From: Hyphomicrobiales bacterium
GTDB lineage: Bacteria > Pseudomonadota > Alphaproteobacteria > Rhizobiales > Rhodobiaceae
Assembly: GCA_002869065.1 (NCBI GenBank)
Contig: PKTR01000006.1
Location: 248,001 to 312,000, forward strand
Length of the DNA: 64,000 nt
Reading direction: 5' to 3'
Below the pieces are notes generated by a model that searched no databases, was not told where the DNA came from, and saw nothing but the letters and a program-made list of their open reading frames with translations. Numbering within the stretch: the first letter of the stretch is position 1; every line of letters begins with the position of its first letter. The translations under genes and the position numbers were made by a program. Below, one piece after another: positions 1-64,000 of the stretch.

Positions 1-2
1 CG

Positions 3-593
3 ATTACCGTGCTGGCGGCGGCGCTTGCACTCGGCGCCGTGATCCTGTTCGCCGGCCTCGTTCTCAACGCGCTGCAGGCCTTCTGGCGCCACGCCTTCGG
101 CGTCTGGCTCGCCCGCGACGCCGGCGTCATGGCCGCCTATCTTGCGACGCTCGGTGCGGTATTCGAACCGGCATTTTTGTGGGGCATTCCGCTCGGTCTT
201 GCTTGGTTCTCCATCGGCGCCGCGCTGACCGCCTCGTCGGGCCGGATCGCCGCCGGCGCGACCGCGCTTGCCGAATTCGTCGAGCAGTTCCTGCAATTGC
301 TTGTCAACACCGTGTCCTTTGCCCGCGTCGGCGCGTTCGCGCTCGCCCATGCCGGCCTGTCGCTTGCTGTTACCGGCATCGCGGACGCCGCCGGCGGTAT
401 TGGCGGCTGGATCGTCATGCTCGCCGGCAATCTGCTCATTCTCGGGCTCGAAGGGCTCGTCGTCGGCATCCAGACGACCCGTCTGGTGCTGTTCGAGTTC
501 TTCGTCCGGTTCCTGAAAGGAGGCGGGCGGCCATTCCGGCCGTTACCACCGCCGAAACTTCCCACCCTGGGCATCAATGGGGGATCATCATGA
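3..593 (+). CDS. atpI: A/V-type ATP synthase subunit I (a-like stator), C-terminal part
   Basis: This is the membrane stator subunit that forms the ion half-channels against the K ring. The reading frame is open at the left window edge, so only the last ~197 codons are visible and the true start lies outside. Several hydrophobic helices are visible. A helix carrying SFARVGAFALAHAGLS matches the family's S-x-x-R segment, whose Arg is essential for ion transfer. The C-terminus reads FFVRFLKGGGRPFRPL, a typical subunit I ending. Its TGA overlaps the ATG of the next gene (ATGA), so the two are translationally coupled. Confidence in the family is high from the Arg helix, the C-terminus and the operon context. 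Confidence 0.9.
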   Translation: MTVLAAALALGAVILFAGLVLNALQAFWRHAFGVWLARDAGVMAAYLATLGAVFEPAFLWGIPLGLAWFSIGAALTASSGRIAAGATALAEFVEQFLQLLVNTVSFARVGAFALAHAGLSLAVTGIADAAGGIGGWIVMLAGNLLILGLEGLVVGIQTTRLVLFEFFVRFLKGGGRPFRPLPPPKLPTLGINGGSS

Positions 594-949
594 AGCCAAG
601 TCGCCTGACCATCCTGAAATTCCTCGCCGCCGGGGGCATGGCCATTGTCGTCGCCTCCGCCGGTCTGATCCTCGCCCTGCTGCCGGCAGGCGCCGAGGAA
701 GCCGCCGTGGCCGCATCCGCTGTCGATCCGGGGGTGTTGCAGTGGGCCTTCATTTCGGCTGCGGTCGCCGCCGGTCTCGGCACCCTTGCAGCGGGCTATG
801 CGGTCGCTGTCGTCGGCAGCGCCGCCGTCGGGGCACTCACCGAGAAGCCCGAACTGCTCGGCCGCGTGCTGATCCTCGTCGGCCTTGCCGAAGGCATCGC
901 GATCTACGGTTTGATCGTCGCCATCCTGATCCTCAACCGGGCCGGCTGA
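590..949 (+). CDS. atpK: A/V-type ATP synthase subunit K (proteolipid ring)
   Basis: This is the rotor ring subunit, 119 aa. The ATG at 590 overlaps the upstream stop and gives the expected length. Residues ~8-30 form a hydrophobic N-terminal segment (signal-like or an extra helix). A glycine/alanine-rich hairpin follows; its second helix holds LAEGIAIYGLIVAIL, with the ion-binding Glu in the E-x3-YG context normal for A/V-type c subunits. No Gln typical of Na+-binding sites is evident in the first hairpin helix, so proton coupling is more likely (inference). It lies 1 bp before the F subunit. Confidence 0.92.
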   Translation: MKPSRLTILKFLAAGGMAIVVASAGLILALLPAGAEEAAVAASAVDPGVLQWAFISAAVAAGLGTLAAGYAVAVVGSAAVGALTEKPELLGRVLILVGLAEGIAIYGLIVAILILNRAG

Positions 950-950
950 G

Positions 951-1256
951 ATGAACCCCGTGATCGTCATCGGCGATGAGGTGACCTGCTCAGGCTTCCG
1001 CCTTGCCGGGGTGGAAACGCGCGTGCCCGCGCCCGATGCGATCGACGAGGCCGTCACTTCGGCGCTTGGCGAAGCGGCATTCGTCGTTCTCACTGCGCCG
1101 GTCGCGGTCGCGCTCAGCGACGAACGGCTGGCGGCCTTGCGGGTGCAGGAGAGCCCGCTCGTCGTCGTTATGCCGGATATCCGCCGCGGCGATCCTGCAG
1201 CCGCGCTTGACGCGCTGAAAGCCCGTGTTCTTGGAGTCCTTGGAGTGGAAACGTGA
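951..1256 (+). CDS. atpF: A/V-type ATP synthase subunit F
   Basis: This is the central stalk regulatory subunit, 101 aa, the usual size for F. The N-terminus MNPVIVIGDEVTCSGFRLAGV is the characteristic nucleotide-fold-like start (xVIGDxxTxxGFRLAG). A second strand, SPLVVVMPDI, also fits the family. It lies between K and E with a 1-bp gap upstream and a 4-bp overlap downstream, so it is part of the same polycistron. Confidence 0.92.
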   Translation: MNPVIVIGDEVTCSGFRLAGVETRVPAPDAIDEAVTSALGEAAFVVLTAPVAVALSDERLAALRVQESPLVVVMPDIRRGDPAAALDALKARVLGVLGVET

Positions 1257-1945
1257 CCGCCGACACCCAGACACCAGCCAGATCGAACGCACCCGCCGAG
1301 CGGCAGGCCGAAGAGCTGATCGCCGATATCAACGAGCACGTCGCGGAAGAAGTCCGCGCCGTCGCCGAAGCCGCCGATGCGCGTATCGGCGAAATTCGCC
1401 GCAAGGGCTGGGCCAAGGCGCGCCGCCAGATGCACCGCGCCATCGGCGATATGCGTCAGGAGGAAATGCGCCGCCTGTCGCAGACCCGCGCCGAAATCGA
1501 AACCGATGGCCGCCGTCGCATGCAGCACGAATCCGCCGCCGTTCTCGATCACGCCCGCCCGATGCTGGCCGAAGCGCTCACCGGGCGCTGGCGGGACGCT
1601 GAAACGCGCGCGATTTGGATCGGTGGCCTGATTGCCCATGCCGGCAAGCGGCTCGCGCCCGGGAAAGGCGAACGGCATTTTGAAATCCGCCACGCCGCCG
1701 GCTGGAGTGCCGATGACGAAGCCTCCGCTAAAAAGGCGGCTAAGGACGCCGGCATCGATGATGTCGCCTTCGTTGCCGATCCTGCAATCGAGGTCGGGCT
1801 GGTGGTCGTCACCGATGGCGCGCGCATCGACGCCACGCCGCAGGCCTTCCTCGCCGATACCGCCTTCGTCGAGTCGGCCCTGCTGGCGGAGATTTTTGCC
1901 CGGCCGGACGACGCCGAAGAGGCGCGGGGAGGGGACGATGCCTGA
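1253..1945 (+). CDS. atpE: A/V-type ATP synthase subunit E (peripheral stalk)
   Basis: This 230-aa peripheral stalk subunit starts with GTG at 1253, overlapping the F stop. Residues ~15-110 are rich in Ala, Arg and Glu and should form the long coiled coil expected of E. The C-terminal globular part contains EVGLVVVTDGARIDATPQAFL, which matches the family's 'GGLVV...DG.I..D.T...L' signature. No separate G/H subunit is visible, so its partner helix must be encoded upstream of the window or elsewhere. It overlaps the A subunit start by 8 bp. Confidence 0.88.
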   Translation: MTADTQTPARSNAPAERQAEELIADINEHVAEEVRAVAEAADARIGEIRRKGWAKARRQMHRAIGDMRQEEMRRLSQTRAEIETDGRRRMQHESAAVLDHARPMLAEALTGRWRDAETRAIWIGGLIAHAGKRLAPGKGERHFEIRHAAGWSADDEASAKKAAKDAGIDDVAFVADPAIEVGLVVVTDGARIDATPQAFLADTAFVESALLAEIFARPDDAEEARGGDDA

Positions 1946-3698
1946 AGCCCGTATCAGCTGGATCGCCGGGCCGGTTCTTCATGCCCGCTCGAAGGCGCCA
2001 TTCCGGGTCGGCGAGGCTGTCGAAGTCGGACCCGACCGTCTGCCCGGCGAGATCATCCGCCTGGAGGGCGACGAGTTCGTCGCGCAGGTCTATGAGGATA
2101 CGACCGGGCTGAAGCCGGGCGACACGGTGCATGGCACCGGGCAGGCGCTATCGGTGCCGCTCGGTCCGGGCCTGCTCGGCCACATCTTCGACGGCCTGTT
2201 GCGTCCGCTTGCCCGCGACTCGATGCCGACAGTGTTCAGCTTCAAGCCGGAAGTGCGCGTTGGCGACGATATCCGCGGCGGCGCGGTCTTTGGCCGTGTG
2301 GCCGGCGTCGGCGTCGCCGATGCCTGCATGGTGCCGCCGCATCTCGACGGTACGGTCGAGTGGATCGCCGAGGAGGGCGACCACCCAGTCGAGGCGGAGG
2401 TGCTGAAGCTGCGCGACAAGAAGGGCGACATCTACGGCATCGAGTTCTTCACGCTCTGGCCGGTGCGAAAGGCGCGGCCCGTCGCCGAACGGCTGCCCGC
2501 CGACGAACCGCTGATCACCGGGCAGCGAATTCTCGACACGCTGTTTCCCGTCGCGCGCGGCGGCCGCGCCGCCATCCCCGGCGGGTTCGGTACCGGCAAG
2601 ACGGTGCTGCAGGAAACGCTCGCCAAATGGTGCCACGCCGACATCATCGTTTATGTCGGCTGCGGCGAGCGCGGCAACGAAATGGCCGAGGTGCTGCACG
2701 AGTTCCCGAACCTCACCGACCCGCGCACCGGCCGCGCGCTGATGGAGCGCACGGTGATCATCGCCAACGCCTCGAACATGCCGGTCGCAGCGCGCGAGGC
2801 GAGCATCTACACGGCCGTCACCGTCGCCGAGTATTTTCGCGATCAGGGCCTCGACGTGGCGTTGATGGCCGATTCCACCAGCCGCTGGGCAGAGGCCTTG
2901 CGTGAGGTTTCCGGCCGTCTCGGCGAACTGCCCGGCGAGGCCGGTTACCCCGCCTATCTGAGTTCGCGCCTGGCCGAGTTCTACGAGCGTGCCGCCCGCG
3001 TCGTCAGCCTCTCGGGCAAGGAAGGCTCGCTCACCATCATCGGTGCCGTGAGCCCGCCGGGTGGCGACTTCTCCGAACCGGTCACCAGCCACACCAAACG
3101 ATACATCAGCAGCTTCTGGGGGCTCGACCGCGAACGCGCGCAAGCCCGCTTCTATCCCGCCATCCACCCGCTGCAATCCTATTCGATGGACGCCGGCCGC
3201 TTCTCCGCCTGGTGGGTCGCGCGCGGCAATGTCGAATGGCTGCGCCACCGCGAAAAGCTGCTCGTGCTGCTCGAACAGCAGGCCAATCTGGAGCGCATGG
3301 CACGCATCGTTGGCAAGGATGCTCTGCCCGCCGAACAGCAACTGACGCTGACCTCGGCCGAACTCGCCAACGAGGCGCTGCTGCGCCAGTCGGCCTATTC
3401 GCAGTCCGACCGCTACTGCTCGCCCGAACGCCAGACGGTGATGCTGCGCCTCATCATGCGCTTCGTGTCGATGGCGCGCGACGCACTCGGGCGCGGTGCG
3501 AAACCCGAAGAGATCGCGGCACTGCCGATCTACCGCCGGCTGCAGCGCATGGGCGAGGATATCGGCGAGGACGAGATCGACCGCTTCGATGCTTTGTGGT
3601 CGGACATGGAACGCCAGCTCGGTGAACTCGGATATGGCACGCCGGCTGCCGCGAGCGCTGTGGCGGATGCGGAGATGGGAGGCGACGATGCGCGCTGA
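1938..3698 (+). CDS. atpA: A/V-type ATP synthase catalytic subunit A
   Basis: This 586-aa protein is the catalytic subunit. The ATG at 1938 follows GGGGAGGGG and overlaps E by 8 bp; an upstream in-frame extension runs antiparallel to E coding and was rejected. The Walker A motif is GGFGTGKT (around residue 217), followed by VYVGCGERGNEM with the catalytic Glu. The Walker B region is LDVALMADSTSRWAEALRE. The extra non-homologous domain between residues ~110 and 190, typical of A subunits, is present, and the total length is normal. It overlaps atpB by 11 bp. Confidence 0.97.
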   Translation: MPEARISWIAGPVLHARSKAPFRVGEAVEVGPDRLPGEIIRLEGDEFVAQVYEDTTGLKPGDTVHGTGQALSVPLGPGLLGHIFDGLLRPLARDSMPTVFSFKPEVRVGDDIRGGAVFGRVAGVGVADACMVPPHLDGTVEWIAEEGDHPVEAEVLKLRDKKGDIYGIEFFTLWPVRKARPVAERLPADEPLITGQRILDTLFPVARGGRAAIPGGFGTGKTVLQETLAKWCHADIIVYVGCGERGNEMAEVLHEFPNLTDPRTGRALMERTVIIANASNMPVAAREASIYTAVTVAEYFRDQGLDVALMADSTSRWAEALREVSGRLGELPGEAGYPAYLSSRLAEFYERAARVVSLSGKEGSLTIIGAVSPPGGDFSEPVTSHTKRYISSFWGLDRERAQARFYPAIHPLQSYSMDAGRFSAWWVARGNVEWLRHREKLLVLLEQQANLERMARIVGKDALPAEQQLTLTSAELANEALLRQSAYSQSDRYCSPERQTVMLRLIMRFVSMARDALGRGAKPEEIAALPIYRRLQRMGEDIGEDEIDRFDALWSDMERQLGELGYGTPAAASAVADAEMGGDDAR

Positions 3699-5130
3699 GG
3701 TAAGCGTTTCGGGTGCCGTCGAGCGGATCGACGGACCGCTGCTGTTCCTTCGCCGCACCATCGAGGCGACGCTCGGCGAGGCCGTTGAGGTGCTCATCGA
3801 CGACGAGCCGCCGCGCATCGGCCGCGTCACCGGCCTCGACGACGACACGGTGATCATCGAGGTGCTGGAATCGACCCGCGGTCTCGGCCTCGATGCCGTG
3901 CGGGTCCGCTTCCGCGGCGAGCCGCTGCGCTTCGGTGTCGGGCCGGGTCTGCTCGGCCGCGTGTTCAACGGCGTTGGCCAGCCGGTCAATGGCGGCCCGC
4001 CGGTACCGGCACGCGAGTTCCGCCGCGTCGATGCGCGGGCCATGAACCCGGTGTCGCGCGCGCTGCCGCGTGACTTCATCGAGACCGGCATCTCCGCCAT
4101 CGATCTGATGAACAGCCTGATCCGCGGCCATAAGCTGCCGATCTTCTCCTCCGGCGGCCTGTCGCATGACAAGCTGGCGATCGAGATCGCCCGCCACGCC
4201 CGCCTGCGCGGCGGCAGCCAGTCCGATTTCGCCATCGTCTTCGTCGGTATCGGTGTGTCCTACGATTCCGCCGACGCTTTCCGCCGGGCGATGGAACTGT
4301 CCGGCGCGCTCGGCCACACGGTGATGTTCCTCAACCGGGCGAGCGAACCGAGCCCGCAGCGCCTGCTGACGCCGCGCTACGCGCTGACGGCGGCGGAATA
4401 CCTCGCCTTCGACGAGGGCCGCCATGTGCTCGTCATCATGACCGACATGACCAACTACTGCGAGGCGTTGCGCGAGGTCTCGGCAAGCCACGGCGAGGTG
4501 CCCTCGCGCAAGGGCTATCCGGGCTACATGTATTCCGATCTGGCGACCATCTACGAGCGTGCCGGCAGCGCCCAAGGGGCGGAAGGGACGGTGACGCAAT
4601 TGCCGATCCTGACCATGCCGGCCGACGACATCAGCCACCCGATCCCGGATCTCACCGGCTACATCACCGAGGGCCAGATCGTTCTCGACCGCGGCCTCGA
4701 TCACAAGGGTATCGAACCGCCGATCAACGTGCTGCCGAGCCTGTCGCGGCTGGCCGATCAGGGCATCGGCGAAGGCTTCACCGACCCCGATCATCCCGCG
4801 CTCAGCCATCAGCTCTTTGCCGCCTATGCCAAGGCCATACGTGTGCGCGTGCTGGCAAGCGTCGTCGGCCGCGACGGCCTCACCGAAGGCGATCGCGGCT
4901 ATCTCGTCTTTGCCGACCGCTTCGAGGCCGAGTTCGTCGCCCAGTCGGGCCCGCGCCTGCTTGAAGAAAGCATGGCCGTCGGCTGGAACCTGTTGCGCGA
5001 TCTTCCGGTTGCCGATCTGACCCGGCTGAGCGACGAGCAGATCGCCCGCCACCTGACGACGGCAGGACCGGGCGGGGCGCCCGCTGCCGAAGTGCTTGAC
5101 GAGGACGAGGAGGTGGATGCCGATGGCTGA
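3688..5130 (+). CDS. atpB: A/V-type ATP synthase regulatory subunit B
   Basis: This is the non-catalytic nucleotide-binding subunit, 480 aa. The start at 3688 follows GGGAGGCGACG and overlaps the A stop. The P-loop position reads FSSGGLSHDKLAIEIARHA: a degenerate Walker A without GKT, as expected for B and unlike A. ETGISAIDLMNSLIRGHKLPIF and LPSLSRL are family-specific. The C-terminus ends in an acidic tail (DEDEEVDADG). It overlaps the D subunit by 8 bp. Confidence 0.97.
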   Translation: MRAEVSVSGAVERIDGPLLFLRRTIEATLGEAVEVLIDDEPPRIGRVTGLDDDTVIIEVLESTRGLGLDAVRVRFRGEPLRFGVGPGLLGRVFNGVGQPVNGGPPVPAREFRRVDARAMNPVSRALPRDFIETGISAIDLMNSLIRGHKLPIFSSGGLSHDKLAIEIARHARLRGGSQSDFAIVFVGIGVSYDSADAFRRAMELSGALGHTVMFLNRASEPSPQRLLTPRYALTAAEYLAFDEGRHVLVIMTDMTNYCEALREVSASHGEVPSRKGYPGYMYSDLATIYERAGSAQGAEGTVTQLPILTMPADDISHPIPDLTGYITEGQIVLDRGLDHKGIEPPINVLPSLSRLADQGIGEGFTDPDHPALSHQLFAAYAKAIRVRVLASVVGRDGLTEGDRGYLVFADRFEAEFVAQSGPRLLEESMAVGWNLLRDLPVADLTRLSDEQIARHLTTAGPGGAPAAEVLDEDEEVDADG

Positions 5131-5737
5131 TGTCCAGGCCACCCGCAGCGCGTTGCTCGGTCTTGCCGACGAACGCACCCTGATGAAGCAGGGCTACGCG
5201 TTTCTCGACGAGAAGCGCATGCTGCTGGCGACCGATATGCTGTCACGCCTGAAAGCGCACGAAACCCTCGCGGCCGATTTCGAAAAGCGGTTCATGGATG
5301 CCCGTGAGGCGCTCAAGAAGGGCGTCGCCCGCCACGGCCTCGACGGGCTCGAAGTCTATCCTGCGCCGGATACCGTGTCCTTTGCCCCCGAGACGAGCGC
5401 CGGCCAGTTTCTCGGTGTGCGGCTGCTCGATGGCGCCGCACCTCAGCTGCAGGAGCCGGCCGGAGCGCCGCGCCCTCCGGTCGACCCGTCGCCGGAAGCC
5501 GCCGACACCGCAGCGGCCTTCGCCGCGCTGTTACCGCTGCTGTTCGCCATTGCGGTCGAGGTCGGCAATCTCGAGCGGCTCGCGCGCGAGTACAAACGCA
5601 CCGAGCGCCGCGCCCGCTCGCTCGAAAACGTTCTGCTACCCGAGGTCGAGGAGACCATGCGGATGATCGAGGGGCATCTGGAAAGCGCGGATCAGGAAGA
5701 CGCCATCCGAACCCGATTCATCGGCTCGCCGGAATAG
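5123..5737 (+). CDS. atpD: A/V-type ATP synthase subunit D (central rotor)
   Basis: This 204-aa protein is the coiled-coil rotor shaft. Two ATGs are possible, at 5117 and 5123. AGGAGG at 5108-5113 lies 3 nt from the first and 9 nt from the second, so the start MADVQATRSALLGL at 5123 is preferred. Residues 5-75 and ~140-200 are long helices; the conserved KRARALE-like block appears as ERRARSLENVLLPEVEETM. The Ala/Pro-rich middle segment is variable in the family. It is the last gene of the ATPase operon and converges on hypC 24 bp away. Confidence 0.92.
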   Translation: MADVQATRSALLGLADERTLMKQGYAFLDEKRMLLATDMLSRLKAHETLAADFEKRFMDAREALKKGVARHGLDGLEVYPAPDTVSFAPETSAGQFLGVRLLDGAAPQLQEPAGAPRPPVDPSPEAADTAAAFAALLPLLFAIAVEVGNLERLAREYKRTERRARSLENVLLPEVEETMRMIEGHLESADQEDAIRTRFIGSPE

Positions 5738-5761
5738 CGGGAATGGACCGCCTCGGGCGAC

Positions 5762-5992
5762 TCAGGTGCCCGGCGTGGCGAGGATTTCGTCGAACAGTGC
5801 CCAGGCCGCGTGGGCATCCGACTCGGACATCGTCCGGACGATATAGCCGCCCTCGATAATGACGTAATCACCGACCACAACCGGCTCATCCTGAAGCATG
5901 AAAAGACTCGCCGTGCGTTCGCTGCCCTTGGCTTCGCAGCGGGCGTTGAACCCGTCGATTTCGGTTACGCGCATGGGAATGGTGAGGCACAT
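5762..5992 (-). CDS. hypC: Hydrogenase maturation chaperone HypC/HupF family
   Basis: This 76-aa protein starts MCLTIPMRV. The invariant N-terminal Cys (after Met removal) of HypC carries the Fe(CN)2CO group to the large subunit precursor. VVVGDYVIIEGGYIVR matches the family's 'GD(Y/W)VLVHxGxAI' strand. It is transcribed away from the hydrogenase structural operon and converges with the ATPase operon. No hypA, hypB, hypD, hypE or hypF is in the window, so it is either a dedicated extra copy or the hyp genes are elsewhere. Confidence 0.88.
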   Translation of the reverse strand: MCLTIPMRVTEIDGFNARCEAKGSERTASLFMLQDEPVVVGDYVIIEGGYIVRTMSESDAHAAWALFDEILATPGT

Positions 5993-6151
5993 GACCCAGT
6001 CATATCATCGCATCGGCATAGCAGAATACGTAGTAACACAAGGTTCCTTTTTAATCTTTGTCAATGTGGCTAGGCTGGGCGCACTCTAAAATAGAAAAAA
6101 ATAAGCAAGAGCAAGAAAACAAGAACAAGCAAGCCGAAGAAGGGGGTCGGC
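5993..6151. promoter_or_regulatory. Divergent intergenic region between hypC and the hydrogenase operon
   Basis: This 159-bp gap separates divergent genes and must hold both promoters. It is conspicuously AT-rich for this genome. Bases ~6088-6140 on the + strand are almost pure purine (runs of A with AAGAA/CAAG steps), leading into a GAAGAAGGGGG ribosome-binding site ahead of the ATG at 6152. A possible -35 (TTTGTCAATG, around 6057) is visible but has no convincing -10. I do not recognise a specific operator. Confidence 0.5.
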
Positions 6152-6688
6152 ATGCCGTGCGGGAAAACGATCCTGGTCCTCGGACTGGGCAACCGCCTAT
6201 TGAGCGATGACGCGGCCGGACCGCTCGTCATCGACCGGTTGAGTTGTTCTGAACAGATCGGCGCGGATGTTGGCGTGGTGTTGCGCGATGGCGGCACCAT
6301 GGGCCTCAGCCTTCTCCCTGAAATCGAAGATTGCGACGGCTTCATCGCCGTCGATGCGGCGTCCTTCGGCGCTGAGCCCGGCACGGTGCGGGTGTTTGAA
6401 GGCGCCGACGTCGATGCGCTGCTCGGCGGCACCAAGAAGACCGCGCACGAAGTGGCGCTCGGCGACCTGCTCGGCGCCGCGGCGCTGAACGGCGCGCAGC
6501 CGGTGTATCGCGCATTGGTTGCCGTTCAGCCGGTGACGACCGAACTCGGCCTCGAGCCGACACCTGCCGTCGCCGCCGCCGTTCCCGCCATGGCCGAAGA
6601 GGTCGAAACCGTCATTCGCCGCTGGCGCGCGGGCGCCCAAGCGGCCGAACCAAATCCCCGCGAACGCGAGACCGAGGTGGCGTCATGA
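6152..6688 (+). CDS. hynD: [NiFe] hydrogenase maturation endopeptidase (HyaD/HupD/HynD family)
   Basis: This protease removes the C-terminal peptide of the large subunit after Ni insertion. It is 178 aa. The N-terminus TILVLGLGNRLLSDDAAGP is the family's 'GxGNxLxxDDxxGx' nickel-sensing motif, although the usual Glu/Asp positions should be checked by alignment. DGFIAVDAA and KTAHEVALGDLL correspond to the D-A and H-x3-L/D-L segments. It is the first gene of the hydrogenase operon, and its TGA overlaps the next ATG. It is presumed to act on HynL encoded 3.5 kb downstream. Confidence 0.93.
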   Translation: MPCGKTILVLGLGNRLLSDDAAGPLVIDRLSCSEQIGADVGVVLRDGGTMGLSLLPEIEDCDGFIAVDAASFGAEPGTVRVFEGADVDALLGGTKKTAHEVALGDLLGAAALNGAQPVYRALVAVQPVTTELGLEPTPAVAAAVPAMAEEVETVIRRWRAGAQAAEPNPRERETEVAS

Positions 6689-7149
6689 CCCGCCCGATCC
6701 GGAGTGGATGCGCCGATGGCGTCAGAACCGGTCTCGCCGCCGCCATTCTCGGCGAGATTGCCGGCCATCTCGGCCGCCTTGCCGAAGACCCGTCCTACTC
6801 GGACGCCATCGACCTGCGCAGCCTGCCGATGACCGACGCGGATCGCGAAGATTTGCGCGCAGCGCTCGGGCAGGGCGAGGTCGGCGCTGTCGTCGATGTC
6901 GGCGGTGAAACCCGCGTCGACGAGAGCGCCTTCGCCGGCGTCTGGTGGGTCGAACACCGCGGTGCCGACGGCCGCGTCATGGCCGAACAGATCGTCGTCG
7001 CGCGTGTGCCCGACATCCTGCTCGCCCATCCCGCCGATATTGCGGATGCGCACCGCAGATTGATCGCTACCGATTTCCAGGACCAGGCTGCGTCGCAGGC
7101 AGCCGCCACGCCGTCCGATCCGGCGGCCAAGGAGGAAACACATGGCTGA
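6685..7149 (+). CDS. HupH/HyaF-like hydrogenase expression protein
   Basis: This 154-aa protein fits the C-terminal conserved domain of HupH/HyaF. TRVDESAFAGVWWVEHR and EQIVVARVPDILLAHPADI match the strongly conserved 'T.(V/I).E(T/S).F.GVW.V' and 'E.IEV..(V/I)P.(I/L)L' blocks. It is shorter than full-length HupH (about 280 aa), so only the C-terminal domain is represented. HupH/HyaF proteins assist small-subunit Fe-S maturation or assembly in uptake hydrogenases (family knowledge). It overlaps hynD by 4 bp and hynS by 8 bp. Confidence 0.8.
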   Translation: MTRPIRSGCADGVRTGLAAAILGEIAGHLGRLAEDPSYSDAIDLRSLPMTDADREDLRAALGQGEVGAVVDVGGETRVDESAFAGVWWVEHRGADGRVMAEQIVVARVPDILLAHPADIADAHRRLIATDFQDQAASQAAATPSDPAAKEETHG

Positions 7150-8224
7150 GCGAGGCTTTTCCGGGAGAAAACCGACGGGAACCTTGGGGGAGATGCTGGC
7201 TGACCGCGGCATTTCCCGCCGCGCGTTCCTGAAATATTCGAGCTACCTCGCCTCGCTGATGGCGCTACCGCCCTCGGCGGCGACCGCGATGGCCGAAGGG
7301 CTCGCCAAGTCACGCCGACAGGCGGTGATCTGGCTCTCGTTCCAGGAGTGCACCGGCTGCACCGAGTCGCTGACCCGCTCGTTCAGCCCGACGCTCGAGG
7401 ATCTGATCTTCGATTTCATCTCGCTGGACTACCACCACACCCTGCAGGCGGTGTCGGGCGAGGCGGCGGAAGAAGCCCGCCGCGCCTCGATCGAGGAGAA
7501 CAAGGGCAAGTACATCGTCGTGGTCGACGGCGCGGTACCGACCCGCGATGGCGGCGTCTATTCGATGATTGCCGGTCATACCAACATCGCCATGCTGGAA
7601 GAGACCGTCGAGCACGCCATGGCCGTCGTTGCCGTCGGCACCTGCGCGACCTTCGGTGGCCTTCCGCTTGCCAAGCCGAACCCGACCGGCGCGGTGGCGA
7701 TCTCCGATCTGGTCAAGGACAAGCCGGTGATCAACATTCCGGGCTGTCCGCCGATCCCCGAAGCCATGGCCGGCACGCTCGCCCATGTGCTCGCCTTCGG
7801 CCAGCTCCCCGAGCTCGATCATCTCGGCCGGCCGAAATCCTTCTTCGGCGAGACCATTCACGACCGCTGCTATCGTCGGCCGTTCTACGAACGCGGCCTG
7901 TTCGCCAAGAGCTTCGATGACGAGGGCGCCCGCGAAGGCTGGTGCCTGTTCGAAGTCGGCTGCAAGGGGCCGATCACCTACAACGCCTGCGCCACGCTCA
8001 AGTGGAATGCCGCGACCTCGTTCCCGATCCAGTCGGGCCATGGCTGCCTCGGCTGCTCCGAGCCCGAGTTCTGGGACAAGGGCGGCTTCTACAAGCCGCT
8101 GTCGGCAGGCGTCTTCACCGCCGGCGCCGCCGTCGGCGCGGCTGCCGTTGCCGGCGCCGCGATCGGTACGGCCTCCGCGCTCCTGGCGCGCAAGCGCCGC
8201 GAATCCCTGATGAAGGAGGACTGA
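7142..8224 (+). CDS. hynS: Isp-type [NiFe] hydrogenase small subunit
   Basis: This 360-aa electron-transfer subunit carries three Fe-S clusters. The N-terminus has a Tat signal (SRRAFLKYSSYLASLMAL, residues ~24-41), so folded export to the periplasmic face is expected. Proximal-cluster ligands are ECTGC, VGTCATFGG and IPGCPP. The distal cluster uses HDRC plus downstream Cys, and the medial cluster uses GCKGP and HGCLGC. The proximal motif is CTGC, not CTCC, so the extra cysteines of oxygen-tolerant enzymes are absent. A C-terminal hydrophobic anchor (around 325-347) ends in RKRR. The ATG at 7142 overlaps the upstream gene. Confidence 0.97.
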   Translation: MAERGFSGRKPTGTLGEMLADRGISRRAFLKYSSYLASLMALPPSAATAMAEGLAKSRRQAVIWLSFQECTGCTESLTRSFSPTLEDLIFDFISLDYHHTLQAVSGEAAEEARRASIEENKGKYIVVVDGAVPTRDGGVYSMIAGHTNIAMLEETVEHAMAVVAVGTCATFGGLPLAKPNPTGAVAISDLVKDKPVINIPGCPPIPEAMAGTLAHVLAFGQLPELDHLGRPKSFFGETIHDRCYRRPFYERGLFAKSFDDEGAREGWCLFEVGCKGPITYNACATLKWNAATSFPIQSGHGCLGCSEPEFWDKGGFYKPLSAGVFTAGAAVGAAAVAGAAIGTASALLARKRRESLMKED

Positions 8225-8225
8225 G

Positions 8226-8885
8226 ATGGATCTCCTCGATTTTGCCCGTGGGCCGGCCATCCAGTTTGCCCTCGTCGTTTTCGCACTCGGTACGTTGTGG
8301 CGTCTCGTTGGCGTTCTGCTCCTGCCGTTGCGGCGTGACTTCTCCAAGCCGCGCGAGGGCGCACCGTCCTCGTTCATGGGTGCGCTCGGCACCATCGTCG
8401 GCCGCATGTGGCCGAACAAGGCCTTCATCAGCCGCACGCTGTTCACCACGCTGAACAGCTACGTGTTCCACATCGGTCTGGCGATCGTGGTGTTCGGGCT
8501 CGCCCCGCACATCTTGTTCATCAAGGACATCACCGGCCTGTCATGGCCGGCGCTCCCGAGCAACGTGATCCTCGCCGTCGGTGTCATCACCATGGTGTCG
8601 CTGTTCGCGGCGCTGGCGCGGCGCATTTTCCACCCGGTCGGCCGCATCCTGTCGCGCGGTGACGACTACATCAGCTGGGTGATGACCATGCTGCCGGTGC
8701 TGACCGGCCTGCTTGCGACCACCCATCTCGGCGCCCGTTACGAGACCCTGCTTGCCATCCACATCCTGACCGTGGCGGCGTTCTTCATCTGGTTCCCGTT
8801 CGGCAAGCTGATGCACGCGTTCCTGTTCGTCTTCTCGCGCGGTGCCACCGGCATTCGCTTCAGCCACAGGGGGGTTAAGCTATGA
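8226..8885 (+). CDS. isp1: Hydrogenase membrane subunit Isp1 (cytochrome b-like)
   Basis: This 219-aa integral membrane protein has about five helices and resembles NarI/DsrM-type di-heme cytochrome b subunits. Candidate heme-ligand His residues lie within membrane helices, in NSYVFHIGLAIVV, THLGARYETLLAIH and LMHAFL. It starts 2 bp after hynS and overlaps isp2 by ATGA. In Isp-type hydrogenases Isp1 passes electrons from HynS to the quinone pool or to Isp2. The hynS-isp1-isp2-hynL order is diagnostic of this class, as described in purple sulfur bacteria. Confidence 0.9.
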   Translation: MDLLDFARGPAIQFALVVFALGTLWRLVGVLLLPLRRDFSKPREGAPSSFMGALGTIVGRMWPNKAFISRTLFTTLNSYVFHIGLAIVVFGLAPHILFIKDITGLSWPALPSNVILAVGVITMVSLFAALARRIFHPVGRILSRGDDYISWVMTMLPVLTGLLATTHLGARYETLLAIHILTVAAFFIWFPFGKLMHAFLFVFSRGATGIRFSHRGVKL

Positions 8886-10186
8886 CCGCCGCCACCAAAG
8901 CAGCCGTCGGCTACGACGCCCAGGGCGACTTCAGCGACAGCGAACGCGTCGAACGCGCCATGAAGGGCTTCGTCCGCGAGTTCGGCTCAACCGCCGCCAT
9001 CCACATGGAAGCCTGCCTGCGTTGCGGCATGTGCGCCGAGGCCTGTCACTTCTATCTCGCCACCGGCGAGGCGAAGTACACCCCGGTCTACAAGCTGGAA
9101 CCGTTCCGCCAGGCCTATAACCGCGAGATGGGGCCATTCGCGCCGTTCTATCGCATGTTCGGCCTGACCCCGAAGGTGACCATCGAGGAACTCGAGAAGT
9201 GGCAGGAGCTGATCTACGATTACTGCACCATGTGCGGCCGTTGCACGATGGTCTGTCCGATGGGCATCGACATCGCCGAACTGGTCAAGGAAGCGCGCGC
9301 CGGCATGTTCCGCGCCGGCCTGATCCCCGAACGCCTGGCGCTGATGGACCGCACGGCCGATGCCTGGTCGAGCCCGGCGACGCCGGGTGAGGACCTGCCC
9401 GATATCCTGCAGGAAATCGGCGAGGAACACGGCGTCGAGATCCCCTGCGATCTCGAAAAGGCCGACTATCTGGTTACCGCGGCCCCGGCCGAATTCGGCG
9501 ACCACACCAAGGCGCTCGCCGACATTGCCAAGATCCTGCACAAAATCGGGGTGAGCTGGACCTTCCATCAGGAAGGCTTCGATGCCTCCAACATCGGCTT
9601 TATCGACGGCGATACCAAGCTGCAGGAACGTCTGACCCGCAGCATCATCGACACCGCGATCAAGATCGGTGCCCACACGGTTCTGTTGCCCGAATGCGGT
9701 CACGCCTATGGCGCGGCGCGCTGGGAGGCGGCCCGCTGGTACGGCAAGGAACTGCCGGTGCGGATCATCCACATGAGCGAGTTCCTCGCCGAGATCGTCG
9801 GTCAGGGCAAGATCAAGCTGGAGAAGATCAACGAGACCGGCACCTTCCACGACCCTTGCCAGATGGTCCGTCGTGGCGGTCTGGAAGCCGCGCCGCGCGT
9901 CGTCCTGAAGGCGCTCGGCATCGACCTGAAGGAGATGGCCGACCACGGCAATCTCGGCTTCTGCTGCGGTGGCGGTGGCGGCGTCGTCTCGAACGTTCGG
10001 GCGACCGATATCCGCTATAAGGCGTTCGATCTGAAGAAGCGCCAGGTCGACGACACCGGCGCCAAACGTTTCATCACCAGTTGCGGCCAATGCCGGATCA
10101 CGCTGGCGCTCGGCGCCAAGCACGTCAACTGGGACAAAAAACCGGAAAGCCTCCTGGAAATGGTGGCCGACCAAATGATCGATTGA
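8882..10186 (+). CDS. isp2: Hydrogenase-associated Isp2, HdrD-like iron-sulfur protein
   Basis: This 434-aa cytoplasmic protein resembles the HdrD/DsrK family. Two [4Fe-4S] motifs are present in the N-terminal third: CLRCGMCAEACHF and CTMCGRCTMVCP. The C-terminal half holds CCG-type cysteine domains, visible as LPECGHAYGA, CCGGGGG and SCGQCRITLALG, which in HdrD bind the unusual disulfide-active cluster. This suggests a thiol/disulfide or quinone reaction coupled to H2 turnover (inference from family). It overlaps isp1 by 4 bp and precedes hynL by 13 bp. Confidence 0.93.
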   Translation: MTAATKAAVGYDAQGDFSDSERVERAMKGFVREFGSTAAIHMEACLRCGMCAEACHFYLATGEAKYTPVYKLEPFRQAYNREMGPFAPFYRMFGLTPKVTIEELEKWQELIYDYCTMCGRCTMVCPMGIDIAELVKEARAGMFRAGLIPERLALMDRTADAWSSPATPGEDLPDILQEIGEEHGVEIPCDLEKADYLVTAAPAEFGDHTKALADIAKILHKIGVSWTFHQEGFDASNIGFIDGDTKLQERLTRSIIDTAIKIGAHTVLLPECGHAYGAARWEAARWYGKELPVRIIHMSEFLAEIVGQGKIKLEKINETGTFHDPCQMVRRGGLEAAPRVVLKALGIDLKEMADHGNLGFCCGGGGGVVSNVRATDIRYKAFDLKKRQVDDTGAKRFITSCGQCRITLALGAKHVNWDKKPESLLEMVADQMID

Positions 10187-10199
10187 GGGAAGGTGCGTG

Positions 10200-11942
<1,743 letters not shown>

Positions 11943-11976
11943 TAGCGGGCGGTGACAAAAATGCGAGGGGAAGACG

Positions 11977-12018
11977 AACGGCGCTTTGGTCCAGACCGGA
12001 TCGACGCGCCGTTTGTTT
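11977..12018 (+). terminator. Rho-independent-like terminator after hynL
   Basis: An 8-bp perfect stem, AACGGCGC / GCGCCGTT, encloses a 21-nt loop that can form an inner GGTC/GACC pairing. TGTTTTGG follows. It begins 35 bp after the hynL stop, where the operon should end. Confidence 0.65.
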
Positions 12019-12063
12019 TGGCAGGCTGCCGCTTCTGTCGAAGGCTAGCCGCTCAGGCCGAGC

Positions 12064-12396
12064 TTACTCGGGCTGCGCCTGTTCTTCCGGATCGATCTCA
12101 TCGTCGCCGAGATGTTTCGCGCCGATCGCCTGATAAAGATCAAACAGCGAATCCATCGCGCGATGGGCGAAACGATAGAAATCCGGATCGGAAATGATTG
12201 TCTTGTGGTTCAGGAGGTGTTCCTCAACCATCGTTCGAAAGACAGATGCGAGATGGAGCACTTCGTGGGCGCCATAGGAGCCCGGCTGAAAGTCTTCCCA
12301 GCGGGGACCGCCGAACCCATCATCTTTTTCGTCGGCTTCGATGAGCGCGATCTCTTCGAGCCGAAACGCCTCGATTTCTTCATCTGAAAACAACAT
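12064..12396 (-). CDS. Conserved hypothetical acidic protein
   Basis: I do not recognise this family. The start at 12396 (MLFSDEEIEAF) is preferred because AAAGGA lies 8 nt upstream; an in-frame extension to 12468 would add a poorly coding stretch. The 110-aa product is acidic, probably mostly helical and soluble, with no signal peptide. It contains EVLHLASVFRTMVEEHLLNH and FYRFAHRAMDSLFDLYQAIG, with several His and Asp/Glu residues that could bind metal (speculative). It converges on the hydrogenase operon and lies downstream of the TRAP genes on the same strand. Confidence 0.6.
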   Translation of the reverse strand: MLFSDEEIEAFRLEEIALIEADEKDDGFGGPRWEDFQPGSYGAHEVLHLASVFRTMVEEHLLNHKTIISDPDFYRFAHRAMDSLFDLYQAIGAKHLGDDEIDPEEQAQPE

Positions 12397-12552
12397 CGGT
12401 CCGGTCCTTTGGCTGTCTGGCATGGGTCCTTCGCTGCGTTCAGGGAGGGCGGTGCGAAGCTGGAGCAATCTTGAATTGCAGGATTGTGGAAATTTGATGG
12501 TTCCGTTTACGGGGCGTCGCCGAAAGCACTCCTGTGTGCGAATTGTCCGGCC

Positions 12553-14625
12553 TCAATGCTTCGGCAGGGCGGTCACCAGTTCGGGCACGAGATAGAACGT
12601 CACCAGCGCAACGAAGATGATCAGAACGAATGGCGCCACGCCGCGCGCGATGTCGGTAAGGCTCGTATCGTCCGGTGCCACCCCCTTCAGCACGAACAGG
12701 ATCATGCCGACCGGCGGGGTAACGAGGCCGATCTCGATCAGCAGCACCAGAACGATCCCGAACCACAGCATGTCCATACCGGCGCCTTGCGCCAGCGGCG
12801 CCACGACCGGCAGCGTCATCAGCATCATCGAAATCGGTTCGATGAACATGCCGAGCACGATGTACATGACCGTTATCCCGGCAAAGACGGCCCAGGATTC
12901 AAGCTCAAGCGAAACCACGAAATTGACCAAGGCCGTCGCGGCCCCGACATAATCGAGAACGTATCCCATCTGCGCCGCGCCGACCGCCACGATCAGCAGG
13001 AAGCTGGTGACGATCGCAGCCTCTTCGAAGGAATCGCGGAACAGACGCAGCGTCGCTTTTCCCTTGAGGATGGTGAGGATGAAGGCGGCGAGGGCGCCGA
13101 CGGAGCCGGCCTCGGTCGGTGTGGCGATGCCGAGATACAGCGATCCGAGAATGACGACGATCAGCAACACGAAGGGCAGGATCGGCAGCAGCGCCCGGAC
13201 TTTTTCCTTCAAGCTCGTTCGCCCTGTCTGCGGTGCCGCGCCCGGGCGAGAGAACACCCAGATGAAGACCACGACGGAGAACAGCGCCATCAGGAAAAGG
13301 CCGGGCACGATGCCGGCCAGGAACAGCTTCGTTGCCGGAACGCCGACGATTGAGCCGTATAGCAGAAGGGCGATCGACGGCGGGATGAGGATGCCGAGCG
13401 TGCCGCCGGCGGCAATCACGCCGTAAGTCAGATAGCGGCTGTAGCCGTGCCGGATCATCTCCGGTCCGGCAACTTGGCCGATTGTCGCCGCAGTGGCCAG
13501 GCTCGAACCCGACACCGCGGCGAACAGACCCGACGCGGCGATGCTGGCATGAGCGATGCTGCCGGGGACGCGTCCGCCGATGACACGGAACGCGTGGAAC
13601 ATGTCGCGCGAGATTCCGCTGCGGACAAGGATCGCGCCGAACAGCACAAAGGCCGGAATTGCCGTAAGCGTGGAGTTGGTCACGGTTTCCCAGGCGCGCG
13701 CCGCCACCGGCTCAACCATTGGGAAGGGGAGCCAGAAAAGGCCGCCGAAGACGCCAATTGCTGCCATCAGAAAGGCGATGCCGACGCCGACCGACAGCAA
13801 CAGAAACAGTGTCGCGCCAAACGCCAGCATCTGCATGAGCAGATCCTGTTTGGCCATCACGGCGAAAAGCCCTGCCCCGAAAAGCAGAAGTCCGGCAAGA
13901 ATCGATGCCGCTGCCATCCGGCTCGCGGTGGCCGCACCAACGACCCCCAGGACAGCGACGATCAGGACGACTGTCGTCTCGCGGGGTTTGAACACAAACT
14001 GGTCGGTGGCCAGCAGTACGAGGGCGAGTGTGACCACCAGCCAGATCGTTGCCGCAAGGCCACCTGATGCGGGGCTCAATCTATCGGAGTGCTTGAGAAC
14101 CTTGGCAAGCGTTGCCCAGACGAGCAGCAGATACCCGGCCGCAACGATCGCCTCGGGTATCCACAGCTTCGTCGCCAAAAGGCCCCAAGATCGTGATCCG
14201 GTGACATATTCCGAGTGGACGAAGTCGAGATATTTCCATCCGATCACCGTGATGATCACCAGTTCGAACCAGATGGTCGCCGCTCTCAGCCGTGTGGCGT
14301 TGTCCGCCGACAGGTGGGCCGAGACGAAATCGGCACTGACCTGCCGGTCGGATAGCTGCACGAACGCTGCGCCGACAAACACGACGACGAGCATCAGATA
14401 GCTGCTGTACTCGGTCACCCAGACCGTCGGGGACCCGAGCACGTAGCGCATGAACACTTCGTAGGAAATGATCGCCACCATCGCGCAAACCGCGATGAGG
14501 CTGACGTACCGGGAAAGCTGGCCCAAAAGCATTGCTGCGTTGTCGCGGGCAATTGCCTTCGGGCCGGCTCCGGGTCGTTGACCGTGACCGGAGAAACCGC
14601 TGTCGCGCCTGTCTTCACCGGCCAT
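12553..14625 (-). CDS. TRAP transporter fused small/large permease (DctQM)
   Basis: This 690-aa membrane protein takes up an organic acid with a sodium or proton gradient. Residues ~30-180 are a DctQ-like four-helix domain (EVFMRYVLGSPTVWVTEYSSY). Residues ~290-690 are the DctM domain, with SGSSLATAATIG, GGTLGILIPPSIALLLYG and TPTEAGSVGA. Between them lies an unusually long block (about 190-290) with at least three extra hydrophobic segments. It is 10 bp downstream of the dctP gene, so they form one operon on the minus strand, controlled from the palindrome at 15809-15831. Confidence 0.93.
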   Translation of the reverse strand: MAGEDRRDSGFSGHGQRPGAGPKAIARDNAAMLLGQLSRYVSLIAVCAMVAIISYEVFMRYVLGSPTVWVTEYSSYLMLVVVFVGAAFVQLSDRQVSADFVSAHLSADNATRLRAATIWFELVIITVIGWKYLDFVHSEYVTGSRSWGLLATKLWIPEAIVAAGYLLLVWATLAKVLKHSDRLSPASGGLAATIWLVVTLALVLLATDQFVFKPRETTVVLIVAVLGVVGAATASRMAAASILAGLLLFGAGLFAVMAKQDLLMQMLAFGATLFLLLSVGVGIAFLMAAIGVFGGLFWLPFPMVEPVAARAWETVTNSTLTAIPAFVLFGAILVRSGISRDMFHAFRVIGGRVPGSIAHASIAASGLFAAVSGSSLATAATIGQVAGPEMIRHGYSRYLTYGVIAAGGTLGILIPPSIALLLYGSIVGVPATKLFLAGIVPGLFLMALFSVVVFIWVFSRPGAAPQTGRTSLKEKVRALLPILPFVLLIVVILGSLYLGIATPTEAGSVGALAAFILTILKGKATLRLFRDSFEEAAIVTSFLLIVAVGAAQMGYVLDYVGAATALVNFVVSLELESWAVFAGITVMYIVLGMFIEPISMMLMTLPVVAPLAQGAGMDMLWFGIVLVLLIEIGLVTPPVGMILFVLKGVAPDDTSLTDIARGVAPFVLIIFVALVTFYLVPELVTALPKH

Positions 14626-14635
14626 GGTCGTTCTT

Positions 14636-15643
14636 TCAGTTCGACTTCAAGGAAGCACGCACGCTTTCGACCAGCGCCCGTCCGTCGAGTCCGGCGCCTT
14701 CGGCCGCCCCATACCAGGCTTCGTAAACCGGCCCGCTGAACTCGTCGCCAACCAGGCGCGAAATCTCGGCATCATCGATGACGACGTAGTTTGTCCCATG
14801 AGCGCGCCACTTGTCAGCGAGATCCTGATTGCGGGCCTCATAACTGTCGTAGAGCTCCCCCTGCCATGCGGCGAGTTCGTCGGTGATCGCCTTCTGAAGG
14901 TCTTCGGGCAATTCGCCAAGCGAGTCGGCGTTGATCAACAGCTCCCAGGGGAGGTAGGCCGCGACTTTCCATTCCGAGACATGCGTCACCACGTCCGGCA
15001 GGCCCGAAGCCTCGGCCCAGCAGCTTGCGGTGAAGACGCCGTCGATGACGCCCTGCTGGAGGCCGGGCAGGATTTCGGCCGCGGGGAGGGCTGTCGGCTT
15101 CGCGCCGGCGGCAGCAATCAGCCGGCCGGTTTCGGGATTGTGCACCCGGAGCTTCTTGCCGGACAACTCGTCGACGGTCGAGATCGCATCGACGGACGCC
15201 AGGATCTGCGGGCAGAACGGCACGTTCATCAGCGAAACACTGTTGAAGTCGGCCCGCCACATCTCGGCGAATTTCGCTCCCAGGTCGCCATCCATCAGCG
15301 AACGGTACTCCGCAAGGCTGTTGACCAGGCCGGGCAGGGCGGGAACGCCAAGCAGCGGCTTGGTGCCGGCGTAATAGGCGTCGACAACGAGCCCCATATC
15401 CACCTGACGGTCCCGGATGCCCGGGGCCAGTGCCGCACCGCCCAGAAGCGATGAGTTGATCTTGATTTCGACGCGGCCGTCCGTGGCCTTGCTGATACGA
15501 TCCGAAATCGTCTCAGCGACTTCAAGGTAGGATGTTCCCTTGAAGGCAAGATAGCCCAGCACGAGCTCATGGTCGGCCGCCAACGCAACGGTGCATGTGC
15601 TCATTGAGATGACCGCCGCCAAACCGGCTCCAACAATTCTCAT
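14636..15643 (-). CDS. TRAP transporter solute-binding protein (DctP family)
   Basis: This 335-aa periplasmic binding protein captures the ligand for the fused permease. The start at 15643 (MRIVGAGLAAVISM) is set by GGAGGAAACAG upstream and gives a clean signal peptide ending in VALAADHE. DctP features include the SLLGGAALAPGIRDRQVDMGLV segment, GKKLRVHNPETGRL with the conserved carboxylate-binding Arg, and QQGVIDGVF. The ligand cannot be named; a monocarboxylate feeding the neighbouring CoA pathway is the simplest guess. It is divergent from the maoC/SDR/ACAD operon. Confidence 0.92.
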   Translation of the reverse strand: MRIVGAGLAAVISMSTCTVALAADHELVLGYLAFKGTSYLEVAETISDRISKATDGRVEIKINSSLLGGAALAPGIRDRQVDMGLVVDAYYAGTKPLLGVPALPGLVNSLAEYRSLMDGDLGAKFAEMWRADFNSVSLMNVPFCPQILASVDAISTVDELSGKKLRVHNPETGRLIAAAGAKPTALPAAEILPGLQQGVIDGVFTASCWAEASGLPDVVTHVSEWKVAAYLPWELLINADSLGELPEDLQKAITDELAAWQGELYDSYEARNQDLADKWRAHGTNYVVIDDAEISRLVGDEFSGPVYEAWYGAAEGAGLDGRALVESVRASLKSN

Positions 15644-15808
15644 TTCTGTTTCCTCCACTTTGTGTCGTGCCTTGCGATCAGGCACCGCTGGTGGAATGGC
15701 ACTTTCCCCGGCTCCCTTTCGGGAAGCGCTGGCGCGTTTCAGCTGATCCGCCATTCTTCTTCTGCAGCAGCCAAACAGTGGTCTGCAACGCGCCGTCTGT
15801 CAACAAAA

Positions 15809-15831
15809 ATGAATGACGACCCATTATTCAT
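15809..15831 (-). promoter_or_regulatory. Regulon palindrome, copy 1, upstream of dctP
   Basis: On the minus strand this reads ATGAATAATG, 7 bases, ATTCAT, followed 5 nt later by TTGACA (15798-15803). The halves ATGAATAATGG and TCGTCATTCAT are imperfect inverted repeats. The same block recurs at 16123, 20245 and 29218, always just upstream of a TTGAC(A/T) box and ahead of a catabolic operon. The candidate regulator is the TetR protein at 23415-24083. The rest of the 564-bp gap between 15643 and 16208 shows no convincing gene. Confidence 0.75.
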
Positions 15832-16122
15832 TATTAGAATTACCGTCAACGTGGAACAAACGACATTCCCTGTCCGGACGTCCCAACCGCCCGGTATTGA
15901 GGATGCGGGCGAGGCGCCTGCGTGTCGCGCGCGCGCATCGCCGAGTCTGTGCCGGTCGATGTTCTCAATGTGCAACCTTATCGCGGCTCGCTATCCGGGC
16001 GGCCTGATCGTGTTGACGCAGCCTGTATATGGACGGCGTCCCGCGCGCGCATCTTTTCCGTTGCCGGGTTGTTCCGCTGCGTTTGTCTTGATTTTTGGTA
16101 GGTGAGTTCGCGCGGCATAAAT

Positions 16123-16145
16123 ATGAATAATGGTTCGTAATTCAT
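16123..16145 (+). promoter_or_regulatory. Regulon palindrome, copy 2, upstream of the maoC/SDR/ACAD operon
   Basis: ATGAATAATG, 7 bases, ATTCAT, with TTGACA at 16153-16158 (7 nt further on) and a weak -10, AAGGAT, after 17 bp. From here the sequence is nearly identical to the minus-strand copy at 29218-29240, because both belong to a duplicated segment. Confidence 0.78.
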
Positions 16146-16207
16146 TTTTTTGTTGACACCCCCTCCTTTCGCCGGAAGGATTGCCCCGACACATCAGGGA
16201 GACAGTC

Positions 16208-16285
16208 ATGGGCACTGCTGCAGGGCCATTCGCGGCTTTCGCGGGGATCGGCGAGATCTTGCCGCTGTTCAGCCGCCAGACCTGA
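16208..16285 (+). pseudogene. In-frame remnant fusing thiolase start to DUF35 end
   Basis: A 25-codon reading frame, MGTAAGPFAAFAGIGE followed by ILPLFSRQT and TGA. The first 16 residues equal the start of the thiolase at 29155. The rest corresponds to the DUF35 C-terminus (EILPLFKRQF) encoded at 27591. The two parents share CGG-x-GAGAT at the join (thiolase CGGAGAGAT, DUF35 CGGCGAGAT), consistent with a deletion of about 1.5 kb at a short direct repeat. The GGGAGACAG ribosome-binding site is kept, so the mini-ORF may still be translated ahead of maoC. Confidence 0.85.
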
Positions 16286-16326
16286 CCAGTATTGGCCTGA
16301 CCAGTATTGGCCTGACCAGTATTGGC
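16282..16326 (+). repeat. Three perfect tandem copies of a 15-bp unit
   Basis: The unit CTGACCAGTATTGGC is repeated exactly three times between the thiolase/DUF35 remnant and maoC. The other copy of the duplication (27,575-27,600) has only a short unrelated linker here, so the repeat arose after the duplication. The unit is a multiple of three, and a fourth unit is partly present as CGACC. Confidence 0.95.
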
Positions 16327-16433
16327 CGACCAAAAAGGCGGCCTGAACAAAAGACGGGCGCAACGACCAGGCGCCCCGAACGGCAAGAAGACGCGACCGG
16401 CATCGACGCATGGCCGGCAAGGAGGAGAACGCA

Positions 16434-16904
16434 ATGACCTCGGGTTGGCAGGACTTCCCGCAAGGCAAGGTGGTCACCACCGCCGCCATCACCGTCACCG
16501 AGACCCATCTGGTGCAGTTCTCCGGGCTCACCGGCGACTTCTATCCCGTCCACACCGACGCCGAATGGGCCGCAAAAAGCGCCTTCGGCCAGCGCATCGC
16601 CCACGGGCCGCTCACCTTCGCGCTCGCCGTCGGGCAAATGTACCAGTCGCAGGCCTATGGCAACGCCATCATCGCCTGGCTCGGCGCCGACAATGTGCGC
16701 GCAACCAACCCCGTCTTCATCGGCGACACGATCCACGTCAAAGCCGAGGTCCTCACCTCAAGACAGGCCAAAAACCCCGACCGCGGCATCGTCACACTCA
16801 AATACAACGTCATAAACCAGAACAATGATGTCGTGATGTCGTTCGACTTCGCGCTCCTCATGCGATCGCAGGGCGCAGCGTCCGAGCTCTCGTCCGCGCA
16901 GTGA
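16434..16904 (+). CDS. MaoC-family (R)-enoyl-CoA hydratase, copy A
   Basis: This 156-aa hot-dog fold hydratase starts at 16434 after AAGGAGGAGAACGCA. The catalytic Asp and His lie in SGLTGDFYPVHTDAEWA and the (R)-hydratase helix follows with FGQRIAHGPLTFALAVGQM. Residues 1-135 are identical to the second copy at 27015-27488. The last 21 residues differ (SFDFALLMRSQG here, EAQLAMLMRARP there). It is followed by SDR, acyl-CoA dehydrogenase and thiolase genes, an order suggesting hydration in a beta-oxidation-like sequence. Confidence 0.93.
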   Translation: MTSGWQDFPQGKVVTTAAITVTETHLVQFSGLTGDFYPVHTDAEWAAKSAFGQRIAHGPLTFALAVGQMYQSQAYGNAIIAWLGADNVRATNPVFIGDTIHVKAEVLTSRQAKNPDRGIVTLKYNVINQNNDVVMSFDFALLMRSQGAASELSSAQ

Positions 16905-16938
16905 CAGAGACCGAAAGACAGTCGGGAGGTGGTGCGCA

Positions 16939-17733
16939 ATGATGGCGGAACGTTACGCGGCAAAGCCGCTGGCCGGCAAAGTCGTTCTGGTCACCGGCGG
17001 CAAACGCGGGATCGGTCTGGCAACCGCCAGGCTCGCGCGATTGCGCGGCGCGCACGTCGCGGTGTGCGATTGCCCGGACCGCGAGCTACCAGTCGATGAA
17101 CTGGACCGAGATACGCTTTTTCTGGAGGGCGATGTCTCGATGGAGGACGACTGCGAGCGGTTCGTGTCCGAGACCGTCGCGCATTTCGGCCGCATCGATG
17201 TTCTGGTCAACAATGCCGGCATCGTCGAGCCGTCCCGCTCGACACTCAGGCAAGACCTCGAAACATGGCGCCGGGTGATCGACGTGAACCTGCAGGCGGT
17301 TTTCCTGATGGCGAGGGCCGCCGCCCGTGCCATGGTCGAGCAAGGGATCGCGGGAGCGATCGTGAATGTGTCGTCGATCGTCGGGCTGAACGGATTTCGC
17401 GCCAACAACGCCTACGGCCCCGCAAAGGCAGGGGTGGCGATGCTCACGAAGACGTTGTCGAACGACCTCGCGCGCACGGGTATCCGCGTAAATGCCGTGG
17501 CGCCGGGGTTCACGAATACGCGCATGACCGAGAAACTCGGCGACACGACGCCGGTGCACAAGGAGGCGTTTCTTGCGCGCATCCCGCTTGGACGCTTTGG
17601 CGAAGCCGAAGAGATCGCCGCGGCGATCCTCTTCCTCGGCTCCGATGAAGCGAGCTACGTGACCGGTGCGGTGCTGCCGATCGACGGCGGATGGGCTGCT
17701 TTTGGCGGTCCGTCCGAAGAGACGGCAGCATGA
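16939..17733 (+). CDS. Short-chain dehydrogenase/reductase (FabG-like)
   Basis: This 264-aa NAD(P)-dependent oxidoreductase starts at 16939 (or the adjacent ATG at 16942) after GGGAGGTGGTGCGCA. It has the cofactor motif TGGKRGIG, the NNAG motif (DVLVNNAGIVEPS), the catalytic Ser in VSSIVGLNG and Tyr-x3-Lys in YGPAK. In this operon it probably oxidises a 3-hydroxyacyl-CoA made by the MaoC hydratase (inference). It lies 34 bp after maoC and 82 bp before the acyl-CoA dehydrogenase. Confidence 0.92.
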   Translation: MMAERYAAKPLAGKVVLVTGGKRGIGLATARLARLRGAHVAVCDCPDRELPVDELDRDTLFLEGDVSMEDDCERFVSETVAHFGRIDVLVNNAGIVEPSRSTLRQDLETWRRVIDVNLQAVFLMARAAARAMVEQGIAGAIVNVSSIVGLNGFRANNAYGPAKAGVAMLTKTLSNDLARTGIRVNAVAPGFTNTRMTEKLGDTTPVHKEAFLARIPLGRFGEAEEIAAAILFLGSDEASYVTGAVLPIDGGWAAFGGPSEETAA

Positions 17734-17815
17734 ACAGGACCGGCAGCCACACCGGCAAATGTATGAAGTCCGGACGCCGATTTGACAGCGGCGAACTGCC
17801 GGACGGGAGGAAGCA

Positions 17816-18961
17816 ATGAACGAAGCGGTCTATTTCGACGAACAGCATCAGCAATTCCGCGAAAGCATCCGCCGGTTCATCGAGAACGAGGTCGTTCCGA
17901 ACGGCGAGGCCTGGGAAGAAGCGGGCATGGTGCCGCGCGATGTGCTGCGCAAGATGGGCGAGCTCGGCTACCTCGGTATCCGCTACCCGGAAGAATATGG
18001 CGGTTCGGAACTCGACACCATTTACAGCATGATTTTCCTTGAGGAGGTCGGGCGCTCGACGTTCGGCGGCTTCACCGCGACCGTCATGGTGCATACCGAC
18101 ATGGCCTCGCCGCATCTCGCCCACTACGGATCCCGCGAGCAGCTTTCGCGCTACATGCCGGACTTCATCTCAGGCGAGAAAATCTGCGCCATTGCGGTGA
18201 CCGAGCCCGACGCCGGGTCGGACGTGGCCGGCCTGCGCACCCGCGCCGTGCTCGACGGCAACGAATGGGTGTTGAACGGCTCGAAGATGTTCATCACCAA
18301 CGGCGTTCACGCCGACGTGGTCTTCGTTGCCGCCCGCACCGACCCGGAAGCGAAGGGATCGCGAGGCCTCTCGATGTTCATCGTCGAAAAGGGAACGCCG
18401 GGCTTCAATATCAGCCGGGCACTGAAGAAAAGCGGCTGGCTGTGTTCAGACACCGCCGAACTCTCCTTCGACGACTGCCGCATTCCGGCCGGCAATCTGC
18501 TTGGCGAAGAGAACCGCGGTTTCTACCAGATCATGCACAATTTCCAGCTCGAACGCATGATCATCGGCGCCTACACGATGGGCGAATGCGCCAAGGCGAT
18601 CGAGCTTACGCTGGACTATGTCCGCAACCGCAAGGCCTTCGGCGGCACCCTCTGGGACAAGCAGGCGATCCGCCAGCGACTTGCAATGCGCGCCGCGCAG
18701 GTCGAGGCCGGACGGCAGCTCGTCTATCACTCGGCCTGGCTGGACAGCCAGGGACGCGACTGCGTGAAGGAGGTCTCGATGGTCAAGGCCTACTGCGGCG
18801 AACTGGTCAACCAGGTCATGTACGACTGTCAGCAGTTCCACGGCGGCTTTGGATATATGCGCGAGGCGCCGATCGAGCGAATGGTACGCGACGCGCGCAT
18901 CTCGGCGATCGGCGGCGGCGCGACCGAAGTGATGCTGGAAGAAATCGCGAAGCGCATGTGA
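17816..18961 (+). CDS. Acyl-CoA dehydrogenase (LCAD/IVD type)
   Basis: This 381-aa FAD enzyme introduces the alpha,beta double bond in an acyl-CoA. The start at 17816 follows GGGAGGAAGCA. FAD/substrate motifs are AVTEPDAGSDVAGL and GSKMFITNG. The position of the usual catalytic Glu of medium-chain enzymes is Gly here (AIGGGATEV). A Glu in QLERMIIGAYTMG matches the alternative base of isovaleryl- and long-chain dehydrogenases, so branched or unusual acyl groups are plausible substrates. It is third in the maoC operon. Confidence 0.93.
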   Translation: MNEAVYFDEQHQQFRESIRRFIENEVVPNGEAWEEAGMVPRDVLRKMGELGYLGIRYPEEYGGSELDTIYSMIFLEEVGRSTFGGFTATVMVHTDMASPHLAHYGSREQLSRYMPDFISGEKICAIAVTEPDAGSDVAGLRTRAVLDGNEWVLNGSKMFITNGVHADVVFVAARTDPEAKGSRGLSMFIVEKGTPGFNISRALKKSGWLCSDTAELSFDDCRIPAGNLLGEENRGFYQIMHNFQLERMIIGAYTMGECAKAIELTLDYVRNRKAFGGTLWDKQAIRQRLAMRAAQVEAGRQLVYHSAWLDSQGRDCVKEVSMVKAYCGELVNQVMYDCQQFHGGFGYMREAPIERMVRDARISAIGGGATEVMLEEIAKRM

Positions 18962-18995
18962 CACCGACATCGCGCATTCAATGGGAAGAGACATC

Positions 18996-20183
18996 ATGAT
19001 CAGCAAGAACACTTCGCGGGTCGGCGTGACGATCGTCGGCAGCGGCCACACCCGGTTCGGACGCCTTGACGACATGAGTGTGGAGGACCTCGTCGTCGAC
19101 GCGTCGCGGGAAGCGCTCGCAAGCTCGGGGCTGCCGGCCGAAGAGATCGACGCGATCTTCCTCGGCCACTTCAACTCGGGGCTGGTGCCGGACGGTTTTG
19201 CCTCCAGTTTGGTCCATCAGGCCGACGAAGCCCTGCGCTTTACCCCGGCGATCCGCTGCGAAAACGCCTGCGCCTCGGGCGCGGCGGCGATCATGTCGGG
19301 CATTCGTGCGATCCAGGCGGGTGCGGCGAAAAACGTGTTTGTCGTCGGCGTCGAGAAGATGACGTCGCGCAGCACGCCGGAAGTCACCACCGCACTCGGC
19401 GGGGCGGGCTACCAGCATAATCCCGAAGAAGCCTCGTTGAGTTTTCCTCAGGTCTTCGCACGGGCCGCTGAGGCCTACGGCGCCGCCTATGGCGATCCGT
19501 CACTGGCAATGGCGATGATCGCCCAGAAGAACCATCGCAATGCGCTGGCGAATCCCTTGGCGCATATGCAGCGTGAAATGAGCCTGGAGTTCTGCAACAC
19601 GGTTTCGGACAAGAACCCGCTCATCGCCGACCCTTTGCGGATGACCGATTGTTCGCTCATCACCGATGGCGCCGCTGCGCTGGTGCTGACCGCCGAAGAC
19701 AAGGCGGACGGTTTCGCCAAGCGCGCGCGGTTCCGCGCCGCCGAGCAGGTCAGCGACTTTCTCCCGATGTCCCGCCGCGACTTCCTTGCCTTCGAGGGAC
19801 CGCGCCTGGCCATGGCACGCGCCTTCGAAGCGGCCGGCGTTGGCGTCGATGATATCGATTTCGCCGAAGTCCATGACTGTTTCACCATCGCCGAGCTGAT
19901 GATCTACGAGGCGATGGGACTCGCCCCGGCAGGCCGTGGTATCGACGCGCTGTCGAGCGGTGCCGTGTATCGCGGCGGAAAGCTGCCGGTGAATCTCTCG
20001 GGCGGCCTGAAGGCCAAGGGACACCCGGTCGGCGCGACCGGAGTTTCGATGCACGCGCTCGCCTACCGCCAGCTGACCGGGTCGGCCGGCGACATGCAGA
20101 TCGAGGACGCAAATCTCGGCCTCGTCTTCAACATGGGCGGTTCTGCCGTCGCCAACTACGTTTCGATCCTCGAAAGCTGCTGA
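18996..20183 (+). CDS. SCP2-type thiolase / acetyl-CoA acetyltransferase
   Basis: This 395-aa thiolase is started at 18996 (MISKNTSRVGV) because GGAAGAG lies 5 nt upstream; an ATG at 18981 has no ribosome-binding site. The nucleophilic Cys is in ENACASGAAA and the His-containing loop is LKAKGHPVGATG. The C-terminal region has FNMGGSA rather than a C-x-G motif, as in SCP2-like thiolases. It would cleave the 3-ketoacyl-CoA made by the upstream SDR (inference), and it ends the operon. Confidence 0.9.
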   Translation: MISKNTSRVGVTIVGSGHTRFGRLDDMSVEDLVVDASREALASSGLPAEEIDAIFLGHFNSGLVPDGFASSLVHQADEALRFTPAIRCENACASGAAAIMSGIRAIQAGAAKNVFVVGVEKMTSRSTPEVTTALGGAGYQHNPEEASLSFPQVFARAAEAYGAAYGDPSLAMAMIAQKNHRNALANPLAHMQREMSLEFCNTVSDKNPLIADPLRMTDCSLITDGAAALVLTAEDKADGFAKRARFRAAEQVSDFLPMSRRDFLAFEGPRLAMARAFEAAGVGVDDIDFAEVHDCFTIAELMIYEAMGLAPAGRGIDALSSGAVYRGGKLPVNLSGGLKAKGHPVGATGVSMHALAYRQLTGSAGDMQIEDANLGLVFNMGGSAVANYVSILESC

Positions 20184-20244
20184 GCTCAGGCCGCAGACAA
20201 GGCGTGGCGCCGGCGCAAGCGGGCGTCACTCGCTTGCGTCGCAA

Positions 20245-20267
20245 ATGAACAATGATCCGGAATTCAT
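20245..20267 (+). promoter_or_regulatory. Regulon palindrome, copy 3, upstream of the second TRAP operon
   Basis: ATGAACAATG, 7 bases, ATTCAT, with TTGACT 5 nt downstream (20273-20278) and CCTAAT after a 17-bp spacer. This is the most divergent of the four copies but keeps the outer ATGAA/TTCAT arms, the AATG and the central CG. It lies within the 294-bp gap between the thiolase and dctP; no gene is seen there. Confidence 0.72.
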
Positions 20268-20477
20268 TTTTATTGACTCGGCGGTGCATTTCGTCCCTAA
20301 TTTCGGATGCAGGAACTGGCGCATTGCGGATCGCCTTCGGCGCAATCCGAATTGAGAACTGGCGGGAAGCCGAGCATCGGGGACGCTCCTCGACACAGAT
20401 CCGGACCAACCGGACGCGTGCACACCGCATTTTTGGAAAACACGACCAGTCCGCGACCTCACCAGGAGGAGGAAACG

Positions 20478-21545
20478 ATGTTCAGAATGTCCAAGATCGC
20501 GACGTCGGCTGCGCTCGCCGCGGCGCTCGCCGTGCCGGGAGCCGCTGTGGCCGACGACTTCAACGCAACCGTGGTGGCCGGACTTCCACCGACGGTGCTG
20601 TTCGTGAAAATGCTGCCGGAAAGCTTCCTGCCGGCCATCGAGTCCGGTCTGGCTGCGTCCGGCCACACGATGACCTTCAACGAGCAATATGGCGGCGCGA
20701 TCGCCAGCAACGGCGAAGAGATCGAGGTCGTGTCGGCGGGGCTGGCAGAACTCGGCTACTGCATCGCCGCCTTGCGCGCCTCGAAACTGCCGCTACAGAA
20801 CATGACCTATTACACGCCGTTCGTGTCGAGCGACGTGTCGGATGTCGCGGCGGTCATGAACCGCCTGCAGTTCGAAAACAAGGCCATGGCGGGGCTTTGG
20901 ACTGACAACAATCTGGTCTATCTCGGCGGCCCGATCGGCATCGACGATTATGCCCTTCTGTCGACCAAGCCGGTCAACAGCATCGACGATCTCAAGGGCA
21001 TGAAGATCGCCACCCCCGGCGCGGCGCTCAACTGGCTGTCGGGCACCGGCGCCGTCGCCGTCTCGGCCAATCTGGCGACCTATTACAACGAGCTGAAAAC
21101 CGGCGTTTATTCCGGTGTTGTCGTGTCACCGAGCCTCGCCGCTCCGATGAAGCTGAACGAGGTGGCGCCGCATGTGACCATCGCCAGCCTCGGCGCGAAT
21201 TACATCGGCGGACTATGCGCCAACAAGGACTGGTTCGACGGGCTGCCCGAAGACGTTCAGAAGACCTTGTTCCAGGCGGCGGACACCGCTGGCGCCTGGT
21301 ACGCCAAGGAAATCGAGGCGGCCTATCAGCGTGGGCTCGACAAGATGACGGCCGCGGGCGCAACGGTGGCCATAGCGCCGGAAGAACTGCGGGCCGCCTG
21401 GGCCAAGGGGCTCGACAATGCCGCCAAGGAATGGGCAAAGGCGCTCGACGCGCAAGGCATGCCCGGAACGGAAACGCTCGCTATCTACATGAACGCGATG
21501 CGCGAAAGCGGCGCCAAGCCGCTGCGCAATTGGGATCAGGAGTGA
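20478..21545 (+). CDS. TRAP transporter solute-binding protein, second system
   Basis: This 355-aa periplasmic protein starts at 20478 after AGGAGGAGGAAACG. Residues 1-25 are a signal peptide ending in GAAVADDF. It has a DctP fold with NSIDDLKGMKIATPG and the downstream cleft strand TGVYSGVVVSPS, but is only weakly similar to the binding protein at 14636. It shares an operon with dctQ and dctM (4-bp gap, then overlap). Co-control with the first TRAP system suggests related ligands or two affinity ranges. Confidence 0.9.
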   Translation: MFRMSKIATSAALAAALAVPGAAVADDFNATVVAGLPPTVLFVKMLPESFLPAIESGLAASGHTMTFNEQYGGAIASNGEEIEVVSAGLAELGYCIAALRASKLPLQNMTYYTPFVSSDVSDVAAVMNRLQFENKAMAGLWTDNNLVYLGGPIGIDDYALLSTKPVNSIDDLKGMKIATPGAALNWLSGTGAVAVSANLATYYNELKTGVYSGVVVSPSLAAPMKLNEVAPHVTIASLGANYIGGLCANKDWFDGLPEDVQKTLFQAADTAGAWYAKEIEAAYQRGLDKMTAAGATVAIAPEELRAAWAKGLDNAAKEWAKALDAQGMPGTETLAIYMNAMRESGAKPLRNWDQE

Positions 21546-21549
21546 GGCC

Positions 21550-22080
21550 GTGCCTCCTGCGATCCAAGAAACCCGGGAGCCGCGGCCGCTGCGGCTCCTC
21601 GACCGCCTCACGCAGGCTTTGAACATCTCTGGTTCTCTGCTGATTTTCGGATTGGTGCTACTCGTCGGCGCCGACGTCTTCGGGCGCAACCTCTTCGGCA
21701 CTCCGGTTGCCGGCGTGCCCGAACTCGTCTCCATGACCATCGTCGGGATCGTGTTTCTGCAGATCCCGCAATGCCTGCGTGAAGGTAGGATGTCGCGCGC
21801 CGAAGCGACCGACATGTTCCTCGCCCGGCGTCTGCCGGCACTTCGGTCCGTACTGCACACGGTGTTCGACATCGTCAGCATCGGCATGATCGGGATCGTG
21901 GTCGCGGCAACCTGGCCGATGTTCGTGAAATCCGTGACGAGGAACGAGTTCATCGGTGCGATCGGCAACTTCACCGCCCCGACCTGGCCGATCCGCGTCG
22001 CAATTCTGGTCGGCGGCACCGCTCTTGCGCTGCAGTTCGCCGCACAGATCTGGCGGCGCTGGACGAGGCGCCCACGATGA
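21550..22080 (+). CDS. TRAP transporter small permease (DctQ)
   Basis: This 176-aa protein has four membrane helices and starts with GTG at 21550, 4 bp after the binding protein gene. It contains VLLVGADVFGRNLFGTPVAG and PELVSMTIVGIVFLQIP, the DctQ signature region with Arg and Glu near the membrane face. It overlaps dctM by 4 bp (ATGA). In contrast to the first system, Q and M are separate proteins. Confidence 0.9.
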   Translation: MPPAIQETREPRPLRLLDRLTQALNISGSLLIFGLVLLVGADVFGRNLFGTPVAGVPELVSMTIVGIVFLQIPQCLREGRMSRAEATDMFLARRLPALRSVLHTVFDIVSIGMIGIVVAATWPMFVKSVTRNEFIGAIGNFTAPTWPIRVAILVGGTALALQFAAQIWRRWTRRPR

Positions 22081-23384
22081 CCCCGTTCGATATCGGGCTC
22101 ATTGCGCTGGCGGCTATCTGCGTTCTTGTCTTTCTCGGGCTCTATGTCCCGATCGCATTGATGCTGTGCTCCTTCGTCGGCGTGTGGGCCATCAAGGGCA
22201 ATATGGATCTGTCCGTGAAGCTTCTCGGCATCGCCGCGAACCACGCGATTTCAAGCTACTTCTTTGGCGTCATTCCGCTATTCGTCTTCATGGGGTTTGT
22301 CGTTTCGGAGACAGGACTGGGGCGCGACGCCTTCGATGTCGCCAATGCCGCGTTCAAGAAGTTTCGCGGCGGTCTGGCCATCGGCACCGTCGGCGCCAAT
22401 GCGATCTTTGCGGCAATCACTGGCGTTTCCATCGCGTCTGCCGCCGTGTTTTCGAAGATCGCAGTGCCGGAGATGATCCGGCATGGATACGGCCGCAGGT
22501 TTTCCGTCGGCGTGGTCGCCGGCAGCTCCGTTCTCGGAATGCTCATCCCGCCCTCCTTGCTGATGATCCTGTACGGGCTGCTGGCCGAACAATCGATCGG
22601 GGATCTGTTCATCGCCGGCGTCGTGCCGGGAATGCTTCTGGCGCTCGCCTTTGCTGTCGGCATCGTCGTGATGAGCTATCTGATGCCGGGCTTCGTCGGC
22701 TCGCCCGACCACGAATATGCGGAGCCGCTAAGCGCAGGCGACTGGCTGGCCAAGGGACTGCCGATCGCGTTGCTGGTCGCCGTCGTCCTTGGCGGCATCT
22801 ATGGCGGCTATTTCACGCCGGTCGAAGCCGGCGCCGTCGGCTCGATCGGCGCGCTGCTGATCGCGATGGCCCGGCGCGCAATCACGTTCAGGATTTTCTG
22901 GAGGGTGCTGGTCGAGACGGGCCTTGTGACCGCAACGATCTGCTTCCTGCTGATCGCCGCGCAGATGTATTCCCGCATGCTGGCATTCTCCGGCGTCCCG
23001 GCCGGTATGGGCCACGCGGTTGCCGCCGCCGACCTGTCCTTCACCATGGTGCTTGCGATCTATCTGTTGGTCCTGATTGCGCTCGGCATGATCCTCGACA
23101 GTTCGTCGATCCTGCTGATCATCGTGCCGATCATGCTGCCGGTCTTTGCACCGATGGGTGTCGACCTCGTCTGGTTCGGCGTAGTCACGGTCATCGCCGT
23201 CGAGATCGGCCTCCTGACGCCGCCATTCGGCCTGTCGGTCTACGTCATCAAGGGGACGCTCGAAGACAGGTCGATCTCGCTCGGCGACATCTTCCTGGGC
23301 GCTGCCCCGTTCGCCCTCATCATGCTGTTGATCCTGCTTCTGGTCGCAGCTTTCCCGCAGTTGGCCCTGGTGCTGGTCAACTGA
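22077..23384 (+). CDS. TRAP transporter large permease (DctM)
   Basis: This 435-aa membrane protein has about twelve helices and forms the elevator transport domain. Family blocks include GVSIASAAVFSKIAVPEMI, SVLGMLIPPSLLMILYG and TPVEAGAVGS; the C-terminus has EIGLLTPPFGLSVYVIKG. It ends 31 bp before the convergent TetR gene, and a perfect 10-bp inverted repeat spans the two 3' ends. Confidence 0.95.
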   Translation: MTPFDIGLIALAAICVLVFLGLYVPIALMLCSFVGVWAIKGNMDLSVKLLGIAANHAISSYFFGVIPLFVFMGFVVSETGLGRDAFDVANAAFKKFRGGLAIGTVGANAIFAAITGVSIASAAVFSKIAVPEMIRHGYGRRFSVGVVAGSSVLGMLIPPSLLMILYGLLAEQSIGDLFIAGVVPGMLLALAFAVGIVVMSYLMPGFVGSPDHEYAEPLSAGDWLAKGLPIALLVAVVLGGIYGGYFTPVEAGAVGSIGALLIAMARRAITFRIFWRVLVETGLVTATICFLLIAAQMYSRMLAFSGVPAGMGHAVAAADLSFTMVLAIYLLVLIALGMILDSSSILLIIVPIMLPVFAPMGVDLVWFGVVTVIAVEIGLLTPPFGLSVYVIKGTLEDRSISLGDIFLGAAPFALIMLLILLLVAAFPQLALVLVN

Positions 23385-23439
23385 AAACGGATAGAGTCTT
23401 GGACGGGAAAGCGATCAGTTGTCGGACGAATCCGTTTTC
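23383..23439. terminator. Inverted repeat between convergent dctM and tetR
   Basis: GAAAACGGAT (23383-23392) and ATCCGTTTTC (23430-23439) form a perfect 10-bp stem with a 37-nt loop. The AAAA/TTTT ends would give a T-run on both strands, so a bidirectional terminator is plausible. The right arm lies inside the last codons of tetR. Confidence 0.45.
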
Positions 23440-24083
23440 GATCCGGTAGCGGCGAACAGACCGCCTTCGAGCAGCTTGACGTAAGTCGAAAGAAAGCCGC
23501 TCGCCTTTTCTTCGTCGAAGGTTTCGTCGGAATAGCTTGCCTGCATCATCAGATAGCTGCGGGCGCCCATGAGGATGTAGACGATGGTCTTCAGCTCGGC
23601 TTCGCTGAAAGAGCGAAGCTCTCCGTTTTCCATCTGTTTTCTCAGGCCCTTTTCGTAGACCGAGGCAAATTTGCGGACGTGTTCGCGAAAGGCGTTCGGC
23701 GCGTAGACTTCGGCTTCGTTTAGGACCCTGAGGAAGCCCGGATTCTCGGCGAAGAAGGCAAATGAGGACGCCATGCGCTGGCGCTCGAGTTCGACGCCGC
23801 TGGCGTTCCGGTCGACATTTTCGCGGATGTAGTCGAGCAGACGTTCGCCTTCGGCCGGCAACAGCTGGTCGAAAAGGTCCTGCCGTGTTTCGAAGTAGTT
23901 GTAGAAGGTGCCGTTCGCGACCCCGGCAAGCTCGGTGATACGCGCAATCGAGGCGCCTTCGTAACCGTGCTTGCCGACCACCGTGGCTGCTGCAGAGAAC
24001 AGGGCACTCCTGGTTTCGAGCGCCTTGACCTCACGTTTGCCGGGTTTCTTCCGAGTGGTTGCAGCAACGCTTCGACTTGGCAA
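23415..24083 (-). CDS. TetR-family regulator, likely controller of the catabolic regulon
   Basis: This 222-aa protein has a basic N-terminal tail and a TetR helix-turn-helix (residues ~25-70: GASIARITELAGVANGTFYNYFETRQDLF). The ligand domain is all-helical and not specific. It is the only regulator between 12 and 29 kb, in the middle of the island and flanked by operons that carry the shared palindrome, so it is the best candidate to bind it (inference). The palindrome is not found upstream of tetR itself. A CoA thioester is the expected effector for this type of regulator. Confidence 0.85.
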   Translation of the reverse strand: MPSRSVAATTRKKPGKREVKALETRSALFSAAATVVGKHGYEGASIARITELAGVANGTFYNYFETRQDLFDQLLPAEGERLLDYIRENVDRNASGVELERQRMASSFAFFAENPGFLRVLNEAEVYAPNAFREHVRKFASVYEKGLRKQMENGELRSFSEAELKTIVYILMGARSYLMMQASYSDETFDEEKASGFLSTYVKLLEGGLFAATGSKTDSSDN

Positions 24084-24253
24084 AATCCACTCCGTTTTTC
24101 AAAAGGATAACCCGGGCAAGCACCCACTTAATGATAGCGGATAGCTGAGGGTTTGCAACCAGCCGCGGGAGCGATGCTGAGGCCAAAAAGGGGCCTGGGG
24201 CGAAGCCGACGCCGGAGGCCGCGGCGGGCTTCCGGATGCCCCGGACGCGTGTG

Positions 24254-24284
24254 CCGGTGGCCGCGGCCGTTGAACGGCCACCGG
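24254..24284 (-). other. GC-rich stem-loop downstream of the alpha/beta hydrolase gene
   Basis: CCGGTGGCC and GGCCACCGG are perfect 9-bp arms around a 13-nt loop, 13 bp past the hydrolase stop. There is no T-run, so if it ends transcription it does so weakly. The rest of the 213-bp gap to tetR shows no gene. Confidence 0.4.
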
Positions 24285-24296
24285 ATCCCACTCCGA

Positions 24297-25214
24297 CTAT
24301 TCGCCGATCAGATACTGCTGGAGCCAGGGGATCGTCTCGCGCGAAGCAATCTCCACCTTCGAGACGTTGCCATAGAGGCTCATATGCGTGATGTCGCCCA
24401 GTACCACGAGCTTCTTCTTCGGGGTCAGAATCGCGTTGAAAGCTTCGGTCTCCTTGTCCCACATGGTCAGGGTGTCCTTTTCGGCGATGACCATCATGGT
24501 GGGGATGTTCACGATCCGCCCGACATAGGGCATCACCGTGTAGAGTTCGCAAAGCTCCGTCGATTCAATCGTCGACCAGTGCTCGTGGTTGGGCGCGACC
24601 GTCTCCTTGAGCTTCATGAAGCCCTCATAGACGTCCGGATAGGGCCAGTGGGCCATTGTCGTGAACGGATCCGGGACCGACATCGGGATTTTTGATTCCG
24701 TGTTCGGGTCCTTGAACTTGGCGCTGCGGTACTCGAGCAGCGTCCGCTGCAATTCGCGATAGCGGGCCTCGCCATGGCCGATGCGCAAGGTTTCCGCGCC
24801 ATCGATCAGCGGGATGTTGGAGACGATGCACTTGATGCGCGGTTCGATGGCGCCGAGGATCAGCACGTGGCCGCCGGAATACGAAATGCCCCAGATGCCG
24901 ATCCGGTCCGCATCGACCTCGGGCAGGGTCTCCGCATAGTCGATCGCGGCGCGGTAGTCCTCGATCTGCATCCACGGATCTGCGTGCTGGCGCGGTTCGC
25001 CGTCGCTGTCGCCGAAGCAGCGGTAATCGAAGATCAGGCAGGCAACGCCGGCCTCGACAAAGAAGTCGGCGTATTCCGGCATGACGATTTCTTTGACGTA
25101 GCACCAGCCGCCGGCCATCACCAGGAGCGGCATCGGCCCGTCGACGTTGTCGGGGGTTTTCAGAATGCCCCGCACGGTCACGCCCTGGCTCTGGAATTCG
25201 ATCTCGCGTTCCAT
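24297..25214 (-). CDS. Alpha/beta hydrolase
   Basis: This 305-aa hydrolase starts at 25214 (MEREIEFQSQGVTVRG) after GGGAGGAAGACA. The nucleophile elbow is GISYSGG, and an oxyanion/fold segment is ACLIFDYRCFGDSDG. An acid residue is likely in VIAEKDTLTM and the His in GDITHMSLYG. The closest functional type is a dienelactone-hydrolase/X-Pro-like esterase or C-C hydrolase; the substrate is unknown. It is the last gene of the minus-strand cluster, 93 bp after the acyl-CoA synthetase, and may release the acid that the synthetase activates. Confidence 0.88.
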   Translation of the reverse strand: MEREIEFQSQGVTVRGILKTPDNVDGPMPLLVMAGGWCYVKEIVMPEYADFFVEAGVACLIFDYRCFGDSDGEPRQHADPWMQIEDYRAAIDYAETLPEVDADRIGIWGISYSGGHVLILGAIEPRIKCIVSNIPLIDGAETLRIGHGEARYRELQRTLLEYRSAKFKDPNTESKIPMSVPDPFTTMAHWPYPDVYEGFMKLKETVAPNHEHWSTIESTELCELYTVMPYVGRIVNIPTMMVIAEKDTLTMWDKETEAFNAILTPKKKLVVLGDITHMSLYGNVSKVEIASRETIPWLQQYLIGE

Positions 25215-25307
25215 TGTCTTCCTCCCAAAATCCTGCTTCGCCGTTCGCTTGTCGGATACGGCTGTTGTTGAGTGCGCGCCCGTGCCTGCAGGCGCGGACA
25301 CCTGCGT

Positions 25308-26948
25308 TCAGCCTTTCGCTTCCTGCTCCAGGATTTCCATTGCCGACGCCTGCACCTTGCGGCGGTCGAGCTTGCCGGTCGGCGTGATCTTCCAGACCGC
25401 CTTGGAGACGAAGAACACCCGCTTCGGGATCTTGTATCCGGCCAGCTTGCCGCGGCATGCGTCACGGACCTTGGCTTCGCTCAGCTCAGCGGCAGGGTCG
25501 GCTTCGATGAGTGCGGTGACTGCCTCGCCCCATTTTTCGTCCGGCGTGCCGCAAACCACGGCCTTGATGACGCCGGGAATTTCCGTTGAAAGAAACATCT
25601 CGACTTCGAGCATCGAGACATTTTCGCCGCCCGACTTGATGATCTCCTTGTAGCGGCCGCGGTAGTAGAGATAGCCGTCCGCATCGACCCAGCCGTAGTC
25701 GCCGGTGTGGAAGAACCCGTCGTCATCGATGCATTCGGCCGATTCCGTGGGCATGTTGTAGTAGCCTTGGAACAGGTTCGGCCCGCGTACGCAGATCTCG
25801 CCGGGCTCGCCGACCGGCACTTCCTTGCCGGTATCCTGCGATATGATACGGACCTCGTTCGAGGTCGGACGGCCATTCGATTGCTTCATGCGTTCCACAT
25901 CGAAACGGTCGCGGTAGGGGAAGAAGGTAGAACCGCCCATGGATTCGGAGGTGCCGTACAGGCTCCCGATATGGGCAAACCCCATCGCGTAGATCGCATC
26001 GAAGGTCGACGGGTTGGAGCCTGACATGGTGCGGGTGATGCTGGACAGGTCGTGCTGGCCGTATGACGGGCTATTGCGCATCATCGCAAAATGGGTGTCG
26101 AAGCCCCAGAACAGGGTGACGGGATCGCTCTCGATCAGCCGCATCGCCTCTTCGGGGTCGAACCAGTGCATCAGGCGGGACGTTCCCCCGCGCATCAGCG
26201 GAATGCACATCGAAATGATGCCGCCGACATGGTAGTTCGGCGTCGTCAGCAGGAAGGTGTCGACGGCAGTGGCCTCGAGACCGTCGGCGTAGTTGCATAT
26301 GCCGCACAGCATCGACTGATGCGTATGGATTGCCGGCTTGGGAAATGACGTCGTGCCCGAGGTCAGCAGCAGCAGGGCCTGATCGTCCGGCCGCGGCGCG
26401 ACGTGGCCTTGCGGTGGCCATTGGCCGGCATCCGCGCTCGAAGCGAGTGCATCGAGATGACGGGCAAAGCCGGGCACTTCGACGTCCGCGCCCTCGACGA
26501 AGACAGAACGCAGCTGCAAACCTTCGATGTCGATGTTGTCCGGGCTGGCATCTGCCAGTGCAGGCAGCGCTTCGAGGAATTTGCTGACGAGGTTCTCGCC
26601 CCGGTGCGGCGCGCCAATCACCAGGAACTTTGCATCCGTGAGCCGCAGCCCCTGCGAAATCTCCTCGCCGACCCAGGTCAGATTGAGCGGCACCACCTTT
26701 GCGCCGAGCGCCAGCGTGGCGAAGAAAAGCTCTACCCAGCGCGGTGAAACGCTCATCATGTAGGCGACATGATCGCCCGGGCGAACTCCCTGCTGGTGCA
26801 GCGCAAGCGCCAGTGCATCGACCCGTTGTGCGAGTTCAGCGAAGGTGATCGCGTCCTCGGCAAAGCGGACGGCAACATTCTGCGGCCAGTTGCGAGCCGA
26901 GTACTGCAGCATCCGGGGGAATGTCTGCCCCCGCCATTCCTGAAACAT
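25308..26948 (-). CDS. AMP-forming acyl-CoA synthetase
   Basis: This 546-aa ANL-family ligase activates the imported acid to its CoA thioester. The P-loop is LLTSGTTSFPKPA (Ser replaces the usual Gly after TT). Other motifs are YGTSESMGG, HTGDYGWVDADGYLYYRGR, and the catalytic Lys in ITPTGKLDRRKVQ. AIHTHQSM and YHVGGI in the N-terminal domain resemble cyclohexane- or aryl-carboxylate and fatty acid ligases; the exact substrate cannot be read. It lies 66 bp downstream of maoC copy B, so it is probably in the same operon as the thiolase, DUF35 and MaoC genes. Confidence 0.93.
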   Translation of the reverse strand: MFQEWRGQTFPRMLQYSARNWPQNVAVRFAEDAITFAELAQRVDALALALHQQGVRPGDHVAYMMSVSPRWVELFFATLALGAKVVPLNLTWVGEEISQGLRLTDAKFLVIGAPHRGENLVSKFLEALPALADASPDNIDIEGLQLRSVFVEGADVEVPGFARHLDALASSADAGQWPPQGHVAPRPDDQALLLLTSGTTSFPKPAIHTHQSMLCGICNYADGLEATAVDTFLLTTPNYHVGGIISMCIPLMRGGTSRLMHWFDPEEAMRLIESDPVTLFWGFDTHFAMMRNSPSYGQHDLSSITRTMSGSNPSTFDAIYAMGFAHIGSLYGTSESMGGSTFFPYRDRFDVERMKQSNGRPTSNEVRIISQDTGKEVPVGEPGEICVRGPNLFQGYYNMPTESAECIDDDGFFHTGDYGWVDADGYLYYRGRYKEIIKSGGENVSMLEVEMFLSTEIPGVIKAVVCGTPDEKWGEAVTALIEADPAAELSEAKVRDACRGKLAGYKIPKRVFFVSKAVWKITPTGKLDRRKVQASAMEILEQEAKG

Positions 26949-27014
26949 CGCTCAACCTCCCGCTTGGTCCGGTTCGTTTTGCCGGCCTGTTTTGTTAGCC
27001 TGTCCGGCTTGCCG

Positions 27015-27488
27015 CTATCCGGCAAGCGTCTGATGCGCTTCCTCCGCTGGACGCGCCCGCATCAGCATCGCGAGCTGCGCTTCCATCACCACATCGTTGT
27101 TCTGGTTTATGACGTTGTATTTGAGTGTGACGATGCCGCGGTCCGGGTTTTTGGCCTGTCTTGAGGTGAGGACCTCGGCCTTGACGTGGATCGTGTCGCC
27201 GATGAAGACGGGGTTTGTCGCGCGCACATTGTCGGCGCCGAGCCAAGCGATGATGGCGTTGCCGTAGGCCTGCGACTGGTACATCTGCCCGACGGCCAGG
27301 GCGAAGGTGAGCGGCCCGTGGGCGATGCGCTGGCCGAAGGCGCTTTTGGCGGCCCATTCGGCGTCGGTGTGGACGGGATAGAAGTCGCCGGTGAGCCCGG
27401 AGAACTGCACCAGATGGGTCTCGGTGACGGTGATGGCGGCGGTGGTGACCACCTTGCCTTGCGGGAAGTCCTGCCAACCCGAGGTCAT
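27015..27488 (-). CDS. MaoC-family enoyl-CoA hydratase, copy B
   Basis: This 157-aa protein is identical to copy A over residues 1-135, including the catalytic GDFYPVH segment, then diverges. The start at 27488 follows AAGGAGGAGAACGCG. It lies in the apparently ancestral arrangement thiolase-DUF35-maoC. MaoC hydratases paired with a DUF35 protein and a thiolase-like protein act in steroid side-chain degradation as hydratase plus retro-aldolase; that precedent may apply here. Confidence 0.93.
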   Translation of the reverse strand: MTSGWQDFPQGKVVTTAAITVTETHLVQFSGLTGDFYPVHTDAEWAAKSAFGQRIAHGPLTFALAVGQMYQSQAYGNAIIAWLGADNVRATNPVFIGDTIHVKAEVLTSRQAKNPDRGIVTLKYNVINQNNDVVMEAQLAMLMRARPAEEAHQTLAG

Positions 27489-27590
27489 CGCGTTCTCCTC
27501 CTTGCCGGCGATGCGTCGGCGCCGGCCGTGTTTTCTTGCCGTTCGGGGCGCCTGGTCGTTGCGCCCGCCTTTTGTTCAGGCCGCCCTTGC

Positions 27591-27962
27591 TCAGAACTGG
27601 CGTTTGAACAGCGGCAGAATCTCGCCGTCGCGCTCGGCAAAGGTGACGGTGACCCGGTCGCCGATCGCCATGCCGTCGCGGTCGCCCTCGATGTTGGAGA
27701 GAAGCCGGACACCCTCGTCGAGCTCGATGACGGCCATCGCATAGGGCAGAAGCGGCACGAAGGCCGGCGGCGGGTTGTTGTGCACGACGGTGAAGCAGTG
27801 GATCACGCCGTTGCCGCTGGCCTCGCGCCAGTCGTAGGTCTCGCCCCAGCAATGCGGACAGGCCGAGCGTGGATAGAAGTGCGGACGGCCGCAGTCCTCG
27901 CACCAGGGTATCAACAGCTTGCGCGCCTTCAGGCCGGCGTGGAACGGTTCGGCAATTTTCAT
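27591..27962 (-). CDS. DUF35 zinc-ribbon/OB-fold protein, thiolase partner
   Basis: This 123-aa protein has a rubredoxin-like zinc ribbon with two Cys pairs, CEDCGRPHFYPRSACPHC, followed by an OB-fold (NGVIHCFTVVH, RVTVTFAERDGEIL). DUF35 proteins typically form a complex with a neighbouring thiolase-like protein and bind the acyl-CoA. The ATG at 27962 overlaps or abuts the thiolase stop (2-bp gap), so the pair is co-translated. Its C-terminal codons survive in the fused remnant at 16208-16285. Confidence 0.92.
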   Translation of the reverse strand: MKIAEPFHAGLKARKLLIPWCEDCGRPHFYPRSACPHCWGETYDWREASGNGVIHCFTVVHNNPPPAFVPLLPYAMAVIELDEGVRLLSNIEGDRDGMAIGDRVTVTFAERDGEILPLFKRQF

Positions 27963-27964
27963 CG

Positions 27965-29155
27965 TCAGCGTACCTCGTTCGTGAGAACCATGACCTGGGC
28001 GTCCATGTAGGTGCCGCCCGAACCGGTCTCGACGGCAATCTTTGCGCCCGGCACCTGGCGTGGGCCGGCTTTGCCCATGAGTTGGCGCAACGCCTCGACG
28101 AAGATCGATACGCCGCCGCCGGCGCCGGTATGACCGGCCGAGAGCATGCCGCCATTGGTTGTCATCGGCAGCGCCCCGCCGGGGAAGGTGCCGCCGGAGG
28201 CGACAAAGGCACCGGCCTCGCCACGCTCGACCAGCCCCATCTCCTCAAGAGCGATCAGGTTGATCACCGGATAGGCGTCATAGATTTCGGCAATGTCGAT
28301 GTCCTTGGGACCAATGCCAGCCATAGCGAAGGCTTCCGCCGCCGCATCCGCATAGCCCATGCGGGCGATGTCCATCTCCTGGGCCAGCGAGTAATGCGTC
28401 ACCCGCCCCGAGGCACCTGTGAGATAAACCGGCGTGTCGGTCAGATCGGCCGCGCGCTCGACCGAGGTGACGACGAAGGCCGAGGCGCCATCGGCCAGCA
28501 TGTTCGATTCCTTGGCGTGGATTGGCTCCGACAGCACCTTTGAGGAGAGCACCTCCTCGACCGTCAGCGGCTTGCGGAACATCGCATTGGGATTGAGTTC
28601 GGCCCATTTGCGGGCCGAGACGCAGACCGCGGCGAGTTGCTCGGCCGTCGTGCCGGTCTCGTACATGTAGCGGTTGGTCAGCATCGCTGCCATCGAGCCC
28701 ATGTGCTGGCCAAAGGGCTGCTCCCAGTGATCGGGAATGCCGAGCGTCGAGAACACCTCGATGGCGGTGGCGATGTCGATGCCGCTCTTGAGGCGGTCGG
28801 AATGGACGCACAGGACGTTCTTCGCCAGCCCGGACTTGACCAGCGCGGCGGCGGTCTTGGCCATCGCGCTGCCGCTGGCGCCGCCCGCCATCACCTGGAT
28901 GTTGGCGTGCGCAGTGCCGTTCAGGCCAAGCTCTTCGACCAGGCGGCCGAAGATCAGGTCGCTGTTGAAGTCGCGGTTGAAGATCGCGCCGGTCGGCATG
29001 ATGACGTCGATCTCGGACTTGTCGAGGCCGGCATCGCGCACCGCCATGCGGGCGGCCGTGGCCGCGGCCTCGAGCGCGGTGCGCTCGGGATAATCTCCGG
29101 TCGGGATCTCTCCGATCCCCGCGAAAGCCGCGAATGGCCCTGCAGCAGTGCCCAT
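27965..29155 (-). CDS. Thiolase-like protein lacking the nucleophilic Cys (Ltp type)
   Basis: This 396-aa thiolase-fold protein starts at 29155 (MGTAAGPFAAF) after GGGAGACAG, a site shared with copy A. Where active thiolases have (A/G)CASGS it reads GGASGS, so the nucleophilic Cys is Gly. IYDAYPVINL replaces the usual HD-A-F motif, and the His-Gly loop is SAGHTGAGG. Cys-less thiolases next to DUF35 proteins, such as Ltp2, are retro-aldolases that cut 3-hydroxyacyl-CoA side chains; that activity is inferred here, not shown. It is the first gene of the minus-strand operon. Confidence 0.88.
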   Translation of the reverse strand: MGTAAGPFAAFAGIGEIPTGDYPERTALEAAATAARMAVRDAGLDKSEIDVIMPTGAIFNRDFNSDLIFGRLVEELGLNGTAHANIQVMAGGASGSAMAKTAAALVKSGLAKNVLCVHSDRLKSGIDIATAIEVFSTLGIPDHWEQPFGQHMGSMAAMLTNRYMYETGTTAEQLAAVCVSARKWAELNPNAMFRKPLTVEEVLSSKVLSEPIHAKESNMLADGASAFVVTSVERAADLTDTPVYLTGASGRVTHYSLAQEMDIARMGYADAAAEAFAMAGIGPKDIDIAEIYDAYPVINLIALEEMGLVERGEAGAFVASGGTFPGGALPMTTNGGMLSAGHTGAGGGVSIFVEALRQLMGKAGPRQVPGAKIAVETGSGGTYMDAQVMVLTNEVR

Positions 29156-29217
29156 GACTGTCTCCCTAATGTGTCGGGGCAATCCTTCCGGCGAAAGGAG
29201 GGGGTGTCAACAAAAAA

Positions 29218-29240
29218 ATGAATTACGACCCATTATTCAT
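29218..29240 (-). promoter_or_regulatory. Regulon palindrome, copy 4, upstream of the thiolase-DUF35-maoC operon
   Basis: On the minus strand this reads ATGAATAATG, 7 bases, ATTCAT, then 7 nt later TTGACA (29205-29210). The halves match at 8 of 11 positions around a central G. It is the best copy and is identical to copy 2 over the outer arms. From here to the tRNA (29,241-29,463) nothing else was recognised. Confidence 0.78.
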
Positions 29241-29463
29241 AAATAGGCCTGACAACAACGCGCCACAAACACAAGCACGCATGGAATGTGAGGCGAGCGG
29301 CATCGCGGTGCTCGGTGAACGCGGTGACCCTGGCGTGCGTTGAGAAAGAGCGGCGGAGGTGAGAGGAAATCCGCGAACCAGAACAAGGTCGCGACCGCGG
29401 CTCGGGCTTTCATCCGCCCATCGGAAGGCGTGAGCGTCGCGAATTGCCGCGGGATCAAGGAAA

Positions 29464-29539
29464 TGGTGGGCCCGGCAGGACTCGAACCTGCAACCAGACC
29501 GTTATGAGCGGTCGGCTCTAACCATTGAGCTACGGGCCC
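29464..29539 (-). tRNA. tRNA with CAT anticodon, probably tRNA-Ile2
   Basis: A 76-nt cloverleaf on the minus strand. The acceptor stem is GGGCCCG paired with CGGGCCC, and CCA is encoded. The D-arm region is AGCTCAATGGTTAGAGC. The anticodon stem GACCG/CGGTC encloses CTCATAA, giving anticodon CAT. The T-arm is GGTTCGAGTCC. CAT can be Met or lysidine-modified Ile2; the body resembles rhizobial Ile2 more than elongator Met, but I could not confirm the identity. Confidence 0.93.
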
Positions 29540-30040
29540 TTATCAGCCGAATGCGCGGGGCGCTTGCGATGGTCACCGTGACAGAAGGTGAAAGACACCG
29601 CAGAGTGGACCCCGCGACGCTGCGCGTAAGGCGTGCAAGGACGCTGGAGACGCGCGGCTGAAAGGCCTTTCTGCCTACACCAGCGTCAGCCCATCCGGCA
29701 AGCCCGGATCGGGGCATATTGCGTGCTCGAACGCGCGCCCACGCTTTTGCCGCTTTTTTCGGTGACTGTCCGCCTGCGGCCCGGGGGCGGGCGCGATGTC
29801 GGCGGGCCGTGACAGGGCCTTGTCGTGCATCGCAGAACCGAGAGGTTCGCATGTCGCGACTGCAGGGGAAGGGCGCCGTCCGCGCCCGCGGCGAAAATTC
29901 ATTTGGCCGCATTAACGGACTTTCAAGGTTAATCAGCGATCAACAAAGGAAGACGCACGAAGGATGCTGCAGTTTGTCGGCATCACGCGTGGTTGCGTTG
30001 GTGTGCGCGTTGGGTAGTTCCAGAGTTGAGTAGTGTGCTG
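29540..30040. other. Intergenic stretch without a recognised gene
   Basis: Roughly 500 bp between the tRNA and the cell-wall hydrolase gene. Short open frames exist on both strands but lack ribosome-binding sites and sensible composition. The last ~150 bp is more AT-rich and should hold the promoter for the hydrolase. No repeat, operator or terminator with a clear T-run was seen. Confidence 0.5.
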
Positions 30041-31267
30041 ATGTATCGTAAGCGCTCCCGTGGTTTCCTTTGCCGGACGATGTCGGCCGCGATGACCGGA
30101 GTGGTCGCCGCGGTTTCATTTTTCGTCTTCCCCGACCGGATCGCCTATCAGGATGCGGCAAGCCTCGTCACCTTCGAGGACAATGACGCCCTGCGCTGGA
30201 CGGCCCATATTCAGGCGCCGGACACCGGGTCGACGCATACGCCGACCTACACCTTCGCAAATGTCGGTACGGTTCTGACCAAGGGCAAGCTGACCAGCAG
30301 GGTCGACCAGGTCACGACGGGCTCTGTGAAGTCCGATGGCGTTGCCGTTGTCGAACGCAAGGCGGCCAAGGATGTGGTCGACGCGACCTATACGTCGGAC
30401 GCGCAGCGCATCAATCGCCGCCTCAAGGGCGATCGCTACGTGACGCGCGCGGCGGAGCCGAAGCCGGGCGAAATCAATGCCGGCGCCCTGTTCCAGCTTT
30501 CCAGCCTGATCGCACCGAGCGGCGAACGCGTCCTGCCGCGTGTCGCCTTCGTCAAGCCGACCCCGCTGCCCGACGCCGCAGCATCGACCGCCGTTGCCAG
30601 CCTTGATCACAAGGCGAAGCCGAGGCCGCTCGCCGACGACCCCGAAGCCGAGAAGATGCTGATCGCCCGCAGCGCGGCCGCCGTCAGCGCGTCGATGGTG
30701 ATGGCCTACGCGCCGAATGACAGCGTCGATCTCGAGGCTCCGTTTGCCGCCCTGTTTGGTCCGAAGAAGCCCGAGGAACCGGAGGCCGCAACGCTTGTTC
30801 CCGATGTCGGCATCAACCACGCATGGGTGAACAACGCGCTGCCGGCGAGCGTTCTTTCCAACAAGGAACAGAAGTGCCTCGCCGATGCGATCTACTTCGA
30901 ATCCCGCGGCGAGCCGTGGAAGGGCCAGGTCGCCGTCGCCCAGGTGGTGCTGAACCGGGTCAAGAACCCGACCTATCCGAATTCGATCTGCGGCGTCGTC
31001 TACCAGAACAAGCACCGCCGCAACCGCTGCCAGTTCTCCTTTGCCTGCGACGGCATCCGCGACCGCATCAACAATCGCCGCCTGTGGCGCCAGGCGCAGG
31101 AAATCGCCCGCGAGGTCACCTCCGGCAAGCAGTGGATCAAGGATGTCGGTGCGTCGACGCACTACCACGCGACCTACGTCAAGCCGCGCTGGGCCCGCAC
31201 CATGAAGCGCAAGGACCGCATCGGCCGCCATATCTTCTACAAGACCTATGGCGGCGGCTGGAGCTGA
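30041..31267 (+). CDS. SleB/CwlJ-type cell wall hydrolase
   Basis: This 408-aa protein is started at 30041 (MYRKRSRGFLCRTM), giving a basic N-terminus and one membrane or signal helix (about residues 14-30). A long low-complexity linker follows. The Hydrolase_2 domain occupies the last ~140 residues: CLADAIYFESRGEPWKGQ with the catalytic Glu, QVVLNRVKNPTYPNSICGVVYQ, CQFSFACDG and STHYHATYV. It is probably a lytic transglycosylase acting on peptidoglycan in the periplasm. It stands as a single gene followed by a terminator. Confidence 0.9.
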   Translation: MYRKRSRGFLCRTMSAAMTGVVAAVSFFVFPDRIAYQDAASLVTFEDNDALRWTAHIQAPDTGSTHTPTYTFANVGTVLTKGKLTSRVDQVTTGSVKSDGVAVVERKAAKDVVDATYTSDAQRINRRLKGDRYVTRAAEPKPGEINAGALFQLSSLIAPSGERVLPRVAFVKPTPLPDAAASTAVASLDHKAKPRPLADDPEAEKMLIARSAAAVSASMVMAYAPNDSVDLEAPFAALFGPKKPEEPEAATLVPDVGINHAWVNNALPASVLSNKEQKCLADAIYFESRGEPWKGQVAVAQVVLNRVKNPTYPNSICGVVYQNKHRRNRCQFSFACDGIRDRINNRRLWRQAQEIAREVTSGKQWIKDVGASTHYHATYVKPRWARTMKRKDRIGRHIFYKTYGGGWS

Positions 31268-31295
31268 TCAGGTCCGTCACTTGCTAGGGAAAACG

Positions 31296-31325
31296 AACGC
31301 GGGGCCGAAAGGTTCCGCGTTTTTC
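31296..31325 (+). terminator. Terminator after the cell wall hydrolase
   Basis: AACGCGG pairs with CCGCGTT and the inner GGCC-gaaa-GGTT extends the stem with two G-T pairs and a GNRA-like loop. TTTTCG follows. It starts 29 bp after the stop codon. Confidence 0.7.
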
Positions 31326-31420
31326 GTTTGTGGGCGATTTGTCGTCGAGAGGGAGGGGACGTGGCCGAGGATAAAAACTGCGGCTAGCATTGGCGCACGT
31401 CTTATCCGCTCGCACTCCCC

Positions 31421-31576
31421 GTCACCCCGGACTTGATCCGGGGTCTATTGCCCCTCTCGACACGGTATGCCGTGTCGGCTCGTCGCGTACGCCCGGCTCA
31501 GCTCTCCACTGCTTTTATCTGGCGCATATGCCATTGGATTCCGGATCGCGCCGCTTTGCGGCTTGTCCGGAATGAC
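31421..31576. repeat. Intergenic palindromic repeat element (RIME/RPE-like)
   Basis: A 156-bp element whose ends are inverted: left GTCACCCCGGACTTGATCCG, and right (reverse complement) GTCATTCCGGACAAGCC continuing to GATCCGGAATCCA. 'CCCGGACTTGATCCGGG' ends are characteristic of short non-coding repeats dispersed in alphaproteobacterial genomes. It sits in the 330-bp gap between convergent genes; no gene was found in that gap. Confidence 0.7.
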
Positions 31577-31597
31577 GACGGAGAGGGAACGAGCGCC

Positions 31598-32467
31598 TCA
31601 GCCGATCGCGATGTCCAAACCCAAGTCCAATATCGGCGCGGAATGCGTGATCCAGCCGGTCGAGATGAGGTCGACGCCGGTTTCGGCAATTGCCGTCACG
31701 GACTCCAGCGTGACGCCGCCCGACGCTTCCGTGATCGCCCGTCCGTCGACAATGGCGACTGCCTCGCGCAGCGTCGAGGGTGCCATGTTGTCGAGCAGCA
31801 CCGCGTCCGGGCCGTATTCCATCGCGACCTTGAGCTGATCGAGTGTGTCGACCTCGATCTCGATCTTGACCAGATGGCCGGCAAAGGCGCGGGCGCGTTC
31901 AATCGCCGGCGCGACGCCGCCTGCAACCGCGATATGGTTGTCCTTGATCAACACCGCGTCGTCGAGGCCAAAGCGGTGGTTCATGCCGCCTCCGCAGCGA
32001 ACGGCGTATTTCTCGAAGGCGCGCAGGCCCGGCGTCGTCTTGCGGGTGCAGACGATCTGCGCCGAAGTGTGCGCGGTTCGGGCGGCAAACGCCGATGTTG
32101 CCGTCGCGATGCCCGACAGATGGCAGAGGAAATTGAGCGCGACGCGCTCGCCGGACAGGATGGCGCGCGCCGGGCCGGTGATCTCGGCAACGACTGTGCC
32201 GGCGGAAATCGCGTCGCCATCTTCTACGCGCCGCGTCACCCGGATCGCCGGATCCATCAGCGAGAACGCCGCCTCGACGAAATCGAGCCCGGAGAGGACG
32301 CCATCCTTGCGGGTGGCGAGCACGGCGGTCGCCTGCGCGTCGGGCGGGATGGTCGCCTGGCTGGTGATGTCGCCGGCCCGGCCGAGATCCTCGCTCAGCG
32401 CCGCGCGCACCGCGTCCTCAACGGCGATCGGGGAGAGAACCGGGAGCAGAGAGCGGGCATCAGTCAT
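31598..32467 (-). CDS. nadC: Quinolinate phosphoribosyltransferase
   Basis: This 289-aa enzyme converts quinolinate and PRPP to nicotinate mononucleotide in de novo NAD synthesis. The start at 32467 ([13 protein letters not shown]) overlaps the nadB stop by 8 bp. Motifs include [52 protein letters not shown] and [11 protein letters not shown]. Length is normal. It is the last gene of the nadABC operon. Confidence 0.96.
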
Positions 32468-34100
32468 TGGCGGGAACCTCGGGTTTTTCGGTATCCTTGG
32501 CGGCAGCCGCAACGATGGCATCGATCTGCGCAAGGGTCAGGAACGAGCGCCGCGCCTGCGCCGGATCGGTCTCGGGATAGTCGGCGCGATAATGGCCGCC
32601 GCGGCTTTCGGTGCGCTGCAGGGCGGCAGCGGCAATCGCCTTGGCCGTCGTCAGCATGTTGTCGACCTGGCGCGAGCGGCTGCCTTTTTCAAGCGCGCTC
32701 AGGATAGCGAGCGCCTTTTTCAGGCCGGCCTCGCGCCGTACCACGCCGACATGCTCGCTCATCACCCGGCGGATGGTGGCGACGATGTTACTCTCGTTCG
32801 CCGGTTCGGCGTCGGCATCGGCTTTTTCCGGCGGCAGCGGCCGCCAGGCGCCGGTTTCCGAGGCCGGCAGCAGGCCGGCGATATCTTCGGCGATGCGCGC
32901 GGCAAAGACCACGGCTTCAAGCAGCGAGTTCGACGCGAGCCGGTTGGCGCCATGCGCGCCGGTCGAGGAAACCTCGCCGCAGGCCCACAAACCGTCGACC
33001 GAGCTGCGCCCGTTGGCGTCGGTCAGCACGCCGCCCATGTGGTAGTGCGCGGCGGGCGCGACGGGGATCAGATCCTTGGCCGGATCGATGCCGGCGCTCA
33101 TGCAGGCCTCGTAGACGGTCGGGAACTTGTCCTTGAACGCGTCGCCGACGGATTTGCGGCAATCGAGGAAAGCGCCGCGTCCGCTCATCACCTCTTCGTA
33201 GACGGCGCGGGCGACGACATCGCGCGGCGCGAGTTCGGCGTCCGGATCGACATCAAGCATGAAGCGCTTGCCGTCGCCATTGACCAGGAGCGAGCCTTCG
33301 CCTCGCAACGCTTCGGTCGCAAGCGGCGCCGGGTCGCGGCCGATGTCGATGGCGGTCGGGTGGAACTGGACGAACTCGCAGTCGGCAAGGATCGCGCCGG
33401 CGCGGGCCGCCATGGCAACGCCGTCGCCATTTGCCTGCGGCGGGTTGGTGGTGACGCCGTAAAGATGGCCGATGCCGCCGCTGGAGAGCACGATCGCGCG
33501 CGCCGGCAGGAAGATCGGCGTGCTCGCCTTGCCCGAGGCCGGCCGCACCATGATGCCGGTGACGTTGCGGCCCTCGGTGACGATTTCTTCCGCCAGATAG
33601 CCCTCGACAACGCGGATCGACGGCGTGTTGCGAACGGCGGCCGCCAGCGCTTCCATGATTGCCCAGCCGGCGCGGTCGCCCTGTACGCGCACGATGCGGC
33701 GGTGCGAATGGGCTGCTTCGCGCGACAGCATCAGCTTGCCTTCAAGGTCGCGGTCGAAGGGCACTCCATAGGACAGGAGGTCGTGGATCCGCTCCGGCGC
33801 CTCGCTCGCCATCAGATGGGCGATGCGCTCATCGACAGTGCCGGCGCCGGCCGCAATCGTGTCGGCGGCGTGGGCATCGGGCGTATCGCCTTCGGAAACG
33901 GCTGCCGCGATGCCGCCCTGCGCCCAGGCCGACGAGGCTCCGGCGCCGAGTTCGGCGACGCTTAAGAGGGTAACGGGGCGGGGGGCGAGTTTGAGGGCGC
34001 AAAAGAGGCCCGCGAGACCTCCGCCGACGATGATCACATCGTCGATCACCGACCAGCTTTGCGGCGTGAACGTGCTGACGGCATCCGTATCTTCGGCCAT
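32460..34100 (-). CDS. nadB: L-aspartate oxidase
   Basis: This 546-aa FAD enzyme oxidises aspartate to iminoaspartate for NadA. The dinucleotide-binding motif is [30 protein letters not shown] and [20 protein letters not shown] are family blocks, and the active-site region reads [20 protein letters not shown]. Length is normal. It lies 166 bp downstream of nadA, with a stem-loop in the gap, and overlaps nadC. Confidence 0.96.
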
Positions 34101-34213
34101 GACCGTAGTCCGTTGGCTAGGGCGACCTGGAAAGGGCGTGCCGGTCCGGTCGCTCGGACGGTTCCATGAAAGGCGGAGGGGAAGCGGTGCACCTTCCCGG
34201 CGCCCACGTCAAG

Positions 34214-34246
34214 TGCCCGCCCGTCGCAGTCCGGCGAGGGCGGGCA
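34214..34246 (-). terminator. Stem-loop between nadA and nadB
   Basis: TGCCCGCCC and GGGCGGGCA form a perfect 9-bp stem with a 15-nt loop, 20 bp beyond the nadA stop. No T-run follows on the minus strand, so it may reduce read-through or stabilise the nadA message rather than end the operon. Confidence 0.45.
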
Positions 34247-34266
34247 TTGTTCTTGGAATGTGTCGA

Positions 34267-35349
34267 TCAGCTCTTCAGGTTGACCATGCGCTCGACGGCG
34301 TGGCGCGCGCGCTCGGCGACCGCCGGGTCGATGGTCACTTCCTCACGCATCTCGAGCAGAGCGTCGAGGATCTTCGGCAGCGTGATCCGCTTCATGTGCG
34401 GGCACAGATTGCACGGCCGCACGAACTCGGTCTCCGGCGCCTCGGAGGCGACGTTGTCGGCCATCGAGCATTCGGTGACCATGACGACGCGGGCCGGCTT
34501 CTCGGTTTTCACCCAGTCGATCATCTGCGCGGTCGAGCCGGTGTAGTCGGCTTCCGCGATGACGTCCTGCGGGCATTCCGGATGGGCAATGATCTTCACC
34601 GAAGGATCGGCCTCGCGGTAGCCGCGCAGCTCCTCGCCGGTGAAGCGCTCATGCACTTCACAGGCACCCTTCCAGGTGATGATCTCGACATCGGTGTTGC
34701 TCGCCACATAGGCAGCCAGATACTGGTCCGGCACCATGATGACGCGCTTGGCGCCGAGCGACTCGACGACCTGGATGGCGTTCGAGGAGGTGCAGCAGAT
34801 ATCGCACTCGGCCTTCACCTCGGCCGAGGTGTTGACATAGGTGACGATCGGCACGCCCGGATAGGTCTCGCGCAGCAGGCGGACATCGGCGCCGGTGATC
34901 GACTCGGCAAGCGAGCAGCCCGCATCCATGTCGGGGATCAGCACGGTCTTGTCCGGGTTCATCAGCTTCGCCGTCTCGGCCATGAAGTGCACGCCGCACT
35001 GGACGATGACGTCCGCGTCGGTCTTGGCGGCTTCCTTGGCGAGCTGCAGCGAGTCGCCGACGATGTCGGCAACGCCGTGGAAGATCTCAGGCGTCTGGTA
35101 ATTGTGCGCCAGGATGACCGCGTTACGCTCCTTTTTCAGCGCGTTGATCGCGTGAATGTAGGGCGCAAAGAACGGCCACTCGATCGCCGGAATGACATCC
35201 TTGACCTTCTCGTAGATCGGCGCCGTCGCTTCCGCGACCTCTTTCGTATAGGCCAGCGAAGGCCGCGAAATGGCCTCGTAGTCCTTCGAAACGCGCGCAC
35301 GTGCGGTCGTGCAGGCCGTGGTCTCGGCACCGTGATCCATGAGGCTCAT
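34267..35349 (-). CDS. nadA: Quinolinate synthase A
   Basis: This 360-aa [4Fe-4S] enzyme condenses iminoaspartate with dihydroxyacetone phosphate. Cluster ligand candidates are [21 protein letters not shown] and [15 protein letters not shown]. Other family segments are [14 protein letters not shown] and [19 protein letters not shown]. The start is at 35349 ([10 protein letters not shown]). It is the first gene of the operon, directly downstream of paired palindromes that probably bind NadQ. Confidence 0.96.
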
Positions 35350-35368
35350 GGCAATCTCCCATCGCCGT

Positions 35369-35387
35369 TATGCTCAGGTTGAGTATA
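35369..35387 (-). promoter_or_regulatory. Palindromic operator upstream of nadA (proximal)
   Basis: TATGCTCA-GGT-TGAGTATA, a near-perfect palindrome (7 of 8 positions) 20 bp upstream of the nadA start. A NAD-type regulator (NadQ) is encoded at 41087-42103, so this is its likely operator (inference). Confidence 0.7.
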
Positions 35388-35433
35388 AAGAGGACGAAAA
35401 AACAACCGGCGAAACCACCGGTTACGCACCCCT

Positions 35434-35452
35434 TATGCTCATTTCGAGTTTT
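35434..35452 (-). promoter_or_regulatory. Second, weaker palindromic operator upstream of nadA
   Basis: TATGCTCA-TTT-CGAGTTTT repeats the left arm of the proximal site exactly, with a degenerate right arm, 65 bp further upstream. Paired sites suggest cooperative binding across the nadA promoter. Confidence 0.5.
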
Positions 35453-35542
35453 ATTTAGCGAGGCGAAGCGGCAATTTCCACCCAACCGGCGTATTTTTTC
35501 GCCGGCTGCGTCGATTTTGTCCGGGTGCCTTTGAAACTACGG

Positions 35543-36322
35543 CTATTTTCGGCCTAGAAATTCGACCGAAACCGAACCGAGCGGGCCGAAATCCGCCACC
35601 ACTTCGCTGTCGGCACGGATCGGAACGATGCCAAGGCAGGTGCCGGTCGACACCCAGTCGCCTTCTTCAAGCGACTTGCCCTGCGCGGTCAGCGCATTGG
35701 CGAGCCAGGCGAGCGCTGCGAGCGGGTGGCCGTAGACCTGTGCGCCGGATCCCGCATTGGTCTCCGTCCCGTCGACAAGGGCGCGCACCTCGGAACCGGC
35801 GAGGTCGAGCGCCTCCCAGTCCGGGATTTCGTCGCCGACCACGAAGCGGGCGTTGAGGCCGAAATCCGAGATCGCGTCGACGATTGCCGGGAAGCCTTCG
35901 GAGGCGACGCGCCGACCGACGATCTCGATCGCCGGATGGCAGCTCTCGATCACCGAGGCGATGCTCTCCGCCGTCTCGCCGCCGACGAACGGGCGAGAAA
36001 TCGGTCCGATGCGGAAGGCGAACTCGCATTCGACTGCCAGCATGGTCTCGTCGATGACGATGGCCTCGCCGCTGCGGTGGCTGTCCTCGGCGAACATCGG
36101 ACCGAAGAACGGGCCGTCGCAATTCATGATTCGCTGCGCTGCCGGGCTCGTCGCGCCGATCTTGTAGCCATTGCGCCGGCCATAGATGGTCGTCGCGATG
36201 TCCTGAAGCGCGTAGGCGTCTTCCATCGTCGTGATGGCGGAAGACGGGAACGGCGCGCTGGTGCGCCGATTGCGCCGGGCGTCGGCAAGCTGCGAGGCGA
36301 GGATTTCTGCGGCAGAACTCAT
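35543..36322 (-). CDS. 2-keto-4-pentenoate hydratase family protein (MhpD-like)
   Basis: This 259-aa protein of the fumarylacetoacetase-related hydratase/decarboxylase family is started at 36322 (MSSAAEILASQLADA) with GGAGA upstream. AYALQDIATTIYG, GYKIGATS, VECEFAFRIG with metal-binding acids, and GTCLGIVPI with the adjacent hydrophobic strand match the family. Such enzymes hydrate 2-oxopent-4-enoate in meta-cleavage pathways; no other meta-cleavage gene is adjacent, so the actual substrate is open. It is divergent from the MFS transporter. Confidence 0.85.
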   Translation of the reverse strand: MSSAAEILASQLADARRNRRTSAPFPSSAITTMEDAYALQDIATTIYGRRNGYKIGATSPAAQRIMNCDGPFFGPMFAEDSHRSGEAIVIDETMLAVECEFAFRIGPISRPFVGGETAESIASVIESCHPAIEIVGRRVASEGFPAIVDAISDFGLNARFVVGDEIPDWEALDLAGSEVRALVDGTETNAGSGAQVYGHPLAALAWLANALTAQGKSLEEGDWVSTGTCLGIVPIRADSEVVADFGPLGSVSVEFLGRK

Positions 36323-36558
36323 GGAAGGGGCATCTCCGCGCCGGGCCGGGCAGCACGCGGCATGCACCGACAGGTGGATGAGGGGAGGTGCGGCGGTCGG
36401 CGCCGCACTTGGAAATCACTGCCAACACTATAAAACACTGGTGCCGAAAGGAAGCATTCGTATTCGCCGCGAAAGGCCGATACACAGGCTTTCTTGTGCT
36501 GCGGACGGGCGGTGCAATTGACGGCGAATGCGGCGCAGCGCCGATGCGAGGAGGTAGC

Positions 36559-37800
36559 ATGACCACCGATCGAACCGGCGCGACGGCGCTCTTCTGGCGT
36601 AGTCTGCCCTTCATCATCGCCAGCGGTTGCCTGATTGCGGTGTTGTCCTTCGGACCGCGCTCGATCATGGGGCTTTTCCTTGCCCCGATCACCGAGGACC
36701 GTGGCTGGACGCGCGAGATCTTCGGCTTGTCCATTGCCATCCAGAATCTGTTGTGGGGCATCGGCCAGCCCTTTGCCGGCATGATCGCCGACCGTTACGG
36801 CACCGCCCGGGTGCTCGCCGTCGGCGGCGTCATCTACGCTCTCGGCCTGTTCATGATGGCCTGGGCGCCGGAACCGGTCTTTCTGCATCTGTCCGCCGGC
36901 ATCCTGGTCGGCATCGGCCTGTCGGCGGCGTCGTTCTCGATCGTGCTTGCCGCCTTCGGCCGCGCCGTCAGCGACGCCAAGCGCTCGCTCGCCTTCGGGG
37001 TCGGCACGGCTGCCGGCTCGCTCGGCCAGTTCGTCTTCGGCTTCCTCGGCCAGGGCCTGATCGACCATTTTGGCTGGTCGATGGCTCTGATCATCATGGG
37101 CGTGATGATGCTGGCCATCGTTGTGCTGGCGATCCCCTTACAGGGCCGCAGCGAGGTGGGCGCGCAGGCGGATGCCGTGGTGGAATCCTCGCTCGGCGCG
37201 ACGCTTGCCGAGGCCTTCGGCCACAAATCCTACGTGCTGCTCGTGCTCGGCTTCTTCGTCTGCGGTTTCCACGTCGCGTTCATCGCGGTCCACCTGCCGC
37301 CGTATTTGACCGACAAGGGCATCGACGCGACCTGGGGCGCGTCGGCGATCGCCATTATCGGCCTGTTCAACGTCGCCGGCTCGCTGATCTCCGGCGTCAT
37401 CGGCGGGCGTTATTCGAAAGCCTATTTCCTGTCGCTGATCTATTTCGGCCGCGGAATTGCCATCACCATCTTCATTCTCATGCCGATCACGCCGGTGACG
37501 GTGGTCGTCTTCGCCGCCGTGATGGGCTTCCTGTGGCTGTCGACGGTGCCGCCCACTTCCGGGCTGGTCGCGGCCATGTTCGGGCCGCGCTACATGGCAA
37601 CACTGTTCGGCATCGTCTTCTTCTCGCATCAGATCGGCGCCTTCCTCGGCGTTTGGCTCGGCGGCCGTCTTTACGACACCACGGGCACCTACGACGTGGT
37701 GTGGTGGCTTGGCGTTGCGCTGTCGGTTTTCGCCGCGCTCGTCCACCTGCCGATCAAGGACACGCCCGCACCGAGCCTGCAGCCCGTTCGCCAAGGCTGA
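36559..37800 (+). CDS. MFS transporter
   Basis: This 413-aa protein has twelve predicted helices. The start at 36559 (MTTDRTGATALFW) follows GAGGAGGTAGC; upstream in-frame sequence is not membrane-like and was excluded. The loop 2-3 motif GMIADRYGTARVLAVGG is a clear MFS signature. It resembles oxalate/formate-type or monocarboxylate MFS proteins. Divergence from the keto-pentenoate hydratase gene suggests a related aromatic or keto acid substrate (inference). Confidence 0.88.
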   Translation: MTTDRTGATALFWRSLPFIIASGCLIAVLSFGPRSIMGLFLAPITEDRGWTREIFGLSIAIQNLLWGIGQPFAGMIADRYGTARVLAVGGVIYALGLFMMAWAPEPVFLHLSAGILVGIGLSAASFSIVLAAFGRAVSDAKRSLAFGVGTAAGSLGQFVFGFLGQGLIDHFGWSMALIIMGVMMLAIVVLAIPLQGRSEVGAQADAVVESSLGATLAEAFGHKSYVLLVLGFFVCGFHVAFIAVHLPPYLTDKGIDATWGASAIAIIGLFNVAGSLISGVIGGRYSKAYFLSLIYFGRGIAITIFILMPITPVTVVVFAAVMGFLWLSTVPPTSGLVAAMFGPRYMATLFGIVFFSHQIGAFLGVWLGGRLYDTTGTYDVVWWLGVALSVFAALVHLPIKDTPAPSLQPVRQG

Positions 37801-37917
37801 CGGCGGGCGGGCCTTGCGAACCGCCCCGAAAGCGGGCACAAGGCCACAAGAGACACGTCTTAAAAGCGGGCGCGCCCGGCTGCGTTCGCCAACGAATTTC
37901 TGATAAGGGAGAGCACC

Positions 37918-38910
37918 ATGGACCGCTTCAAGGGCATTTTGATCACCCGTGACGAGGAAACCAGGAAGCAGTCGGTGGCCCTCACCGACATCGATGCCGC
38001 CGACATGATGGAAGGCGATGTCACGGTTCGCGTGACCCACTCGACCATCAACTACAAGGACGGCCTCGCGATCACTGGCACGAGCCCGGTAGTGCGCCGT
38101 TTCCCGATGATTCCGGGCATCGATTTCACCGGCGAGGTGGTGTCCTCCGAGAGCGACGAGTTCAAACCCGGCGACGCCGTCATCCTCAACGGCTGGGGCG
38201 TTGGCGAAGTGCATTGGGGCGGCCTCGGCGAGATGGCCCGCGTCAAGAGCGACTGGCTGGTGCGCCGCCCCGACGGCCTCAGCGGCCCCGAGGCGATGGC
38301 GATCGGCACGGCCGGCTACACCGCGATGCTTTGTGTGCTCGCCCTTGAGCGCCACAACATCACGCCGGATCGCGGCCCGGTCGTCGTGACGGGCGCCGCG
38401 GGCGGCGTCGGCTCGGTGGCAACCGCCATCCTCGCCAAGCTCGGCTATCACGTCATCGCCTCGACCGGCCGCACCAGCGAGACTGACTACCTGACCGGCC
38501 TCGGCGCGTCCGAGATCATCGACCGTGCCGAACTCTCCAATCCCGCCCGTCCGCTCGGCAAGGAACGCTGGGCCGGCGGCGTCGACGCGGTCGGTTCGCA
38601 CACGCTCGCCAACGTGCTGGCAATGACCAAATACGGCGGCGCTGTCGCGGCTTGCGGCCTTGCCGGCGGCATGGACCTGCCGGCGAGCGTTGCACCCTTC
38701 ATTCTGCGCGGCGTGTCGCTGCTCGGCATCGACTCGGTGATGGCGCCGAAAGCTTTGCGCACCGAAGCCTATGAGCGTCTTGTGACCGACCTCGACAAGG
38801 AAAAGCTCGCCGCCATGACCACCACGATCGATCTCGACGACGTAATCGGCAAGGCCGGCGATATCCTCGAGGGCAAGGTCCGCGGCCGCATCGTCGTCAA
38901 CGTCGGATAA
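37918..38910 (+). CDS. acuI: Acrylyl-CoA reductase family oxidoreductase (AcuI/YhdH)
   Basis: This 330-aa zinc-free MDR protein starts at 37918 after [37 protein letters not shown] and [19 protein letters not shown] are AcuI/YhdH hallmarks. The NADPH motif is [12 protein letters not shown], and the C-terminus has GRIVVNVG. AcuI reduces toxic acryloyl-CoA to propionyl-CoA, relevant to 3-hydroxypropionate and DMSP metabolism. It is followed by a strong bidirectional terminator. Confidence 0.9.
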
Positions 38911-38943
38911 GACCTGGCCTCGGCGGCGGGTACACCGAAAAAC

Positions 38944-38975
38944 AAAAAGGCCGCGGCGATAGCCGCGGCCTTTTT
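38944..38975. terminator. Bidirectional terminator between acuI and the SulP gene
   Basis: AAAAAGGCCGCGGC (38944-38957) and GCCGCGGCCTTTTT (38962-38975) form a perfect 14-bp inverted repeat with a GATA loop, giving a T5 tract on both strands between convergent genes. Confidence 0.95.
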
Positions 38976-38996
38976 CGTTCTGAACCGGCGTTCCGA

Positions 38997-40748
38997 CTAC
39001 GCGGCTTCCTCGCGGCAATCGGCGAACGCCTTCACGGTGCAGTTCTCGCAGCGCTTCTGGAAGCGCAGCAGCCGCCGCAGCGTCGTGATCGCTTCGTTCT
39101 TGTCGTCGAAGAAATGGTTGTTGCCGATTTCCTTGATCATGTGGGTCCGGCTGATCGACTGGTAGACCTGCGGCTTGAGGCCGGTGAAATAGAGCCCGCC
39201 GCCCAGCTCGTCGAGCCGCTCGGCCTCCTGCATCAGCATTTCCGTGCCGCTCAGGTCGATGGCGTTGATGCCCTCGCCGATCAGCAGGATGTGGTAGATG
39301 CGTTCCTTCTCGATGATGTGCTGCAGCTTCGACTGGATGTGGTTCACCGAGCCGAAATAGATCGACATGTCGATGCGCAGGATGCGCATATCGGGGCACT
39401 GCAGCAGCGGCTTCACCTGCACGTCGGTCAGCGTCTTCTTGTGGTAGACCGGGTCGATATCCGGCGCCAGCGTGACGATTTCCGGCGTCGAGGTGCGCAT
39501 CAGGAAGATGACGAGCGACAGGAGTACGCCGAGATAGATGGCGAATTCCAGTTCGAGCAGCAGCGTCGCGAACAGCGTCGTCAGCAGGATCGCGGTTTCC
39601 GAATAGCTCGATTCCAGAACATGCTTGATCTGATGGAAGTCGATCAGATTGTAGGCCACCAGCAGAATGACGCCGGCCATCGCCGCGACCGGCAGATAGG
39701 CCATCAGCGGCGCGACCAGAAGCACGATCAGCACAAGGAAGGCGGCTGCAAACAGTGCCGACATCGGCGTCTGCGCGCCCGACGAATAGTTGATCCCCGA
39801 GCGCGTGAACGAGCCCGAACCGGCATAGCTCGAGAAGAAGCTGCCGACGATGTTCGACAGGCCCTGGCCGATGAATTCCTGATTGCCGTCGATGCGCTGG
39901 TGCGACTTCGCGGCGATCGCGCGGCTGATCGAGACGGCCTCGATGAGGCCGAGCAGGGCGATGGCGAAGGCGTCGCGCGCCAGCGTCTTCAGGGTCGGGA
40001 AGGCAAGGTCGGGGATCGAGAAGGGCGGCAACTGCGCCGGGATCTCGCCAACAAAGGTCATGCCGTGCTGCGCGCCGTTGATGCCAAGCGCGATAAGGCC
40101 CGCGATGATCATCGCGATCAGCAGGTTCGGCAGTTTCGGCACGAATTTCTTGATCAGGATCGCGATCACCAGCGTGCTCGCCGAGACGAGCAGGATGTAC
40201 AAGTTCATCTCCCCGATATGCAGCCACAAATCTCGCCAAGTGTGGATGAAGGACTCGCCCTTTGGCAGGTTGATGCCAAGCACGTTCTTCATCTGCGATG
40301 TCGCGATGAGGATGCCGGCGCCGGCGGTGAAGCCGACGACCACGGTATGGGAGACGAAATTGACCAGCGCGCCCATGCGCGCAAGACCAAGGACAAGCTG
40401 GTAGAGCCCCGCAAGCAATGTGAGCGTCAGGGCCATGGAGACGAATTCCGGCGTGCCGACCGTGGCATAGCGGCTGACGGCGGAGAAGACGACGATCGAA
40501 ATCGCCGTTGTCGGACCGGAGATCAGGTGCAGCGATGAGCCGAACAGTGCGGCGATCACCGGCGTCACCATCGCGGTGTAGAGACCGTATTGCGGTGGCA
40601 GGCCGGCAATGGTGGCAAACGCTACGCCTTGCGGCAGCACGATGACCGCGCCCGTGAGGCCCGCAAAGGCGTCCGCTCGCAACGTTTCCCTGTTTACCCT
40701 CGGTAACCACGAGAGAAACGGAAACACGCGCTCGAACGGAAACGTCAT
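38997..40748 (-). CDS. SulP-family anion transporter with STAS domain
   Basis: This 583-aa protein has about 10-12 membrane helices followed by a STAS domain (residues ~430-550: RILRIDMSIYFGSVNHIQ, INAIDLSGTEMLMQ). The family signature LPQGVAFATIAGLPPQYGLYTA is in helix 1. It transports sulfate, bicarbonate or dicarboxylates; the substrate cannot be read from sequence. The last 20 residues carry a small Cys cluster (RCENCTVKAFADC) that is not part of the standard STAS domain. Confidence 0.92.
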   Translation of the reverse strand: MTFPFERVFPFLSWLPRVNRETLRADAFAGLTGAVIVLPQGVAFATIAGLPPQYGLYTAMVTPVIAALFGSSLHLISGPTTAISIVVFSAVSRYATVGTPEFVSMALTLTLLAGLYQLVLGLARMGALVNFVSHTVVVGFTAGAGILIATSQMKNVLGINLPKGESFIHTWRDLWLHIGEMNLYILLVSASTLVIAILIKKFVPKLPNLLIAMIIAGLIALGINGAQHGMTFVGEIPAQLPPFSIPDLAFPTLKTLARDAFAIALLGLIEAVSISRAIAAKSHQRIDGNQEFIGQGLSNIVGSFFSSYAGSGSFTRSGINYSSGAQTPMSALFAAAFLVLIVLLVAPLMAYLPVAAMAGVILLVAYNLIDFHQIKHVLESSYSETAILLTTLFATLLLELEFAIYLGVLLSLVIFLMRTSTPEIVTLAPDIDPVYHKKTLTDVQVKPLLQCPDMRILRIDMSIYFGSVNHIQSKLQHIIEKERIYHILLIGEGINAIDLSGTEMLMQEAERLDELGGGLYFTGLKPQVYQSISRTHMIKEIGNNHFFDDKNEAITTLRRLLRFQKRCENCTVKAFADCREEAA

Positions 40749-41086
40749 CGAACTGGCCCTTTATGAGTAGCATTGTACGGACACGCCCGGGCACTGGATG
40801 ATGCCAAAGGCGATGTCATGATTTTTGTTCGCGCACGAACCGGCGTTGTTGTCACTTACGCAGAAACTTCTGAAAGAACAGAAAATTTTCCACGCTTTCG
40901 CCGGTGGCAGCGAAACGGTCTTCTCCCACGCAAGGGAAATAAGTCTGGAACCGGTCAAAAGTCCAGTGGGATTAGCCCTCGTATATGCTTTTTTTCGAAT
41001 ATTAGCGTCGCGGGCGGTTCAAGTGAGGCTTTCTCACGGGTTTTCGCGCGCCAATACAGCCGCGGATGGCTTTGCCGGAAAAAACT
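40749..41086. other. Intergenic region upstream of the SulP gene
   Basis: 338 bp between the SulP start and the NadQ 3' end. It is less GC-rich than its surroundings and includes a T7 run near 40,990. It should hold the SulP promoter on the minus strand. No convincing gene, operator or terminator stem was recognised. Confidence 0.45.
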
Positions 41087-42103
41087 CTACGGCGTCTGCC
41101 GTCCGCCGAGTCGCAGGCCGGGAGCGGGGCGTTCGCGCAGCACGTCGCGGCGGAAGCGGAACAGCGCGGCAGGTCGACCGCCGGTCTTTGCCGTCGATTG
41201 CCCGGTCGGCTCGACGAGCGCGCCGCCTTCGACCAGCCGGCGGAAATTCTGCTTGTGCAGATGCCGTCCCGAAACCGCCTCCACGGTCTTCTGCAGCGCG
41301 GTCAGCGTGAAGGTGTCGGGCATCAGCTCAAACACCACCGGGCGGTATTTCAGCTTCGCCCGCAGCCGCGAAATGGCGGTCGCCAGGATGCGCCGGTGGT
41401 CGAACCGCATCGGCTTGCCGAGCGTCGGCAGCTTGTTGCGGGCAAGCGCGGCACTGCGCCCGTCGCGCAGCGCTTCCTCGACCAGACCGGCCTCGTAGAG
41501 CAATTCATAGCGCTCCAGCACCCGTTCCTCGTCCCAGGGGACGTCGTCGGTGCCGAAGGCGAGATCGATGCGCTCCGGCCGTCCGAGCGCTCGCTGTGGT
41601 GCGCCGGCACGCGGCGGTTCGCTTGCCCAGATTGCGAGCAACGGCAGGATCATTTCGTCGAGAACGGCCGGCCGGCCCTCACGCCAGTCTTCCCACGGGA
41701 AATAGCCGTACCACGACCGCCACGCGGCGCCCTGGCTGGCAAGCGCCGCATCGGAACGATCGTTCTGCCGGGTGAGCGCGAGGTACCCCACGGAAAGGAC
41801 ATGCGGTCCGGCGTCGCCCGGCGACATATGCCGGCCGCGGTCGCCGAATGTGTAGAGCTGCTCCACATAGCCGAGCGACAACGCCGTCTGTTCTTCCACC
41901 CACGATCTGAGGCCGGCCTCCAGCGTGCGGTGCGCCAGCGGATCGAACGGACCGAAGGGCAATCCGTCGGGCTCGCCGGAACGATCATCCGTACCGACGG
42001 CAAGGATCAGCGGCGTCGGATCGGCCACCGCGACGATGGCGGCGTTCAGTTCGATCTCGATCGTCGTCTTTACGGGCAGGGAGGGAGCGGACACGCGGTT
42101 CAT
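41087..42103 (-). CDS. nadQ: NAD biosynthesis regulator NadQ (COG4111-like)
   Basis: This 338-aa protein has an N-terminal Nudix-like domain (IVAVADPTPLILAVGTDD, EEQTALSLGYVEQLYTFGDRGR). Its C-terminal winged helix, FELMPDTFTLTALQKTVEAV followed by HLHKQNFRRLVE, is closely like the DNA-binding end of NrtR. This architecture matches the alphaproteobacterial NAD regulator family. The start at 42103 (MNRVSAPSLP) is preferred over an upstream extension. The likely targets are the palindromes upstream of nadA, 6 kb away. Confidence 0.82.
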   Translation of the reverse strand: MNRVSAPSLPVKTTIEIELNAAIVAVADPTPLILAVGTDDRSGEPDGLPFGPFDPLAHRTLEAGLRSWVEEQTALSLGYVEQLYTFGDRGRHMSPGDAGPHVLSVGYLALTRQNDRSDAALASQGAAWRSWYGYFPWEDWREGRPAVLDEMILPLLAIWASEPPRAGAPQRALGRPERIDLAFGTDDVPWDEERVLERYELLYEAGLVEEALRDGRSAALARNKLPTLGKPMRFDHRRILATAISRLRAKLKYRPVVFELMPDTFTLTALQKTVEAVSGRHLHKQNFRRLVEGGALVEPTGQSTAKTGGRPAALFRFRRDVLRERPAPGLRLGGRQTP

Positions 42104-42131
42104 GCCGCAACTGTTACCGCAGTTTTTCCGC

Positions 42132-42638
42132 TTATGACAGGGAGAGCCCGAAGGGAGAGCCCTCGAAGGCCGATGCACCGCGACCGATGCTGGCGATCGC
42201 CTCGCTCATTGCCCCGCCGCGCCCGAGAATGTCGTCGGCGATCTTCACGAACAGCGAGTTTGGCGTTGCCTGCGGGGCAGCGGCGCGCAACTCCGCGGCA
42301 ATGGCCGCTTCCTGCCCCGCGCCGCGTTTCATGCATGCCACGACATAGGCCCCCGCGGTGGAGCGGCTGATGCCGGCCCAGCAATGCACCACCATCGCAC
42401 GCTCCTGCGACCAGGCGTCGGCAAAGGCGATGAAGCGGCCGACGATGTCGTGGTTCGGCGGCAGAAAGCCGTCCATCGGTTCTGTGATGTCGTTGAAGCC
42501 GAGGAACAGGTGATTCTCGGCGGCAATGCTTGGCGGACGGGCAACCGGCGTGCCGTCGTTGATCAGCGTGACCATGTGGCTGGCGCCGCTGTTTTCGACC
42601 GTCTCGTGAAGCCGCGACAGCGGACAGACAAAGAGCAT
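42132..42638 (-). CDS. Dual-specificity/tyrosine phosphatase-like protein
   Basis: This 168-aa protein is started at 42638 (MLFVCPLSRLHETV). The P-loop is VVHCWAGISRSTAGAY, which fits HC-x5-R of Cys-dependent phosphatases, with the general-acid Asp perhaps in FNDITEPMDG. Homologues are common in Rhizobiales, next to HD-domain genes. It lies 40 bp downstream of the HD gene on the same strand. Confidence 0.88.
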   Translation of the reverse strand: MLFVCPLSRLHETVENSGASHMVTLINDGTPVARPPSIAAENHLFLGFNDITEPMDGFLPPNHDIVGRFIAFADAWSQERAMVVHCWAGISRSTAGAYVVACMKRGAGQEAAIAAELRAAAPQATPNSLFVKIADDILGRGGAMSEAIASIGRGASAFEGSPFGLSLS

Positions 42639-42678
42639 GCGGGTATCTCGTTCTTGTTCCAAAGGCGAGCGAAGGCAC

Positions 42679-43308
42679 TTAAGCCTTTCGGCAGGCCGCT
42701 TCAAGGGTCTCGAAACGCGCGAGGAAACGCTCCTGCGCATCGCGCACCGGCCAGCCGGCGAGCCCGAGCCGCAACCGGCCCTCCGCATCGAGCGGGAATC
42801 CGCGCGGACGCCCGAAGATTCGCGCTGCCTCCGTTTCGTCGAAGCCGGCAAGTTCCGTCGCCTCGAAATAGGCGGAGATGATATCGGCCCGTTTCGACAG
42901 TTTCGTGATCTTCGCCGGCAGTTTCGCCGGCAGTCCGAAGCGGATGTGGATGGCGGCGAGCAGGCGCAGTTCCAGCGCCTTGTAGTCGCCGCCGATGACT
43001 GCCTTGAACGGCGAGATCATGTCGCCGATGACGTATTCGGGCGCATCGTGCAGCAGCATCGCAAGCCGCCATTCAGGCGTCAGATCCGGCTCGATACGTC
43101 CCGCGATTTCTTCCACCAGCAGCGAGTGTTGCGCGACGGAAAAGGCGTGCTCGCCATAGGTCTGGCCGTTCCAGCGCGCGACGCGGGCAAGCCCGTGCGC
43201 GATGTCCTCGATTTCGATGTCGAGCGGCGAGGGGTCGAGAAGGTCGAGCCGGCGGCCGGACAGCATGCGCTGCCAGGCACGCGGCGGTGCGCCCGCGCGA
43301 TCAGCCAT
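42679..43308 (-). CDS. HD-domain phosphohydrolase (YfbR-like)
   Basis: This 209-aa protein has metal-binding HD motifs: His in YGEHAFSVAQHSLLV and the HD pair in LAMLLHDAPEYVIGDMISPFK. YfbR relatives are 5'-deoxynucleotidases; the neighbouring motif ARVARWNGQT fits that subgroup. It is followed by the phosphatase gene and preceded, 45 bp away, by ygfZ, all on the minus strand. Confidence 0.85.
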   Translation of the reverse strand: MADRAGAPPRAWQRMLSGRRLDLLDPSPLDIEIEDIAHGLARVARWNGQTYGEHAFSVAQHSLLVEEIAGRIEPDLTPEWRLAMLLHDAPEYVIGDMISPFKAVIGGDYKALELRLLAAIHIRFGLPAKLPAKITKLSKRADIISAYFEATELAGFDETEAARIFGRPRGFPLDAEGRLRLGLAGWPVRDAQERFLARFETLEAACRKA

Positions 43309-43353
43309 GGTTTTCGGTCTTCACTCGGAAAGGGCGGTGAGGGGACGAACAAA

Positions 43354-44199
43354 TCATTCGGGCGCCTCGTCGCTCGGCCACTCGAATTTCGCCCAGGACG
43401 GCAGCGACAGGGTGATGGCGACGCCATCGGCCTCGATCGCCGCACCGCGATCCATCGCCGCCTTCGCCCGGTCGATGCGCACCAGTGCGAGACCTTGTCC
43501 GCCGTCCGAGCTGCCGAGCGTACCGATCGCCTTGCCATCGGCCGCAATTTCGGTGCCGGCTGCGGGCAACGCCGCGTCGGCGGTGGCGGCGACGATGCGG
43601 CGGCGCGCGGTGCCGCGATGTTGCATCCGCGACACCACTTCCTGGCCGACGTAACAACCCTTGTCGAAAACGACGCCGCTTAACTGATCCATGTCGATGT
43701 CGTGCGGGAATACCTCGCCATAGGCGTAGTCCTGGCCGGCTTCGGGGACGGTGAGCGCAATGCGGTGGCTGTTCCACAATGCCGCGTCGCTTTTTCCCGC
43801 GGCTTCTTTCGGCACGACACCGCGCCAGCCGAGTTCGGCCAAGCGCGGATCGATCGCGAACGGCCCGTCGGCGGGCATCGGTTCGCCCCAACCGGCGACA
43901 ACCGCATGGCTTTCGCTGAGATCCTCGACGGTGACCTTGGCGCGCAACTTGTAGAAGGTCAGCCGTTTGGCGAGCGCTGCGGCGGCCTCGGCCAGTGTGT
44001 CGAGCAGAAAGTCGTCGCCGTCTTTGAAGACGAGGAAATCGAACAGGATTTTCCCCTGCGGCGAAAGCAGGGCACCGTAGCCGGCGCCTGTTTCTGTCAC
44101 ACGCTCGATATCGGCGGTGATCAATCCTTGCAGGAAGTGGGCGGCTTCCGGCCCGCCGACGCGGACCGCGGCCCGATCGGGAAGATGTACGAAAGTCAT
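43354..44199 (-). CDS. ygfZ: Folate-binding Fe-S cluster protein YgfZ
   Basis: This 281-aa protein of the GcvT-like family supports repair or maturation of iron-sulfur enzymes with tetrahydrofolate. The diagnostic motif is KGCYVGQEVVSRMQHRG with its conserved Cys. LQGLITADIERV near the N-terminus is also typical. It is divergent from dihydroorotase (175-bp gap). Confidence 0.92.
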   Translation of the reverse strand: MTFVHLPDRAAVRVGGPEAAHFLQGLITADIERVTETGAGYGALLSPQGKILFDFLVFKDGDDFLLDTLAEAAAALAKRLTFYKLRAKVTVEDLSESHAVVAGWGEPMPADGPFAIDPRLAELGWRGVVPKEAAGKSDAALWNSHRIALTVPEAGQDYAYGEVFPHDIDMDQLSGVVFDKGCYVGQEVVSRMQHRGTARRRIVAATADAALPAAGTEIAADGKAIGTLGSSDGGQGLALVRIDRAKAAMDRGAAIEADGVAITLSLPSWAKFEWPSDEAPE

Positions 44200-44374
44200 G
44201 GTTCACCGGGCGTGATTCTTGATGTCGCCACCATATGTAACGCAGATGGGCCGCATTGCCATGGCACGAAGCGCTGTCGCGCCGCCGGTCCGGGCGATGA
44301 GTGCGGAACTGGTAAAGCGGCTGGCCGCGCGTCGATGGTCTCGCTATAAGCGGGGTGAAAGATAGGAGAGGGCG

Positions 44375-45691
44375 ATGACTGCAACGTACGATAGGCTTTT
44401 CACAAACGGCACAGTCGTCAATCAGGACGGTATCGGACAGGCCGACGTCGCCGTTCGCGACGGGCGCATCGTCGCCATCGGCAAGATCGATCCGGCCTCG
44501 GCGGGTGACGTGGTCGACTGCACCGGCCTGCATGTCCTGCCCGGCGTGATCGACAGCCAGGTGCATTTCCGCGAGCCGGGCAACGAGCACAAGGAAGATC
44601 TCGAAACGGGGTCGCGCGCTGCCGTGCTCGGCGGCGTCACTGCCGTCTTCGAGATGCCGAACACCAATCCGCTGACCACCACGGCCGAGACGCTCGCCGA
44701 CAAGGTGCGGCGCGGAACCAACCGCATGCATTGCGACTTCGCCTTCTGGGTCGGCGGCACCCACGACAATGTCGACGATATCCCCGAACTTGAACGCCTG
44801 CCCGGCGCCGTCGGCATCAAGGTGTTCATGGGTTCCTCGACCGGCAATCTGCTCGTCGAGGACGATGCCGGCGTCACCGCGATCCTGTCGAAGACCCGCC
44901 GTCGCGCGGCCTTCCACTCTGAGGACGAGTACCGGCTGGAACAGCGCAAGGGTGAGCGCGTGCCGAGTGATCCCGCATCACATCCGATCTGGCGCGACGA
45001 GGAGACGGCGATGTCGTCGACCCGTCGTCTGGTACGGATCGCCCGCGAGACCGGCGCTGCCATCCACGTGCTCCATGTGTCGACGGAAGAGGAGATGCAC
45101 TTCCTCGCCGATCACAAGGACGTCGCTTCCGTTGAGGTCACCCCGCAGCATCTGACGTTGACCGCCGACGACTATCAGCGGCTCGGCACCCGGCTGCAGA
45201 TGAACCCGCCGATCCGCGCCCGCCGTCACCGCGACGGCCTGTGGTGGGGCGTTCAACAGGGTATCGCCGACGTCATCGGGTCGGATCACGCCCCGCACGG
45301 CCTTGACGAAAAGGCCAAGCCCTATCCCGAGAGCCCGTCCGGCATGCCGGGTGTGCAGACGCTGGTTCCCGCCATGCTCGACCACGTTGCCGCCGGCCGC
45401 ATGTCGCTACATCGCTTCGTCGATATGACCTCGGCCGGCCCGGCGCGTCTCTTCGGCATAAAGGCAAAGGGCCGTATCGCCGTCGGCTACGATGCCGACT
45501 TCACTATCGTCGATCTCGCGCGTCGCGAAATGGTGCGCGACGAGTGGATCGCCTCGCGCTGCGGTTGGACGCCCTACGACGGCACGACCATGACCGGTTG
45601 GCCGGTCGGCACGATCGTGCGCGGCGCGCGGGTGATGTGGGAAGGCGACCTCGTCGAGGATAGCCGCGGCGCCGCCGTCCGCTTCTGGTAG
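44375..45691 (+). CDS. pyrC: Dihydroorotase
   Basis: This 438-aa zinc amidohydrolase closes carbamoyl-aspartate to dihydroorotate in pyrimidine synthesis. Metal-binding region: VIDSQVHFREPG. MPNTNPLTT and GIKVFMGSSTGNLLV with the carboxylated Lys follow. Metal ligands or substrate contacts appear in AFHSEDEY, IHVLHVST and GSDHAPH. A related function such as allantoinase is less likely given the motifs. It ends 22 bp before a hairpin. Confidence 0.9.
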   Translation: MTATYDRLFTNGTVVNQDGIGQADVAVRDGRIVAIGKIDPASAGDVVDCTGLHVLPGVIDSQVHFREPGNEHKEDLETGSRAAVLGGVTAVFEMPNTNPLTTTAETLADKVRRGTNRMHCDFAFWVGGTHDNVDDIPELERLPGAVGIKVFMGSSTGNLLVEDDAGVTAILSKTRRRAAFHSEDEYRLEQRKGERVPSDPASHPIWRDEETAMSSTRRLVRIARETGAAIHVLHVSTEEEMHFLADHKDVASVEVTPQHLTLTADDYQRLGTRLQMNPPIRARRHRDGLWWGVQQGIADVIGSDHAPHGLDEKAKPYPESPSGMPGVQTLVPAMLDHVAAGRMSLHRFVDMTSAGPARLFGIKAKGRIAVGYDADFTIVDLARREMVRDEWIASRCGWTPYDGTTMTGWPVGTIVRGARVMWEGDLVEDSRGAAVRFW

Positions 45692-45713
45692 GTGGCGCGA
45701 GGGGCAAAGCAAA

Positions 45714-45735
45714 CCCGGACCCGAGCGGGTCCGGG
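45714..45735 (+). terminator. Hairpin after dihydroorotase
   Basis: CCCGGACCC-GAGC-GGGTCCGGG is a perfect 9-bp stem, flanked by GCAAA and TTTGC, which extend the pairing imperfectly. The T-run is short. It lies between the convergent pyrC and RTX genes and may serve both. Confidence 0.7.
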
Positions 45736-45757
45736 CGTAGTTTGCTATCAGCCTGAG

Positions 45758-47101
45758 CTAGATCAGGAAATCAGAGCTCGAAATATCGCCCCAGCCGTGA
45801 CCGACGAAGGTGATCTGATCGCTGCCGATCTGGGCGACCGCATAGCCGTCTGAATCGGTGCTTTTTACGATATCGGCGAAAGACGAAATCGCGTCGTGGT
45901 CACGCAGGTCGATCTTGTCGGTGCCGGACAGGAAGCCGCTGACCCTGTCGCTGCCGAAGCCGTCATCGAAAACCATGCGATCGCGACCGCTGCCGCCGCG
46001 TAGCGTGTCGTCGCCCGTTCCGCCGATCAGCACGTCCCGTCCGCCCGAACCGATGATCAGATCGTTTCCGCTGCCGCCAAACAACCAGTCATTGCCTGCG
46101 CCGCCATCCACCCGGTCGTTGTGGGCGCCGCCGTTCAGGTTGTCGTTGCCGCCCTGGCCGAACAGGCGATCATTGCCGAGCTGGCCGAACAGCTTGTCGT
46201 CGCCGTTGCCGCCACGCACCGTGTCGCGCCCGACGCCGCCGCGGATGATGTCCTTGCCGTTGTCGCCGCCACCATTGATCAGATCGTTGCCGCCTTCGCC
46301 GAATAGCCGGTCCGGCCCGCCGCCGCCAAGGATGGTGTCGTTGCCGGTACCCCCTCGTACGATATCGCCGCCCTTTCCGGCATCGATCATGTCCTTGCCG
46401 GGTCCGGCGAGGATTTCATCCTTGCCGCCGCCCGCATACACGGTGTCGTCGCCGCCGAAGACCTTGAATGTCTGATCGCGGAAGTTGCCGTATTTGGCGT
46501 CGTTGCCTTCCGTGCCGAGGAACGGCTGCACCGTCGAAAAGACGTTCGGGCGGAACTCCAGACCATAGTCGAGACTTTGCGCACGGAACGTATCGTCGTC
46601 GCCCGCGAAGCTGATCCCGGAAACGCGAACGGTCTGTTCCATGTCGTTGGTGACGGCGTAGTTCTTCACCCAGTCGTCGCCATCGCCCTGGGTCGGATTG
46701 CGGACGATGCTGTAGCCGGACGCGTCGGCAAGCGCCTGCACAACAGGCTGGATCATGGCGTTGCCGTTGGCGGTGTTGTACCAGCCGCTCGTCCAGTAGA
46801 CGACGATGCCGGCCCCGGGGATCGGCGTTTCGCCTTCGCCCATGAAGTCGAGCACGACAATATTGCATTCGCTGTTATCGCCAGTGCCGAAAGCGCTGGC
46901 ATCGACCCGCACCTGCATCCGCGAGAGATTGTAGGGGGTTACGGAGAACCAGTCCTCCGGGTCGCTGCCGTCGATCTCCAGGCTGTCGAATTCCAGCATC
47001 CCGCTGGACGAGGAGATCATGATCGGCCCGTTGCCGGCAAAGGCGAGATAGCCGAGTTGCGTACGCGTCGCGAAGGTGTTGTTGGAAAAAATGTCGGACA
47101 T
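45758..47101 (-). CDS. RTX calcium-binding repeat protein with novel N-terminal domain
   Basis: This 447-aa protein is probably exported by a type I secretion system. Residues ~215-390 hold about 15 glycine-rich GGxGxDxhx nonapeptides (for example [19 protein letters not shown]) that bind calcium. The C-terminus, [12 protein letters not shown], resembles an uncleaved type I signal. The first ~200 residues are not an enzyme I recognise. They start with [19 protein letters not shown] and look beta-rich. No type I exporter genes are nearby. Confidence 0.9.
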
Positions 47102-47340
47102 GACGCACCTGTATGGTCGGGATTTTAAACCTTTTGTAACGAATGGTTTCTGGTGCGGATTTGATATCCATCAAAATGCGCAGGAAAAGTTCAATAAAAA
47201 CAATGGTTAATTTCGAAAACCCTGACGTGCATGACGCGGCGTCAGACAATTGTTTCCCACGTTTTGTGCGAGGTCACACGATGACGCCGCGTCGGAGCGC
47301 GGTACGTGAGGGGGGGTCTAAATAAACAAGTGTGGACGGC

Positions 47341-48072
47341 TCAGTCGCCGGCGACGAAATAGTGCCAGGTGCCGTCCGGGCCGATGCCGATACGATAAAA
47401 GATGTAGGCGCCGTAGGTCCGCATTTCCTGCACGTCCGCTGCCGTGACGATCCGGTAGAGTTCGACCATCTGTGGCGGCGTCAACGCGTCGAGCGGATAC
47501 TCGGCGAAGTACGGCCAGACGTATTTTTCCTGCGGCTTGCCGGCGTCGATATGCACCCAGCCTGCCTCGAGCACTTCGGTGAGGATCGCAAGCAGTTCCT
47601 GGCCGGCATCGTCGCCCGACGACTTCTTCAGGAACTCGATCGGATCGCCTGTTTCGCCAAACGAGAGCGTTGGCATCACCTCGTTTGATTCCAGAACAGC
47701 GCGCAGGTTTTCCGGGTCGCCGCTGCGCGCTGCCTCGAGGATTTCCTGCCGCATCTTTTTGACCCGCTCCGGCAAACCTTCTTCGCCATAGTGGACTTCC
47801 GGCAGGGGGCCGAGGTCGGCAGGCGGCGTCGCGGCGTCGACCGGCGGTTCCGCCGCATCGGCGGGCGCATCGTTGATGTCGGCGTTTTCATCCGGCTCCG
47901 CCGGGCTCGGCACCGCGGTATCCGACGGCGCGGTTTCCGGTGCCTTGTAATCCTCATTCGGCGTAATCGTGATGCGTTCGGTTCGCACTGCCGTCGCCGC
48001 CGATACCGTATCGGCCGGTCCCGCAACGAAGGCGAGGCATAGCAATGAAACAAAGACCAGCGGCCGGGACAT
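47341..48072 (-). CDS. Secreted hypothetical protein, proline/alanine-rich linker
   Basis: This 243-aa protein is started at 48072 (MSRPLVFVSLLCLAF). It has a signal peptide ending around VSAATA, then a ~75-residue Pro/Ala/Asp-rich stretch. A conserved-looking C-terminal domain follows (ILEAARSGDPENLRAVLESNE, WPYFAEYPLDALTPPQMVELYR, YIFYRIGIGPDGTWHYFVAGD). The EAARSGD segment resembles one ankyrin helix pair. The function is unknown; export to the periplasm is expected. Confidence 0.8.
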   Translation of the reverse strand: MSRPLVFVSLLCLAFVAGPADTVSAATAVRTERITITPNEDYKAPETAPSDTAVPSPAEPDENADINDAPADAAEPPVDAATPPADLGPLPEVHYGEEGLPERVKKMRQEILEAARSGDPENLRAVLESNEVMPTLSFGETGDPIEFLKKSSGDDAGQELLAILTEVLEAGWVHIDAGKPQEKYVWPYFAEYPLDALTPPQMVELYRIVTAADVQEMRTYGAYIFYRIGIGPDGTWHYFVAGD

Positions 48073-48262
48073 AGGATCACTCCGGATCAACTGCGAACAC
48101 ATCGCGGCCATGCTAGCGCAATCGCCGGATTGACCAAACCCGCTTTTGGGGCAATGACAAATTGGCTGGCGCAAGCCGGACGGTAGTGTGTTGGCATTCG
48201 CAACGGTGATCGCCGGAAAGGTCGATAAGGTCGGGCACGGCTGTGTGGCCGAAGGGGAGACG

Positions 48263-48898
48263 ATGTTCGCACTGCAATTGATCGTTATCGGCTTTGGCAT
48301 CGGTATTGCGACGGCCGCCCCGGTCGGTCCGGTCAATATCGTCGCCATCCAGCGCGCGTTTCGCTACGGCTTCACCGCCGGTCTGATTGCCGGTCTCGGC
48401 GCGGTGATCGCCGACACCCTGCTTGCCACCGTCGCCGCGTTCGGCATTTCCGCGATTTCCGGTTTCGTGTCCGGCAATCAGGATATGATCCAGATCGTTG
48501 GCGGCCTGATCATCGTTGGCTTCGGCTGGCACGTGACCCGCGTGCACCCGCATCTCGATCTGACCAGAACCGGACCGCCCGGGGTGCTCGGCAGTCTCGT
48601 GACCACGTTCCTGGTGACGATCACCAATCCGGGGCCAGTGCTCGGTTTTCTCGGGATATTCGGCAGTCTCGGTAAATACGCGCCGGGGCCGGGCGACTAT
48701 CTCGCCATCGCGCTGCTCGTTGCCGGCGTCGCCGCCGGCGGTGTCGCGTGGTGGATGTTCCTGTCCTGGGCGGTTTCTCACCTGCGCCAGAAGGTCGACG
48801 ACACCTGGCTCGACCACGTCAATTCCGTCGCCGGCTGGGCGCTCGTCGTCATCGGTCTGGGTGTCGCGGGACGCGCACTCTTGGTCACGCTGACCTGA
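48263..48898 (+). CDS. LysE-family translocator
   Basis: This 211-aa membrane protein is started at 48263 (MFALQLIVIGFG) after GAAGGGGAGA. It has about six helices. The signature TAAPVGPVNIVAIQRAF, with GP and the ensuing amphipathic turn, is typical of LysE/RhtB exporters, and TITNPGPVLGFLGIF is the repeat in the second half. It exports an amino acid or similar compound; the substrate is unknown. Confidence 0.88.
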   Translation: MFALQLIVIGFGIGIATAAPVGPVNIVAIQRAFRYGFTAGLIAGLGAVIADTLLATVAAFGISAISGFVSGNQDMIQIVGGLIIVGFGWHVTRVHPHLDLTRTGPPGVLGSLVTTFLVTITNPGPVLGFLGIFGSLGKYAPGPGDYLAIALLVAGVAAGGVAWWMFLSWAVSHLRQKVDDTWLDHVNSVAGWALVVIGLGVAGRALLVTLT

Positions 48899-48958
48899 TG
48901 GCCGGCGCGCGGTGGAGGTTTGCTCTATGCAGGTGGGCCGTGAGTTCGCGCGCTCGCG

Positions 48959-49213
48959 CTATTGGACGACGCGCTTGACGGAGAACTCGCCGCTCTGGAT
49001 GCGGTCCGGCAGCCGCGCCGCAAATTCGCTGACCGCCGTCTCGCCATAGACCTCGACCAGTTCCGACAGCACGACGAACAGGGCCGTGTGGACGAAGACG
49101 TCGCTTTCGATGCCTTCCGATGCGGCCTCGTTCCAGGCATCGAAAATCAGGTCCAGAGCAGCCTGCTTCTGTGCCGTGAGGACCTCGTCCTCTTCAATCG
49201 CATGTGTTTGCAT
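48959..49213 (-). CDS. Small conserved hypothetical protein
   Basis: An 84-aa acidic, helical, soluble protein (MQTHAIEEDEVLTAQKQAAL at the N-terminus, then DLIFDAWNEAASEGIESDVF). No signal peptide or recognised domain. Codon usage and an in-frame GGGA upstream suggest a real gene; such small acidic proteins recur in Rhizobiales. Confidence 0.6.
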   Translation of the reverse strand: MQTHAIEEDEVLTAQKQAALDLIFDAWNEAASEGIESDVFVHTALFVVLSELVEVYGETAVSEFAARLPDRIQSGEFSVKRVVQ

Positions 49214-49388
49214 CGACGTCCCGTACCCTAGTAAGCGCGCCGTTTTGTCCCCGGCGGCCGAAATCCAAGGACGACCCTATCACGGGTTTTGCCGCACGTG
49301 AGCCCGAACGTGAAGAAAACGTTAACGCGATCCTAACGTTTCGAGGATTTGCGTTAACTCTTTGTGGAAAAGACCATGCGGTCGCGCC

Positions 49389-49826
49389 TCAGCGGGAATA
49401 GCGCGTCGCGATTTCCTTGGCGAGTTTCGCGCCTTCGTCACGGTAGCGCTGAAGCGCGCTCTCCGCCGATGGCGTGCAGCGCCTGTAGACCTGCGCGAAG
49501 CCCTTGTAGCCGCGATTGAAGCGATCGATGTAGAGACGCTTGCGCTCGCGGGCCGGGTCTTCGGCATCCATCAGCTCGCCCATCATGTCGCGCCACGGGC
49601 TTTTTTCGTCCGCCTCGCAGACGGCCGACAAATGGTGCATGGCGCCGAGAATTTCCGACAGCCTGAGCATCTGTTCTTCATAAGGCGGCGCCTCGACGCG
49701 CGGCGGCGGAGGTGCGGCGGTGTCGGTTTGCGCGAAAACGGAAAGGGGAGCGAGCGTGATGACCATCGCGGCCAATGCGATCACGCGACTGAGGTTCGCC
49801 GAAATGCGTCGCCCGGGAAAATACAC
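49389..49826 (-). CDS. TIGR02301-family periplasmic protein
   Basis: This 145-aa protein has a signal peptide (VIALAAMVITLAPLSVFAQ), a short Pro-rich spacer and a helical domain. LRLSEILGAMHHLSAVCEA, RERKRLYIDRFNRGYKGFAQ and YRRCTPSAESALQRYR are characteristic of the TIGR02301 family, which is largely restricted to Rhizobiales and has no known function. Two conserved Cys may form a disulfide. Confidence 0.85.
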   Translation of the reverse strand: MYFPGRRISANLSRVIALAAMVITLAPLSVFAQTDTAAPPPPRVEAPPYEEQMLRLSEILGAMHHLSAVCEADEKSPWRDMMGELMDAEDPARERKRLYIDRFNRGYKGFAQVYRRCTPSAESALQRYRDEGAKLAKEIATRYSR

Positions 49827-49897
49827 GCGCCGTCCTTCAAATTGATCGATCGCCCGCCTCCTTCATGGCAAAGAGGCTCACGAGGCGCAAGCGGGGT

Positions 49898-50359
49898 TTA
49901 TCCAACAAGATCGCGCGAGCGCAGGATGAGCGCCGCCGTGCCCTCGGTCAGGGCCATGTCGTTGAGTGCCTCCGGCGCGACCCAGGCAACGGCGGCGGCA
50001 TCGTCGCCGGCGTGGGGTTCGCCTCCCGTGTAACGGCCAGCAAAACAGGCGACCGCATAGTGGCGCTCAACCGCGCCGGTTGGCGTGCGCACGATGATAT
50101 CCGCAATATCGACGAGTCCGGCGATTTCCGCCGTCACCGCTGTCTCTTCCCGCAACTCGCGCAACGCTGCTTCCGCCGTCGTCTCGCCAAGCTCGACGAG
50201 ACCGCCGGGCAGACTCCAGAGACCGGCGCGTGGCGGCTTCGCCCGTTCGGCAAGAAGCACCTTGCCGTCGTGCCAGACGGCAATACTGGCGCCCAGAAGC
50301 GGATGTCGTGGGAAATGGCGAATGTCGTTGCTGTCGCTGCTGTCGCCTGCGCCGGCCAT
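49898..50359 (-). CDS. Nudix hydrolase
   Basis: This 153-aa protein has the Nudix box GGLVELGETTAEAALRELRE followed by ETAV, matching G-x5-E-x7-REUxEExxU. It hydrolyses a nucleoside diphosphate derivative; ADP-ribose or 8-oxo-nucleotides are common substrates in this size class but cannot be told apart here. It lies 26 bp downstream of the hypothetical gene at 50386 on the same strand. Confidence 0.92.
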   Translation of the reverse strand: MAGAGDSSDSNDIRHFPRHPLLGASIAVWHDGKVLLAERAKPPRAGLWSLPGGLVELGETTAEAALRELREETAVTAEIAGLVDIADIIVRTPTGAVERHYAVACFAGRYTGGEPHAGDDAAAVAWVAPEALNDMALTEGTAALILRSRDLVG

Positions 50360-50385
50360 GATCTGTCGCGTGCCCGCCGTTCGGG

Positions 50386-50901
50386 TCAGCCGAACAGCAG
50401 GTCGATATCGGCCTGCGCGCCGTCGCCGAGTGTGGCGCTGTCGGGCGCCGCGCCGCCATGAATGATGCCGCTCGTCTTGCTGACGGCGGGCTTCAGCGTT
50501 TCTTCAAGAGCGCTCGAAAGCAGCAGCTGGACTTCCGGGTTCGCCGGATCGCTTTCGCGCAGCATGGTCTGCAAGGCGGCAAGGCAGGCGTTGAATTCGT
50601 CGAGCACCGCTTCAAAGCTCGCCCGCACCATCGGGTCCGCCGCTTGATAAGCCTCGATCGCCAGTTCCTTTTCCTGGAAGTTGGTGTCCTCGAAGTGCTG
50701 GGCGTAGGTCTTCGGCTCCCATTCGAGCACCTCGGCCGCGCAATCGGGCATCGCCGGCACCATTTCGATGAGCATGATCGCTTCGTTGAAATGGTTGAGA
50801 TAATCGGTCGCCAGCCATGTTTCGGGATGAATATTGGCCGCCGCCAGACGTTCCGGCGTCAGCCTGTCCTCATCCATCGTGCCTGCCGGCATGGCGTTCA
50901 T
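50386..50901 (-). CDS. Conserved hypothetical protein
   Basis: This 171-aa acidic protein has no signal peptide or membrane helix. The start at 50901 (MNAMPAGTMDEDRLT) follows GGGGAAACAGG; M at 50877 is an alternative. ATDYLNHFNEAIMLIEMVP and YAQHFEDTNFQEKELAIEAYQ are helical segments. The C-terminus (GAQADIDLLFG) reads like a short linear motif of the CheZ/FliM-binding kind, but this is only a resemblance. I do not recognise the family. Confidence 0.65.
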   Translation of the reverse strand: MNAMPAGTMDEDRLTPERLAAANIHPETWLATDYLNHFNEAIMLIEMVPAMPDCAAEVLEWEPKTYAQHFEDTNFQEKELAIEAYQAADPMVRASFEAVLDEFNACLAALQTMLRESDPANPEVQLLLSSALEETLKPAVSKTSGIIHGGAAPDSATLGDGAQADIDLLFG

Positions 50902-51002
50902 CCTGTTTCCCCGGCAAAAGCCGTCTCCCTTGAGCCAGACACTATAGACGGGCGCGGTTGCGAAATGCTTACCTTCCCGTAATCATGTACGGGAGATGAC
51001 GA

Positions 51003-51779
51003 ATGTGTGGACGATTTGCCCTAACGGCGACGCCTGACGAGGTGCGACGCTGGTTCGGCTATCCCGAAACGCCCAATTTCCCTGCCCGCTACAACATCGC
51101 CCCGACACAGCCGATCGCGATTGTTCGCACCGAAGGGGGTGGTCGCCACTTCGCGCTCGTGCGCTGGGGTCTCGTTCCCTCCTGGGTGAAGGACCCGAAC
51201 GAGTTCTCGCTGCTGATCAATGCGCGCTCGGAGACGGCGGCCGAAAAACCGTCCTTCCGCAATGCCATGAAGAATGGCCGCTGCCTGGTGCCGGCGAGCG
51301 GCTTCTACGAATGGCGCCGGCCGGATAGCGGCCCGAAGCAGGCCTACTGGATACGCCCGCGCGATGGCGGTCTGGTGGCCTTCGCGGGGCTCTGGGAAAG
51401 CTGGGCCGACCGCGACGGTGGTGACGTCGAGACCGGCGCGATCCTGACGACCAACGCGTCGCCGACGATTGCCGCGATCCATCACCGCATGCCCGCCGTC
51501 ATCGCGCCCGAGGATTTCGATGCCTGGCTCGACACCGCAACGGTGCCGGCGCGCAAGGCCGTCGAGATGCTGAAACCCGCGCCCGACGATCTGTTCGAGG
51601 CGATCCCGGTCTCGAACCGCGTCAACGCGGTCCGCAATGACGATCCCGACCTGTTGAGCGAAATCGAGATCGAGGAGGGCAGCGAGCCGGCCCCTGCGCC
51701 GAAACGCGCCGCAGCTGGTGGCAAGAAGGCGTCAGCCAAGAAATCCCCGCCCGACGACGGCCAGATGAGCTTGCTTTAG
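51003..51779 (+). CDS. SRAP-domain protein (YedK/HMCES)
   Basis: This 258-aa protein crosslinks to abasic sites in single-stranded DNA. The catalytic Cys is residue 2 (MCGRFALT) and becomes N-terminal after Met removal. NARSET, ASGFYEWRR with the active Glu, and IHHRMPAVI with the His complete the site. The C-terminal ~35 residues form a basic Ala/Lys-rich tail. It is not preceded by an obvious SOS box. Confidence 0.94.
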   Translation: MCGRFALTATPDEVRRWFGYPETPNFPARYNIAPTQPIAIVRTEGGGRHFALVRWGLVPSWVKDPNEFSLLINARSETAAEKPSFRNAMKNGRCLVPASGFYEWRRPDSGPKQAYWIRPRDGGLVAFAGLWESWADRDGGDVETGAILTTNASPTIAAIHHRMPAVIAPEDFDAWLDTATVPARKAVEMLKPAPDDLFEAIPVSNRVNAVRNDDPDLLSEIEIEEGSEPAPAPKRAAAGGKKASAKKSPPDDGQMSLL

Positions 51780-51791
51780 CGCCCGCCGCCG

Positions 51792-53234
51792 CTACAAAAT
51801 CCGCCCCGGATTGAGGATGCCGTTCGGGTCGAAGGTCGCCTTGATCCGCCGCATCATCTCGAGTTCGACCGGGCTTTTCACGCCGGGCAGAAGGTCACGC
51901 TTCAGGCGGCCGATGCCGTGTTCGGCCGAGATCGAGCCGTCGAGTTCGGCGACGATGGCGTGCACGACGGTGTTCGCCTCGTCCCAGCGGGCGAGGAAAG
52001 CTTCCTTGTCCGCGCCGACCGGTTGGGAAATGTTGAAATGGATGTTGCCGTCGCCCATGTGGCCGAACGGCACCGGGCGGCAGCCCGGAATGAGGTCGGT
52101 GACGGCGGCGATGCCGCGTTCAAGCAAGGTCGGGATCAGCGCGACGGGCACCGACACATCGTGCTTGATCGATCCGCCTTCGTGTTTCTGCACTTCTGAC
52201 AGCGCGTGCCGGACTTTCCAGAACGAGGCGGCCTGATCGAGCGACTGGGCGACCGCGGCGTCCTCGACGATGCCGGCCTCGAAGGCCTCGGTGAAGATCT
52301 CTTCGAGCAGCGCCTGCGCTTCTTCCGCCGAGCGGCCCGAGGTCAGCTCGGTGAGCACATACCACTCGTGCTCGCCTTCGAGAGGCGAGCGCGCGCCCGG
52401 CGCGTGGCGGACCGCGAAAGTGAGGCCGATGCGCGGCATCAACTCGAACGCGGTGAGCTGCCGGCCGGCGCGCTGCTTGGCGATCTGCAACAGCTTCAGC
52501 GCATCTTCCGGCGAGGCGAGGCCGGCGAAGGCGACCTCCTGCGATTTCGGCGCGGGTTGGAGCTGCAGCACGGCGGCGGTGATGATGCCGAGCGTGCCTT
52601 CCGCGCCGATGAACAGGTGCTTCAGATCGTAGCCCGTATTGTCCTTGTGCAGCTTGCGCAGCCCGTTCCAGATCTCGCCGGTCGGCAGCACGACCTCGAG
52701 CCCGAGCGCCAGCGAGCGCGCATTGCCATAGGCGAGCACCGCGGTGCCGCCGGCATTGCTGGAGAGGTTGCCGCCGATCTGGCAGGTGCCCTGCGAGGCG
52801 AGCGTGAGGGGAAACATCCGTTCGACTGCGAGCGCTTCCTCATGGATGCGCTCGAGTGTGACGCCGGCCTCCACCGTCATCGTGTCGCTGTTGAGATCGA
52901 TCTCGCGAACTTTGTCGAGGCGTCCGAGCGAGATGACGATCTCGCGCCCGTCCGGGTCCGGGATCTGGCCGCCGACGAGACCCGTATTGCCGCCTTGCGG
53001 CACCACCGCGACGCCAAGCTCGTTGGCGAGTTTGAGGATCGCGGAGACCTCTTCTGTGCTCCCCGGGCGCAGCACGACGGAGGTGCGTCCGGTGAACAGA
53101 TCGCGCCACTCGCGCAGGTAGGGCACCTGGTCGGTGGGGTCCGTGACGGCGTAGCGCTCGCCGACGATTGCGGCGAAACGGGCAACGATTTCAGCGCCGG
53201 GAATGGCCGGCGAAGGGGAGGGCATTTTGTTCAT
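51792..53234 (-). CDS. FAD-linked oxidase, GlcD/D-2-hydroxyacid dehydrogenase type
   Basis: This 480-aa VAO/PCMH-type flavoprotein has the FAD PP-loop VVPQGGNTGLVGGQIPD and CQIGGNLSSNAGGTAVLAYGN. The C-terminal cap domain contains the catalytic His region SAEHGIGRLKRDLLPG. It probably oxidises a D-2-hydroxyacid (D-lactate, D-2-hydroxyglutarate or glycolate). No GlcE/GlcF partner lies nearby, so a stand-alone D-2-hydroxyglutarate or D-lactate enzyme is more likely. Confidence 0.9.
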   Translation of the reverse strand: MNKMPSPSPAIPGAEIVARFAAIVGERYAVTDPTDQVPYLREWRDLFTGRTSVVLRPGSTEEVSAILKLANELGVAVVPQGGNTGLVGGQIPDPDGREIVISLGRLDKVREIDLNSDTMTVEAGVTLERIHEEALAVERMFPLTLASQGTCQIGGNLSSNAGGTAVLAYGNARSLALGLEVVLPTGEIWNGLRKLHKDNTGYDLKHLFIGAEGTLGIITAAVLQLQPAPKSQEVAFAGLASPEDALKLLQIAKQRAGRQLTAFELMPRIGLTFAVRHAPGARSPLEGEHEWYVLTELTSGRSAEEAQALLEEIFTEAFEAGIVEDAAVAQSLDQAASFWKVRHALSEVQKHEGGSIKHDVSVPVALIPTLLERGIAAVTDLIPGCRPVPFGHMGDGNIHFNISQPVGADKEAFLARWDEANTVVHAIVAELDGSISAEHGIGRLKRDLLPGVKSPVELEMMRRIKATFDPNGILNPGRIL

Positions 53235-53732
53235 GTCCGCTACTCTAGTCTGCCGCCTGCAATTCGTCGATGGCGGCGCCCGGACGCGGCGCCCGTCGAA
53301 TCGATTTCTTCACTGCAAAGTGTAACCACCTGATATTGCGCGGTAATATTACGAACCTGAATCAATTTGTGAGCGCCATGTTGAATCGGTTTGCGAACAG
53401 CCGAGACTGCGCATGAAGTCGTTGACTCAATCCGTGAAGTGTTGCCGGGAGACCGCTCGCACCGCTTGCCTGACAAAGCGGGTTTCGCAGTGTTTGTCCT
53501 GATAATTCAAATGGTAACCCTCCGGCGCGCCGAGCGGAGCGAAATTAGCCGCCAAATGAAAGGCTGCCGCAGCCTTGCTCGCACCCCCTCGCCGTGAAAT
53601 TGCCTCGCAGTCGCTTCGTGGGCGCTGGCGCTGGCGGATGGGCCCTCCGTCGCCTTGAAGCCCCGGCAAGCCTGTGCGATAGAAGCGCGCCCGCTCGTGA
53701 AGCGGGATGAAATTTGCGGCAAGGGGTACGGA
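53235..53732. other. Long intergenic region upstream of fabI
   Basis: Roughly 500 bp between divergent genes. The left part (53,330-53,450) is AT-rich and has three loosely similar 16-mers beginning TGAATCAATTTGTGAG, TGAATCGGTTTGCGAA and TGACTCAATCCGTGAA, which may be binding sites or chance. No gene was recognised; the fabI promoter should be here. Confidence 0.4.
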
Positions 53733-54551
53733 ATGGCCGAAGCGCATGGATTGATGGCGGGCAAGCGCGGTCTGATCATGGGCGTAGCGAACAACCGTTC
53801 GATCGCCTGGGGCATCGCCAAGGCACTCAGCGACAACGGTGCGGAGCTCGCTTTCACCTATCAGGGCGAAGCGCTGAAGAAGCGGGTCGAGCCACTGGCC
53901 GCCGATCTGAATGCGATCGTCGCCGGACATTGCGACGTCACCGACGAAGCCTCGATCGACGCGGTCTTCGCCGAGCTCGAGAAGCAGTGGGGATCGATCG
54001 ACTTCCTCGTCCACGCCGTCGCCTTTTCCGACAAGGGCGAGCTGACCGGTCGCTATGTCGACACCTCGGCGGAGAACTTCGCCTCGACGATGATGATCTC
54101 CTGCTATTCGTTCACGGCGGTGGCGCAGCGCGCCGAGAAGCTGATGAAGAATGGCGGGTCGATGCTGACGCTGACCTATTACGGCGCCGAGAAGGTGATG
54201 CCGCATTACAATGTGATGGGCGTCGCCAAGGCCGCGCTCGAAGCGAGCGTGCGCTATCTCGCCGTCGATCTTGGCGGCAGCAACATCCGCGTCAACGCCG
54301 TCTCGGCCGGGCCGATCAAGACGCTCGCCGCCTCGGGCATCGGCGACTTCCGCTATATCCTGAAGTGGAACGAGTACAACGCACCGATGAAGCGCACCGT
54401 CTCGATCGAAGAGGTGGGCGATAGCGCACTCTACCTCTTGTCCGATCTCGGTCGCGGCGTCACCGGCGAGGTGCACCACGTCGATTCCGGCTACCATGTC
54501 GTCGGCATGAAGGCCGTCGACGCACCGGACATCTCGGTCGTCAAGGACTGA
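53733..54551 (+). CDS. fabI: Enoyl-ACP reductase (NADH)
   Basis: This 272-aa enzyme performs the last step of fatty-acid elongation. The start at 53733 (MAEAHGLMAGKRGLIMGV) gives the family length. MGVANNRSIAWGIAKALS is the FabI nucleotide site. The catalytic pair is Tyr-x6-Lys in the YNVMGVAKAALEASVRYLA region; GPIKTLAASGI is also typical. It stands as a single gene closed by a strong terminator. Confidence 0.95.
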   Translation: MAEAHGLMAGKRGLIMGVANNRSIAWGIAKALSDNGAELAFTYQGEALKKRVEPLAADLNAIVAGHCDVTDEASIDAVFAELEKQWGSIDFLVHAVAFSDKGELTGRYVDTSAENFASTMMISCYSFTAVAQRAEKLMKNGGSMLTLTYYGAEKVMPHYNVMGVAKAALEASVRYLAVDLGGSNIRVNAVSAGPIKTLAASGIGDFRYILKWNEYNAPMKRTVSIEEVGDSALYLLSDLGRGVTGEVHHVDSGYHVVGMKAVDAPDISVVKD

Positions 54552-54575
54552 GCATTTAAAGCAACGCCTGCTTTC

Positions 54576-54606
54576 AAAACCCGCCGCCATTCGCGGCGGG
54601 TTTTTT
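54576..54606 (+). terminator. Terminator after fabI
   Basis: AAAACCCGCCGC and GCGGCGGG with a 5-nt loop, then T6. The stem is perfect over 8 bp and the AAAA/TTTT flanks extend it on both strands. It also overlaps the end of the convergent TetR gene. Confidence 0.92.
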
Positions 54607-55351
54607 ATTGGGCAGTGAGCGCGTTGACGATAAGTATGAGGAATGTCTCCCGCTCGGCCGGCGGTGCATAGACGTCGGCGCCTTCCGAGATCTGCCGGTC
54701 GAGCAGTAGCGACGCATAACCGTGCAGCGATGCCCAGAATGTCGAGGCGAGCATCTCGTCTGCAATGTCCCTGGTGATGATCCCGCCTCCGCGCGCCTTC
54801 TCGATGACGGCAACCAGCGCCAGAAACGCCTCGTCGGCAGCATTCGCCAGCGCCGGGAAGGGCGCCCGGTTGCACACGTCGGGCCGAAACAGGATGCGGT
54901 AGGTTCCGGCATTGTCGACGGCGAAGGCGATATAGGTGCGCCCGACCTGCAGCAGCAACTCGTGCAGATCGGCATCGGGATCGCTCAGCCGGTCGGCTGA
55001 GTCCTCCAGATGCGCCTGCAGCGCGCGGAACCCGCGTAGCGCGATTTCGGCCATCAGCTCCGTCTTTGACGAAAAGTGCCGGTAGGCGGCAGTGTGGCTG
55101 ACGCCAACCGCTCCTGCGACTTCGCGTAGCGAGAAGTCGGCGGAGGCGCGTTCGGCAATCATCTCGGTTCCGGCGACCACCAGAGCATCGGCGAGGTCGC
55201 CATGATGAAAGCTTCCACGCGCTTTGCGTCGGGCCGGCGCGCTCCCGTCCTTGCCATTGCCCGCGCCTGACTTGTCTGCGCCTGACTTACCCGCGCTGGA
55301 TGTCCCTTCGCTCGGTCTTCGCCGTCCCGCTTCGCCGCCTTCGTCTGTCAT
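54605..55351 (-). CDS. TetR/AcrR-family regulator
   Basis: This 248-aa regulator is started at 55351 (MTDEGGEAGRRRPSE). A ~50-residue low-complexity N-terminal arm rich in Gly, Ser, Lys and Asp precedes the DNA-binding domain (FSLREVAGAVGVSHTAAYRHFSSKTELMAEIA). The C-terminal domain resembles the WHG subgroup. It is divergent from the flavodoxin-fold oxidoreductase, whose promoter lies inside a large inverted repeat that is the likely operator. Confidence 0.88.
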   Translation of the reverse strand: MTDEGGEAGRRRPSEGTSSAGKSGADKSGAGNGKDGSAPARRKARGSFHHGDLADALVVAGTEMIAERASADFSLREVAGAVGVSHTAAYRHFSSKTELMAEIALRGFRALQAHLEDSADRLSDPDADLHELLLQVGRTYIAFAVDNAGTYRILFRPDVCNRAPFPALANAADEAFLALVAVIEKARGGGIITRDIADEMLASTFWASLHGYASLLLDRQISEGADVYAPPAERETFLILIVNALTAQ

Positions 55352-55376
55352 CGCGTTTCCGTGTGCTGATTTAATG

Positions 55377-55418
55377 TTGACAGTGGTAACTTCACTCTCT
55401 ATGTAAATGTAACCACTG
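55377..55418. promoter_or_regulatory. Promoter embedded in a 38-bp inverted repeat between tetR and oxidoreductase
   Basis: CAGTGGTAAC (55381-55390) and GTAACCACTG (55409-55418) are inverted arms matching at 9 of 10 positions. On the + strand TTGACA (55377-55382), a 17-bp spacer and TATGTA (55400-55405) form a good promoter overlapping both arms. Binding of the TetR protein here would block transcription of the oxidoreductase gene and probably tetR itself (inference). Confidence 0.75.
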
Positions 55419-55539
55419 GAAACATCAAGCATTCAAAACGCCGGGCGTCGCCGCTGCACTTTCTGCGGAACGATGTCCGCTCATTTTTCTGACAGGACGC
55501 GGGGATGCCTTGGACGGGCCCCGCGCGAAGGAGTTCGCC

Positions 55540-56121
55540 ATGACGAAGATACTGGTTCTGACCGGTCACCCGAAGAACGACAGCCTGTGCGCGGCGCTTG
55601 CCGAGCGCTACGCGACGGCCGCCGAAGCGGCCGGCCACTCTGTACGCCGGTTGCGCCTCGGCGATATCGAGATGGATTCCGCCCCGCCCGATTTCAGCAA
55701 GTCGGAACGGGAATGGCTTGCCGACTGGGTGAAGGACGCGCAGGACGACATCTCCTGGAGCGAGCATCTGGTGCTCGTCACCCCGATGTGGTGGGGCAGT
55801 GTGCCCGCCGCGCTCAAACACTTCTTCGATCGCGTGCTGATGCCGGGTTTCGCGCTGCGCTACACCAAGGGCGGGTCCGGTTGGGCGCAATTGCTGAGCG
55901 GCCGCACCGCGCGCGTCATCATCACCGGCGACACGCCCTGGTTTTTCCTGCGCTGGCTTTACGGCAAGCCGATCGTCAAGGAGCTCCGTGCCCAGGTGTT
56001 CGAGTTCTGCGGTTTCAAGCCGGTGCGCACGACCTATTTCGGCCCGGTCGTTAAGTCCACGCCCGCGGGGCGCGAAAAATGGCTGACAGAAGTTCAGGGC
56101 CTCGCCACCGCCGCACAGTAG
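55540..56121 (+). CDS. Flavodoxin-fold NAD(P)H oxidoreductase (NQO/KefF-like)
   Basis: This 193-aa FMN protein is started at 55540 (MTKILVLTGHPKNDSLC) after GCGAAGGAG. TGHPKNDS is the phosphate loop and LVTPMWWGSVPAALKHFFDRV is the family's core flavin-binding segment. Such enzymes reduce quinones or act as electrophile-detoxifying reductases. It is divergent from the TetR gene and probably under its control. Confidence 0.88.
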   Translation: MTKILVLTGHPKNDSLCAALAERYATAAEAAGHSVRRLRLGDIEMDSAPPDFSKSEREWLADWVKDAQDDISWSEHLVLVTPMWWGSVPAALKHFFDRVLMPGFALRYTKGGSGWAQLLSGRTARVIITGDTPWFFLRWLYGKPIVKELRAQVFEFCGFKPVRTTYFGPVVKSTPAGREKWLTEVQGLATAAQ

Positions 56122-56215
56122 CGCTTTTGGGGAATATTTCGCCGCCGCCCTTGCATCCCGACGAACGCCTGTCATCTTTCCTGCGCTAGACAAGAGCGGC
56201 GTGTGGGAGGACGAC

Positions 56216-57220
56216 ATGAGCATCACGAACAGAACTGTCCGGCTGGCCCGCCGGCCGGTCGGCATGGTGACGGCGGAAGATTTCACCATCGCCGACGAGG
56301 CGTTGGAGGAGCCGGGCGAGGGGCAGTTTCGCGTTCGTCTCGACTATGTCTCGCTCGACCCCGCCATGCGCGGCTGGATGAACGACGCCAAGAGCTATGT
56401 TCGTCCGGTCCGCCTCGGCGAAGTGATGCGGGCCTATGCGGCGGGTATCGTCGACGTTTCGAACCATCCCGATTTCAAGCCCGGTGATGCGGTCACCGGG
56501 CTCTTCGGCGTGCAGCGCTACGCCATTTCCGATGGTCGCGCGGTGGCTCGTGCGGACACTAAGATTGCGCCGCTACAGACCTGGATCGGCGGCCTCGGCA
56601 TGCCCGGCGTCACCGCCTATTTCGGCCTCCTTGATGTCGGCAAGCCGAAGGCCGGCGAAACCGTCGTCGTCTCGGCGGCGTCCGGTGCCGTCGGCGCCAT
56701 TGTCGGCCAGATCGCCAAGGTTCTCGGCTGCCGCGCCGTCGGCATCGCCGGCGGGCCGGAGAAGTGCCGCCGCGTCGTCGAGGAATATGGCTTCGACGCC
56801 TGTGTCGACTACAAGGGCGGGGCGCTCGCCGAAGATCTGCGTGCCGCCTGCCCGGACGGTATCGACGTCTATTACGAGAATGTCGGCGGCGAGGTGCTCG
56901 AAGCCGTGCTCGGCCAGATGAATACCTTCGGGCGTATTCCCGTCTGCGGCATGATTTCCGGTTACAACGCGACCGAACCGTCACCGGCGCCGCGCAATCT
57001 GCGCTCCGTTCTGGTCAATCGGCTGACCATGCGCGGTTTCATCGTCTTCGATTTTGCAGAGCGTTACGAAGAGGCAATCACCGCGCTGACCATGTGGTTG
57101 GGCGAGGGGCGGCTGAAGATGCCCGAGGACATCCGCGAAGGCGGTGTCGATGCCTATCCGGACGTGCTCAACCTGCTGTTCACCGGTGGCAACCAGGGCA
57201 AGCTGATTTTGAAGCTCTAG
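56216..57220 (+). CDS. NADP-dependent oxidoreductase (MDR, curcumin reductase-like)
   Basis: This 334-aa zinc-free medium-chain dehydrogenase is started at 56216 (MSITNRTVRLARRPVG) after GGGAGG. Features: YVSLDPAMRGWMND, GMPGVTAYFGLLDVG, VSAASGAVGAIVGQIAK and YYENVGGEVLEAVL, the leukotriene B4 reductase/CurA-type signature. It reduces activated double bonds such as enals or enones. It follows the flavodoxin-like gene and may share the detoxification role. Confidence 0.92.
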   Translation: MSITNRTVRLARRPVGMVTAEDFTIADEALEEPGEGQFRVRLDYVSLDPAMRGWMNDAKSYVRPVRLGEVMRAYAAGIVDVSNHPDFKPGDAVTGLFGVQRYAISDGRAVARADTKIAPLQTWIGGLGMPGVTAYFGLLDVGKPKAGETVVVSAASGAVGAIVGQIAKVLGCRAVGIAGGPEKCRRVVEEYGFDACVDYKGGALAEDLRAACPDGIDVYYENVGGEVLEAVLGQMNTFGRIPVCGMISGYNATEPSPAPRNLRSVLVNRLTMRGFIVFDFAERYEEAITALTMWLGEGRLKMPEDIREGGVDAYPDVLNLLFTGGNQGKLILKL

Positions 57221-57261
57221 ATCCAACCTAAACCAAGAACGATCGACATAACCCGAGAGCG

Positions 57262-57858
57262 ATGACCAGCATTCCCTTCTATTTCATCCGCCATGGCGAG
57301 ACCGACTGGAACGCCGAGAAGCGCTATCAGGGCCAGACCGATATCCCGCTGAACGATACGGGAAGAGCCCAAGCGCACCGCAACGGCGTCACGCTGGCCG
57401 CCTATTTCGCGGAGAACGGGATCGATACGGCGGAGCTCGATTTCGTCGCCTCGCCGCTTGGGCGCACGCGCGAAACCATGCGGCTGGTACGCGAGGGACT
57501 GGGCCTGCCGGTCGACGATTTTGCGCTCGATGCACGGCTGATGGAGATCAGCTACGGGCTTTGGGAGGGCAACACGATTCCCGAGCTTGACGAAAGACTG
57601 CCCGGCGAAGTCGCGCGGCGTCGTGCCAGCCGCTGGGCCTATCGCCCGCCCGAGGGCGAGACATACGCTGAACTGACGGCGCGCGTCGAGGAATGGCTTG
57701 GCGAATTGCGCCGACCCGCCGTCGTCGTTGCCCACGGCGGCACAAGCCGGGTCTTGCGCGGGCTGCTGCTCGATGTCGAACCGGACGACATCCCGATCCT
57801 CGACGTCCCGCAGGACAAGGTCTTCGTCTGGCGCGGCACCGACTACCTCTGGATCTGA
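57262..57858 (+). CDS. Histidine phosphatase family protein
   Basis: This 198-aa protein has the phosphohistidine motif FIRHGETDWNAEKRYQGQTD and the second His in VVVAHGGTSRVLRG. The acid proton donor lies in MEISYGLWEG. It resembles GpmB-type or alpha-ribazole phosphatases; the substrate is unknown. The start is at 57262, 41 bp after the preceding gene. Confidence 0.92.
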   Translation: MTSIPFYFIRHGETDWNAEKRYQGQTDIPLNDTGRAQAHRNGVTLAAYFAENGIDTAELDFVASPLGRTRETMRLVREGLGLPVDDFALDARLMEISYGLWEGNTIPELDERLPGEVARRRASRWAYRPPEGETYAELTARVEEWLGELRRPAVVVAHGGTSRVLRGLLLDVEPDDIPILDVPQDKVFVWRGTDYLWI

Positions 57859-57940
57859 TCCTGAACGGCGCACTCAGATCGTTCGAGCGGGCGGACCGTG
57901 CCGGGCGTCAAGCTGGCGGCACGGCCTTCGTTGGGTCCGG

Positions 57941-58195
57941 CTATTCCGTGATGGCGACGTCGAGGGCGATCTTTTCGCCTTCCACGACCTCATAGTCGAC
58001 CAGAACCTTGGTGCCGGGCTCGAGGCCTTCCACGTTGAATTCTTCCGGCAGCAGGAATTCGGTGCCGTCGGTCAGCATTAGGATACCGTCGTCGTTGATG
58101 CCGGCGATGATGCCTTCGAGTTCGTCGGCGCTGGCCGCGATCGGGGCAAGGCCGAGCGTTGCGAAGAGGGTGAGCGAAGCGAGGAGCTTGCGCAT
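57941..58195 (-). CDS. DUF1344 family periplasmic protein
   Basis: This 84-aa protein is started at 58195 (MRKLLASLTLFATLG) and has a signal peptide cleaved near ASADE. The mature part is a small beta-type domain (EGIIAGINDDGILMLTDGTEFLLP, VLVDYEVVEGEKIALDV). DUF1344 proteins are common in Rhizobiales and have no known function. Upstream in-frame sequence to 58348 was rejected because it lacks export or domain character. Confidence 0.85.
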   Translation of the reverse strand: MRKLLASLTLFATLGLAPIAASADELEGIIAGINDDGILMLTDGTEFLLPEEFNVEGLEPGTKVLVDYEVVEGEKIALDVAITE

Positions 58196-58489
58196 GGATG
58201 TGTCTCCAAAAAAGAAAAGCACCGAACGCCATCGCCGCCGCTGAAATGAGCGTGCCGGATCGAAGGTCGGCAAATCGCTATTGATGGAAAATCCGGCACG
58301 GCGCAATTGACTGAAAAATATATTTTTTTGCTCCGAAAAAAGCCGCAATTCTTGCTCGTTCGATGAGCCGTTTCCCGTCGCGACCCCATGCCCGCTTTCA
58401 AGGAGACTGCGACATCTTGTGGGTGGTCAGCTCCCGCGAGTTGCTCTTAAAACGTGCTTGAAACTGCAATTTCGGGGGGAAATGACGAG

Positions 58490-58912
58490 ATGTGCGCAAC
58501 GAAAAAGGCAATTGGCGTCCTTGGGATGCTGATTTCGCTGGCGTTTCTGGCGGCGGGGCCGGCCTATGCCGAGTCGGCCAAGGACGTGACTGTGCGGGCA
58601 GGGCGGACGACGGCCGTTCATGGTTTCATCTACTACCTGCTCGGCTCGTGCAGTACGGCTCTGGCAGTTGAACCTTCCATCCGCACGGCGCCGCAGCATG
58701 GAACGACGAAGTTCATTCGCAAACAAACCGTCCGCCCGAAAGATGCAACGCACTGTCCCGGCAGGAAAGTGACCGCCCACTACGTCCTGTACACGCCGAA
58801 GCGCGGATATCGCGGCCCCGACTCCCTCGTGGTCGACTACCGCTACCACGCGAATGTCGTCACAGCGCGCATGGTCACCCGGTCCTTCGCCGTCAACATC
58901 ACGGTGAAATGA
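58490..58912 (+). CDS. Secreted hypothetical protein
   Basis: This 140-aa protein is started at 58490 (MCATKKAIGVLGMLIS), with a signal peptide to about AYAESA. The mature part has three Cys and beta-rich segments (SVHG-like AVHGFIYYLLGSCST, YTPKRGYRGPDSLVVDYRYH). The 'F/Y.P..GY.G.D.(F/L)' pattern resembles Ig-like beta-sandwich repeats of surface proteins. No function can be named. Confidence 0.65.
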   Translation: MCATKKAIGVLGMLISLAFLAAGPAYAESAKDVTVRAGRTTAVHGFIYYLLGSCSTALAVEPSIRTAPQHGTTKFIRKQTVRPKDATHCPGRKVTAHYVLYTPKRGYRGPDSLVVDYRYHANVVTARMVTRSFAVNITVK

Positions 58913-59041
58913 CGGCGCGAAGTCGTCACCGTTCAAGTCGATGTGAAGTTGGATATCCGCTCGTTCGCACTATCTTGGGTCTCATGACGATCCACTGCAA
59001 AAGTGGACGTTGAGATGCGCATCAACACGAGGGGAACCGCG

Positions 59042-59869
59042 ATGTGTGACGAAATTGGATGTGGTGCCGACTTTTCCCATATGCCGCCGATCGAGATTCC
59101 GGACGCCGACCGGCGCGCCTTTCTCGCCGGCGTCGCCGCATTGCCGCTGGCGGCCGTGCTGTTCGACCCGACGCTCGCCGCCGCCGCCGCCGACGGACTT
59201 GAGGAAGTCTCGGTAACGCTTTCCGGCGGCCAGACGGTCAAGGCCTCGCTCGCGATGCCGGCAAAGACGCCGGCGCCGGCCGTTGTGCTGATCCACGAAT
59301 GGTGGGGCCTCAACGATCAGATCAAGGCGGTTGCCGCCGAATACGCCAAGCAGGGCTACGTTGCCCTTGCCGTCGATCTCTATGGCGGCGGTGTCGGCAC
59401 CAACCGGGATGAGGCGATGTCTCTGATGAAGGGTCTCGACCCGGCGGTCGCCACCGAGACGATGGTCGTCTGGGTCGACTGGCTGAAGAACAACGACAAG
59501 ACGACCGGCAAGGTCGGCACCGTCGGCTGGTGCTTCGGCGGTGGCTGGTCGCTCAATACCTCGCTCGCAACGCCGGTCGACGCCACCGTGATCTATTACG
59601 GCAACGTCGCCAAGACGGCAGACCAGCTCGCCTCGCTGCAGAGCCCCGTGCTCGGTCATTTCGGCACGCTCGACAAGAACATCAACGAGGAGATGGTCGG
59701 CGGTTTTGAAAAGGCGATGGCGGATGCCGGCAAGGCCGGTCAGTTGACGGTGCACTGGTACGAGGCGAACCACGCCTTCGCCAATCCGAGTGGCGCGCGC
59801 TACGACGCCGAGGACGCGGCGCTCGCGTGGACACGGACGCTTGAGTTCCTGAAAGCCAATCTGTCCTAA
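59042..59869 (+). CDS. Dienelactone hydrolase, Tat-exported type
   Basis: This 275-aa alpha/beta hydrolase is started at 59042 (MCDEIGCGADFSHMPP) after GAGGGG. A twin-arginine-like signal (DRRAFLAGVAALPLAAVLF) follows a 22-residue n-region, so export is likely. The catalytic nucleophile is Cys in GTVGWCFGGGWS, the acid is in GTLDKNI and the His in ANHAFANPS. It resembles carboxymethylenebutenolidases, but exported members often act on other esters or lactones. Confidence 0.9.
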   Translation: MCDEIGCGADFSHMPPIEIPDADRRAFLAGVAALPLAAVLFDPTLAAAAADGLEEVSVTLSGGQTVKASLAMPAKTPAPAVVLIHEWWGLNDQIKAVAAEYAKQGYVALAVDLYGGGVGTNRDEAMSLMKGLDPAVATETMVVWVDWLKNNDKTTGKVGTVGWCFGGGWSLNTSLATPVDATVIYYGNVAKTADQLASLQSPVLGHFGTLDKNINEEMVGGFEKAMADAGKAGQLTVHWYEANHAFANPSGARYDAEDAALAWTRTLEFLKANLS

Positions 59870-59930
59870 AAAGATCCGGCCGGCGCTCGTTGCCACAAAG
59901 TAACGGGCGCCGGTCACTACCGTTTCAGCC

Positions 59931-60284
59931 TTATTCCGCCGCGGCCATGTCCTGCGTGTCCCGCTGCTGATCCCGGTAGAACTGCCCCCATTCCGACATT
60001 GCGACCAGAACAGGTTTGAGCGTCTCGCCAAGCGGGCTCAGCGAATATTCCACGTGTGGCGGCACCACTTCGAAGACCTGGCGCAGGATGAGGCCGTCAG
60101 CCTCCAGCTCTCGCAAGCTGAGGGTCAGCATCCGCTGCGTGATGTTCGGCAGGGTCCGACGTAGCGCGTTGAAGCGGGCCGGCTTGTCGTAAAGATGATA
60201 GAGGATCAAAGGCTTCCAGCGTCCACCCAGAATTTCCAGCGTCGTCGTCACCGGACAATTCTCGAATTCGTGCTCAACGGCCAT
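59931..60284 (-). CDS. HxlR-family transcriptional regulator
   Basis: This 117-aa winged-helix regulator has the family motif CPVTTTLEILGGRWKPLILY near the N-terminus, including the conserved Cys that in YodB/HypR-type members senses quinones or electrophiles. LRRTLPNITQRMLTLSLRELE is the recognition helix. It is divergent from a flavodoxin-fold quinone reductase at 60464, a familiar regulator-target arrangement. Confidence 0.92.
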   Translation of the reverse strand: MAVEHEFENCPVTTTLEILGGRWKPLILYHLYDKPARFNALRRTLPNITQRMLTLSLRELEADGLILRQVFEVVPPHVEYSLSPLGETLKPVLVAMSEWGQFYRDQQRDTQDMAAAE

Positions 60285-60463
60285 GGCATCGCTCCAATTC
60301 CGGGCGGTTCATCGAACGCACCCGAGTAGTATACTTTCTGTGCCTACATATCAAAAATGTGCGTAATTGCCAAAAAGATCCTGTCTCCCAACTATGGAGG
60401 GCAACGGTTCAACACGATCGCTCGCCCAAACCGGCGGCGGCTTAGAGACAGGAGAAAGTTTAC
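60285..60463. promoter_or_regulatory. Divergent promoter region between hxlR and the quinone reductase gene
   Basis: 179 bp containing an 8-bp palindrome, AGTATACT (60328-60335), within GTAGTATACTTTCTG and near CTACATATC. This is a plausible HxlR operator, as these proteins favour short TA-rich palindromes. An AGGAGA ribosome-binding site precedes the ATG at 60464. Confidence 0.45.
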
Positions 60464-61069
60464 ATGGCAAATGGCGTGCAGGCGGAAGTCGCAATCGTCT
60501 TCCATAGCGGCTACGGCCACACCCGGGTTCAGGCGGAAGCGGTTCGCCAGGGCATCGATGACGTCGAAGGCGTTACCGCCCACTTCATCCCGGTCGAGGA
60601 GGTCGACGACAAGTTCGAGCTGCTCGAAACGGTCGATGGAATCATCTTCGGCGCACCGACCTATATGGGCAGCGCCTCGGCGCCGTTTAAGGAGTTCATG
60701 GACAAGAGCTCGAAGGTCTGGTTCGAGCAGAAGTGGAAGGACAAGCTCGCGGCCGGCTTCACTAACTCCGGCAGCCAGTCGGGCGACAAGCTTTCCACCC
60801 TCAATCAGTTCGCCATCTTTGCCGCCCAGCACGGCATGAACTGGATCAATCTCGGTCTTATGCCGGGCAACAACTCGTCGAAGGGCAGCCCGGAAGATCT
60901 CAACCGCATTGGCGGTTATATCGGCGCGATGGCGCAGTCGGATGTCGATGTCGGCGCCGATGTCGCACCGCCGCTGGCCGACCGCAAGACCGCGCAGCAT
61001 CTCGGCAAGCGCGTCGCCGAATCGGCACTTCGCTGGAAGGCTGGTGCGAGCGCCGTGAAGGCGGACTAA
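60464..61069 (+). CDS. WrbA-like flavodoxin-fold quinone reductase
   Basis: This 201-aa protein has a phosphate loop, IVFHSGYGHTRVQAEAV, and the WrbA-type core GAPTYMGSASAPFKEFMDKS with WKDKLAAGFTNSGSQSGDK. It is expected to reduce quinones with NAD(P)H and FMN. It is divergent from an HxlR regulator with a conserved Cys, suggesting quinone or electrophile induction (inference). Confidence 0.9.
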   Translation: MANGVQAEVAIVFHSGYGHTRVQAEAVRQGIDDVEGVTAHFIPVEEVDDKFELLETVDGIIFGAPTYMGSASAPFKEFMDKSSKVWFEQKWKDKLAAGFTNSGSQSGDKLSTLNQFAIFAAQHGMNWINLGLMPGNNSSKGSPEDLNRIGGYIGAMAQSDVDVGADVAPPLADRKTAQHLGKRVAESALRWKAGASAVKAD

Positions 61070-61144
61070 GTCACGGAAAACAGGTTCCCCGCGCGAGCGG
61101 AAGACGCGGCGCGAATTGACGTGACCGCGTCTTCCCCCATAAAA

Positions 61145-61177
61145 GGTCGATCGCAATGAGAAAGCACCTGATCGACC
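61145..61177 (+). promoter_or_regulatory. Hairpin abutting the aroC start codon
   Basis: GGTCGATC (61145-61152) and GATCGACC (61170-61177) are perfect 8-bp arms around a 17-nt loop. The right arm touches the ATG at 61178. The loop contains ATGAGAAAG, the nearest purine-rich ribosome-binding candidate, so folding could limit initiation. Confidence 0.45.
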
Positions 61178-62278
61178 ATGTCGCATAACACCTTCGGCCA
61201 CCTTTTCCGCGTGACCACCTGGGGCGAGAGCCATGGGCCCGCGATCGGCTGCGTCGTCGACGGCTGTCCGCCGCGCCTTGCCGTGTCCGAAGAAGAAATC
61301 CAGGCCTTCCTCGACAAGCGTCGTCCGGGCCAGTCGCGCTTCACCACGCAGCGCCAGGAGCCCGATCAGGTGCGCATTCTGTCGGGCGTCATGCCCGATG
61401 CCGAGACAGGTCAGTTGCTGACCACCGGCACGCCGATTTCACTGATGATCGAAAATGTCGATCAGCGCTCGAAGGACTACTCCGAGATTTCCGAGCGCTA
61501 TCGCCCCGGCCATGCCGATCTCGCCTACGATGCCAAATACGGCATCCGCGACTATCGCGGCGGCGGCCGCTCGTCGGCCCGCGAAACCGCGATGCGGGTC
61601 GCTGCCGGCGCCATTGCCCGCAAGGTTGTGCCCGGTATGTCGATCCGCGCCGCGCTGGTTCAGGTCGGCCCGCTCAAGATCGACCGCAGCCGCTGGAACT
61701 GGAACGAGGTCGACAACAATCCCTTCTTCTGCCCTGACCCGGTGATGGCGGAAGAGTGGGCGACCTATCTCGATGGTATCCGCAAGGCCGGTTCCTCGAT
61801 CGGCGCCGTCGTCGAAGTCATCGCCGAAGGCGTCCCGGCGGGGCTTGGCGCGCCGATCTACGCCAAGCTTGATCAGGATATCGCGAGCGCGATGATGTCG
61901 ATCAACGCCGTCAAGGGCGTTGAGATCGGCGCCGGCTTCGATGCCGCCGCGCTGACGGGCGAAGAAAACGCCGACGAAATCCGTATCGGCAATGACGGTC
62001 GGCCGATCTTCCTGTCGAACAATGCCGGCGGCATTCTCGGCGGCATTTCGAGCGGCCAGCCGATTGTCGCCCGTTTTGCGGTTAAGCCGACCTCGTCGAT
62101 CCTGACCCCGCGCCGCTCGATCACCCGCTCCGGTCAGGAGGTCGAGGTGTTCACCAAGGGGCGCCACGACCCGTGCGTCGGCATTCGCGCCGTGCCGGTT
62201 GGCGAGGCGATGATGGCCTGCGTCATCGCCGATCACTATTTGCGTCATCGCGGCCAGGTTGGTCCGGCGGACGCGTGA
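61178..62278 (+). CDS. aroC: Chorismate synthase
   Basis: This 366-aa enzyme makes chorismate from EPSP with reduced FMN. Diagnostic blocks: [74 protein letters not shown] and FSNNAGGI-like [14 protein letters not shown]. Length is normal. It lies 49 bp before ribBA on the same strand. Confidence 0.97.
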
Positions 62279-62327
62279 ACAGTCTCCACGATTGAAAGCC
62301 CGTTTCCACGATTGAAAGGATGAGCCG

Positions 62328-63449
62328 ATGACGGCCGACATCGCCCAGGTGATTGAAGCGATCCGTGCCTTTGAGCGCGGCGAAATCGTGATCGTGACCG
62401 ACGACGACGACCGCGAGAACGAGGGTGACCTCATTCTGGCCGCGGCGCACGCGACGCCGGAAAAGCTCGCCTTCATCGTGCGCCACACCTGCGGCATCGT
62501 CTGCGCGCCGATGACTCGCGAGGAGGCCCACCGCCTGCATCTGGAGCCGATGGTCGCGACCAACGATTCCGCGCACCGCACCGCCTTCACCGTCACGGTC
62601 GATTATCGCCACGGCACCACCACCGGTATTTCGGCGGAGGACCGCACCGCGACCGTGCGTGCGCTCGCCAATCCCAATGTCGGCGCCGATGATTTTGTTC
62701 GTCCCGGCCACATCTTTCCGCTGATCGCCCGCGATGGCGGCGTGCTGATGCGCTCTGGCCATACCGAGGCCGCCGTCGATCTGTGCAAGCTCGCCAGCCT
62801 GCCGCCGGTCGGCGTGATTTGCGAGCTGGTCAATGACGACGGCACGGTCATGCGTGGTCCCGAGATCGAAGAGTTCGGCAAGAAGCACGGCATTGCCCGC
62901 GTGTCCGTTGCCCAGCTCATCGCTTATCGCCAGGGCAAGGAGCGCCTTGTCGAACGGGTCGCCGAATTCCCGATCCAGACCATCGCGGGCCCGGCCAAGG
63001 CCTACACCTTCTCGACCCGCTGGGATCCGATGCAGCATCTCGCCGTGGTGTTCGGCGATGTGCGCGATGGCCGCGATGTGCCGGTCCGTCTGCATCTGGA
63101 ATCGGTCGTCGGCGATGTCTTCGGCAAGGAGCAGGCGCTCGACGACATCATCAACCGCATGGCGACCGGCGGTCGCGGCATCATCGTCTATCTGCGTGAG
63201 GGCTCGGTCGGCGTCGCCGCTTCGCCGGAACGGCCGCGCAACGCCATCCCGGAGGCCGAGAGCGAGAACGAAGACCACACCTCGGCACTCGCCCGCATGG
63301 AAAACTGGCGCGAAATCGGTCTTGGCGCACAGATCCTGAAAGACCTCGGCGTTTCGTCGATCCGCCTGATCGCCTCGCGCGAGCGGCGCTACATCGGTCT
63401 CGAAGGATTCGATATCGAGATCGAGGAAACCGAGATCATCGACGGCTGA
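62328..63449 (+). CDS. ribB: 3,4-dihydroxy-2-butanone 4-phosphate synthase with degenerate GCH II domain
   Basis: This 373-aa bifunctional-looking riboflavin enzyme has an intact N-terminal RibB domain: DDDDRENEGDLILAAAHATP, RHTCGIVCAPMT, RSGHTEAAVDLCKLA. The C-terminal GTP cyclohydrolase II-like domain (~200-370) reads RLHLESVVGDVFGKEQALDD where active enzymes have three zinc Cys, so it should lack cyclohydrolase activity. This matches the RibBX type known in many proteobacteria. A separate RibA is expected elsewhere. It overlaps the next minus-strand gene by 14 bp, tail to tail. Confidence 0.93.
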   Translation: MTADIAQVIEAIRAFERGEIVIVTDDDDRENEGDLILAAAHATPEKLAFIVRHTCGIVCAPMTREEAHRLHLEPMVATNDSAHRTAFTVTVDYRHGTTTGISAEDRTATVRALANPNVGADDFVRPGHIFPLIARDGGVLMRSGHTEAAVDLCKLASLPPVGVICELVNDDGTVMRGPEIEEFGKKHGIARVSVAQLIAYRQGKERLVERVAEFPIQTIAGPAKAYTFSTRWDPMQHLAVVFGDVRDGRDVPVRLHLESVVGDVFGKEQALDDIINRMATGGRGIIVYLREGSVGVAASPERPRNAIPEAESENEDHTSALARMENWREIGLGAQILKDLGVSSIRLIASRERRYIGLEGFDIEIEETEIIDG

Positions 63450-63825
63450 TCTCGTCGCCGTTCGAAATTTCTGCCGGTACCGGTTTGACGATCGGGCCGA
63501 CCCGCGGGCGCGTGCGCAGGAGCGTTGCCGCGAAGCGCCCGCCCGTGCGCTTTTCCACCCAGCGAAATACGTTGTCGAGCCAGCGGACTCGCCGCCGCAA
63601 CAGCCGGACGAAACAGGAGAAGCGGCGGTTCGACGCCATCAGAATGAACAGCGCCAGCGCGATGAGCGGTACGCCTGTCGGCAACGGCAACAGCAGGGTC
63701 GCTGCTCCCAGAAGAAAGCAAATTGCCGCAAGGCCTGTGAGAAGAAACGCGCGAATGGTCGTTCCCCGGATTTGGTGGTCGCCGAAATTGCCATAAGCGA
63801 CCGAAATGACGGTTTGACGACGCAG
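63436..63825 (-). CDS. Small PGPGW-like membrane protein with unclear start
   Basis: The reading frame encodes two adjacent hydrophobic segments (TIRAFLLTGLAAICFLLGA, then LLLPLPTGVPLIALALFIL) and a basic tail, like PGPGW-type membrane proteins. The only common start codon in frame is TTG at 63690, which would cut the first helix. The helix begins upstream, and the first plausible codon after the in-frame TGA (63832-63834) is CTG at 63825. An ATG at 63858 lies in the same frame but beyond that TGA. Either a rare start is used, or a nonsense change or sequence error has occurred. Confidence 0.5.
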   Translation of the reverse strand: MRRQTVISVAYGNFGDHQIRGTTIRAFLLTGLAAICFLLGAATLLLPLPTGVPLIALALFILMASNRRFSCFVRLLRRRVRWLDNVFRWVEKRTGGRFAATLLRTRPRVGPIVKPVPAEISNGDEISRR

Positions 63826-63858
63826 CGGTCGTCAGGCCGGTGTCGGCGGTTTTCTCAT

Positions 63859-64000
63859 GCGAACAACTTGGGCACTGGTCGGTTCTCGGCCCGATACGCC
63901 CGTTGCGGCCGCGGCGCGTTTAATCTTTGTTAATGGTGCGGGAGACTTCCAGACCGGTCGCCGGATCGGGTGCGCAAGAAAAAATCCTGCCGAATGACTT
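63859..64000. other. Right-edge intergenic sequence, nothing assigned
   Basis: About 140 bp to the window end. A TTAATCTTTGTTAATGG segment near 63,920 is AT-rich and could be a promoter for a rightward gene outside the window; no coding start could be supported. Confidence 0.3.

Follow-up and report, generated by a model that had tools for sequence, protein, structure and literature searches.

The window analysed here, a stretch of 64,000 nucleotides from the assembly of a Hyphomicrobiales bacterium (GCA_002869065.1, contig PKTR01000006.1, positions 248,001 to 312,000), encodes a Cys-less thiolase-like protein and an adjoining DUF35 protein which, judged from their sequences, most likely represent a new Tyr/His type of thiolase-fold DUF35 aldolase with a role outside steroid metabolism. 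Retro-aldol chemistry, with the thiolase-fold protein as an acyl-CoA retro-aldolase and the DUF35 protein as its partner, is in our assessment the probable function of the pair. The original prediction, which read both proteins together with a neighbouring MaoC hydratase as a candidate retro-aldolase module, was largely sound in its interpretation and is corrected here in two respects, the second catalytic residue and the membership of the pair among known aldolases.

The thiolase-like open reading frame lies on the minus strand, from an ATG at 29155 to a stop at 27965, and its translation includes QVMAGGASGSAMAK. The position of this gene, its GGASGS motif and the loss of the nucleophilic Cys, all previously proposed, were borne out, Gly92 occupying in the alignment the position of the thiolase nucleophile and of CtSal Gly89. 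Compared with SCP2-type and acetoacetyl-CoA thiolases, the protein lacks the Cys of the N-terminal motif and carries Tyr292 in place of the His of the HD[CAS]F motif, and it retains the His of the GH(P) motif as His342 (feature coordinates in Table 1). Without the Cys and with Tyr in place of His, it is by its residues no thiolase. Among the NCBIfam matches listed (25 of 32) none exceeds its cut-off, the best being PRK06158 (286 bits for a cut-off of 421), and in Pfam the protein strongly matches Thiolase_C_1, Thiolase_N being listed for the Cys-containing thiolase of the window and not for this protein.

Table 1. Features of the aldolase island, with positions counted from the first nucleotide of the window
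Feature	Position	Strand	Remarks
Cys-less thiolase-fold protein, predicted acyl-CoA retro-aldolase (G92, Y292, H342)	27965..29155	-	396 aa
DUF35 partner (Zn ribbon CX2CX10CX2C and OB fold)	27591..27962	-	123 aa; begins 2 nt past the aldolase stop
MaoC-type enoyl-CoA hydratase	27015..27488	-	
AMP-binding acyl-CoA ligase	25308..26948	-	
Alpha/beta hydrolase	24297..25301	-	Start codon uncertain; an internal ATG would give a shorter protein
TetR-type regulator, putative regulator of the island	23415..24083	-	42% identical to the TetR of the Hydrogenophaga cluster
Operator-like site ATGAATTACGACCCATTATTCAT, upstream of the aldolase operon	29218..29240		
Operator-like site upstream of operon 2	16123..16145		
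Operator-like site upstream of TRAP transporter 1	15809..15831		
Deletion scar: 25-codon mini-ORF, aldolase start fused in frame to DUF35 end	16208..16285	+	
Second MaoC	16434..16904	+	C-terminal end differs from the 27015-27488 copy
SDR, candidate 3-hydroxyacyl-CoA dehydrogenase	16939..17733	+	
Acyl-CoA dehydrogenase	17816..18961	+	
Cys-containing SCP2-type thiolase	18981..20183	+	PRK07516, 606 bits (cut-off 412)
TRAP transporter 2 (DctP, DctQ, DctM)	20307..23384	+	DctP start uncertain
TRAP transporter 1 (fused DctQM and DctP)	12553..15754	-	

Residues were matched to those of the two proven aldolases by alignment, the numbering of Ltp2 and Sal being anchored on their YDHF and YDCY motifs. 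Tyr292 aligns with the catalytic Tyr of both (TcLtp2 Tyr294 and CtSal Tyr302), whereas His342 stands at the position of TcLtp2 Tyr344 and CtSal Gln352, and Ala294 at that of TcLtp2 His296 and CtSal Cys304. In addition, Gly153 occupies the position of Gln161 in the oxyanion hole of CtSal, and Gly381 corresponds to CtSal Gly391. The catalytic Tyr residues of Ltp2, which had been put forward as a check on the assignment, were thus recovered for the first residue but not for the second, which is His342, with Ala294 in place of the Sal Cys.

The phylogenetic context was obtained with IQ-TREE on 54 rows, made up of loci without duplicates and four PDB chains, all of them drawn as relatives of the window protein and therefore a query-biased sample. 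A 100/100 split separated 16 Cys/HD thiolase rows from 38 Gly/YD rows, the latter side holding the window protein with TcLtp2 and CtSal, which supports the suggested kinship with aldolases and not with thiolases. All 38 rows with Gly at the nucleophile position have Tyr in the [HY]D motif, and all 15 with Cys have His, the one further row having a gap at the nucleophile and His in the motif; since the tree places this coupling in one event, it does not amount to 38 independent events. Within this sample, position 342 is occupied by the thiolase His in 28 of the 38 Gly/YD rows, the others having Gln (6), Tyr (3) or Glu (1), and 24 of these 28 have Ala or Ser at position 294, where the remaining 4 have the Cys of Sal.

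The window protein belongs to a clade of 8 rows (support 100/100), together with its nearest relative in Hydrogenophaga (L008, 72-73%), two Desulfobacterales (L006 and L007), a Deltaproteobacteria MAG (L005), a genome of the same order (G087, L020), Rhizobium etli (L039) and Rhodococcus (L040), while TcLtp2 and CtSal are placed outside it in other supported clades. Its members come from no fewer than three phyla (Pseudomonadota, Thermodesulfobacteriota and Actinomycetota), with Desulfobacterales among them. All eight rows keep the pattern Gly / YD[AS]Y / GH[TS]G, with G92, Y292, D293, Y295, H342 and G381 invariant and Ala or Ser at position 294, so that the Gly92 motif is not a chance oddity. 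At E<=1e-120 the genome of the window was the only match among 385 genomes of its class, and at E<=1e-80 it was one of 5 matching genomes among the 398 of the phylum; the other phylum matches (L044-L047) fall outside the window clade in the tree and were thus left out of the clade neighbourhoods. The two genus mates lacked a close aldolase relative (best E 9.6e-26 and 4.3e-27), and the viral contigs searched contained no relative.

The DUF35 partner carries both ChsH2-type domains in Pfam (zf-ChsH2 and OB_ChsH2_C), and its zinc ribbon, CEDCGRPHFYPRSACPHC, provides a C4 site. The announced adjacency of the two genes was confirmed, and the best PDB matches of the partner are the DUF35 proteins of the two proven aldolases, CtShy (5.2e-20) and TcChsH2 (3e-18), followed by the thiolase partner 6esq_E (1.5e-13). 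A DUF35 gene lies directly 3' of the aldolase in 8/8 clade loci, and a DUF35 match adjoins in 28 of the 34 Gly/YD loci other than the window. A separate match was absent from the six others (L028, L030, L035, L041, L042 and L047), whose flanks extend over about 1.4 kb in four cases and about 9 kb in L041 and L042, with no DUF35 annotated there. The combination of Gly with Tyr, the side taken in the tree and the adjacent Zn-ribbon/OB-fold DUF35 place the window pair within the DUF35-partnered Cys-less (Gly/YD) superfamily.

According to PMC12329534, TcLtp2 uses Tyr294 as base (YDHF) and Tyr344 as acid, and CtSal uses Tyr302 and Cys304 (YDCY), with Gln352 at the place of Ltp2 Tyr344 and Gly at that of the thiolase Cys; the C304A, C304S and C304H variants of CtSal are inactive, which makes this Cys essential, and the authors' model has the backbone of G89 in contact with the hydroxyl of the substrate. 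The same source (PMC12329534) reports that cleavage of a secondary alcohol by CtSal gives an aldehyde and that CtSal makes no acetyl-CoA from malonyl-CoA, that the zinc site of CtShy is C3H1, and that TbSLP (YDCF) is cited for a slow decarboxylation of malonyl-CoA, and a legend of the cholate pathway places CtSad after CtSal.

With the steroid aldolase TcLtp2-ChsH2(DUF35) (PDB 6ok1, about 30% identity), the window pair shares the thiolase fold, Gly for Cys, the catalytic base (Y292 for Y294) and a DUF35 partner that is a protein of its own and has a C4 zinc site, but it has YDAY instead of YDHF, with Ala294 for the oxyanion His296, His342 instead of the acid Tyr344, and falls in another subclade. 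The bile-acid aldolase CtSal-CtShy(DUF35) (PDB 9myr) likewise has the thiolase fold, G89 for G92 and Y302 for Y292, and links MaoC and DUF35 functions that the window encodes as separate proteins; it differs from the window pair by the essential Cys304 (Ala294 in the window), by Gln352 (His342), by its C3H1 zinc site (C4) and by its subclade. Since the second residue, the clade and the zinc site differ, the window protein is, on its sequence, a Tyr/His version distinct from both Ltp2 and Sal and common in our query-biased sample. Its best phmmer match in the PDB (2.8e-54) is 4u4e, a putative thiolase of Sphaerobacter thermophilus with Gly, His at the 342 position and the same Tyr/His arrangement, distinguished by 33-35% identity, YDSF instead of YDAY and another subclade; no paper on this structure was found in the literature searched. 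The DUF35-linked acetoacetyl-CoA thiolase (6esq/6et9) and the BbsAB benzoylsuccinyl-CoA thiolase (7pxp) resemble the window pair in fold and DUF35 partner and are set apart by their thiolase names, while the related 7yvy and the archaeal rows have Cys and HD, the window protein neither.

Steroid side chains are the substrates of the thiolase-fold aldolases described in the literature that we found, which use a Tyr/Tyr (Ltp2) or Tyr/Cys (Sal) pair. Our searches, which left subscription journals mostly outside, returned steroid work and unrelated papers, with neither a non-steroidal Cys-less DUF35 aldolase nor a member of the window clade with a proven reaction. If the Tyr/His scheme is true, those of Ltp2 and Sal may be particular instances within a broader family of aldolases, for which the nearest database models bear the names 'acetyl-CoA acetyltransferase' or 'thiolase domain-containing protein'.

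Structure prediction was compatible with both aldolases and thiolases. AlphaFold2 reached a pLDDT of 44 with a 6-sequence alignment and of 82 (pTM 0.88) with a 14-sequence alignment. The model has a thiolase fold, with VIA-align Z scores of 51.1 to 6esq_A (rmsd 2.1, 374 aligned), 50.4 to 9myr_A (2.9, 382) and 49.8 to 6ok1_A (2.3, 370), and 6esq_A, 7yvy_A, 9myr_A and 6ok1_A lie within 1.3 Z of each other. Given these near-ties around 50 between Cys-thiolases and aldolases, the overall fold cannot decide function, and the Z ranking is uninformative in this respect since the alignment given to the predictor contained Cys-thiolases.

On the minus strand, the genes of the aldolase operon are ordered as thiolase-like protein, DUF35, MaoC, ligase, alpha/beta hydrolase and TetR. 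The MaoC hydratase, rightly placed in this operon by the original prediction, matches solved MaoC-type proteins, including (R)-specific enoyl-CoA hydratases. Across the eight clade loci, a MaoC relative occurs in 4 (window, L005, L007 and L040) and a ligase in 7, all except L006, at about 7 kb from the aldolase in G087. A search with one aldehyde dehydrogenase query (tblastn, E<=1e-6) over the window and the other clade loci, of 5.9-21 kb with L006 and L007 ending early, gave no match in any of the eight, which favours a ketone product. The ligase gene of L007 is interrupted by the contig end, and L005 carries an HMG-CoA-synthase-like/DUF35 fusion scoring below the cut-off. An HpaB-like gene in L006 and L007 was considered as a clue to the substrate and dropped, its L007 copy lying below the HpaB cut-offs.

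A 23-bp operator-like site occurs three times in the 4.04-Mb genome (<=3 mismatches), always within the island; the reversed pattern had 0 matches in the genome and shuffles gave none. Because this site is common to all three, the aldolase operon, the genes from the second MaoC through SDR, acyl-CoA dehydrogenase and Cys-containing thiolase to TRAP transporter 2 (operon 2), and TRAP transporter 1 very likely form one regulon. We infer that TetR binds to the site, and likewise the extent of each operon. With MaoC, ligase, regulator and the three operator-like sites, the operon offers a compact system for finding the substrate.

The start of operon 2 is an inverted copy of the head of the aldolase operon (16114-16838, arms of 145 and 505 nt, 96% alike), a duplicate that had escaped the original prediction. 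The aldolase and DUF35 genes are deleted from this copy, which leaves the 25-codon in-frame fusion followed by the MaoC copy, and the letters GGCGAGAT are common to both deletion ends. A comparison of the first 135 codons of the two MaoC genes shows 12 synonymous and 0 nonsynonymous differences, the pattern expected under selection on both, and MaoC may therefore serve both branches, with one aldolase only retained. The Cys-containing thiolase foreseen in the island was located in operon 2, behind the same operator-like site, and displays the motifs NACASGA, HDCF and GHPV. The accompanying proposal of two chain-shortening routes gains strength from the shared operator and the duplicated MaoC; these routes may be parallel or successive. 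A tRNA-Met lies at 29464-29539, and no empty site was found that would mark the island as a clean tRNA insertion. The genome G001 has the conserved neighbour (29993-31267), preceded by 14 kb without island genes bar a weak SDR match, and its tRNA match lies on a different contig from this neighbour.

In the proposed pathway, a carboxylate would enter through the TRAP transporters, be activated by the ligase and be oxidised by the acyl-CoA dehydrogenase to an enoyl-CoA, which MaoC would hydrate to the 3-hydroxyacyl-CoA substrate of the aldolase. Tyr292 would then act as the base that takes the proton of the 3-hydroxyl, the C2-C3 bond would break, and His342, the His of the thiolase GH motif retained after Cys loss, would serve as the acid and donate a proton to the enolate, either that of acetyl-CoA or that of an alpha-substituted acyl-CoA. 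Gly92 would offer the 3-hydroxyl space as well as a backbone NH. What we infer here is the kind of reaction, the part played by His342, the formation of a ketone, which is a subordinate claim to retro-aldol cleavage, and the order of the pathway; the roles assigned to Tyr292, His342 and Gly92 draw on Ltp2 and Sal chemistry and on conservation. The SDR and the Cys-containing thiolase of operon 2 would perform ordinary beta-ketothiolysis of unbranched or later intermediates with an oxidisable 3-hydroxyl. A 3-branched substrate yielding a ketone and acetyl-CoA is likelier than an unbranched one yielding an aldehyde. A tertiary hydroxyl is not oxidisable to a ketone, which would explain the need for an aldolase at all.

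Cleavage by the same retro-aldolase of an unbranched (secondary-alcohol) or alpha-methyl substrate, with an aldehyde handled by enzymes encoded elsewhere, is nevertheless possible, if not what we favour. It would agree with the activity of Sal on a secondary alcohol and with the usual substrate of MaoC enzymes, which is unbranched enoyl-CoA, but the single-query search left all eight clade loci without aldehyde dehydrogenase, whereas in the cholate pathway CtSal is followed by CtSad, which we take to be an aldehyde dehydrogenase. Against retro-aldol chemistry as such speaks Ala294, which on the alignment replaces the essential Cys of Sal, so that the activity must rest on His342; to our knowledge, the role of such a His in these aldolases has been tested by nobody. 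The replacement of the Sal oxyanion-hole Gln161 by Gly153 counts against it as well. A Cys-independent Claisen or decarboxylating enzyme, be it a malonyl-CoA-type decarboxylase, an acyl transferase without acyl-enzyme or a 3-ketoacyl-CoA hydrolase, could account for the retained GH-motif His and recalls the slow action of TbSLP on malonyl-CoA; we consider it unlikely, as CtSal yields no acetyl-CoA from malonyl-CoA and the hydratase of the operon delivers a 3-hydroxyacyl-CoA rather than a malonyl or 3-keto substrate.

The loss of the nucleophile, and the in-frame deletion that took the aldolase out of one of two operon copies, might also be expected of a decayed thiolase kept as a scaffold, as a holder of DUF35 or as a regulator of the Cys-containing thiolase. 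Six residues invariant in 8/8 rows from at least three phyla, a Cys loss accompanied by a His-to-Tyr change and a DUF35 gene adjoining in 8/8 loci make this quite improbable. A steroid role for the window pair is unlikely, and its direct assignment as a steroid or bile-acid side-chain aldolase, Ltp2 or Sal, has in our estimate hardly any probability: fold, DUF35 partner and catalytic Tyr are held in common, but the pair forms part of a separate 100/100 clade with a different second residue and, compared with Sal, a C4 instead of a C3H1 zinc site. A further, weak argument against steroid-ring degradation is that KshA_C (PF19298), the single marker searched, had no match in the window's own genome (G000, 99.19% complete), a search in which Corynebacterium glutamicum alone matched among 14 control genomes, below the cut-off.

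Within the retro-aldolase reading, mevalonate/HMG-type chemistry is the best substrate lead, ranked below the main claim. The clade would then be a non-steroidal thiolase-fold retro-aldolase for 3-hydroxy-3-methylacyl-CoAs with a Tyr/His pair, an assignment that we regard as tentative and on balance doubtful. Candidate substrates would be HMG-CoA, mevalonyl-CoA, 3-hydroxy-3-methylbutyryl-CoA and their kin, cleaved to acetyl-CoA and a methyl ketone or acetoacetate. The enzyme would be an analogue, on the thiolase fold, of HMG-CoA lyase (HMGL-like, PF00682), cutting a 3-hydroxy-3-methylacyl-CoA in the same manner, although HMG-CoA lyase belongs to an unrelated TIM-barrel family. Our literature searches on mevalonate yielded nothing on this enzyme. 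Several results speak against the lead. The window's own genome gave no HMG-CoA reductase match and five HMGL-like matches, in a family that includes other enzymes. In G833, the reductase (50,559-base contig) and the aldolase (56,033-base contig) are not linked, and their location on different contigs makes the HMG-type assignment less probable; G834 and G835 have no HMG-CoA reductase. In a post-hoc comparison, the reductase was found in 3/6 clade genomes and 14/398 phylum genomes, three of the six (G833-G835) being MAGs of other groups.

The lead itself comes from the neighbourhoods of related loci. In Hydrogenophaga, the aldolase-DUF35-ligase-TetR operon is divergent from an adjoining ABC-transporter cluster encoding a degradative HMG-CoA reductase (TIGR00532, 426 bits, cut-off 260) and a 3-oxoacid CoA-transferase; the 220-kb contig of this aldolase has no HMGL-like match, but, against the lead, HMGL-like genes lie on other contigs of the genome. 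The R. etli cluster contains a 3-oxoacid CoA-transferase and an acetoacetate-decarboxylase-family gene, the latter below its NCBIfam cut-off. In G087, two transporter permeases, one beside the aldolase and one beside the HMG-CoA reductase, share 59% identity over 692 aa; against the lead, this reductase lies on another contig than the aldolase and has an HMGL-like gene of its own about 7 kb away.

In the Hydrogenophaga locus L008, the promoter region of the aldolase gene (9691-9845) has ATTCATTTTT...TTGACA in common with the window promoters (16123-16160 and 29200-29240), as judged by eye, and its TetR regulator is 42% identical to that of the window. The full 23-bp operator-like site was absent from this Hydrogenophaga promoter region, where the best match carried 9 mismatches. 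Regulator and promoter may travel together with the aldolase operon. In the Deltaproteobacteria MAG locus L005, the HMG-CoA-synthase-like/DUF35 fusion and the Cys-type-like thiolase (so classed by its HDCF motif) directly precede the aldolase, DUF35 and MaoC genes.

The features flanking the island are listed below; a clean empty site for it was sought in a genus mate, and none was found. At the deletion scar in the inverted copy of the aldolase operon head, a CCAGTATTGGCCTGA-like unit occurs three times head-to-tail (window 16286-16330), with the mini-ORF on one side and the MaoC copy on the other.

The genome from which the window comes also holds another Cys-less thiolase/DUF35 pair (L055, contig C4, ~C4:121800-123308), whose thiolase carries the motif YDDY, with Gln at the position of the aldolase His342, and falls in the tree on a branch adjoining the proven bile-acid aldolase CtSal.

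Features of the island edges and of the L005 and L055 loci (for L055 neighbours, the span of the whole locus is given)
Feature	Position	Remark
tRNA-Met gene	window 29464-29539	island edge, just beyond aldolase operon promoter
[NiFe] hydrogenase cluster (maturation protease, small and large subunits)	window 6152-11942	directly upstream of island
HMG-CoA-synthase-like protein fused to DUF35 domain	within L005 7201-9905	
Cys-type-like thiolase	within L005 7201-9905	classed by its HDCF motif
TRAP genes with NMT1-type binding protein	C4:112500-132400	L055 neighbour
Crotonase-like gene	C4:112500-132400	L055 neighbour; by eye
Acyl-CoA dehydrogenase relative	C4:112500-132400	L055 neighbour
ADP-forming-type acyl-CoA synthetase	C4:112500-132400	L055 neighbour
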